From Bacteroidetes bacterium HGW-Bacteroidetes-10 (GTDB taxonomy: Bacteria > Bacteroidota > Bacteroidia > Bacteroidales > UBA932), in the NCBI GenBank assembly GCA_002842695.1, contig PHDT01000020.1, forward strand, positions 1-35,552: DNA of 35,552 nucleotides. The letters run 5' to 3'. A program made the position numbers and the translations under genes. This document shows, in pieces, positions 1 through 35,552 of the stretch; within the stretch, counting starts at the first letter, position 1; each line of letters starts with the position of its first letter. Below the pieces are notes generated by a model that was given only the letters and a program-made list of their open reading frames with translations, did no database searches and was not told where the DNA came from.

Positions 1-81
1 ATCTTTAAAAATTAACAGACCCAATCTTATTTATTTTATTTTCTTTACCTCTTTATCTCTCTCAAAATGTCAATGAACTAT

Positions 82-134
82 CCGTTTTTCCTTAAACGGG
101 CTGCAAAGGTATGGACTTTTTTCAAATCTCCAAA
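82..134 (-). promoter_or_regulatory. Bacteroidetes-type promoter for a gene left of the window
   Basis: Read on the minus strand, TTTG (131-134) is followed after exactly 19 bases by TACCTTTG (104-111), matching the Bacteroidetes primary sigma consensus TTTG-N19-TAnnTTTG. Transcription would start near 97 and run off the left edge. The early transcript could form a 6-bp hairpin (82-87 with 94-99). The gene it serves is outside the window. Apart from this, bases 1-215 show only A/T-rich sequence and a weak TATATTAG box (193-200) that might serve the plus-strand peptidase. Confidence 0.65.
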
Positions 135-215
135 AAAAATTCAAACAAAATCCTTAAAATGCTCAGCGCACGGATGTAAAATACAATTTTACTATATTAG
201 CCCAAATTTTGACGC

Positions 216-1883
216 ATGAAAAGAATACTAACGACTATTGTGCTGACTGCACTAATTACTACTGCAAACAGCTATGCCTGTACAAATCTTATAGTAACAA
301 ACGGTGCCTCAGCAAGGGGGTACAACATGGTAAGCTATTCGGCAGACTCTCACACCAGGTACGGCGTGCTGGTTCACTACCCGGCTGCTGTTTATCCGAA
401 GGGGAGCATGCTTAAAGTATACGAGTGGGGTAAAGACCGATATCTGGGCGAAATCCCGCAGGTTGAAAAGACATATTCAGTTATAGGGAATATGAATGAG
501 CATCAGGTTGTGATTGGAGAGTCCACCTGGGGCGGAGTTGAATCCCTGTATGACCCGGAAGGGATAGTTGACTATGGCTCACTTATGTATATTGCCCTTC
601 AGAGAGCCAAAACAGCACGTGAAGCAATTGAGGTTATCACTTCACTTGCAAACAAATACGGATATGTATCAACAGGCGAATCAATCTCGATTGCAGATAA
701 AAATGAGGCCTGGATTCTGGAGATAATAGGCAAGGCTCCTAAGAAGGTGAACGGAGTCAATGTAAATAAAGGTGCTGTCTGGGTGGCCGTGAGAATACCT
801 GACGGGTATATTTCAGGACATGCAAATCAGGCCAGAATAACAACATTTCCAAAGAACGACCCGGCAAACTGCCTCTATTCAAAAGATGTGATTACTCATG
901 CAAGGGAGCATGGTCTCTACAGGGGAGGCGATGAGGAATTCAGCTTTGCTGATACCTACGGACCGGCAGATGCGGCTACCATAAGGGGCTGTGACGCGAG
1001 GGTGTGGAGTTTCTTTAACAAACACTCGTCTGAGGATATGTCAAAATATCTGGACTATGCCCTTGGTAAAAACATCAAAAACAGAATGCCCCTCTATGTA
1101 AAGGCAAAAAGCAAGCTTTCGCTCAAGGAGGTTGCAGATATGATGAGAGACCACTACGAGGGTACAGCAATGGATATGACTCAGGATATTGGAGCAGGCG
1201 GAAATGCCCTCCCTTACCGCTGGAGGCCTATGGGTTTCAAGGCCGACGGAAAGGACTACCTGAACGAGCGCGCAATTGCCACTCAGCAGACAGGCTTCTG
1301 GTTTGTTGGCGAATGCAGGCCTGATGTACCGGACGAAATTGGAGGGATTTTCTGGTTTGGGGTTGACGATGCCGCCACCTCTCCTCTTACTCCTGTTTAC
1401 ACATCCTCAAAAGAGATCTCATACCACTACGCACTCGGAAACGGCTCAATGCTGGAGTACTCGCCTGAATCTATGTTCTGGGCCACCAACAGAATTGCAC
1501 AGTTTGCCTACCTCCGCTACAACCATATTGGGGCCGAAGTTCGTTCGGTAATAGACAAACATGAAAACCAGAAGATTGAGGAGACCAAAGCAATTGACAT
1601 GGCTGCAAAAGAGATGCTCAAAAGCTCTCCGGCTATGGTCAAAGATTTTGTTACTTCATATTCTGTCTCTGCTGCCGATGCCCTGTTCCGACAGTGGAAA
1701 AAGCTTGACGAATACCTTCTTGTAAAGTTCATGGATGGTAATACCAAGAAGCAGAACGAGGACGGATCATTTAAAAACAACGGCCACACAACCAAAATTC
1801 CTCCAACGCCGGACTTCCCCGGTTACACAGAGCTGTGGAAAAAAGCCGTAAAGGAGAGCGCAGGTGAGAGGCTTTCCCTTTAA
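216..1883 (+). CDS. Secreted C69 family dipeptidase (PepD-like)
   Basis: This 555-residue protein belongs to peptidase family C69, N-terminal nucleophile hydrolases that cleave dipeptides. Residues 1-21 form a signal peptide. Cleavage before Cys22 (in YACTN) would expose the cysteine that acts as the catalytic nucleophile, as expected for the family. The residues before it (S-Y-A) do not make a lipobox, so it should not be a lipoprotein. Typical C69 segments follow, such as VIGESTWGG (about residue 94 on) and a GSLMYIALQRAKTAREAI stretch. It is probably periplasmic and supplies amino acids from peptides. The gene is monocistronic, closed by a strong terminator. The ATG at 216 is the only start giving a full signal peptide. 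The family call is firm; substrate preference cannot be read. Confidence 0.9.
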   Translation: MKRILTTIVLTALITTANSYACTNLIVTNGASARGYNMVSYSADSHTRYGVLVHYPAAVYPKGSMLKVYEWGKDRYLGEIPQVEKTYSVIGNMNEHQVVIGESTWGGVESLYDPEGIVDYGSLMYIALQRAKTAREAIEVITSLANKYGYVSTGESISIADKNEAWILEIIGKAPKKVNGVNVNKGAVWVAVRIPDGYISGHANQARITTFPKNDPANCLYSKDVITHAREHGLYRGGDEEFSFADTYGPADAATIRGCDARVWSFFNKHSSEDMSKYLDYALGKNIKNRMPLYVKAKSKLSLKEVADMMRDHYEGTAMDMTQDIGAGGNALPYRWRPMGFKADGKDYLNERAIATQQTGFWFVGECRPDVPDEIGGIFWFGVDDAATSPLTPVYTSSKEISYHYALGNGSMLEYSPESMFWATNRIAQFAYLRYNHIGAEVRSVIDKHENQKIEETKAIDMAAKEMLKSSPAMVKDFVTSYSVSAADALFRQWKKLDEYLLVKFMDGNTKKQNEDGSFKNNGHTTKIPPTPDFPGYTELWKKAVKESAGERLSL

Positions 1884-1911
1884 TGCTGAAAAAACTTAAA
1901 TTACTATTTAT

Positions 1912-1940
1912 GGGATTGGCTTTTTGTCAATCCCTTTTTT
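1912..1940 (+). terminator. Rho-independent terminator after the C69 peptidase
   Basis: GGGATTG (1912-1918) pairs perfectly with CAATCCC (1928-1934) around a 9-base loop and is followed directly by a run of six T. It lies 28 bases after the peptidase stop and separates it from the next gene. Confidence 0.9.
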
Positions 1941-1963
1941 ATTCAAAAAAAATTAGTAAACGA

Positions 1964-1994
1964 TTTTACTATTTCAATATAAAAAGTATATTTG
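1964..1994 (+). promoter_or_regulatory. Bacteroidetes-type promoter for the YeiH-family gene
   Basis: TATATTTG (1987-1994) is a full match to TAnnTTTG. TTTT at 1964-1967, 19 bases upstream, is a near match to the TTTG element. Transcription would start near 2001, giving a leader of about 30 bases. Confidence 0.6.
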
Positions 1995-2031
1995 TAATCA
2001 AATCTACTTATCTAAACTTAACTCATACAAA

Positions 2032-3285
2032 ATGAAAAAATTCTTCCTTCAGTTCAAGAATGAAGACTGGATAGCAACTTTTATGGGTGCAATCCTTGTC
2101 ATTCTGGTGATTTTTGTTCCTTCACTGGGAAAAGTTAAATACCAATTCCCTGAGGGCTATCCCGACTGGTTTGCAAAGGTTCCGTTTGAGGTAACAAAAT
2201 TTGTCATCATCTTTGGTCTGAGCTATATTGGACTAAAGCTTCTGGATGTAAAAATGAAGTGGTTCCCCGCCTCATTTATCTTTATTTACGGACTCTCATT
2301 TCTTGCACAGTACATCAGTACACTTGCCCCAATAAAGCATGTGGGATTTGAAGCTGTATTTTTTTCAGTAGCAATTGGTCTGCTCATCAGAAATATCTTT
2401 GGACTTCCCAAATGGCTGGAGCCTGCGGCACGAAGCGAATTCTTCATTAAGGCCGGTCTTGTTGTGCTTGGTACCACCATTATATTTGGAGAGATAATGA
2501 AGGCAGGATCCCTGGGCATGGTTCAGGCAATAATCGTAATCCTTCTTGTCTGGAACTTCTCGTTCTGGCTTGCAAAAAAGATGGGGATTGACAAGGAGAT
2601 GGGTGTACTGCTCTCTACCGCCGTTTCAATTTGCGGTGTATCTGCAGCCATTGCAGCCAGCGGAGCGATGAAGGGAGATTCTAAAAAACTTTCCTTTGTA
2701 GTTTCACTTGTACTGGTAGTTGCAGTTCCAATGATGTACATTATGCCATATCTGTCACAGCTGCTTGGTCTTTCACAGGAAGTTGCCGGAGCATGGCTGG
2801 GAGGCACAATTGACACAACCGGAGCAGTGGTTGCCTCCGGGAAATTCATTGGAGATATTGCCGAGTCGCAAAGTGTGATTATCAAAGCGTCTCAGAATGC
2901 ACTTCTGGGTGTTGCCGCCTTCGCAATATCAATTTACTGGTCCATGAAAGGAACAAACAAGGATATCAGGCCATCTGCATCTGTGCTTTGGGAAAGGTTT
3001 CCTAAGTTTGTAATTGGGTTTATGCTGGCATCGGTAGTATTCAGCTTTCTGCTTGAACCTGCAACTGCAAAGGGTCTGAGCGGTGCTGCGAAAGCGCTGC
3101 GTGAGACACTATTTTCAGTAGCATTCGTAGCAATTGGACTTGAGACGGACTTCAGAAAGGTATTCGGAAAAGAGAACAACAGATATACTGCTGTATTCCT
3201 GATTGCACAGACATTCAACATACTTCTCACACTTGCCGTGGCATTCCTGCTCTTTGGCAAGTATGAATTCAACTTCGGGTTCTGA
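2032..3285 (+). CDS. YeiH/UPF0324 family putative sulfate exporter
   Basis: This is a 417-residue polytopic inner-membrane protein with about 10 to 12 hydrophobic segments. It resembles the YeiH (UPF0324) family, annotated as putative sulfate exporters. Family-like features include VAIGLLIRNIFGLPKW (about residue 113), KAGLVVLGTTIIF in the next helix, the small-residue-rich STAVSICGVSAAIAASGA helix, and AGAWLGGTIDTTGAVVASG with polar residues inside a membrane region. The N-terminal part (residues 30-60) is longer and more aromatic than in short YeiH proteins. It has its own promoter and stands alone; its stop is 3 bases from the argH stop on the other strand. The substrate is not proven for the family, so sulfate or sulfite export is only a guess here. 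Confidence 0.8.
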   Translation: MKKFFLQFKNEDWIATFMGAILVILVIFVPSLGKVKYQFPEGYPDWFAKVPFEVTKFVIIFGLSYIGLKLLDVKMKWFPASFIFIYGLSFLAQYISTLAPIKHVGFEAVFFSVAIGLLIRNIFGLPKWLEPAARSEFFIKAGLVVLGTTIIFGEIMKAGSLGMVQAIIVILLVWNFSFWLAKKMGIDKEMGVLLSTAVSICGVSAAIAASGAMKGDSKKLSFVVSLVLVVAVPMMYIMPYLSQLLGLSQEVAGAWLGGTIDTTGAVVASGKFIGDIAESQSVIIKASQNALLGVAAFAISIYWSMKGTNKDIRPSASVLWERFPKFVIGFMLASVVFSFLLEPATAKGLSGAAKALRETLFSVAFVAIGLETDFRKVFGKENNRYTAVFLIAQTFNILLTLAVAFLLFGKYEFNFGF

Positions 3286-3288
3286 TAA

Positions 3289-4587
3289 TTATTCGCCGAA
3301 CATCACAGCCACCTTGCGGAATTTGGCAGTGATCTCATCATTACAAAGATTGCCTGTACTCCCCATGTGAGTGTGGGCAATCTCTTTTTTTGCAGAGAAG
3401 GTTCCGTTATTAACCTCAATGCCCACCTGTTTGTATGCCTCGCGGAAAGGCACTCCGTCAAGCACTCTCCTGTTCACCTCCTCAACAGTGAAGAGATAAT
3501 CATACTTTGGGTCAGATAGAATATCACCGTTTATTTTCACCTTCTCAATCATGAATGCAGTGAGAGAGATAATTTTTGATGTGCTCTCAATGGCAGGGAA
3601 GAGAATTTCCTTGAGAAGCTGAAAATCCCTGTGGTAGCCGTGCGTAAGGTTGGTTGTAAGAAGGCCGATTTCATTTGGCACGCTCTGTATGCGGTTGGAG
3701 TGCGCGCGGATAAGTTCCCATACATCCGGGTTCTTCTTGTGAGGCATAATGCTTGAGCCGGTTGTAACTTCATCCGGGAATGAGATAAACCCGTAGTTTC
3801 CGTTCATGAAGAGGATTGCATCAGATGCAAGCTTGTTGAGCGTAGAGGAGATTGAGGCGAGTGCAAAGGCCACCGCCTTCTCACTCTTACCGCGGCTTAG
3901 CTGAGCTGCAACAGAGTTGTAGTTCATTGTGCAGAATCCCAGGAGATCTGTGGTCATCTGTCTGTCCAGCGGGAAGGAGCTGCCATATCCGGCGGCAGAG
4001 CCTAGCGGATTTTGGTCTGCAATTTTGTAGGCAGCCAAAAGCAGCTGCAGGTCATCTGCAAGAGATTCGGCATAGGCACCAAACCAGAGTCCGAACGAAG
4101 AGGGCATCCCAATCTGGCTGTGGGTATATCCCGGCATAAGAATCTCCCTGTTCTCCTCACTCATTTTTATAAGCAGGTCAAAGAGCATCTCTGTCTGATC
4201 CTTAACACCCCTGATCTGGTCCTTAAGAAAGAGCTTTACATCAACAAGAACCTGGTCGTTTCTTGAACGGCCTGAATGAATCTTTTTGCCAATCTCGCCC
4301 ACCCTTTCGGTAAGGTTGAATTCAACCTGTGAGTGAACATCCTCCACATCTTCGCTTAGAGAGAATTTGCCCTCCTTTACCTCTGCAAGCATCTTCTCCA
4401 GCTCTGCAACAAGAATCTCAGCCTCTCCCGCCTCTAGCAGGCCAACTGAGGCGAGCATTTTCACATGCGCCACAGAACCTTTAATATCAGAAGCAGCAAG
4501 CAGGATATCAAACTCCCTGTCCCTTCCAACGGTAAATTCCTGAACAATTTTATCTGCACTTGAGCCCTTGCTCCACAATACACTCAT
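3289..4587 (-). CDS. argH: Argininosuccinate lyase
   Basis: ArgH splits argininosuccinate into arginine and fumarate, the last step of arginine synthesis in the cytoplasm. The 432-residue protein is slightly shorter than the usual 450-460. It shows the fumarase/aspartase superfamily signature GSSIMPHKKNP (277-287), which carries the catalytic serine loop, plus HSGRSRNDQ (104-112) and GYTHSQIGMP (153-162) with the substrate-binding Thr-His. It is the last gene of the arginine operon, starting 2 bases after the stop of the M20 deacylase. Its own stop lies 3 bases from the converging YeiH-family gene, and no terminator is visible between them. Confidence 0.96.
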   Translation of the reverse strand: MSVLWSKGSSADKIVQEFTVGRDREFDILLAASDIKGSVAHVKMLASVGLLEAGEAEILVAELEKMLAEVKEGKFSLSEDVEDVHSQVEFNLTERVGEIGKKIHSGRSRNDQVLVDVKLFLKDQIRGVKDQTEMLFDLLIKMSEENREILMPGYTHSQIGMPSSFGLWFGAYAESLADDLQLLLAAYKIADQNPLGSAAGYGSSFPLDRQMTTDLLGFCTMNYNSVAAQLSRGKSEKAVAFALASISSTLNKLASDAILFMNGNYGFISFPDEVTTGSSIMPHKKNPDVWELIRAHSNRIQSVPNEIGLLTTNLTHGYHRDFQLLKEILFPAIESTSKIISLTAFMIEKVKINGDILSDPKYDYLFTVEEVNRRVLDGVPFREAYKQVGIEVNNGTFSAKKEIAHTHMGSTGNLCNDEITAKFRKVAVMFGE

Positions 4588-4589
4588 GA

Positions 4590-5660
4590 TTAAAGCTTTA
4601 AATTGTTTATAAATTTTATGTACCCCTCTATTCCGGCCTGAAGCTCCTCTACCTTCACAAACTCATCTGCCCTGTGGGAGCGCGATGAATCACCGGGACC
4701 CATCTTGACGGCAGGGCAAGTCACCCTCATCCAGTCGGAAGTTGTTGGGGATACATATGTTTTTATTCCGCAAGCCTCTGTACATTTTACCAGAGGGTGC
4801 CCCTCAGGCGTAATTGAGCAGCGGTTTGTGAGAGAGCGGGCCTTTAACTCGCTCTTTACTTTTCCTTTTAGCAGGTTAACAATCTCCTCATTGGTATACA
4901 GTTCATTCGGGCGGATATCCAGAGTGAAGCTGCATTTGTCCGGAATAACATTATGCTCTCGTCCTGCCTCAATTCTTGTAACGCTCAGCTTAACCCTTCC
5001 CATAAGAGGAGAGACCCTTTCAAACTCCAGCCCTCTCAAAACTGAGATATCCTCATGAGCTATGAGAATTGCATTTACCCCCTCCTCCCTGGCAGCATGT
5101 CCGCTCACTCCATGGGCAACGGCATCAATTACAAGCAAGCCCCTCTCTGCAACAGCAGCCTCCATTTTTGTGGGTTCACCAATAATTGCACAGTCAATCT
5201 GAGGAAGCGATTTGTAAAGAAGCGACATTCCTCCCGGTCCCGAGTTCTCCTCCTCACAGCTAAGTGCGAGGAGCAGGTTAAAGGGCAGCTCTTTCTCATA
5301 AAAATAGCAGAATGTTTCAACCATTGATACGACAGAAGCTCCGGCATCATTGCTTCCAAGACCTCTCACCACATCTTCGGTAAAGGGCGGGTTAAACGGT
5401 TCGAAAGTATACCCCGATGAAGGGCGGACAGTATCAAGATGAGAATTGAGCATCAGGACCGGCAAAGAGGGATTGAAATGCCTGCCGGTTGCCCAGAGGT
5501 TGTTTCCCACCCGTGACACCCCAATTCCCTGCAAAAACAGTCTCTGCTGAATCATATCTGCTACGGCACTCTCCTCTCCGGAAAAAGAGCATACAGATAC
5601 CATCTCTCTGAGAAGTTCAGCAGCACTTACGGTCATTTTTTCTGCAGACTCACTTTTCAT
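4590..5660 (-). CDS. M20 family N-acyl-citrulline/ornithine deacylase
   Basis: This M20 zinc amidohydrolase is about 356 residues from the chosen start. Metal-ligand motifs are in order: SHLDT (H74, D76), GLGSNDAGAS with bridging D105, CEEEN with the catalytic and metal Glu pair (136-137), IGEPT (E162) and a C-terminal SRSHRADEF. By position it removes the acyl group. After a succinylornithine carbamoyltransferase the substrate should be N-succinylcitrulline, giving citrulline for ArgG, rather than N-acetylornithine as for classical ArgE. The reading frame opens at 5684, overlapping argB by 23 bases. The ATG at 5660, one base after the argB stop, is preferred because the first eight residues are not typical of the family. 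Family is sure; exact acyl group is inferred. Confidence 0.85.
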   Translation of the reverse strand: MKSESAEKMTVSAAELLREMVSVCSFSGEESAVADMIQQRLFLQGIGVSRVGNNLWATGRHFNPSLPVLMLNSHLDTVRPSSGYTFEPFNPPFTEDVVRGLGSNDAGASVVSMVETFCYFYEKELPFNLLLALSCEEENSGPGGMSLLYKSLPQIDCAIIGEPTKMEAAVAERGLLVIDAVAHGVSGHAAREEGVNAILIAHEDISVLRGLEFERVSPLMGRVKLSVTRIEAGREHNVIPDKCSFTLDIRPNELYTNEEIVNLLKGKVKSELKARSLTNRCSITPEGHPLVKCTEACGIKTYVSPTTSDWMRVTCPAVKMGPGDSSRSHRADEFVKVEELQAGIEGYIKFINNLKL

Positions 5661-5661
5661 C

Positions 5662-6438
5662 TTAGAGTTTGAGCATTGTTCCACCCGAAAGTGTAATGTT
5701 TGACCAGTTCTTTATATATACTTCCGAAACCCCCTTTTCAAGGGCAAGAAATGCATTGTCAATTTTTGGAAGCATTCCTGCAGATACTATACCTGTCTCC
5801 TTAAGCCTGCGGTATCCCTCAGTATTTACAAGCGGAATAACACTTTTTTCGTTTGACGGATCACTTAAAACGCCATCCTTTTCAAAGCAGTAAATGAGCT
5901 TGGTATAATATGTTCCTGAAAGTGATATGGCTATTGAAGAGGCCATTGTATCTGCATTGGTATTGAGAAGCGAGCCGTTTCTGTCGTGTGTGATTGCACA
6001 GAAGACAGGTGTGATTCCCCTTCCCAGAAGAGAGGCCAGAAAACCAGCATTAACATCACCCGGGTTGACATCACCCACAAAGCCAAAATCCACAGGTTCG
6101 GGAGAGCGTCTCTTTGCAGGAACGCATCCGGCATCTGCACCTGAAAGACCCAGTGAGTTGCACCCAATTTTCTGAAGTCCGGCAACAATGCTTTTATTAA
6201 TCCATCCGGCATAAACCATGGTGCAGATTTTAAGTGTCTCCTCGTCAGTAATGCGGCGGCCGTTGTGCATTTTAGTCTCAACTCCCATCTTTTCCGACAT
6301 TTCACTTGCCATTATTCCCCCGCCATGGATAAGTATTTTGGGACCCTCAAGCAGACTGAACTGCAAAAGGAATTTTTCAATTGCTTCCGGATTATCAACC
6401 ACATTTCCGCCAATCTTGACAACAGTTAATACTTTCAT
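5662..6438 (-). CDS. argB: Acetylglutamate kinase family (N-acylglutamate kinase)
   Basis: ArgB phosphorylates the gamma-carboxyl of N-acylglutamate using ATP. The 258-residue protein has the amino-acid-kinase fold signature: KIGGNVVDN at the N-terminus (8-16), the glycine-rich ILIHGGG (35-41), NGRRITDEETL for the acylglutamate site, and LNTNADTMASSIAISL for nucleotide binding. Its length matches the short ArgB form without an N-terminal arginine-sensing helix, so feedback inhibition by arginine is less likely. It lies 10 bases after the carbamoyltransferase and directly before the deacylase. In a succinyl pathway its substrate would be N-succinylglutamate; that specificity is not visible in the sequence. 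Confidence 0.93.
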   Translation of the reverse strand: MKVLTVVKIGGNVVDNPEAIEKFLLQFSLLEGPKILIHGGGIMASEMSEKMGVETKMHNGRRITDEETLKICTMVYAGWINKSIVAGLQKIGCNSLGLSGADAGCVPAKRRSPEPVDFGFVGDVNPGDVNAGFLASLLGRGITPVFCAITHDRNGSLLNTNADTMASSIAISLSGTYYTKLIYCFEKDGVLSDPSNEKSVIPLVNTEGYRRLKETGIVSAGMLPKIDNAFLALEKGVSEVYIKNWSNITLSGGTMLKL

Positions 6439-6448
6439 TTCTGTAAAA

Positions 6449-7402
6449 TTAAAGTGACCTTAACATTTCCCTTATAACCGCCTGGGCAGAGACCACCCTG
6501 TTGGAGGCTTCATGTACTACAATCGACGAAGATGAGTCAATCACCTCATCGGAGACTATCATATTCCTTCTTACAGGAAGGCAGTGCATAAAGAATGCCT
6601 GGTCTGTAAGAGCCATCTTTTCGCTGTCAACCATCCATGCGCGGTCTTTGCTCAGAATCTGTCCATAGTTATCTCCGCTGAATGCAGACCAGTTCTTTGC
6701 ATAGACAAAGTGGGCACCTTCATATGCCTTTTTAATATCATATTCAACCTTTGCCTTTCCAACAAACTCAGGAGCCAGCTCGTATCCCTCCGGATGTGTT
6801 ATTACAAACTCATATTCGGTTTCGTTCATCCACTCTGCAAATGAGTTGGGAACAGCCTGCGGCAGAGCCTTTGGATGCGGAGCCCATGTCAGAAGCACCT
6901 TTGGACGCTGAACCCTTTTGTACTCCTCAATTGTAATGAGGTCTGCATAGCTCTGGAGCGGGTGGCGGGTGGCTGCCTCCATGCTGAAGACCGGTTTGCC
7001 TGAATATTGTATAAACTGATTAAGAATAACCTCATTATAGTCAAATTCCCTGTTTTCAAGACCCGCAAAAGAGCGTACGCCTATAATGTCGCAATAGCTT
7101 GCCATTACCGGAATTGCCTCCAGAATATGTTCAGGTTTGTCCCCGTCCATAATGACACCCTTCTCTGTCTCGAGCTTCCATGCTCCCTGATTGACATCAA
7201 GGACAATGACATTCATACCCAGGTTCATTGCAGCCTTCTGGGTGCTTAACCTGGTACGGAGGCTGGAGTTGAAGAAGATCATAAGAAGAGTCTTGTTCTT
7301 TCCAAGTTCCTGATCTGCAAATGGATTGATTTTGACATCCCATGCCAGATCTAGTGCCTTGCCAATTGAGGCAATGTCCTTTACGCTTGTAAATTGTTTC
7401 AT
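6449..7402 (-). CDS. argF': N-succinylornithine carbamoyltransferase (ArgF')
   Basis: This 317-residue enzyme is of the acyl-ornithine carbamoyltransferase type, not classical ornithine carbamoyltransferase. It transfers a carbamoyl group from carbamoyl phosphate to N-acylornithine. Visible motifs are SLRTR (47-51) for carbamoyl phosphate, VNQGAWKLE with Trp75, RHPLQSYAD, and HCLPVRRN. The key specificity position in KGVIMDGDKPEHILEAIP is Pro90. In the family, Glu at this site (Glu92 in Xanthomonas) marks the N-acetyl enzyme, while Pro90 marks the N-succinyl enzyme of Bacteroides fragilis. The whole protein reads very like the latter. Its start overlaps the argD stop by 4 bases (ATGA), a sign of translational coupling. 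Confidence 0.93.
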   Translation of the reverse strand: MKQFTSVKDIASIGKALDLAWDVKINPFADQELGKNKTLLMIFFNSSLRTRLSTQKAAMNLGMNVIVLDVNQGAWKLETEKGVIMDGDKPEHILEAIPVMASYCDIIGVRSFAGLENREFDYNEVILNQFIQYSGKPVFSMEAATRHPLQSYADLITIEEYKRVQRPKVLLTWAPHPKALPQAVPNSFAEWMNETEYEFVITHPEGYELAPEFVGKAKVEYDIKKAYEGAHFVYAKNWSAFSGDNYGQILSKDRAWMVDSEKMALTDQAFFMHCLPVRRNMIVSDEVIDSSSSIVVHEASNRVVSAQAVIREMLRSL

Positions 7403-8532
7403 TGTATTTCTGATTCTAATTCCCTGAATGCCTTAATAAACTGATCTGCATCTTCAACAGTTATTCCCAGTGGTGGAAGAAGGCGAATAACATTCTTTCC
7501 GGCAGATCCCGTAAATACACTTTTCTGAAACAGGAGTCTCTCTTTAATTTTTTCGAATCCCTCCTTAAGTACTATTCCTATCATGAGCCCCCTGCCTCTG
7601 ATCTGTTCTATTGAGCGCGAACCTTCAAGAGATTCCATGATGTAATCTCCAACAGAGGTTGCATTTTTCATAAGCTTCTCCTCTGCGATAACCTCAAGAA
7701 CAGCAATAGCGGCAGCACAGGCAAGGTGGTTTCCCCCAAAGGTTGTTCCAAGCATTCCTGCCACAGCTCCAATCTTGGGTGAAATAAGAACTCCACCTAT
7801 TGGGAATCCGTTACCCATGCCCTTTGCGGTAGTAACCATATCCGGCTTTATGCGCGCATGCTGGTGCGCAAAGAATTTGCCTGTCCTTCCGTAGCCGCTC
7901 TGTACCTCATCAAGGATGAGTAAAACCTTATGCTTGTCGCAAAGACGCCTCAGCTCAACCATGAATTTGTCATCGGGCAGAATTATTCCGGCAACGCCCT
8001 GAATTCCCTCAATTATTACGGCTGCATAATCACCTTTAGAAAGTTCCTTTTCTGCAAGCTGAATATCATTAAGCTGAATAAAAGTCACTTTTGATGTTCT
8101 GTTAAAGGGTGAGCGGATAGATGGATTGTCAGTAGCTGCAACTGCTCCTGATGTCCTGCCGTGAAAGGCTCCCTTAAATGCCAGTACCCTGCTTTTTCCT
8201 GTCTGGAAAGATGCAAGCTTAATGGCATTTTCATTTGCCTCAGCCCCGGAGTTGCAAAGGAAAAGTGAATAATCTGTGTACCCGCTTACCTCTCCCAGCA
8301 GCAAAGCAAGTTTGTTCTGCAGAGAATTCACAACTGAGTTGGAGTAGAATCCCAGGTTTCCAAGTTGTTCGCCCACACTCTTTACATAGGCAGGATGCGA
8401 ATGACCAATTGAGATTACAGCGTGTCCGCCGTACATATCAAGATACTCCCTGCCATCCTTGTCCCAAAGCTTTGCACCCAGTCCCTTTACCGGCTCCAGC
8501 GGCCAAAGCTTGTATACTTCAAAATTTTTCAT
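7399..8532 (-). CDS. argD: N-acylornithine aminotransferase
   Basis: This is a class III PLP-dependent aminotransferase of 377 residues. It converts N-acylglutamate semialdehyde to N-acylornithine with glutamate as amino donor. The PLP lysine is Lys237 in TTAKGMGNGFPIGG. LILDEVQSGYGRTG carries the PLP-binding Asp208, CNSGAEANENAIK is the phosphate-binding loop, and AFHGRT has the ring-stacking aromatic pair. It sits between argC (10-base gap) and the carbamoyltransferase (4-base overlap). Class III enzymes of this kind often accept both acetyl and succinyl ornithine, which suits the predicted succinyl route. Confidence 0.95.
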   Translation of the reverse strand: MKNFEVYKLWPLEPVKGLGAKLWDKDGREYLDMYGGHAVISIGHSHPAYVKSVGEQLGNLGFYSNSVVNSLQNKLALLLGEVSGYTDYSLFLCNSGAEANENAIKLASFQTGKSRVLAFKGAFHGRTSGAVAATDNPSIRSPFNRTSKVTFIQLNDIQLAEKELSKGDYAAVIIEGIQGVAGIILPDDKFMVELRRLCDKHKVLLILDEVQSGYGRTGKFFAHQHARIKPDMVTTAKGMGNGFPIGGVLISPKIGAVAGMLGTTFGGNHLACAAAIAVLEVIAEEKLMKNATSVGDYIMESLEGSRSIEQIRGRGLMIGIVLKEGFEKIKERLLFQKSVFTGSAGKNVIRLLPPLGITVEDADQFIKAFRELESEIQ

Positions 8533-8542
8533 CCAAATAGTG

Positions 8543-9517
8543 TTAAAATGCAGATCCTTTTAGTCTGAGAGCTGTATCTTCCCTCATACCCAGCATCAGG
8601 TTCATATTTTGTACTGCCTGTCCGGAAGCACCCTTAATAAGATTATCAATAACTGATGTAATGTGAATATTGTCTCCGTGTCTCTCTACCTGTAAAAGTG
8701 CCTTGTTTGTATTTACAACCTCCTTGAGACTCACTGTCCCTGCAGAGAGGTGAACAAACGGGGAGCTTTCGTAGGCCGACAGATACAACTCCCTGACAGC
8801 ATCAGCAGATACCTTTTTTGAAACCTTAGTATAGATACTGGCAAGGATTCCTCTCGGAAAATCGCCCCTGAGCGGAACGAAATTAATAACCGGCGAAGCT
8901 CCTCCAGAAAGTACCTCCATGGTTTGCCTTATCTCTCCCAGATGCTGGTGTGTAAATGGCTTGTAAATTGAGATGTTGTTGTCTCTGTAGCTAAAGTGTG
9001 AAGAGGCAGAAAGACCCTTTCCGGCTCCGGTTGAGCCGGTAATTGCGTGGATATGCACCTCATCATTTATAAGTCCGGCAGATGCCAGCGGAGCCAGGGC
9101 CAGTGTAATGGCTGTCGCAAAACATCCCGGGTTTGCCACATAGTGAGAAGAGGCAATTTTATCATGAAAGAGTTCAGACATTCCGTAAACAAACTCCTTA
9201 TCCCCTATTTTATTGTCAAGTCTAAAGTCGTTTCCCAGGTCAATAACCTTGCATCCTGCAGGGATCTTGTTATTTGCAAGGAACTCTCTTGAGAGTCCGT
9301 GACCAAGGGCAAGGAATAGCACATCCGGCTCCCCTGTCTCTTCGGTAAACCTCAGATTGCAATCTCCAATCAGATCCCTGTGAACTGCCGAGACACTCTC
9401 TCCTGCGAGAGTTGTGCTCGTGAGCCACTTTAGCTCCACCTCTGGGTGGTTAAGCAGGATTCTTATCAGCTCGCCCCCGGTATATCCGGTGGCTCCGGCT
9501 ATTGCTACCTTAATCAT
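8543..9517 (-). CDS. argC: N-acyl-gamma-glutamyl-phosphate reductase
   Basis: ArgC reduces N-acylglutamyl phosphate to the semialdehyde with NADPH. The protein is 324 residues from the chosen start. It opens with MIKVAIAGATGYTGG, whose GATGYTGG (8-15) is the NADP-binding loop, and carries the catalytic Cys132 in NPGCFAT. The reading frame extends 21 codons further upstream to 9580. Those residues lie inside argG, precede the universal N-terminal beta strand and look unlike the family, so 9517 is taken. This leaves an 8-base overlap with the argG stop, consistent with tight operon packing. Confidence 0.95.
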   Translation of the reverse strand: MIKVAIAGATGYTGGELIRILLNHPEVELKWLTSTTLAGESVSAVHRDLIGDCNLRFTEETGEPDVLFLALGHGLSREFLANNKIPAGCKVIDLGNDFRLDNKIGDKEFVYGMSELFHDKIASSHYVANPGCFATAITLALAPLASAGLINDEVHIHAITGSTGAGKGLSASSHFSYRDNNISIYKPFTHQHLGEIRQTMEVLSGGASPVINFVPLRGDFPRGILASIYTKVSKKVSADAVRELYLSAYESSPFVHLSAGTVSLKEVVNTNKALLQVERHGDNIHITSVIDNLIKGASGQAVQNMNLMLGMREDTALRLKGSAF

Positions 9518-10700
9518 TTTTGTGTACTGAATAGTAGATTTTAAGTGGATTTGCAAGAACTTTTGTAAACCCGATAACATCCTGACCGGTAAATGACTTG
9601 TTCATTTCGCCATACTGGCCGAATGCAGAGTTCATCAGGTCATATTTTGAACTGCATCCCAGAACCGAGAAGTGGTAAGGACGAAGTTCAACAGATACCT
9701 CACCTGTAACTGAGGCTTGAGTATCTTCAAGGAAATTCTCAATGTTTCTTGCGAGGGGATCCAGGTACTGAGCCTCATGCATAAGCTGGCCATACCAGCC
9801 TGCGAGCTGCTCTTTCCAGTAGAGCTGACCCTTGGTAAGGGTGTGCTTCTCCAGAAGGTGATGCGCTTTAATGATAATCATTGGTGCGGCAGCCTCGAAA
9901 GCCACCCTTCCCTTGATTCCTATAATTGTGTCGCCAACATGGACATCTCTTCCCACTGCATAGGATTCGGCAATTGCTGCCAGCTTCCTTATTACCTCAA
10001 CAGGCGAAAGTGATTTGCCGTCAAGTGAAACAGGCTCACCCTTTTCGAATCCGATTTTAACAATTACAGAGTCGCTCTTTTTAAGCTGAGACGGGTATGC
10101 ACTCTCCGGCAGAAAACCTTCTGCAGTAAGAGTTTCAACACCCCCAACGCTTGTTCCCCAGAGACCCTGGTTAATTGAATATTTTGCCTTCTCCCATGAG
10201 AGTTCACAGCCATTTTTTGCCAGGTAATCTATCTCCTGTGCTCTTGTGAGTGAAAGCTCCCTGATGGGTGCAATAATCTCCACACCCGGCGCCATTACCT
10301 CAAATACAAGGTCAAAGCGAACCTGATCATTTCCGGCTCCGGTACTTCCGTGAGCCACATATTTTGCACCTGTTTTCTTTACCTCTTCAAGCACTGCAAG
10401 CGCCTGAAAAATTCTCTCAGAGCTAACCGAGAGAGGATAGGTTCCGTTTTTGAGAACATTTCCAAAAATCAGGTATTTTATCCCTTTTGTATAATACTCC
10501 TCAACCGCATCAATATTTTTATGAGACGTTGCTCCCAGCGAGAGTGCTCTCTCCTCTATCTTCTGCTCCTCCTCTTTTGTAAACCCTCCGGTATTTACCA
10601 TAACGGTATGAACCTCAAGCCCCCTCTCTTTAATCAGGTAAGGAACGCAGAATGATGTGTCCAGCCCGCCGCTGAACGCTAATACAACTTTTTCTTTCAT
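9510..10700 (-). CDS. argG: Argininosuccinate synthase
   Basis: ArgG condenses citrulline and aspartate with ATP to give argininosuccinate. The protein has 396 residues from MKEKVV. The PP-loop ATP motif is AFSGGLDTS (8-16), and HGSTGAGNDQVRFD binds citrulline and ATP. The frame continues upstream to 10736, inside the preceding GNAT gene. Family members begin with the charged residues just before the VVLAFSGGLDTS strand, so the ATG at 10700 is preferred; 10712 is the other reasonable start, one base after the GNAT stop. It is second in the arginine operon although it acts late in the pathway. Confidence 0.95.
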   Translation of the reverse strand: MKEKVVLAFSGGLDTSFCVPYLIKERGLEVHTVMVNTGGFTKEEEQKIEERALSLGATSHKNIDAVEEYYTKGIKYLIFGNVLKNGTYPLSVSSERIFQALAVLEEVKKTGAKYVAHGSTGAGNDQVRFDLVFEVMAPGVEIIAPIRELSLTRAQEIDYLAKNGCELSWEKAKYSINQGLWGTSVGGVETLTAEGFLPESAYPSQLKKSDSVIVKIGFEKGEPVSLDGKSLSPVEVIRKLAAIAESYAVGRDVHVGDTIIGIKGRVAFEAAAPMIIIKAHHLLEKHTLTKGQLYWKEQLAGWYGQLMHEAQYLDPLARNIENFLEDTQASVTGEVSVELRPYHFSVLGCSSKYDLMNSAFGQYGEMNKSFTGQDVIGFTKVLANPLKIYYSVHKND

Positions 10701-10713
10701 CTTGGATGACATT

Positions 10714-11295
10714 TTATAGTGAGAAAAGTGAAACAAATTTTCCTAACGGAGTTCTCTTAGCCGGTTTGTAATCCGGGTCAAAGAGCAATCCTGTACAGAG
10801 ACACATCTTGTGATTGTTCCTCTGGAGGATGTCGTAATTTCTGCAACCCTCGCAACCCTTCCAGAAATCTGGATCATCTGTAAGTTCAGAGAAGGTTACC
10901 GGGCGGAATCCGAGTTCGTAATTTATCTTCATTACAGCCAGTCCGGTTGTTATGCTGAAAATTTTTGCTCCCGGGTATAATTTTCTGGAGAGTTTAAATA
11001 TTCTCGCCTTGATTTTTCTTGCAAGTCCGGTATTCCTGTGGGAGTGGGCTACAATAAGACCTGAGTTTGCCACAAAACGGCTGTGACTCCATGTCTCAAT
11101 GTAGGAAAAACCAACTGCCTCGCCATTTTCAATGGCAATTATGGCTTTCCCGTCTCTCATTTTCTGGGCAACATATTCCGGAGATCTCCTTGCGATTCCT
11201 GTACCGCGCTCTTGCGCAGAGATATACATAAGTTCGCAGATTCTTTCTGCGTACACAGTATGGCTCGAATCGGCCACTACAATGCTGACGCTCAT
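10714..11295 (-). CDS. GNAT family acyltransferase, candidate N-acylglutamate synthase
   Basis: This 193-residue protein has a GNAT fold. An acyl-CoA binding segment SGLIVAHSHRNTGLARKIK (about 78-96) contains the R-x-x-G-x-A type loop, followed by a beta strand and YELGFRPVTF. It is the first gene of the arginine operon, which otherwise lacks an enzyme (ArgA or ArgJ) to acylate glutamate. The likely role is therefore transfer of an acyl group, probably succinyl given the carbamoyltransferase. As I recall, a related gene next to argG in Bacteroides thetaiotaomicron has been linked genetically to this step. Unusual for a GNAT protein, the C-terminal third has four cysteines (148, 151, 165, 167) in CxxC-x13-CxC spacing, possibly a metal site. 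GNAT fold is firm; the substrate is inferred from position. Confidence 0.82.
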   Translation of the reverse strand: MSVSIVVADSSHTVYAERICELMYISAQERGTGIARRSPEYVAQKMRDGKAIIAIENGEAVGFSYIETWSHSRFVANSGLIVAHSHRNTGLARKIKARIFKLSRKLYPGAKIFSITTGLAVMKINYELGFRPVTFSELTDDPDFWKGCEGCRNYDILQRNNHKMCLCTGLLFDPDYKPAKRTPLGKFVSLFSL

Positions 11296-11340
11296 CTTTT
11301 ATTTAAAACTTGGGAAAAATGTGGATACTAAAAAGTGATT

Positions 11341-11446
11341 GGGCAGAAGAAATATGCCCTGCAACCTGCAAGAGATTGAACTACAATGCCGCTAAGGCAC
11401 ATCGTCGGACGTGTCTGTGCTTCTTGTTCAAATTGATATGGCTGCC
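11341..11446 (-). ncRNA. Structured leader of the arginine operon (candidate regulatory RNA)
   Basis: The minus-strand transcript between the promoter (11466-11473) and the GNAT start (11295) can fold into a rod. The pairings are GGCAG (11446-11442) with CTGCC (11346-11342), TTGAAC (11431-11426) with GTTCAA (11381-11376), and GCACA (11420-11416) with TGTGC (11401-11397). A competing local hairpin, GGGCA (11359-11355) with TGCCC (11345-11341), uses the same 3' segment as the outer stem. The 7-base unit TTGCAGG occurs twice in tandem just before it. No coding frame explains the stretch. It may be an attenuator, a metabolite-sensing leader or a free RNA of 6S-like shape. I do not recognise it as a named riboswitch. 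Confidence 0.5.
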
Positions 11447-11465
11447 TATTATTTTCATCGGGGGG

Positions 11466-11473
11466 CAAAGGTA
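11466..11473 (-). promoter_or_regulatory. Promoter -7 box of the arginine operon
   Basis: TACCTTTG on the minus strand matches TAnnTTTG fully. The expected TTTG element 19-21 bases upstream is not clear. Transcription would start near 11458, just before the structured leader. Confidence 0.55.
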
Positions 11474-11496
11474 AAAGAATAATTTTTATTTTTTCC

Positions 11497-11504
11497 TATC
11501 TTTG
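11497..11504 (+). promoter_or_regulatory. Promoter -7 box of the OPT-zupT-pepT run
   Basis: TATCTTTG matches TAnnTTTG; the upstream element is weak. It lies 21 bases before the ATG at 11526, which argues that the apparent in-frame extension of the transporter to a TTG at 11502 is not translated. The arginine promoter points the other way 23 bases to the left. Confidence 0.55.
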
Positions 11505-11525
11505 AAAAATAAACTAAAACTTATT

Positions 11526-13523
11526 ATGGAAATTAACGAAAACAAGCCAAAAGGACTGCCCGAAAATGCCTACCGGGAGCTTAAGGAAGGGGAAGAGTAT
11601 AAGCCACTTATGTCCCCGTCGAAAAATTATCCCGAGGTTACGCCCTGGTCGGTTTCAATGGGTATATTAATGACAATTATTTTTTCTGCAGCTGCTGCAT
11701 ATCTTGGACTGAAAGTGGGACAGGTTTTTGAAGCTGCAATTCCAATTGCAATTATTGCAGTTGGTATCTCAGGAGCACTTAAGCGTAAGAATGCACTGGG
11801 AGAGAATGTCATCATTCAGTCAATTGGCGCCAGTTCAGGAGCAATTGTGGCAGGTGCAATCTTTACACTTCCTGCCCTTTATATCCTGCAGGCAAAATAT
11901 CCTGAGCTTACCGTTGACTTTGCAAAGGTATTTCTGAGCTCTCTGCTTGGCGGTGTTCTGGGAATTCTCTTCCTGATTCCGTTCAGAAAATATTTCGTTT
12001 CACAGATGCATGGTAAATTCCCGTTCCCTGAGGCTACTGCTACAACACAGGTTCTTGTGAGTGGTGAGACAGGCGGCAAAGGGGCCAAGCTACTTCTTAT
12101 AAGCGGACTTATTGGTGGTGTTTACGACTTTGTGGTTTCAACCTTTGGTCTCTGGTCTGAGGTTTTCACTTCAAGGGTTCTCCCTTTTGGTGAGACAATC
12201 GCAGAAAAGGCAAAACTGGTGTTTAAGATAAATGTTGGAGCAGCGGTTCTTGGTCTTGGATATATTATCGGTCTAAAGTATTCATTTATTATAAGCCTGG
12301 GTTCAATGCTGGTTTGGTTTGTTATCATTCCTCTCATGAACCTTGCTTTTGGAGATCAGATAATTGATCTTATGAATGCCGGACTTACAAGTGTCGTTGG
12401 CAATATGTCTCCTGAGGAGATCTTCAGAACATATGCAAGACACATAGGTATCGGAGGTATTGCTACTGCGGGTGTGATAGGAATTATCCGCTCTGCAGGC
12501 ATTATTAAATCGGCTTTCGGCCTTGCTGCAAAAGAGCTTTCAGGCGGCGCGAAATCAGAGAAATCGACACTCAGAACCCAGCGCGACATCCCTATGAAGA
12601 TTATTGCTATAGGAATTATGCTGGCTCTGGCAGCTACTTTTATTTTCTTCTATTTTGGAGTTGTGGACAATCTTTATCACGCAATTATTGCGTTGCTGGT
12701 TGTTGCAATTATTGCCTTCCTCTTCACAACCGTTGCTGCAAATGCAATTGCAATTGTGGGTACCAACCCTGTAAGCGGAATGACTCTTATGACCCTTATT
12801 CTGGCATCAGTAGTGATGGTGGCAAGCGGACTTACAGGAACAGCAGGTATGACTGCTGCACTTATTATTGGTGGTGTTGTATGTACAGCACTCTCTGTTT
12901 CCGGAGCATTTATCACAGACCTCAAGATTGGTTACTGGCTGGGAACAACTCCTGCAAAACAGCAGCAGTGGAAATTTCTGGGAACCCTTGTGGCTGCGGC
13001 AACAGTGGGCGGCGTAATGATGATTTTGAACAAGACATACGGATTTGTTGGCGAGCATGCTCTTGTTGCTCCTCAGGCCAATGCCATGGCGGCTGTTATT
13101 GAACCGCTCATGTCAGGTGGCGGTGCTCCGTGGATTCTTTACGGAATTGGTGCGATTATATCAATTGCCCTCACATTCTTTGGAATTCCGGCACTGGCAT
13201 TCTCTCTGGGTATGTTTATTCCTCTTGAACTCAACCTTCCGCTTCTGGCCGGTGGTGCCATTGCATGGTTTGTATCTACAAGAAGCAAGGATGCTGCTCT
13301 AAATACTGCACGTAAAGAGAGAGGAACTCTTCTGGCATCTGGATTTATTGCCGGTGGTGCCCTTATGGGTGTTGTAAGTGCCGTGCTTCGCTTTGGAGGA
13401 ATCAACCTGCTAAACACAGAGTGGATGGAGTCAAACGGCGGCGAGCTTCTTGCGCTGGGAATGTATCTGCTTATCATCTTCTACCTTGCCTGGGATAGTC
13501 TCAGGGCTAAAAAAGAGGACTAA
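11526..13523 (+). CDS. OPT family oligopeptide transporter
   Basis: This 665-residue inner-membrane protein has about 15 hydrophobic segments and belongs to the OPT family, which imports small peptides or metal chelates with protons. The N-terminus NAYRELKEGEEYKPLMSP followed by VTPWSVSMGILMTIIFSAAAAYLGLKVGQVFEAAIP is characteristic of bacterial OPT proteins. So are MHGKFPFPEATATTQVL (about 160-176) and IVGTNPVSGMTLMTLI. The ATG at 11526 (MEINENKPKG) is chosen because the promoter box overlaps the earlier TTG. It is the first gene of a plus-strand run with zupT, pepT, ybjQ-like and malY-like genes, so peptide uptake is more likely than siderophore uptake, though the sequence alone cannot decide. 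Confidence 0.92.
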   Translation: MEINENKPKGLPENAYRELKEGEEYKPLMSPSKNYPEVTPWSVSMGILMTIIFSAAAAYLGLKVGQVFEAAIPIAIIAVGISGALKRKNALGENVIIQSIGASSGAIVAGAIFTLPALYILQAKYPELTVDFAKVFLSSLLGGVLGILFLIPFRKYFVSQMHGKFPFPEATATTQVLVSGETGGKGAKLLLISGLIGGVYDFVVSTFGLWSEVFTSRVLPFGETIAEKAKLVFKINVGAAVLGLGYIIGLKYSFIISLGSMLVWFVIIPLMNLAFGDQIIDLMNAGLTSVVGNMSPEEIFRTYARHIGIGGIATAGVIGIIRSAGIIKSAFGLAAKELSGGAKSEKSTLRTQRDIPMKIIAIGIMLALAATFIFFYFGVVDNLYHAIIALLVVAIIAFLFTTVAANAIAIVGTNPVSGMTLMTLILASVVMVASGLTGTAGMTAALIIGGVVCTALSVSGAFITDLKIGYWLGTTPAKQQQWKFLGTLVAAATVGGVMMILNKTYGFVGEHALVAPQANAMAAVIEPLMSGGGAPWILYGIGAIISIALTFFGIPALAFSLGMFIPLELNLPLLAGGAIAWFVSTRSKDAALNTARKERGTLLASGFIAGGALMGVVSAVLRFGGINLLNTEWMESNGGELLALGMYLLIIFYLAWDSLRAKKED

Positions 13524-13537
13524 TTATCTGATCTGAT

Positions 13538-14341
13538 ATGGAAGGAAACTACATTACCGCTTTTGCGCTAACACTGTTTGCAGGTCTCTCCACAGCTATA
13601 GGAAGCGGAATTGTTCTTCTTTACAAGAAGTTTTCGCCAAGATTTCTTGCTGCATCGCTGGGATTTTCTGCAGGGGTGATGATTTTCATCTCTCTTGTGG
13701 AGCTCTTCCCTGATGCTCAGGAGAAGCTGGGTGTTCTGTATGGTGAAAAGCCCGGTAACTTTTATGCACTTTTAGCATTTTTTGGCGGGATAGCACTTAT
13801 AGCAATAATTGACTATCTGGTACCCTCATATGAAAACCCTCACGAGCCGGGAGATTTGTCAATATCAAAAACAAACGGAAAAGATCATGATAAGGGTCTC
13901 ATGAGGCTGGGCTTTATGTCTGCCTTTGCAATTGCAATTCACAACTTCCCCGAGGGGATAGCAACTTTTGTGAGTGCAATGAATGATCCTGCGCTTGGTG
14001 CGACAATTGCCGTGGCTATTGGTATACACAATATTCCTGAGGGAATTGCGGTTGCAATTCCAATTTACTATGCAACAAAAAGCAGAAAAAAGGCCTTCTG
14101 GAACTCACTGCTCTCAGGTCTGGCTGAGCCGCTTGGAGCTGTATTCGGGTATTTTATGCTCTCTTATTTTTTCCACGAATCTTTCATGGGAGTGATTCTT
14201 GCAGGTGTTGCAGGTATTATGGTGTATATCTCACTTGACGAGCTGCTGCCTACAGCAGAGAAATACGGAGAGCACCACCCGGCGATTATAGGGGTGATTG
14301 CAGGCATGGCTGTAATGGGGCTCAGCCTTCTTATATTATAA
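13538..14341 (+). CDS. zupT: ZIP family zinc/divalent metal transporter
   Basis: ZupT is a ZIP-family importer of zinc and other divalent metals in the inner membrane. The 267-residue protein has eight likely membrane segments. The paired transport-site motifs are IHNFPEG (134-140, His135 and Glu139) in helix IV and IHNIPEG (163-169, His164 and Glu168) in helix V, diagnostic of the ZupT branch. A His/Asp-containing cytoplasmic loop (about 98-120) precedes them. It starts 14 bases after the OPT transporter, so the two should be co-transcribed. Zinc supply suits the next gene, peptidase T, a zinc enzyme. Confidence 0.95.
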   Translation: MEGNYITAFALTLFAGLSTAIGSGIVLLYKKFSPRFLAASLGFSAGVMIFISLVELFPDAQEKLGVLYGEKPGNFYALLAFFGGIALIAIIDYLVPSYENPHEPGDLSISKTNGKDHDKGLMRLGFMSAFAIAIHNFPEGIATFVSAMNDPALGATIAVAIGIHNIPEGIAVAIPIYYATKSRKKAFWNSLLSGLAEPLGAVFGYFMLSYFFHESFMGVILAGVAGIMVYISLDELLPTAEKYGEHHPAIIGVIAGMAVMGLSLLIL

Positions 14342-14380
14342 AGGTCCCTCAAATGAATTTGATTATAAACATATCATAAT

Positions 14381-15619
14381 ATGAAAGAGAAAGTTTTAGA
14401 GAAATTTCTGAGATATATTTCAATTGACACAGCATCAGATCCCGAATCTGAGAGCCAGCCAAGCACCTCAAGGCAGCTTGACCTCTCAAGAGTGCTTGTA
14501 AAGGAGCTCAGGGAGATGGGCATTAAGGATGTTGAGCTTGATGAGTGGGGCTATGTAATGGCCACTATTCCTTCAAATATGGCAGAGGGTGAGAATATCC
14601 CGGTTATTGGCTTTATTGCCCACGTGGATACCGCGCCTGATGCATCCGGAGCAAACATCAGGCCTCGTATTATTGAGAATTACGACGGAAATGATATTGT
14701 CATTAACAGTGAGAAGGGCTTTGTAATGAAGATCGAAGATTTTCCTGAACTGGAGGCATACAAGGGAAAGACTATTATTACTACAGACGGAACAACTCTT
14801 CTGGGTGCAGACGACAAGGCGGGTGTTGCCGAGATTATGACTGTGGCAGAATACATCATGACCAACCCCGGGTTCAAACACGGAACCATCAAAATAGGGT
14901 TCACCCCGGACGAAGAGATTGGCCGCGGAGTTGACAAATTCGATGTTAAGAGATTCGGGGCAGATTATGCCTACACACTGGACGGCGGTCAGATTGGAGA
15001 GCTTGAATATGAAAACTTCAATGCTGCGGCAGCAAAAATTTTTATTCAGGGACGCAACATTCACCCTGGCTATGCAAAGGATAAGATGATTAACGCAATT
15101 ATCCTGGGCAGCGAACTGAACTCAATGCTGCCTGTTGATCAGAGACCTGAATACACAAGAGATTATGAGGGTTTCTTTCATATTATCAGATTTGATGGTA
15201 CAGTTGAATCGGCTACAATTCAGTATATAATCCGTGACCACGATGGTGTTAAATTCGAGGCTAAAAAGGTTCTTCTTGAGGAGTGCATTGCATTTCTGAA
15301 TAAGAAGTACGGCGAGAATACCTTCAAACTTGAAATAAAGGATCAGTATTACAACATGCGCAAGCAGGTTGAACCTCATTATTTCATTGTTGAGAAGGCT
15401 GTAACGGCTATGGAGATGGCAGGTGTTAAACCTCTCATCAAACCTATCCGCGGTGGTACAGATGGTGCACGGCTGTCATTCATGGGTCTGCCATGTCCAA
15501 ACATCTTTGCAGGCGGGCATAACTTCCACGGTAAATTTGAATACATCCCCGCAGAGAGTATGCAGAAGGCGGCAGAGGTGGTTATAAACCTCATCAGCCT
15601 CTATGCAGAGAAGAAATAA
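14381..15619 (+). CDS. pepT: Peptidase T (tripeptide aminopeptidase)
   Basis: PepT is a cytoplasmic di-zinc M20B enzyme that removes N-terminal residues from tripeptides. The 412-residue length is standard. Ligand motifs seen are AHVDT (His81, Asp83), GTTLLGADDKAG with the bridging aspartate (144-145), FTPDEEIGRG with the catalytic Glu pair (178-179), YTLDGG, and a C-terminal GGHNFHGKFE. It follows zupT after 39 bases without a clear promoter. With the OPT transporter upstream it would digest imported peptides. Confidence 0.96.
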   Translation: MKEKVLEKFLRYISIDTASDPESESQPSTSRQLDLSRVLVKELREMGIKDVELDEWGYVMATIPSNMAEGENIPVIGFIAHVDTAPDASGANIRPRIIENYDGNDIVINSEKGFVMKIEDFPELEAYKGKTIITTDGTTLLGADDKAGVAEIMTVAEYIMTNPGFKHGTIKIGFTPDEEIGRGVDKFDVKRFGADYAYTLDGGQIGELEYENFNAAAAKIFIQGRNIHPGYAKDKMINAIILGSELNSMLPVDQRPEYTRDYEGFFHIIRFDGTVESATIQYIIRDHDGVKFEAKKVLLEECIAFLNKKYGENTFKLEIKDQYYNMRKQVEPHYFIVEKAVTAMEMAGVKPLIKPIRGGTDGARLSFMGLPCPNIFAGGHNFHGKFEYIPAESMQKAAEVVINLISLYAEKK

Positions 15620-15642
15620 TCAATAATTAAACATCTATAATT

Positions 15643-15957
15643 ATGTTACTTACAACAACTTCTACAATTGAAGGAAAAGTTATTGAACAGTATTACGGAA
15701 TGGTTTCCGGAGAGACAATCATTGGTGCAAACATTGTAAGGGACTTCCTTGCAGGTATCCGCGATATAGTTGGCGGTCGTTCAGGCTCATATGAGCAGGT
15801 ACTCAAAGAGGCAAAAGAGGAGGCAATCAGGGAGATTACTGCTCAGGCATCTGCTATGGGTGCAAATGCAATCATTGGAATTGACCTCGATTATGAAACC
15901 GTAGGCGGAACAATGCTTATGGTAACTGCTGCAGGAACAGCAGTAAGATACAGATAG
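15643..15957 (+). CDS. YbjQ family (UPF0145) protein
   Basis: This 104-residue soluble protein is a full-length member of the YbjQ/UPF0145 family, sometimes called putative heavy-metal-binding domain. Landmarks are the N-terminal [21 protein letters not shown], the [12 protein letters not shown] turn, and [17 protein letters not shown] near the C-terminus. Members form a pentamer-like dodecin-type fold; biochemical function is not established. It lies between peptidase T (23 bases) and the PLP enzyme (3 bases), so it is part of the same transcript. Confidence 0.9.
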
Positions 15958-15960
15958 AAA

Positions 15961-17121
15961 ATGTACGATTTTGACAAAGAGATTGACAGGCGGGGAAGCT
16001 GCTCTGTCAAGTATGATTCACTAAAGGAGGTCTTCGGAAGAGAGGACCTTCTTCCTATGTGGGTTGCAGATATGGATTTCAGGACTGCTCCGGGTGTCCT
16101 TAAGGCTGTACGGGATGCCGCAGATCTTGGTGTTTTCGGATATGGATTCCGCTCAGCAGATTCTGTGGATTCATTCATTGCCTGGGTAGAGAGCAGATAC
16201 AGCTGGAGTGTCAAGAGGGAGTGGGTATCATCTGCTCCGGGAATAGTAGCTGCTTTACCGCTTGCAATTAATGCCCTTACATCTGCGGGGGACAAGATAC
16301 TTATCCAGACTCCTGTCTACCCTCCGTTTCACGCGATAGTAAAGGAGAACGGGAGAACACTTGTAAAGAGCCCGCTAATTAATACTGAAACCGGCTGGGA
16401 GATTGACTGGGCAGATTTTGAGAGCCGTCTGGCAGATGGTGTGAAGATGTTTATTCTTTGCAGTTCACACAACCCGCTTGGCAGGATATGGAGTCATGAG
16501 GAGCTTAAAAGGATGGGGGAACTTTGCTGCAAATACGGAACAGTAATTTTCTCAGACGAGATTCATGCAGACCTTTCGCTATACGGAAACAGACACACAG
16601 TCATGGCTTCTATATCTGAAGAGATTGCGCAGAATACAATTACAGCAATGGCTCCAAGCAAAACCTTTAATGTAGCAGGGATGCTTAACTCTGTGATTGT
16701 CTCCTCATCTGAAAGGCTACTTGCAAGCTATAACGGAGAGCTCAAAAGACTTCACCTTGACCTTGGAAACCTGTTTGGTCACATCACAATGGCTGCAGCA
16801 TACAGAGAGGGGGGAGAGTGGCTCGAGCATCTAAAAATATATCTTGAGAAAAACATAGATTTTGCTCACGATTTCCTTGCAAGAGAGGTCCCCGGAGTCA
16901 CCTTCCTGAAGCCTCAGAGTTCATTCCTTCTCTGGCTCGATTTCCGCAAAAGCGGATATACTCATGAAGAGGTGAGGAACCGCCTCCTGGATATCTCAAA
17001 GCTTGGGCTCAACGACGGACTTGCATTTGGCCGCGATGGCGAAGGCTTCTTCCGTATGAATATCGGAACCAACCGGGCCAGGGTTGAAGAGGGGCTGAAG
17101 CGCCTTAAAAAGGCTTTCTGA
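15961..17121 (+). CDS. MalY/PatB-type PLP-dependent C-S lyase
   Basis: This 386-residue fold-type I PLP enzyme belongs to the MalY/PatB group, which cleaves C-S bonds of cystathionine or cysteine conjugates; some members act as aminotransferases. Evidence includes the typical start YDFDKEIDRRGSCSVKYD, LPMWVADMDF (31-40), YGFRS, FSDEIHADL with PLP-contacting Asp199, and the Schiff-base Lys234 in APSKTFNVAG. It is the last gene of the plus-strand run. Together with peptide import and PepT it could release sulfur from cysteine-containing peptides or conjugates. The exact substrate is not readable. Confidence 0.9.
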   Translation: MYDFDKEIDRRGSCSVKYDSLKEVFGREDLLPMWVADMDFRTAPGVLKAVRDAADLGVFGYGFRSADSVDSFIAWVESRYSWSVKREWVSSAPGIVAALPLAINALTSAGDKILIQTPVYPPFHAIVKENGRTLVKSPLINTETGWEIDWADFESRLADGVKMFILCSSHNPLGRIWSHEELKRMGELCCKYGTVIFSDEIHADLSLYGNRHTVMASISEEIAQNTITAMAPSKTFNVAGMLNSVIVSSSERLLASYNGELKRLHLDLGNLFGHITMAAAYREGGEWLEHLKIYLEKNIDFAHDFLAREVPGVTFLKPQSSFLLWLDFRKSGYTHEEVRNRLLDISKLGLNDGLAFGRDGEGFFRMNIGTNRARVEEGLKRLKKAF

Positions 17122-17171
17122 TAACTCCTCCCGAGTATTGTTTTACAAAGGAGGAATAAGAAAAGAAGGTT

Positions 17172-18506
17172 TTATCTGGCAGCTTTGCCGGTAAGCTCCC
17201 ACCCCATTATCGAAGAGATGTAGGGGATAAGATTCATCGCTATCTTTTTCTGACCATTGTAGTTGGGGTGTGCAGATGCTCCAAGGTCGCCGTCACCTCC
17301 GTATACGCCGTTCAAATAGGCTGCGAAATGGAGGTTTTTGTCTCCTTTCTCTTTGCAAAATGACTGCAGATAATCGAAGGCTGCTCCTTTTGGAGGCGCA
17401 ACACAAAGTACCGGAACATCTCCGTAAACCTCCCTTATCTGTGCAATTATTATTGAATATGCACCAAGAAACTCCTCCTTCTGAGGATGAGGTTTGGTTG
17501 AGAAGTCATTTGAGCCCAGATTGATTACTACCAGTGAGGGTTTATAGCTCTTAAAGTTCCATCTTTGTGCAGGATTCTCGTCAAAGGTCTGCATCATTCT
17601 CTCCTTCATTGAGTTTTTTGAGACTCTTGCAGTGTCTCCGTAATTCCTTGCTGCTCCTCTGCCGGAGTGGGCTATGAAGGTATAGTCTGTGTTAAAATAT
17701 CTTGAGATAATTGCACCATATGCAAGGTTGCAGTTTTCTGTCTGTGCTTTGAAAGGCTCGCTTTTGCTTTTAGCCTCTGTGCCGTAACCTGCAGTAATGG
17801 AATCTCCAATAAACTCTATAAGTCCGTTTCTGCCGGGTTCAAACTTTATCAGCTTACCACCTTTGGCCAGTTCGAAAGAGTGAATTGTAGTGGTTCCCTG
17901 CTCACCTTCACTTCTCTTCTGGAGTCTGAGGGTATGCTCTCTTTTGTCAGGTGCACCTGCAAGTACAATAAGTGAATCTTTGCCAAAAGTTTCAATTGTT
18001 CCGGCCGGGAAGCCATCAATGAACACATTGTAATAGTTCTTTTTTGTGTCCGAAACCCGCATGGCAATGTAGCCGCCGGTAAATGTAACCTCAAGGTAGG
18101 TTCCGCTCCAGTCAAATGAAACAGAGCCGTCTGAGGCTGCAAGGGTTCTACCGGTATATCTGATGTTTGCATCGTTTGCAGGAAGGGAAATATATGAGGT
18201 CATCTTTTTCATCTTTCGTACTCTTGATGCAGAGATTCTCTCCTCTATAAGATTATCCTCTTCAAAATCTCTGAATGCTCTGTTGAATCTCTCCACTGCT
18301 CTGTTATGCTCCTCAAGAGCACTTCTGTGGTTATCCATTGCAGATTCATGTGCGCTTTTGTGGATTTCCATAGCCTGCGTGTGGGCCTGTGAGCTTGCAC
18401 TGGCATGTGCCTGAGCGTGGGCATCTGCTGTCTGGGCCTTCACGGGAAGGGTGATAATTGAAATAGCTGCAAATGCAACCAGGACTTTTCTTACAGAAAA
18501 TTTCAT
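17172..18506 (-). CDS. Secreted CE2-like SGNH esterase with His-rich N-terminal helix
   Basis: This 444-residue exported protein begins with a signal peptide (1-24, ending VKAQ). Next is an Ala/His-rich helical stretch (about 26-85), then a jelly-roll-like beta domain (about 105-215), then an SGNH hydrolase domain. The hydrolase shows FIGDSITAGYG with nucleophile Ser236, GSND (331-334) and GASAHPNYNGQ with catalytic His413. The order beta domain then SGNH domain is that of carbohydrate esterase family 2, which deacetylates sugars. It is the last gene of the locus, 34 bases after the large fusion gene, and would remove acyl groups from the glycan or its fragments. The His-rich helix is not part of standard CE2 enzymes. 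The convergent MalY-type gene ends 50 bases away. Confidence 0.82.
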   Translation of the reverse strand: MKFSVRKVLVAFAAISIITLPVKAQTADAHAQAHASASSQAHTQAMEIHKSAHESAMDNHRSALEEHNRAVERFNRAFRDFEEDNLIEERISASRVRKMKKMTSYISLPANDANIRYTGRTLAASDGSVSFDWSGTYLEVTFTGGYIAMRVSDTKKNYYNVFIDGFPAGTIETFGKDSLIVLAGAPDKREHTLRLQKRSEGEQGTTTIHSFELAKGGKLIKFEPGRNGLIEFIGDSITAGYGTEAKSKSEPFKAQTENCNLAYGAIISRYFNTDYTFIAHSGRGAARNYGDTARVSKNSMKERMMQTFDENPAQRWNFKSYKPSLVVINLGSNDFSTKPHPQKEEFLGAYSIIIAQIREVYGDVPVLCVAPPKGAAFDYLQSFCKEKGDKNLHFAAYLNGVYGGDGDLGASAHPNYNGQKKIAMNLIPYISSIMGWELTGKAAR

Positions 18507-18540
18507 AAATGTTTGTTTAAAATTTGGTGTAAATGATTGT

Positions 18541-21500
18541 TTATTTCGCAGTGTTCAGGTTTCCTTTAAGGTCTACATCAAATATAGCGAAAGGATTTAA
18601 CAAAACATCAACAGTTACGGCACATTCCAGACGATTTAGTTCTTTTTTGAGAGAGTATTCTCCGAGTCCCCATGACTTCCATCCTGAGGCAAGTGACTTC
18701 TCAATTTCTGCTCTCTCTTTTCCTGAAATTTTTGCAATCATAGCTGCAAGATTTTCCGGGGTAACTTTACCATCAGCTACTCCTGAAAAGTCTGCATGAG
18801 TATAAACCTCTTTAAGACCGGCTGCCAGCTCTGCAACTGTCATAAGTGAATCTGCTTTAAACCAGGTCTGGTTCTCCCACCCCTTGTTTGCACCAATTCC
18901 CTTAATAATACCTGTTACGCCTATTCTCTGGATTGCCTTAAAGTTTTTATGATCTGCAGGGAGGTCCAGATAAGGGAGAAGGTATCCGCCTTTACTCAGA
19001 AGTGACTCCTGAACCTCTCTAACCTTAACGGCAGATGTGGCTGTCTCTCTTTTTACTGCCAGCGCCGCAATTGTGCCGGCTGCCTCTCCTATTTGCAGAA
19101 CAACAGGCTGAAGTCTGGTTGTTCCGTTTACCAGATTGGTTACGGAAATTGACTTCTCTGCCACAATCAGGTTGTCTGTTCCTTCAGGGATAAGTGTTCC
19201 CATAGGGAGCCCGTAAGATGGAACCGGATAGAAATAGAGATCCGGAAGGTTTTCCCATCCCGAGTATCTTGTGTGGTGGTGGTCTACTGGGTAGTCCCCA
19301 ACCGCAATGGCTGTTCTGTAAAGCTTTTCTGCCTGTTTGTAGGGTTCTTTGATATGGTTAAGGCCGAATGTTACAGCTCCCTTTATTCTTCTGGATTCGC
19401 GGTGATAAGGGATAAATGGAAACTTATCTTCCGTTGGAAATTCATCATCTGCAAGGGCAAGGTTTTTAAAGCCGAGCTCTGTCTGCAGATAATAGAGGAA
19501 AGAGAGTGAGTGATTCTTTGCCTTTTTTAGCTCCTCCTGCCTTTGGGCCGGTGTGAGTTCGAGAAGGTTCAGATAAAAATCGTTGCCCTCAATAGGCCAG
19601 TTAATCATGTATTTATTATTGGGAAGCTTACCATAGGTAATCATCATCTGCGGACTCCAGAGTCTGTTCTTCTCCTTTGGATTTGTGCACTTTTTGCTGA
19701 TAGTTGAACAGTAGAAAAGTGTTGGATTGTATCCTGCCGGTTTGGCAATTGTCATAACCTTTCCATAATCCTTTAGCACCATTACGTATGTAAGGTCCTG
19801 AATGATATCATTCTCCTGCTCCGGGGCGATATACTCTCCTGTTATATGTTTTGAATCCATTCCAATTGAATATGGAACGCCTGCCATCTTTGCAACATCG
19901 CCCATTTCAGTTGCATCTATTACAACTGCTGCAGTAATATCTGAAGCAGAGCCATCCCGGGAAACCTTTAGTCTCCATCCGCTGCCGCTCTTCTCAAGTG
20001 AACTGAGTGTGCTCCTGTACCAAACAGAGAGCTTGCTCTGTCTGGCAGCCATGTTTTTAAAGATTCGGTCTCCAACCTTTGGCTCAAATAGGGTACTGCT
20101 CACCCATCCGGTCTTGAGTGCTGCTGCCCCGCCGTAATGTCTCTCGAGGGAGTCTCTGAACTCTGCCCAGAAGCCGCCCCTTAATTTATAGTTTCCGTCA
20201 GTTGCACTTACACCGGCAGAGGTAAGCATTCCGCCCAGCCACTCAAACTCCTCAACAATGAGGGTGCGTGCACCAAGTGAGGCAGATCTTATTCCGGCAG
20301 AAGTTCCGCTTGCTCCTCCGCCAATTATTACAACATCGTAATGGCTGCGGCTCCTCAGTTTCTGAGAATACTTTTTGCCAAAGCTGTCATATGCGATAAC
20401 TTCAATGTTAGAGCCTGAAGAGAGAGGTTTTGCCCTGAAAAAGTGAGAGGCAACAGATGGATAAATCCATTTGTGTTCGAGTTTATCTTTATTAGAATAG
20501 AGCTCTCTGGCAGCAGGATCGTAAGCATCAAAACGCTCCATTTTTGAAGTGAGCCTTCCATCTTCCCATAGCTCAACTCTCCAGTTTGCGTCGCTGTTCC
20601 AGATATTGGCCACAATGTTCTCACCAAAGGATTTGTCATCCTCGCCGGTGTAGAGTCTCATCTGGTATGACTCATCTTTGCCCGTGGCCTTGTATTTCCA
20701 GTTTAGTTTACCTCCCTCTGCAGTAAAGATTGCATAACCCCTTGGGGTTCCGTCTGTGCAGAGCTCTCCCTGCCACCATGCTCCCGAGAGGGCAGCAATG
20801 TTGTGTTCATAGAGGTTGGGGGCAATAATGTGGTTTGCCATTGTATGCGTGTGGCCTGAGATTATGTGAGCGTTGTATGGCTTAAGAATGTTGTACAGAG
20901 CCTTGTGATTTGAGACGCTGTTTCCAGCCCTTGCATAGCTGAACTGTTTTCTGTCCTGCTCTCCCTCTGTTGTTGGGATATGCAAGGCAACAACCACTGT
21001 AGTTCCCTCCTTCACATAGGAGAGATCCTTTTTGAGCCACTCAAGCTGCTGACCATCTAAATATCCAATATAGAAGTAGTCTCTGCCAATGTAGAAATTG
21101 TCATTGAGAACCACATAGTGAATATCTCCTGCATTGAATGAGTAGTATGAGGGTCCGAAGATATCTTCATATCTGCCGCGAGTGGTCTCATTTGACGGAC
21201 CGTAAACAACCATATCATGGTTACCCATTGTGTTGAAAAACGGGATGCCGGTTTTGGACATAACATTTACATACTCCGGGTAGAGATTGTGATCGTGAGA
21301 AATAAGGTCGCCGCAAGCTATTCCATGAAACGGCATATCGTATTTACTCACTGCCTCCCTTATATCTGCCGCTGCTTCTGATAGAACAGGAAACTCCTTT
21401 GCTGCATAAATCTGAGGGTCTGCGATAACTACAAAACCATGTTTTTTGTCATCAGAGGCTTTTTGCTCCAGGGCAAAGTCATAACTCTTTTTCTCTTTCT

Positions 21501-21771
21501 GTTTAGGCTGATAGAATTTTACAACGCCCGCCTCAAGAGGAGAGTTGTATCCTGCCGGAGAGGAGATGTAAATGAATTTTGCATCATCTTCACTCTCGAG
21601 AAGATACTTACCGTTAGTACCCGAAACGGCAAAGTTCTCGCCGTCTGTAACCACTACCCCTGCAACAGGCTTTCCGCCTGCGGTTATTCTTCCCTTAATG
21701 CTCTCTGCTAAAAGAGAGTTGCCCGCCGACATTGTGAGGGTCAGGAGCAACAATACAAAAACTCTTTTCAT
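18541..21771 (-). CDS. Exported fusion: calcineurin-like phosphoesterase + FAD-dependent oxidoreductase
   Basis: This 1076-residue protein joins two enzymes normally found apart. Residues 1-22 are a signal peptide. About 24-102 is an Ig-like N-terminal domain typical of Bacteroidetes metallophosphoesterases. About 110-360 is the calcineurin-like domain with ADPQ (Asp118), GD (154-155), GNHD (183-186), His264 and GHTH (306-309). About 360-470 is its C-terminal domain. A five-residue linker leads into an FAD_oxidored-type domain (PF12831-like) beginning YDVVIIGGGASGTSAG with the dinucleotide motif at 484-489, then WLGGMLTSAG and DATEMGD. The last 110 residues resemble an S-layer-homology-like helical segment. 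No stop or frameshift lies at the junction. It sits between the epimerase and the CE2-like esterase. It should act in the periplasm; phosphate ester removal and sugar oxidation are family-based guesses. Confidence 0.87.
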   Translation of the reverse strand: MKRVFVLLLLTLTMSAGNSLLAESIKGRITAGGKPVAGVVVTDGENFAVSGTNGKYLLESEDDAKFIYISSPAGYNSPLEAGVVKFYQPKQKEKKSYDFALEQKASDDKKHGFVVIADPQIYAAKEFPVLSEAAADIREAVSKYDMPFHGIACGDLISHDHNLYPEYVNVMSKTGIPFFNTMGNHDMVVYGPSNETTRGRYEDIFGPSYYSFNAGDIHYVVLNDNFYIGRDYFYIGYLDGQQLEWLKKDLSYVKEGTTVVVALHIPTTEGEQDRKQFSYARAGNSVSNHKALYNILKPYNAHIISGHTHTMANHIIAPNLYEHNIAALSGAWWQGELCTDGTPRGYAIFTAEGGKLNWKYKATGKDESYQMRLYTGEDDKSFGENIVANIWNSDANWRVELWEDGRLTSKMERFDAYDPAARELYSNKDKLEHKWIYPSVASHFFRAKPLSSGSNIEVIAYDSFGKKYSQKLRSRSHYDVVIIGGGASGTSAGIRSASLGARTLIVEEFEWLGGMLTSAGVSATDGNYKLRGGFWAEFRDSLERHYGGAAALKTGWVSSTLFEPKVGDRIFKNMAARQSKLSVWYRSTLSSLEKSGSGWRLKVSRDGSASDITAAVVIDATEMGDVAKMAGVPYSIGMDSKHITGEYIAPEQENDIIQDLTYVMVLKDYGKVMTIAKPAGYNPTLFYCSTISKKCTNPKEKNRLWSPQMMITYGKLPNNKYMINWPIEGNDFYLNLLELTPAQRQEELKKAKNHSLSFLYYLQTELGFKNLALADDEFPTEDKFPFIPYHRESRRIKGAVTFGLNHIKEPYKQAEKLYRTAIAVGDYPVDHHHTRYSGWENLPDLYFYPVPSYGLPMGTLIPEGTDNLIVAEKSISVTNLVNGTTRLQPVVLQIGEAAGTIAALAVKRETATSAVKVREVQESLLSKGGYLLPYLDLPADHKNFKAIQRIGVTGIIKGIGANKGWENQTWFKADSLMTVAELAAGLKEVYTHADFSGVADGKVTPENLAAMIAKISGKERAEIEKSLASGWKSWGLGEYSLKKELNRLECAVTVDVLLNPFAIFDVDLKGNLNTAK

Positions 21772-21784
21772 CTGATAATCTCTG

Positions 21785-22945
21785 TTATAATGTTTCGAGA
21801 ATTTTCCAGCTCTGGTACAATCCCCTTGGGATATGGAAGCAGCCCTTCCACTTTCCTCCCTTCAGGTCAAGCAGTACCTCGCCCTGCCTGTTGAGGTATC
21901 CGAACCACTCCGGATTCTCTTCATCTTTAAAGTGAGTCCAGGTATAGTCGTGGAGCTTTTCAAACCAACTCAGAGCCTCTTTTGAGCCTGTAAGCTGATA
22001 TGCCTTGAGCATGGTAATAATGGTCTCAATGTGAACCCACCAAAGCTTCTGGTCCCACTCAAGCTGCTGAGTTGGGTGTCCCTTTATATCCATGAAGTAG
22101 AAAATCCCCTCGTGTTTGGTATCCCAGCCATATTCAATGGTTCTGAGTGCAATCTGAGTTGCCTTCTCAATAATGTCAGGCCTGTTGAGTTTAACACCAA
22201 GATCCATGATAAACCACATCGCCTCGAGCGAGTGTCCCGGATTAAGAACTCTCCCTTCGTATGAGTCTGAAAATTCACCCTCAGGAGTGACATTTTCAAG
22301 AATCAGACCCAGCTCATCATTATAAAAAACATTCATAACCTCATTGAGGCATGTCTCTATAGTCTGGTCTATGAGCTCCCTGTCAATAAGATGTTCAATC
22401 TCCAGAGCAAGGTTGCATAGAATCATGGGAAGGGAAAAACCCTTAAGGTCTCTGGTTCCCGGATATGCCTTGTTCCACTGACCCTTTGGATTACTCTGCT
22501 TTTCAATAATCTTGTTAAAGGTCTCCTTTGCAATCCTGCCATACTCCTCGTTACCGGTAGCCAGGCTCAGCTGGGCAAACGCCATTGTGGCAAAGGTATA
22601 TGAGAAAATATTGTAGGGCTGAACAAGCGGTTTACCTTCCCTTGTAAGAGAGAAGTACCAGTTAAGGTTTCCGTCATGCCCGTATTTGCGGAGAAACTCT
22701 GCTCCCTGAATTGCACAGTCAAGCCACTCCTGCCTCTTTTCAACTTTATTGTACATCATTGAAAAAAGCCACACCTGGCGACCCTGAAGCCAGATGAACT
22801 TATCTGTATCATAAACATCTCCCCTTCTGTCCAGACAGGTGTAGTATCCGCCAAACTCCATGTCCTGGGATTTATCCAGCCAGAAAGGCAGGATATTGTT
22901 AAATAGTTCGTCCCGGTACTGATTGGCAAGTTTCTGAAAATCCAT
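21785..22945 (-). CDS. N-acylglucosamine 2-epimerase (renin-binding protein type)
   Basis: This 386-residue protein has no signal peptide and belongs to the AGE superfamily, (alpha/alpha)6 barrels that epimerise sugars at C2. It matches the renin-binding protein/AGE branch rather than cellobiose epimerases: NPGHSLEAMWF (235-245, His238) and KGCFHIPR (367-374, His371) correspond to the two catalytic histidines, and GRQVW holds Arg56. His305 in WWVHIET is also conserved. The expected reaction is GlcNAc to ManNAc. This step is used in amino-sugar or sialic acid breakdown, so the locus may deliver an N-acetylated sugar to the cytoplasm. It lies 13 bases before the fusion gene. Mannose-type isomerase activity remains possible. 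Confidence 0.88.
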   Translation of the reverse strand: MDFQKLANQYRDELFNNILPFWLDKSQDMEFGGYYTCLDRRGDVYDTDKFIWLQGRQVWLFSMMYNKVEKRQEWLDCAIQGAEFLRKYGHDGNLNWYFSLTREGKPLVQPYNIFSYTFATMAFAQLSLATGNEEYGRIAKETFNKIIEKQSNPKGQWNKAYPGTRDLKGFSLPMILCNLALEIEHLIDRELIDQTIETCLNEVMNVFYNDELGLILENVTPEGEFSDSYEGRVLNPGHSLEAMWFIMDLGVKLNRPDIIEKATQIALRTIEYGWDTKHEGIFYFMDIKGHPTQQLEWDQKLWWVHIETIITMLKAYQLTGSKEALSWFEKLHDYTWTHFKDEENPEWFGYLNRQGEVLLDLKGGKWKGCFHIPRGLYQSWKILETL

Positions 22946-22961
22946 ATATGTTTAAAATCTT

Positions 22962-23903
22962 TTATTCACAATTTTTCAAATATTCCATATATCTGTTGTA
23001 CAGGTGACCTGCCTGCAGATATGCAGATTGCGGACTCATGAAATGGGAGAATTCGAAGGTGATTGCATTGCTGTATCCTGCCTTCTCTGCCAGCCTGAGC
23101 TTTAGCAGTAGTTTTTCCCATTTTATTGGCAGAAATTTGATAGGCATGTCCCTGTCAAATGTCTCTGAGTTTGTCCAGCACTCAAGACCATATTTGTCTG
23201 CCAGTTTCTTGTTAACTGTAAGAAAACTTACAAGTTCGTCGTATTGTACGTGTCCGTCCTGAAAGGCAACAATATCAACTGCACCTCTTATTCCGGCAAA
23301 TATTTCGTCCCACTCCTTTTCATGTTCAGTAAGCGATACTGCCTCCTCTTTCTGTGTAGCAGATGTATACTGGCTAATATTCTTTGACCCGTCAATGTAT
23401 GGCGAAATCATTGTTGGCAGTCCTCCGGAAACCTCTTTGCAGTATCTGCCGAGGCTGGCGTAGAGGTCCACAATCTTGCCTGTCTTTCTGCTGCACTCCT
23501 GAGAGATGTACCATCCGCCAAAAGAGGCAAAATGGCCATATTTTTTCCACACTTCATCAATCACCTCTTTATTGAGTTCGACCTCTGCAGCATAGTCTCC
23601 CCTGTCCCAGTACTTTCCTGAATCGTAAAGACCAAAGAAGAACTTCATACCCCATTTATCGCTCAAGCGAAGAAACATATCTACCAGATCAACCGGAGGT
23701 GTATAGCAACCCTCCCTTCTGGTGAGAACTTCCGATGGAAATGTCTGCCACCTGCGATAACCGCTTCTTATCAGAATTACGGTATCTATGCCTGCGGCCT
23801 TCATATATCCAAAGTCCTTGTCCCATTCTGCCTCACCCCAGTTCTGGTGAGGAATATCATGACTGATTTCGTCCAGAAATGTTCCTTTAAATTTCATAGT
23901 CAT
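22962..23903 (-). CDS. DUF4434-like cytoplasmic TIM-barrel protein
   Basis: This 313-residue protein resembles the DUF4434 family, thought to be a glycoside-hydrolase-like TIM barrel. The opening FKGTFLDEISHDIPHQNWG is characteristic, with the following DTVILIRSGYR, MKFFFGLYDSGKYW, FGGWYISQE and FQDGH resembling successive barrel strands carrying acidic residues. Unlike its neighbours it has no signal peptide, so it should work in the cytoplasm on imported sugars. Its start overlaps the stop of the upstream esterase by one base; Met1 and Met3 are both possible starts. No reaction is established for the family, and hydrolase activity is inferred from fold only. Confidence 0.75.
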   Translation of the reverse strand: MTMKFKGTFLDEISHDIPHQNWGEAEWDKDFGYMKAAGIDTVILIRSGYRRWQTFPSEVLTRREGCYTPPVDLVDMFLRLSDKWGMKFFFGLYDSGKYWDRGDYAAEVELNKEVIDEVWKKYGHFASFGGWYISQECSRKTGKIVDLYASLGRYCKEVSGGLPTMISPYIDGSKNISQYTSATQKEEAVSLTEHEKEWDEIFAGIRGAVDIVAFQDGHVQYDELVSFLTVNKKLADKYGLECWTNSETFDRDMPIKFLPIKWEKLLLKLRLAEKAGYSNAITFEFSHFMSPQSAYLQAGHLYNRYMEYLKNCE

Positions 23904-24592
23904 TATTTTTTCAGCACATTTTTTAACAGATAGTCTGCCCAGATAAGGTATCCCTCAGGCTCCAGATGCAGGCCGTCCCTTGAAAGCTGAGCCTTAAGGA
24001 TGCCCTCACTGTCTGAAAGAAGCTTTCCAATTTCGAGGAAAGTAACGCCCTTCTCGTTGCACAACTTCTGATATTTTGCATTTAGAGATGCCACGGCAGG
24101 ATTTTTCCCTTTGGCCCCCGGGAAGGCAAGTTTTGCTTCATTAACCGGCAGAACACTCTGGATAAAAATCCGGCAATCCTTAGAAGATGCCTGAATTTTA
24201 TCAATCATTACAGCCATATTATGAGCTATAGTGTCTTCGCTCCAGCCGTTTGCCAGGTCGTTGATTCCCGCCATGATAAAGATTACGGAAGGGTCCAGCT
24301 TAAGGATGTTGTCAAGTCTGTCAATCATTCCAAAAGTGTTGTCCCCGCCAATTCCTCTGTTTACTACTCTGTCGTTTCTGAGAATTATTTTCCACCATCC
24401 CTGCTCTGTAATACTGTTGCCGAGAAACACGACAGGTTTAGCCGGCACCGTTTCAGATTCATGCGCAGCTCTTCTTATGTCGTAGTATGTTCCCCTGAAG
24501 TTATATTGCTTCTGAGGCTGGCCCGCGAGACGCGGGCTGCCTGCAAAAGCGAGGATTAGGGTTAGTATGGTAAAAATGAATACTCTTTTCAT
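23903..24592 (-). CDS. Exported SGNH/GDSL-family esterase
   Basis: This 229-residue protein has a signal peptide (about 1-24) and a complete single SGNH hydrolase domain. Block I reads VVFLGNSITEQGWW with nucleophile Ser60 (GNS in place of GDS, as in many platelet-activating-factor acetylhydrolase-like members). Block II is RGIGGDN, block III MAGINDL (Asn111) and block V RDGLHL with Asp206 and His209. It is likely a periplasmic deacetylase for sugar O-acyl groups; sialate O-acetylesterases of Bacteroidetes have this architecture. It lies 6 bases after the GHL10-like lipoprotein gene and overlaps the DUF4434-like gene by one base. Confidence 0.87.
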   Translation of the reverse strand: MKRVFIFTILTLILAFAGSPRLAGQPQKQYNFRGTYYDIRRAAHESETVPAKPVVFLGNSITEQGWWKIILRNDRVVNRGIGGDNTFGMIDRLDNILKLDPSVIFIMAGINDLANGWSEDTIAHNMAVMIDKIQASSKDCRIFIQSVLPVNEAKLAFPGAKGKNPAVASLNAKYQKLCNEKGVTFLEIGKLLSDSEGILKAQLSRDGLHLEPEGYLIWADYLLKNVLKK

Positions 24593-24598
24593 TTCTTA

Positions 24599-25972
24599 TT
24601 ATTTTTTCGCGTTGGCAGCGTCAATGCCATTTTTCACAAACTGCCACTGGTTGTTTGCCTTAAGGTGTATCATGTCAAAGAAGAAGTATCCGTCTCCGGC
24701 ATTGATACAGGCATCAACAGAGTTTGCAATTGCAACTCCCACATCTGTTCCTGAGGGAACCTGGTTTGGGTAAAAGAAGTTTCCATCAGGACCGCCGGCT
24801 ATTTTCACATCATTCATGGTAACATCCTTGGCCTTGCTGGTGAATCCCTGCATAGTCCATTCTGAAGATCCGTAAACTTTGTTTGCGGCAGCATAGGCTC
24901 CTATGAGCATAAACTCCATATGGTCTGCATATCCGAAGTTCTGGTAGTTTGTACTGGCCCAGCTGTATTTTGACGAAGTGTTGTACTTAGGACTAGCCCA
25001 GTTTACCCCAACATCATAATACGAAGAGTACCATCCGCCCACATAAACTCCAAATTTCACATTTGGGTTAACAGCCTTCACTCTTGCCTTTGCCTTTACC
25101 ATGAAGTCATGAATAACCTTTACGCGGAACTCAAGCCACTTTTTAAAGTGCACAGGCAGCGGACTTGGCAGCTTGCCAACCTCTGTTCCCGGAGGGATTA
25201 TATCTCCCGGGAAGTTAGTCACAGACTGACCCAGCCATGATTCAAACTTTGCTTTTGTATATGGAGAGAAATCGCTTTCAAAACTGTCAAATCTTCCTCT
25301 GTCAAGAACAATTCCATCCAGATTCTGATAGGCTGCCAGATCTTCAAGTATCTGACAAATGTACTCCTGAACCTCATCCCTTACCGGATTGAAGAACTTT
25401 GCATTTTTATCTGCCTGCATAATATTCTTGATTCCGCCAGGCAGGTTAAGATCTGTTGTCCAGCCCTTTTTGACGTCATCCCTGAATACAACTCCCTGTG
25501 AACCCAGGCTGGTGGTATTTCCGCCTACAAAAGTATTGATGGCGGCATACACCTTCAATCCAAGTTTATGTCCTTCGTCAATGAAGGCCTGAAGGTAGTC
25601 CCATGTGGCTGTCCGTTCAATTTTTGTGTAGCCCGCAGAGGTCCATGCTCCCAGAAACTGAACCTGACCAACAACATCTGTGCTGAACAGTACATCTCCG
25701 GTTGTTGGCCTTACGTCAACAACAATATGGGTAAAACCTGCATTTTTGGCTATAGTCAGGTCTCTTGTAATATTCTCTTTGCTGTTTGCAAAATCGGGAA
25801 AATTGGCGGCTGCATCTACCCAGATATATTTTGGTTTATCTGAATTGCTAACTGTTTCGTCTTCCCACTCCCACTCCGGCGGAGTGTATGGTTTGCTGCA
25901 TGCAGAGAGGACATTAATGAGCACTGCAGGAAGTATCAGCAGTGACAGGAGTGATAAAAATCTTTTCTTCAC
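24599..25972 (-). CDS. GHL10-like TIM-barrel lipoprotein
   Basis: This 457-residue protein has a lipobox LSAC (Cys25), so it should be an outer-membrane lipoprotein. The body is an alpha-amylase-like TIM barrel of the GHL10 kind: YIWVDAAANFPD (49-60), GFTHIVVDVRPTTGDVLF (79-96), GHKLGLKVYAAINTFVGG (134-151), FFNPVRDEV and LDGIVLDRGRFDSF (218-231). Asp224 of LDR is the best candidate for a catalytic acid by analogy with amylase-type barrels. It is a clear paralogue of the first gene of this locus (32640-33935). An Ala/Ser-containing acidic linker (26-46) separates the lipid anchor from the barrel. Substrate and activity are unknown. A strong hairpin lies directly upstream in the transcript. 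Confidence 0.8.
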   Translation of the reverse strand: MKKRFLSLLSLLILPAVLINVLSACSKPYTPPEWEWEDETVSNSDKPKYIWVDAAANFPDFANSKENITRDLTIAKNAGFTHIVVDVRPTTGDVLFSTDVVGQVQFLGAWTSAGYTKIERTATWDYLQAFIDEGHKLGLKVYAAINTFVGGNTTSLGSQGVVFRDDVKKGWTTDLNLPGGIKNIMQADKNAKFFNPVRDEVQEYICQILEDLAAYQNLDGIVLDRGRFDSFESDFSPYTKAKFESWLGQSVTNFPGDIIPPGTEVGKLPSPLPVHFKKWLEFRVKVIHDFMVKAKARVKAVNPNVKFGVYVGGWYSSYYDVGVNWASPKYNTSSKYSWASTNYQNFGYADHMEFMLIGAYAAANKVYGSSEWTMQGFTSKAKDVTMNDVKIAGGPDGNFFYPNQVPSGTDVGVAIANSVDACINAGDGYFFFDMIHLKANNQWQFVKNGIDAANAKK

Positions 25973-26001
25973 TGTTCGGTCTGTTTTTAAATCGGGAAAT
26001 A

Positions 26002-26033
26002 TCCGGAGCTCTCCGCACTGGGAGAGCTCCGGA
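26002..26033 (-). other. Perfect 13-bp intercistronic hairpin
   Basis: TCCGGAGCTCTCC (26002-26014) and GGAGAGCTCCGGA (26021-26033) are perfect inverted repeats around a 6-base loop, in the 79-base gap between the DUF5018-like gene and the GHL10-like lipoprotein gene. No T-run follows on either strand, so it is not a normal intrinsic terminator. It probably protects the 3' end of the susCD part of the mRNA or dampens expression of the enzymes downstream. Confidence 0.7.
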
Positions 26034-26051
26034 CAGTTACCGGTTATTTAA

Positions 26052-27719
26052 TTATTTATCAATACAATCAAATTCCCACGCTACAAGTGAACGGGCATTG
26101 CCGTCTGTATAGTAGAGTCTGAGTTTATAACCATCAGGTGACGGTACAAGTATAAGGTCACTGGAAGCAGTTACAGGAGTGCCGTACTTACGTTCGTTTG
26201 TTGTGAACACCCTTGATGGAGAGTCATCCAGCTTACCGGTAAACTGACCAAGTGAGGTTATGTCAAACATGTATCCAAGACACTGGCTGTATGTAAAGTG
26301 CATACCACCGTAAACCGCAACATATTTTGCCTTGTTGAATTCAACAGCATCTGCTGCATTGAAGTTCGAGTTTGCACCCCAGGTTGATGTAGCAAGGTAG
26401 CTGATTCCTGCGTTGGTCGTGCCATTTACAGCAGTAAGTCTGTTGCCGCTGTAGCTGGTTACAAAGAAGTTCTCATTTTTGTTTACAGTACTGTATACAA
26501 CATCTACGTTTGCACCATTCCACATTGAAATGTTGGTAATCTTGATTGCCTCAGGTGCTCCAACAACTCCGTCTGTGATGACCCATCTGATGAACTCACT
26601 GTGGTTTGCAGGACTTGCCCATGCCCATGTAGGAACTGTGATGATAGCATCGTCATTAACGTCACCCTGAACAGAAATCTTTGCTCCCATCTTGGCACCA
26701 GTACCAATATTGTAAGTAAAGGTAATAAATTCTTCAGGTGCTTTGGTTACAGAATTGGTTTTCCAGATTTTGAACACTGCATTCTTCGCAGCAACATTAC
26801 ATAACAGCATATTCCCAGCCTTGTCTGAAGTGATTGCTCCGCCGCTAAGTGCCATTGAACCTTCAATAAGACCAATCTTCTCACCGGTTGTACCATTGAA
26901 GTAAGTCTGGTCGAGACCTGTGCTCAGGATTACATAGTTACCAAGAGCTGCAAGGGTAAAGTTTTTGCCTGATGCATTAGTGATTCCGTATGCAACATTG
27001 AAATCTTTTGCCCAAAGTTCAACCTGACTGCCAGTGCGGAAACCGTAGTTGATTTTTGCCGGAATTGTCTTCTGAACTGTATATGTAGCTTTTGTTACAC
27101 CATCATGTGCAGTAACTGTAAAGGTTACCGGCTGAGAGTAATCTCTTGGAACAGATGGATCAGGTGTTATAGTTGCATGAGCAGATACCTGAATGGCAGC
27201 TGCAGATGTTCCCAGCTCGTCAATTGTTATAAGTGAGATTGTTTTGGCATCCTTGTCAATAACACCGTTTAGTGATGGATTTGCAAGGCTGAAGTTTAGA
27301 ATCTCACACTTATTACTCTTTCTTCTTTCGCCGGTTATGTAGTACTTTTTGGTTGTACCATCGGCATTACGAAATGTAACATAGTTTTTCTTGGTAAGGT
27401 CCATTATAGAGAGACCCGGCTCAATGAAACAGTTGTCGTCAAGGTTTGCAGACATTCTCATTGAGGTGATATCTGTCTCATTTGTACTCTCCTCAGGATA
27501 GTACCACGGAACTGCCACCATTATCTCTTCACTGGAAGGATCTGTGATCTGAGCAGTGAATTTTGCATTTTGGTCGAGTTTATACTCTCCTGCAGCAAAA
27601 GATGCAGTAATACTGTTAATCCCCTGTCTTACTTCTGAAGGAACAAGTTCCTGGGGTTTGTGACATCCGCCCAGAATTCCGAGCAGAGCTGCAATATAAA
27701 TTATATTTATCTTCTTCAT
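26052..27719 (-). CDS. DUF5018-like surface lipoprotein (SusE/F position)
   Basis: This 555-residue protein starts at MKKINI; seven further codons upstream overlap the susD stop and precede the signal sequence, so they are left out. A lipobox LGGC (Cys19) makes it a lipoprotein. Residues about 35-125 look Ig-like. About 128-215 (ILNFSLANPSLNGVIDKDAKTISL to a TYTVQK end) resembles DUF5018. The remainder is beta-rich, with repeated GN and LxVxx strands suggesting a beta-propeller-like or solenoid domain. Directly after susD, this is the usual place for a glycan-binding lipoprotein, which is the likely role. No catalytic motif is seen. Confidence 0.72.
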   Translation of the reverse strand: MKKINIIYIAALLGILGGCHKPQELVPSEVRQGINSITASFAAGEYKLDQNAKFTAQITDPSSEEIMVAVPWYYPEESTNETDITSMRMSANLDDNCFIEPGLSIMDLTKKNYVTFRNADGTTKKYYITGERRKSNKCEILNFSLANPSLNGVIDKDAKTISLITIDELGTSAAAIQVSAHATITPDPSVPRDYSQPVTFTVTAHDGVTKATYTVQKTIPAKINYGFRTGSQVELWAKDFNVAYGITNASGKNFTLAALGNYVILSTGLDQTYFNGTTGEKIGLIEGSMALSGGAITSDKAGNMLLCNVAAKNAVFKIWKTNSVTKAPEEFITFTYNIGTGAKMGAKISVQGDVNDDAIITVPTWAWASPANHSEFIRWVITDGVVGAPEAIKITNISMWNGANVDVVYSTVNKNENFFVTSYSGNRLTAVNGTTNAGISYLATSTWGANSNFNAADAVEFNKAKYVAVYGGMHFTYSQCLGYMFDITSLGQFTGKLDDSPSRVFTTNERKYGTPVTASSDLILVPSPDGYKLRLYYTDGNARSLVAWEFDCIDK

Positions 27720-27730
27720 GGTTATTTCAG

Positions 27731-29404
27731 TTATCTCCATTCCGGATATTGTTGTACTGCAGTGTTATTCATAAGTTCCGACTCAGGAAGCGGAATACGG
27801 TACATCTTCTCTGGGAAGCTTCTGTCCTGTTTGTCGCAATCTACATAAGAGTAGGTAAGAACTGCGCCCTCTTTAATAATCTTTAGTCCGTGCACTCTGC
27901 TGCCCGGTCCGTTGTAGTTTATGTGTGCAAGTCTCCAGCGACGCATGTCCCAGTAAAGGTGACCTTCGTAAGCCAGTTCTACTTTGCGCTCATTGCGGAT
28001 AGCTGCCATAAGATCTGCACCGCCTTTATCCTGATATGGAAGACCAACCCTGTCGCGGACTTTCCTTACATCTGCATTTGCAGTCGCAGGATCGTTGAGC
28101 ATAAAGGCTGCCTCTGCCCTGTTCAGGTAAACTTCGGCCATCCTTATTGCAACCCATGTCTGGGTGCTTGGCTGTGAAGCAAGATCTGTATGGTTTTCAT
28201 CCACCAGTTTCTTCATATAGTAGCTGGTAGTTGTTCTGCCTTCAGGATTCGGGTCATCCTTAAATGATATCCATCCGTCTTTTCCACCAACATAAGACTC
28301 AATCTGACGACCTTTCCATGTAGCTCCGTTGTAAAGGATAGATGCGTGGAAACGAATTTCAAGCTGAGAGTAAGGAGGCGTAGCTGTGGTACCTGTAGCT
28401 GAATGCCATGCAGACCAGTCCGGATATCCGCCTGTTGCAAGCTCATAAGCTTCTACCATCTCCTGTGTTGGAACAGCTCTTCCGCCCACACCTGCGTAGT
28501 CTCCGCCCGGAGTGAACAGTTTGTCAAATCCGTGGCTTGGGCCGCTTACTGCATAGTTGAATTCCAGAACTGACTCTTTGTTACCTGTTGAATAAGATTT
28601 GAAGAGGTTTCTGTATTGTGTTACAGTTGTTGTTTTTGGAAGATCATAGATTCCGAGATTAATTACAGAATCTGCAGCATCTTTTGCAACCTGCCATTTC
28701 TTTGCGTAAAGCATCGCTCTTGATTGCATCGCAAAGGCAGCACCTTTTGTCACGCGACCGAAGCTTGATGCAATCCAGCTTTTTGGAAGATTTTTAGCAG
28801 CATAGTTAAGATCCTCTTCAACCATTGACCAGCCCTCTGCCTCTGTGCTCAGGGCTTTAGTTTTGCTTATAGAGAGCAGATCTTCGTCATAAAGGATGAC
28901 ATCTCCGCTTCTCTTGATAAGCTGAAAATAGAGGAATCCCCTGAAGAAACGAGCCTCTGCCCTGAATCTGGTTTTGGTCGCTTCGTCCAGCGCTGTGCCG
29001 TACTTCTCAAGACCGTAAAGGAATTCATTAACTCGTCTGATACGGGTATAGAGGTTATCCCACATTCCAAGGTGGAAAGAGGCGGTTGGTGCAGTAATTC
29101 CGCCATTTGCATAGGCAACGATGTTTGCGAAACCAACATGAGTTCCCGGTGTCATCGAACCGTATTTTAATGTCTCTGTAAGACCCTCAGTGAGTCCTAC
29201 CTGTGATTCTCCGTCGCCAAACGGACTGTAGATTGAGATGTACGGATAGAATCCGTTTACATAAAGCTCTACAGACTCTTTGCTTTTCCAGACAGTTTTG
29301 TCTGAAAGCTTATCGGTTGGTGTCATGTCCAGGAACTTGTTACAGCCCGGAAGAACAAACACGCCAATGAGTATTGCTATTATTGTTATTCTAGTTTTCA
29401 TCAT
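27731..29404 (-). CDS. susD: SusD/RagB family outer-membrane lipoprotein
   Basis: SusD-like lipoproteins form the lid of a SusC transporter and bind the glycan at the cell surface. The 557-residue protein has the lipobox LPGC (Cys21) followed by NKFLDMTPTDKLSD, a standard SusD start. Next come the TPR-like regions (RAEARFFRGFLYFQLIKRSGDV) and the RagB/SusD C-terminal domain with NERKVELAYEGHLYWDMRRW and EKMYRIPLPESEL. It begins 9 bases after the susC stop. Met1 or Met2 may be the start. The ligand cannot be read from sequence. Confidence 0.96.
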   Translation of the reverse strand: MMKTRITIIAILIGVFVLPGCNKFLDMTPTDKLSDKTVWKSKESVELYVNGFYPYISIYSPFGDGESQVGLTEGLTETLKYGSMTPGTHVGFANIVAYANGGITAPTASFHLGMWDNLYTRIRRVNEFLYGLEKYGTALDEATKTRFRAEARFFRGFLYFQLIKRSGDVILYDEDLLSISKTKALSTEAEGWSMVEEDLNYAAKNLPKSWIASSFGRVTKGAAFAMQSRAMLYAKKWQVAKDAADSVINLGIYDLPKTTTVTQYRNLFKSYSTGNKESVLEFNYAVSGPSHGFDKLFTPGGDYAGVGGRAVPTQEMVEAYELATGGYPDWSAWHSATGTTATPPYSQLEIRFHASILYNGATWKGRQIESYVGGKDGWISFKDDPNPEGRTTTSYYMKKLVDENHTDLASQPSTQTWVAIRMAEVYLNRAEAAFMLNDPATANADVRKVRDRVGLPYQDKGGADLMAAIRNERKVELAYEGHLYWDMRRWRLAHINYNGPGSRVHGLKIIKEGAVLTYSYVDCDKQDRSFPEKMYRIPLPESELMNNTAVQQYPEWR

Positions 29405-29413
29405 AACCCGTTT

Positions 29414-32400
29414 TTAAAAAGAAATTGTCAATCCACCCATGAATGTCCTTTGTTGCGGGTAGTATCCGTTGGTAACACCCGGTCTCTCAGGGTCAATGCC
29501 CTCAGGTAGTCCGCTCAAGGTAAAGAGATTAGTTCCCTCTACATAAATTCTCAGATTGCTGCAGTTGAACTTGTTGATCCATCTTGCCGGAAGTGTGTAT
29601 CCAATTTGCGCAGACTTAAGTCTCACATATTTTCCGTCACGGAACCAGAAAGAAGATGCATAAGCGTTATTTGTATTAGGAGGCTCAACCGAAAGTCTCG
29701 GGAAAGTACCAACTGTATTATCCGGTCTCCATGCATTCTCAACAAGATAAACAGGAGCGTTTGCACCCGCTTTGAACAATTTTGTATAGATAGTATTATC
29801 ATCTACATAGTTGTAATATGTACCTGTAAGAGAAACATCATTGAGTGCACCTGCCACAAACAGAGCAGACATATCAAATCCTCTCCAGTTTGCATACAGG
29901 TCGAGACCTGCAGTAAGCTGAGGCATATTCGAACGGCCGATAATTGCGCGGTCCTGAGCATAGCTAATCACACCGTCACCATTAAGGTCCTTGTATTTGA
30001 TATCACCGGGACGTGGTCTTGCACCTGCAATATATGGTGAGTTATCAATTTCCTCTTCGCTCTGGAACAGACCTATTGCAACCAGACCTGCCTTTGCAGA
30101 TGTAGATTTTCCGGTCCATTTTGCGTAGTCAGGAGTGTTGGGGCTGTCCTGATACTTGAGATATCTGTTTGTTGCCCAGCTGAGGTTAAGTTTTGCACCG
30201 TAGAAGAAATCTCCAATGCGGTTTTCGTGGTTGAGCATAAGGTCAAAACCTCTTCCGTCCACACTGTTATTATTTACATAAGTTGTGTAGTATCCACCCA
30301 TTGAACCTGGCATTGCTCCCTGTGAACCAAGGATGTCCCATGTGTATGAATAGAATACGTCAAATTCAACACCAAGAAGGCCTTTCCACATAGTTGCATC
30401 AAAACCAAAGTTGTAAGAGATCATTCTCTCCCATGTAAGGAAAGGATTAGCAACAGCTGTGGTCATAAGAGCATTCTGCTGCTGACCTCCAAAGATTACC
30501 TGAGGAGAAGGACTGCCAATAAAGCTCATTGTGCTAAGGAAAGCATAAGGGCTTACAGGGTCTGAACCAACAACTCCCACTGAACCTCTTATCTTAAGGT
30601 TATCAACGAAAGTCACGGAGTTTTTGAAGAAATCTTCATTTGAAATTCTCCAGCCTGCAGAGAGAGAAGGGAAAAGACCCCATCTCTTGCCGGGTATATT
30701 TCCTGCAAACTTATATGAACCATCATATCTGGCTGCAAGTTCTGCAAGGTATCTGTTGTCATAGTCATATTTCACACGGCCTACGATACCTACACTTCTG
30801 TTTGCATCGCTTGAACCTGAAATTGGATCGTCAGAAGGAATTCTGGCCATTCCCAGTTCTGGAAGTTCTTCAAAGTAGAAGCCTTTACCATAAGCAGCAA
30901 ATTTATTGCTCTTGTAATCGCGTGTCTCCATGAGAACCAGAGCGTCTACACTGTGCTTGCCAAATACATTAGTATAGCTGGCACTTGTCTGAGTTACCAT
31001 TCTGCCCCACTGAGTAAATCCCTCGCCAAGGGTTCTGTCTGTCTGATTCCTTGCGTCTGTCCTCTTTGTAAAGGCAATGTTTGTAGTTGTACTGTTTGGA
31101 ACTGTTTCGAACATCAGGTCGTAAGGAGTGCTGAAGTTCTTTGCATATGTAAAGGTATGGTCATAAGCTCCTGTAAATTTCAGGTTTAGACCTTTAACCC
31201 ATGGAATATCCCATCTTAATGCAATGTTTGACTGAAGAGAAGTAGAAAGAGTCTTGTTCTTTCCTGAAAGGTTAGCTGCAGCAACCGGGTTAATCGGGTT
31301 ACCGTAAGCGTTACGGCTTGCTACAGGAATACCGTCAATCTCCATAGGGAGGTAAGGGTGTGCATAAGCTACCTGCTCACTTACTGAGAGCCACGGAGCA
31401 GATGAAACACCTGCAGCAGATGAACCACCCGCGCTGTAACCTGCAGATCTGGTATCGCCTACCGAACCGGCAACACCCAGTGTAAGGGTCAAGCTTTTAG
31501 CAATTTTAGCTTCAATATTACTTCTGAGGTTGTATCTTTTGTAAGTGAAATTCTTGATATTTCCAAGCTGGTCCATATAGCCAAGGGATGCAAAATACTT
31601 GATTTTGTCAGTTCCGCCGTTGGCTGTAATGCTGTGCTGCTGAGTCATACCTACACCGTAGGTCTCTTTTGCCCAGTCTGTATTACCCCATCCGTCAGTC
31701 GGATCATTATTAAGCATAAGGGCAACCTGCTCTTCGGTGAAGACTATGCCTCTTCCGTCAAGCTCATTTGCCTTGTTATACCAGTATGCATAAGATGGTC
31801 CATCAAGGAACTTGGGGAAGTTTGCATTAACAGAAGCTCCTACTGACGTTTTGTAAGAGATCTTGGACTCTTCTGTTCTGCCCTTTTTGGTTGTAATGAT
31901 AATCACACCACCGGCGCTCTGCAGTCCGTAAACTGCAGCAGATGATGCATCCTTAAGAACCGAAACCGATTCAATGTCATTAGGGTTAATGTCATTAATT
32001 GAACGAGGCATTCCGTCTACGATGTAGTTAACACCTGCTCTTGAACCCCTGATTCTCAGACCTGCGAAGTCTGCGCCCGGCTGACCGGACTCCTGTACAG
32101 ATGAGAGACCCGCAACGCGTCCTCCCAAAATACTTGAGATGTTGGTTGAAGGAGTCTTCAAAAGCTCTGAACCTTTGATCTGGGAAACAGATCCTGTAAG
32201 GCTCGCCCTTTGCTGTGCACCATATCCAACTACAACAATCTCATCAAGAGCAGAGACATTGTCTTTCATAACTACATCAAGCACTGCCTGGCCTGTGTAC
32301 TTCAACTCCTGAGTCTCCATTCCCAGGAACGAAATCTCCAGAATGTCGCCCTTAACGGCTTCCACTCTGTACTCGCCCTTTAAATCGCTCAAGGAGTACT

Positions 32401-32581
32401 TTTTGGTGTTTTTAACAACAACGGCGGCACCTGTAACAGGTTCGCCCTTTGTGTCGGTAATTTTCCCTCTCACGCTGGTCTGGGCATACCCGTCGTATGT
32501 GCAGAGAGCGAAAACGAGCAATGTGAGCATAAATGCCCGCATTGTCCGGAGATTCCTGAAAATCAGATGAACTTTTTCCAT
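29414..32581 (-). CDS. susC: SusC/RagA family TonB-dependent transporter
   Basis: This 1055-residue outer-membrane barrel imports oligosaccharides using TonB energy. After a signal sequence (cleaved near AYAQ-type site, residue 34) comes a carboxypeptidase-D-like domain (about 36-105). A TonB-box/plug start DEIVVVGYGAQQRASLTGS (113-131) follows, with plug motifs IRGSRAGVNYIVDGMPRSI and SVLKDASSAAVYG, then a long beta barrel ending GGLTISF with the C-terminal aromatic. It pairs with the SusD protein 9 bases downstream. No N-terminal signalling (STN) domain is present, so an ECF sigma/anti-sigma pair is not its expected regulator. Confidence 0.97.
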   Translation of the reverse strand: MEKVHLIFRNLRTMRAFMLTLLVFALCTYDGYAQTSVRGKITDTKGEPVTGAAVVVKNTKKYSLSDLKGEYRVEAVKGDILEISFLGMETQELKYTGQAVLDVVMKDNVSALDEIVVVGYGAQQRASLTGSVSQIKGSELLKTPSTNISSILGGRVAGLSSVQESGQPGADFAGLRIRGSRAGVNYIVDGMPRSINDINPNDIESVSVLKDASSAAVYGLQSAGGVIIITTKKGRTEESKISYKTSVGASVNANFPKFLDGPSYAYWYNKANELDGRGIVFTEEQVALMLNNDPTDGWGNTDWAKETYGVGMTQQHSITANGGTDKIKYFASLGYMDQLGNIKNFTYKRYNLRSNIEAKIAKSLTLTLGVAGSVGDTRSAGYSAGGSSAAGVSSAPWLSVSEQVAYAHPYLPMEIDGIPVASRNAYGNPINPVAAANLSGKNKTLSTSLQSNIALRWDIPWVKGLNLKFTGAYDHTFTYAKNFSTPYDLMFETVPNSTTTNIAFTKRTDARNQTDRTLGEGFTQWGRMVTQTSASYTNVFGKHSVDALVLMETRDYKSNKFAAYGKGFYFEELPELGMARIPSDDPISGSSDANRSVGIVGRVKYDYDNRYLAELAARYDGSYKFAGNIPGKRWGLFPSLSAGWRISNEDFFKNSVTFVDNLKIRGSVGVVGSDPVSPYAFLSTMSFIGSPSPQVIFGGQQQNALMTTAVANPFLTWERMISYNFGFDATMWKGLLGVEFDVFYSYTWDILGSQGAMPGSMGGYYTTYVNNNSVDGRGFDLMLNHENRIGDFFYGAKLNLSWATNRYLKYQDSPNTPDYAKWTGKSTSAKAGLVAIGLFQSEEEIDNSPYIAGARPRPGDIKYKDLNGDGVISYAQDRAIIGRSNMPQLTAGLDLYANWRGFDMSALFVAGALNDVSLTGTYYNYVDDNTIYTKLFKAGANAPVYLVENAWRPDNTVGTFPRLSVEPPNTNNAYASSFWFRDGKYVRLKSAQIGYTLPARWINKFNCSNLRIYVEGTNLFTLSGLPEGIDPERPGVTNGYYPQQRTFMGGLTISF

Positions 32582-32639
32582 AGAATACCTTTAGTTTATT
32601 TGTAATGTTTTATTTGGTTGACCTTTAGGTTACGGTCTG

Positions 32640-33935
32640 TTATTTTTCCCTTACTCCTTCTTCCAGTGCCTTCCACCAGTTCCTCTTTACGATATGAGAC
32701 ATATCGAACAGCATCATTCCGCCTTCATTGCACCTGAGAGCCTCTGCCACCGCACGTGTGAACAGCGCCTCATTGCCTTCATACTGCTCAACATATATTG
32801 AGCCTACTACCGGAACCACGCCTCTGGTAATCTCTTTAACAAGCGCAGAGCCTCCTTCAATTGTATACCAGTATGATCTGCTGTTATCCATTCCGGCTTC
32901 TGTTCTCTTTCCAAGATCTGGATTGATTTTGTCAAGATCTGCCTTGGTTACGTTTGTATAATAGAGACCTGTCATGTAAACATCAAGAAGTTCTGCATAT
33001 CCTGAATTCTTGTAATTGGGAGTTGCCCACCAGTACTCTTTTGAAGGGTCATAATCCTTGCTCGCCCAATTAACACCTACATGATAATAGGTAGGATACC
33101 ATGCTCCTGTATAGTCACCTATTATAAGGTTCTTGTTAATTTTCCTGAACATATTGTGAACATCCTGAGCAAAGTTCTTGATTACCATTGCTCTCCACTC
33201 AGACCACTCTTTAAAGAGTTTTCCTGTCTTCCACTCCTTCTTTCCGTTATTGTCTACCCAGTAGAGAATATCATCCGGGAAGTTCTCCACTTTAATACCC
33301 GAATACTCCTCAAACAGCTTTCTTGATAAATCACTGAAGTCAGATGTAATATTGTCGAACCTCATCCTGTCAAGAATAATTCCGTCAATTTTTTTGTACT
33401 TCAGGGCAAACTCTTTCAGAATATCTTTCTGGTACTGCTGAACCTCCGGATTAGCAGGATTCATCATTCCGTTGTAGTTCCACTTCATATCTCCAATCTT
33501 CATTAGTTTACCCTCCCAGTAAACAAGTGACTGCCACTCCGGATGCTGTTTATAGATTATACCACGATTGAAGAAATTGTGGCCGCCCGCGAACACGTTA
33601 AGAGAGGCATGAACACGGAAACCGAGTTTATGCCCCTCCTTTATGAAGCAACCCATCATATCAAAGTCCTCACTTCTGTAGTGTCCTTCCCATTCTCCCA
33701 TGAAAGGGGCGATTTTGCTTTTGTAAAGCACTTCACCCATAATAGACTTGACATCAACTACAACATCAGTAAAACCTATTTGCTTCAGTTTAGTGAGATA
33801 ATAGCGGATGGAGTCAGGTGAACTCATCCTTTCATAGTTGGCTTCACAGTCAATCCACATGTACTTTTGCTTTCCATTTGCCTGTGCAGAAAATCCGATA
33901 ACAACAAGGGCTAAAAATAAGAATAGTCTCTTCAT
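32640..33935 (-). CDS. Secreted GHL10-like TIM-barrel protein, first gene of the locus
   Basis: The 431-residue protein starts at MKRLFLFLAL (33935). Ten upstream codons are in frame but would put residues before an otherwise complete signal peptide (1-19, ending SAQA). It is a paralogue of the lipoprotein at 24599-25972. Shared blocks are YMWIDCEANYE, GFTDVVVDVKSIMGEVLY, GHKLGFRVHASLNVFAGG, MMNPANPEV, IDGIILDRMRFDN (Asp189 as candidate acid), TGAWYPTYYHVGVNWAS and ATPNYKNSGYAE. It lacks a lipobox, so it should be soluble in the periplasm, while its paralogue is surface-anchored. It lies 58 bases before susC, with no separate promoter visible there. Fold is confident; activity unknown. Confidence 0.8.
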   Translation of the reverse strand: MKRLFLFLALVVIGFSAQANGKQKYMWIDCEANYERMSSPDSIRYYLTKLKQIGFTDVVVDVKSIMGEVLYKSKIAPFMGEWEGHYRSEDFDMMGCFIKEGHKLGFRVHASLNVFAGGHNFFNRGIIYKQHPEWQSLVYWEGKLMKIGDMKWNYNGMMNPANPEVQQYQKDILKEFALKYKKIDGIILDRMRFDNITSDFSDLSRKLFEEYSGIKVENFPDDILYWVDNNGKKEWKTGKLFKEWSEWRAMVIKNFAQDVHNMFRKINKNLIIGDYTGAWYPTYYHVGVNWASKDYDPSKEYWWATPNYKNSGYAELLDVYMTGLYYTNVTKADLDKINPDLGKRTEAGMDNSRSYWYTIEGGSALVKEITRGVVPVVGSIYVEQYEGNEALFTRAVAEALRCNEGGMMLFDMSHIVKRNWWKALEEGVREK

Positions 33936-33958
33936 AGTATTTAATGCATATTTCATCA

Positions 33959-33985
33959 CAAACATAATAAATATTTTAATTCAAA
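33959..33985 (-). promoter_or_regulatory. Candidate promoter of the susCD locus
   Basis: TATGTTTG on the minus strand (33959-33966) matches TAnnTTTG. A TTTG lies at 33982-33985, but the spacer is 15 bases instead of 19-21, so the call is tentative. A start near 33952 would give a leader of about 17 bases and supports translation from 33935 rather than from upstream codons. Confidence 0.4.
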
Positions 33986-33997
33986 CACATCAATTAA

Positions 33998-34112
33998 TAA
34001 AATATTTTAATAATTAATGGGTAGTTACCTTAAATATTATATTAACATTTGTCGTTTTTAAATAAAATATTACTTTTGTAAACTATAATATTGGTATAAA
34101 TAAAATATTTTA
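33998..34112. repeat. Two identical 12-bp palindromes flanking the symporter promoter
   Basis: TAAAATATTTTA occurs at 33998-34009 and again at 34101-34112, the second ending on the A of the symporter start codon. Shortened forms lie at 33968-33978 and 34063-34072. They may be operator sites for a regulator of the divergent genes, but the region is very A/T-rich and chance cannot be excluded. Confidence 0.35.
34048..34078 (+). promoter_or_regulatory. Bacteroidetes-type promoter of the symporter gene
   Basis: TTTG (34048-34051), a 19-base spacer and TACTTTTG (34071-34078) match the consensus in full. Transcription would start near 34085, 27 bases before the ATG. Confidence 0.75.
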
Positions 34113-35552
34113 TGAACCTCTCCTGGATAGACCTGCTGGTCGTTTGTATCTATCTCGTTTTAATTATTTCAATCGGATTCTATCTTTCCAAGAGGGCATC
34201 CAGCAGTATCAACTCATATTTCCTGGGCGGGAATAAGATCAGATGGTACTTTCTGGGCCTTTCAAATGCATCCGGAATGTTTGATATCTCCGGAACAATG
34301 TGGACAGTTGCCATTCTTTTTGTTTACGGACTAAAGAGTGCATGGCTTCCATGGCTCTGGCCTGTATGGAATCAGGTATTTGTAATGGTATTCCTGGCTA
34401 TCTGGATGAGGCGGTCCAATGTAATGACAGGTGCTGAATGGATTCTTACAAGGTTTAGCGGAAGAGGCGGAAAATATTCACACATTATTGTAATCTCGTT
34501 TGCGATAATGAGTGTAATTGGCTTTATGGCATACTTCTTCGAAGGTATAGGCAAGTTTGCCGTTCAGATTCTCCCGTGGGATATGGCTGCAGACCTCGGC
34601 TTTATGACACTCACATCTGCTCAGTCGTATGCGCTTATTATAATAGGTATAACAACAATCTATACTCTCAAGGGAGGAATGTTCAGCGTTGTTGCTGCAG
34701 ACGTTTTTCAGTTTGCAATCATGACAATTTCCTGTCTTATAATTGGATACATAGCATATAATGCCGTTACAGGAGAACAGATTGCGGCCATGACCCCTCA
34801 GGGCTGGGACAATATGTTCTTTGGCTGGAATCTGAATCTTAACTGGGACGGACTTATGCCTGCACTTAACGGAAAAATCGCATCGGACGGATTTGAGATG
34901 TTTGGAACACTTATTATGCTGATGGTTTTCAAAGGCATATTTGCCAGCCTTGCAGGACCGGTTCCAAGTTATGACATGCAGAGAATTCTCTCTACCAGGA
35001 AACCTTCCGAGGCCGCAAAAATGAGTGGCTTTACAATTCTGGTACTCTACGCTCCAAGATATCTTATGGTTGCCGGACTTGCAGTTCTTTCCATAGTGTA
35101 CCTTTCCCCTCAGCTCTCTGCTATGGGAACCAATGTAGATTTTGAGACAATACTCCCAATGGCAATCACAAAGTTTGTTCCGGTAGGTCTTAAGGGACTA
35201 CTCCTTGCCGGTCTGCTTGCAGCATTCATGGGGACTCTGGCTGCTTTCGTAAACTCAGCACCTGCATACATAGTAAACGACCTTTACAAGAAATACATTA
35301 ATCCCAATGCACCTGCAAAAACATATGTTAGATACAGCTATGTAGCCTCAATTATTCTGGTAATTGTGGGTATAATATTCGGCTTTTACGCCAAGTCACT
35401 TAATTCACTTACCCTCTGGATCACATCTTCGCTTTACGGAGGATACGCAGCAGCCAACGTGCTAAAATGGATATGGTGGAGATTCAACGGATTCGGATAT
35501 TTCTGGGGAATGCTTGCCGGTCTTGTCTCCTCTACCATTAAACTGGTATTCT
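34112..35552 (+). CDS. Sodium:solute symporter (SSS/SLC5 family), 3' end cut
   Basis: An open frame of 480 codons runs from the ATG at 34112 off the right edge. It begins MNLSWIDLLVVCIYLVLIISIGFYLSKR, then SYFLGGNKIRWYFLGLSNASGMFD, the usual first loop and second helix of SSS proteins. The family-typical TLKGGMFSVVAADVFQF and GLKGLLLAGLLAAFMGTLAAFVNSA follow, with about 12 membrane segments so far. It is an inner-membrane Na+-coupled importer for sugars, sialic acid or similar solutes. It is divergent from the susCD locus, sharing a 176-base control region, and is the likely inner-membrane importer for the products. Its C-terminus is outside the window. Confidence 0.93.
   Translation, partial: MNLSWIDLLVVCIYLVLIISIGFYLSKRASSSINSYFLGGNKIRWYFLGLSNASGMFDISGTMWTVAILFVYGLKSAWLPWLWPVWNQVFVMVFLAIWMRRSNVMTGAEWILTRFSGRGGKYSHIIVISFAIMSVIGFMAYFFEGIGKFAVQILPWDMAADLGFMTLTSAQSYALIIIGITTIYTLKGGMFSVVAADVFQFAIMTISCLIIGYIAYNAVTGEQIAAMTPQGWDNMFFGWNLNLNWDGLMPALNGKIASDGFEMFGTLIMLMVFKGIFASLAGPVPSYDMQRILSTRKPSEAAKMSGFTILVLYAPRYLMVAGLAVLSIVYLSPQLSAMGTNVDFETILPMAITKFVPVGLKGLLLAGLLAAFMGTLAAFVNSAPAYIVNDLYKKYINPNAPAKTYVRYSYVASIILVIVGIIFGFYAKSLNSLTLWITSSLYGGYAAANVLKWIWWRFNGFGYFWGMLAGLVSSTIKLVF

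Follow-up and report, generated by a model that had tools for sequence, protein, structure and literature searches.

This study concerns a window of 35,552 nucleotides in which one reading frame encodes a calcineurin-like phosphoesterase joined to an FAD-dependent oxidoreductase; below, MPE stands for the metallophosphoesterase half and FAD for the FAD oxidoreductase half. Is this fusion a real protein, and what would the two activities do together? We consider it probable that the frame encodes a true bifunctional enzyme, located in the periplasm and belonging to a polysaccharide utilisation locus, which works by the scheme set out below. The parts are ordinary, the arrangement is new.

The fusion protein

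The gene lies on the minus strand, with an ATG at 21771 and a stop ending at 18541, in a single frame (Table 1). Pfam places MetallophosN at residues 27-101 (E 8.5e-22), Metallophos at 114-310 (E 2.2e-9) and MetallophosC at 322-468 (E 9.3e-44); PF00149, PF16371 and PF16370 score 38.5, 77.6 and 149.9 bits, all above their gathering cut-offs of 21.5, 35.6 and 29.7. FAD_oxidored starts at residue 479 and extends to 924 (E 1.1e-91, 308.7 bits), matching positions 1-416 of the 416 in the profile, and the domain opens with the dinucleotide-binding glycine motif GGGASG. Judged from BLAST alignment ends, which vary with the chosen query cut at 472/475, the linker between the halves of the fused homologues measures 0-8 residues. 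The metal motifs are D118-P-Q120, G154-D155, G183-N-H-D186, H264 and G306-H-T-H309, and the GD, GNHD, H and GHxH ligands are kept in all 28 aligned phosphoesterase homologues. In the FAD half the alignment shows D830, H832 and H833 to be conserved. The sequence-only reading of one frame with a signal peptide, a three-part phosphoesterase and a PF12831 flavoprotein is thus borne out by the frame, the Pfam matches and the motifs. Reading the signal-peptide-like start by eye, we see no lipobox cysteine. We infer that the protein is exported and acts as a phosphatase.

Calcineurin-like metallophosphoesterases canonically have D-x-H as their first motif; here it is D-P-Q instead. The earlier suggestion that this tunes the metal site of this particular protein is not supported, since D-x-Q is found in 42 of 42 homologues compared, 12 fused and 30 unfused (28/28 in a first set). 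It is the normal motif of the phosphoesterase subfamily and not a trait of the fusion, and the idea of a special adaptation was rejected.

The C-terminal domain has no Pfam match at E 1, and an S-layer-homology repeat was rejected as its identity on the same search. It is modelled mostly at high pLDDT, and the relative placement of the two halves is uncertain in the predicted structure (pTM 0.66). Two close pairs are free of saturation; in these, both halves have a low dN/dS of 0.042-0.080, against 0.109-0.223 in the C-terminal domain.

Table 1. Features of the fusion gene and of its neighbours in the window.
Feature	Coordinates	Strand	Basis
MPE-FAD fusion ORF (calcineurin-like phosphoesterase + FAD-dependent oxidoreductase), 1076 aa	18541..21771	-	domains, orthologous fusions
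Probable Sec signal peptide, residues 1-22	21706..21771	-	hydrophobic stretch ending LLA, by eye
Phosphoesterase half, residues 23-472 (MetallophosN, Metallophos, MetallophosC)	20356..21705	-	Pfam, metal motifs
FAD oxidoreductase domain (PF12831), residues 475-930	18982..20349	-	Pfam, alignment
C-terminal domain, residues 931-1076	18541..18981	-	common to unfused FAD proteins
CE2-type SGNH carbohydrate esterase, signal-peptide-like start	17172..18506	-	domain profiles
N-acyl-D-glucosamine 2-epimerase (AGE), signal peptide not seen	21785..22945	-	over NCBIfam cut-off
DUF4434 protein, related to PDB 4h41 'putative alpha-L-fucosidase'	22962..23903	-	
SGNH/GDSL hydrolase	23903..24592	-	Pfam
GHL10-DUF4985 putative glycoside hydrolase a, lipoprotein-like start	24599..25972	-	
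DUF5018 protein, possibly surface glycan binding	26052..27740	-	
SusD homologue	27731..29404	-	
SusC/RagA TonB-dependent transporter	29414..32581	-	
GHL10-DUF4985 putative glycoside hydrolase b, first gene of the operon	32640..33965	-	
SSF family sodium:solute symporter, divergent, cut by contig end	34112..35551	+	

Distribution and origin of the fusion

Both halves lie in one open frame in 12 of the 60 genomes searched, the source genome included, so the fusion is no assembly error. One of these genomes (G009) is complete, and in two others (G006, G007) the fused frame reaches the contig end only beyond the junction. The window itself is a draft contig, but with the frame unbroken by stop or frameshift around residue 476 and the same open frame in the other genomes, an assembly artefact or missed stop has a negligible probability and is refuted for the group.

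Among the genomes searched the fusion is limited to one genus and a single genome from a second genus in the same family, and is therefore not common; we found no description of it in open-licence PMC papers. Elsewhere the two families are mostly separate exported proteins, as the sequence-only reading had supposed. In genus g4 (G129) an apparent open frame of 1572 aa had pointed to a further MPE-FAD fusion, which was rejected because two in-frame stops separate the genes. Megablast of window positions 15000-25000 against plasmids gave no match.

The unfused phosphoesterases of Bacteroidota with MetallophosN, Metallophos and MetallophosC share the metal motifs and D-x-Q but lack the FAD domain. 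Unfused secreted PF12831 proteins likewise have the full-length FAD_oxidored domain and the same C-terminal domain, at 45-60% identity to the FAD half of the window; their ORFs of about 600-710 aa carry a signal of their own, which is missing in the fusion. A strict lipobox pattern is present in 31 and a twin-arginine-like pattern in just one of 90 FAD ORFs without MPE, a set with uncurated starts that includes duplicates and gene fragments and in which looser lipobox-like starts are left uncounted. Tat export of the flavoprotein was set aside on this count; TatC is present in the genome.

The 11 fused rows form one clade in a quick 104-row tree, with an SH-aLRT support of 93 that lies under the 95 mark. 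In two Rikenellaceae loci (L047, L055) the genes are split but stand next to each other as AGE-MPE-FAD-CE2, the same order as in the fused loci; here the MPE stop is followed after 3 and 7 bases by a FAD gene with a lipoprotein-type signal. In the tree the FAD proteins of these two loci do not group as sister to the fused clade and are placed near the FAD-GHL10 rows, so the two loci illustrate a possible route and not a direct ancestor. A single origin of the fusion is probable: two neighbouring genes read in the same direction would have been joined through loss of the phosphoesterase stop codon, of the intergenic stretch and of the flavoprotein's own signal peptide, which would leave both domains sharing one Sec signal.

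The locus and its relatives

A SusC-SusD pair with co-directional degradative genes makes this a Sus-type polysaccharide utilisation locus, and from GHL10 hydrolase b to CE2 the gaps between genes are -10 to 79 bp. Neither NAGPA nor GH89 is present in the window; the source genome has one of each elsewhere. We found no literature on DUF4434 in open-licence PMC papers.

The FAD flavoprotein family is present in many Bacteroidota lineages. Among 107 distinct FAD-bearing loci, counted after removal of duplicates and with many stretches short or one-sided, AGE, DUF4434 and GHL10 occur in 56 each, SusC in 53, SusD in 54, MPE in 27 and NAGPA in 16. For comparison, 99 whole Bacteroidales genomes hold 24 MetallophosC and 21 NAGPA places. 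MPE is thus not obligatory for FAD, as 80 of the 107 loci show none in the stretch examined.

Five fusion combinations of the same enzymes occur within this one conserved locus type of Bacteroidota: MPE-FAD, MPE-FAD-CE2 (L029; in G002 the homologue of the window's CE2 esterase is in frame with MPE-FAD), MPE-CE2 (L163), FAD-GHL10 (with DUF4985; L123, L141, L142) and FAD-DUF4434 (L139, L140). The last two resemble MPE-FAD in being in-frame fusions of the same flavoprotein family in the same kind of locus, but the partner is another one, lies on the C-terminal side, and the proteins fall in separate clades. Apparent FAD-CE2 fusions in G281, G304, G319 and G148 were rejected, the long frames being FAD-DUF4434 or FAD-GHL10. 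In L143 the extension before the FAD domain is probably just an over-long ORF and no further N-terminal partner, because immediately before the domain there is a start of lipoprotein type that has a methionine of its own.

These other combinations suggest that the enzymes work together, and a functional link of MPE and FAD is supported by gene order, the shared locus and the further fusions. The fusion might instead just give the halves a common signal peptide and expression level, while the bonds that they attack are unrelated, though within one polymer. The junction, which lacks the FAD protein's own signal found in the split relatives, and the many FAD loci without MPE fit such co-export, whereas five combinations suggest more than one accident; co-export would yield these too. 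We regard it as a serious possibility, though somewhat unlikely.

The locus resembles a host-glycan region of B. thetaiotaomicron, BT0433-BT0461, in which the MPE gene is, unlike in the window, several genes away from the FAD gene. BT0434, BT0435 and BT0437 are, we assume, the FAD, DUF4434 and AGE genes. Bacteroides ihuae has the order ROK-FAD-DUF4434-MFS-AGE-GHL10-SusC-SusD and two MPEs in a stretch of about 24 kb. In published papers BT0433 is described as a ROK regulator for sialic acid/GlcNAc (PMC3878776), BT0438 as a GH89 alpha-N-acetylglucosaminidase, BT0446-49 as DUF5009, a family 10 glycosylhydrolase, a calcineurin-like phosphoesterase and a second family 10 glycosylhydrolase, and BT0451-54 as SusD, TonB receptor and MFS; BT0451-BT0461 is there termed an N-glycan PUL. 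The link between the two loci is probable, and draws partly on the assumed assignments of BT0434, BT0435 and BT0437.

Substrate and proposed pathway

The AGE gene, together with the ROK regulators, NAGPA (phosphodiester glycosidase) and GH89 of relatives, points to phosphorylated GlcNAc-type glycans, and the substrate is most likely acylated as well. On the best reading, the bifunctional enzyme works in the periplasm, and its substrate is an oligosaccharide that contains acylated amino sugars and has been imported. Its two reactions may, as the sequence-only reading proposed, be a dephosphorylation and an oxidation of one and the same glycan unit. DUF5018, SusD and SusC would bind and import the oligosaccharide, GHL10 hydrolases and esterases would trim it, the MPE half would dephosphorylate it and the FAD half would oxidise a sugar hydroxyl; the SSF symporter would import the released amino sugar for epimerisation by cytoplasmic AGE. 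We infer the order of these steps, and the direction and site of the flavin reaction. The MPE half has the same catalytic-domain fold as the class III cyclic nucleotide phosphodiesterase Rv0805 (PDB 2hyp; TM 0.76 by target length), but the identity is 15%, the Rv0805 chain is much shorter (230 residues) and its substrate is not transferable.

In a sharper version of this explanation the glycan has GlcNAc-1-phosphodiester caps. NAGPA-type enzymes would remove GlcNAc, the MPE half the remaining phosphomonoester, and oxidation of the freed sugar or the next residue by the FAD half would let GHL10 cut. NAGPA occurs in 16 of the 107 FAD loci (10 of the 16 were checked with Pfam and all 10 match; that of L162 is also Pfam-matched), and its gene adjoins FAD or MPE in several. 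GH89 lies beside MPE in L154 and L155 (profile) and L159 (Pfam), stretches that all lack FAD, and in one FAD locus (L152); AGE, in 56 of 107, and the assignment of the BT0433 regulator to sialic acid and GlcNAc in PMC3878776 agree with it. However, NAGPA is absent from the window locus and from the fused loci, and the single NAGPA of the genome lies in a stretch without other locus genes and scores low against the locus-type profile. NAGPA, MPE and FAD are together only in L140, L142, L161 and L162, and NAGPA and MPE need not work in series. We hold the capped version to be rather unlikely as it stands.

The best 50 Foldseek matches to the FAD half are generic FAD folds with TM < 0.5, and PDB sequence matches cover little beyond the dinucleotide-binding start. 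With no close solved relative found, sugar oxidation is deduced from the neighbourhood. The FAD half might also be a redox-neutral catalyst and not a net oxidase, for example through a transient oxidation enabling elimination or epimerisation of a glycosidic unit. Its family has fusion partners from two distinct hydrolase-like families, GHL10 and DUF4434, and a scan of 20 ORFs of the window revealed no recognisable partner that could accept electrons, but the Foldseek matches listed are mostly ordinary monooxygenases, halogenases, reductases and dehydrogenases, and we think such a catalyst unlikely.

A classical sialic acid locus of the NanA type is very improbable: AGE is present, the SusD is weakly similar to NanU (40.9 bits against a cut-off of 425) and BT0433 has been named NanR, but no DHDPS/NanA-family protein (PF00701; N-acetylneuraminate lyase) was found in the 93.5%-complete genome, with 14 of 14 control genomes positive, and a scan of 20 ORFs of the window showed no sialidase.

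Implications

The bifunctional enzyme may belong to a wider periplasmic redox route of Bacteroidota, in which the flavoprotein is joined variously to a phosphoesterase, an esterase and two hydrolase-like enzymes for the oxidation-assisted cleavage of a phosphodiester-decorated amino-sugar glycan. This is a speculative and doubtful extension; if true, such a route for glycans would be undescribed, built on a flavoprotein family for which we found no close solved relative. The fusions hint at which uncharacterised proteins of the locus act together and, as single polypeptides for expression and assay, make the question of the substrate directly testable. They suggest that Bacteroidota regularly use flavin redox chemistry when they break down glycans in the cell envelope.

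Architecture of the fusion protein

The fusion gene is a single frame of 1076 codons, in which a calcineurin-like phosphoesterase (MPE) is followed by a complete flavoprotein domain (FAD), see table. The last 146 residues gave zero Pfam matches at E 1 and are common to unfused FAD proteins as well. The window is the entire contig G000:C35 of a 2.41 Mb draft genome, 93.5% complete.

Coordinates of the fusion, its domains and other features (window positions unless a locus is named; L-numbers are loci around FAD or MPE homologues).
Feature	Position	Strand	Source
MPE-FAD fusion ORF	18541-21771	-	
MetallophosN	fusion ORF, residues 27-101		Pfam
Metallophos	fusion ORF, residues 114-310		Pfam
MetallophosC	fusion ORF, residues 322-468		Pfam
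FAD_oxidored, complete	fusion ORF, residues 479-924		Pfam
CE2 esterase	17172-18506	-	
DUF4434	22962-23903		
Arginine operon-like genes	3289-11295	-	Pfam and by eye
MPE-CE2 fusion	L163:8958-11489	+	
MPE-(alpha/alpha)6 fusion	L149:4641-8114	+	
MPE-(alpha/alpha)6 fusion	L155:3183-6692	-	
Split FAD gene	L080:9932-11823	+	
Extended FAD ORF (rejected)	L143:7831-10323	+	

The canonical first metal motif is D-x-H, and the sequence-only reading had suggested that DPQ at this site may tune the metal site. A special role of this kind is not supported, as D-x-Q is found in all 42 phosphoesterases compared (12 fused, 30 unfused); it is also present in 28 of 28 in an alignment of phosphoesterases.

The AlphaFold2 model of the whole protein has a pLDDT of 91.6 and a pTM of 0.66, and the FAD half alone reaches 96.0 and 0.95. 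Foldseek places Rv0805 first for the whole model. For the FAD half, its best 50 matches have generic FAD folds and TM-scores below 0.5. A sequence search of PDB gave 20 matches at E <=0.01 (best 0.00019), and those in the FAD half hardly extend beyond the dinucleotide-binding start.

Distribution of the fusion

MPE and FAD share an open frame in 12 of 60 searched genomes (own, G002, G005, G006, G007, G008, G009, G015, G016, G017, G018 and G035). This confirms the in-frame fusion proposed earlier. G009 corresponds to the complete genome of Bacteroidales bacterium CF (CP006772.1). The fused frames of G006 and G007 exit the contig end downstream of the junction.

Within the genus, 11 of 25 listed genomes, own counted, carry the fusion, and the other 14 have zero matches at E 1e-100. 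Family-wide, among 299 genomes, MPE-FAD fusions were found only in the same 12, with the two best candidates scored per genome and, for FAD matches, those frames opened that were long enough for both halves. Among 393 Bacteroidales genomes, with two candidates scored in each, 14 have a FAD-half match at E 1e-120 and two of these are fused (own, G009). In the contig collection, the best 80 of 155 FAD-half relatives include five fusions (L042-L046, corresponding to contigs of G005, G008, G009, G015 and G035). The other 75 have no MPE in frame with FAD; two of these, L059 and L121, start at a contig end, and a third, L080, is split. In L080, from a Tannerellaceae MAG, the FAD gene appears as two overlapping ORFs, possibly by a frameshift. 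A 1572-aa MPE-FAD frame in G129:C23 (L139) was rejected, since two in-frame stops separate the halves.

For the pairs G002/G018 and G015/G016, dN/dS is 0.042 and 0.066 in MPE, 0.051 and 0.080 in FAD, and 0.109 and 0.223 in the C-terminal domain, the first pair being hardly independent because it is 97.6% identical across 7.4 kb. Synonymous change has reached saturation in the remaining three pairs, save for one FAD value (0.061 at dS 3.1).

Origin of the fusion and related fusions

Separate genes for AGE (an N-acyl-D-glucosamine 2-epimerase), MPE, FAD and CE2 (an SGNH-type carbohydrate esterase) follow one another in this order in two loci, L047 (Rikenellaceae SIG171) and L055 (Alistipes RGIG8565). 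There, the MPE stop is followed by 3 or 7 bases and a FAD gene with a lipoprotein-type signal. The fusion junction lacks the stop, the spacer and the signal; by BLAST ends, the halves lie 0-8 residues apart.

We built a quick tree from 104 FAD domains, excluding rows below 250 bits or with fewer than 300 columns covered, by which the G006 fusion was dropped, and the five duplicate contigs L042-L046. The 11 fused rows form one clade with an SH-aLRT of 93, below the 95 mark, and FAD-GHL10 and FAD-DUF4434 fusions form separate clades with 99 each. L047 and L055 fall near the FAD-GHL10 rows, not adjoining the fused clade, a position that counts against a simple origin story.

FAD is fused to DUF4434 in L139 and L140, and to GHL10, a putative glycoside hydrolase, in L141 and L142 (by Pfam) and L123 (by blastp alone). 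In G002 the MPE-FAD frame runs on into the CE2 esterase, for a total of 1422 aa, and is still open where the contig ends. As a stop and a signal peptide occupy this boundary in the closely related G018, the triple fusion appears to be a deletion rather than one miscalled base. In L163, from another Bacteroidales family, MPE is fused to CE2 (<=843 aa, start uncertain), with AGE as the sole gene between this fusion and an unfused FAD gene. In L149 and L155, MPE (MetallophosN/C) is joined to an (alpha/alpha)6-type, rhamnosidase/MGH1-like glycoside hydrolase domain, giving ~1160 aa. The ~345-aa upstream extension of a divergent FAD protein in L143 was rejected as a fusion partner: given the lipoprotein-like start immediately ahead of the FAD domain, it is probably an over-long ORF and no domain of its own.

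Gene content of the FAD loci

In the window, GHL10, DUF4434, MPE-FAD and CE2 form one tight operon with SusC, SusD, DUF5018, SGNH and AGE. The CE2 esterase has a stretch of ~80 residues (~25-105) ahead of CE2_N that by eye is Ala/His/Glu/Arg-rich and coiled-coil-like. The DUF4434 proteins of L160, L161 and L162 start with Tat-like signals (RRDFLKK/RRxFLK), whereas no signal peptide was seen by eye in that of the window, so the compartment may differ among lineages. Elsewhere in the window, a lyase, an M20 family peptidase and an amino acid kinase (Pfam), with other genes by eye, look like an arginine biosynthesis operon.

Profiles from the window and locus proteins were run across 115 loci, 111 of them with FAD. 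Removing repeats of other loci (L144, L145, L160) and L040, a second piece of the L035 gene, left 107 loci (1.90 Mb). These contain AGE, DUF4434 and GHL10 (56 each), SusD (54), SusC (53), ROK (44), DUF5018 (43), MPE (27; 12 fused, 15 separate), DUF5009 (27), MFS (25), SGNH (22), CE2 (20), the phosphodiester glycosidase NAGPA (16), SSF (15), GH97 (3), GDPD (2) and NAGLU (1), all lower bounds because many stretches are short, and with SusC, SusD, ROK and MFS being broad families. Pfam matched each of the ten NAGPA calls (of 16) that were put to it, and L162 as well.

In 99 whole Bacteroidales genomes of mostly 2-5 Mb each, 21 NAGPA and 24 MetallophosC places were counted, so that by simple arithmetic chance alone would put well below one of each into 1.90 Mb. 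The comparison is informal, given related loci, samples of different taxonomy, differing profiles and the fact that the fusions themselves make up 12 of the 27 MPEs.

Known systems and proposed function

The window locus may be equated with the B. thetaiotaomicron host-glycan region through Bacteroides ihuae, gene names and PDB 4h41, which is BT_0435.

In published work, BT0433 is listed as a sialic acid and GlcNAc regulator of the ROK family (PMC3878776), BT0438 is stated to be an alpha-N-acetylglucosaminidase (PMC8225759), and BT_0439 is linked to host glycans (PMC5238430). BT0446-49 comprise a DUF5009 protein, family 10 glycosylhydrolases and a calcineurin-like phosphoesterase, and BT0451-54 SusD/TonB/MFS (PMC10434189); BT0451-BT0461 is described as an N-glycan PUL (PMC7531118). 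Searches of open-licence PMC papers for the MPE-FAD fusion gave nothing relevant, the longer lists being covered to their best 20 matches.

The AGE epimerase (708.8 bits, with the cut-off at 600) argues for an N-acylated hexosamine. There is no support for catabolism of the NanA type. Of the 20 ORFs scanned in the window, none was recognised as an electron-acceptor partner.

The fusion and its locus context are observed, and from sequence and family we infer export, phosphatase chemistry and flavin chemistry. The interpretation given in the sequence-only reading is supported in part. Most likely, the fusion protein acts in the periplasm, where it would dephosphorylate and oxidise an amino-sugar oligosaccharide after import. 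What is new is the architecture; the families joined in it are known.
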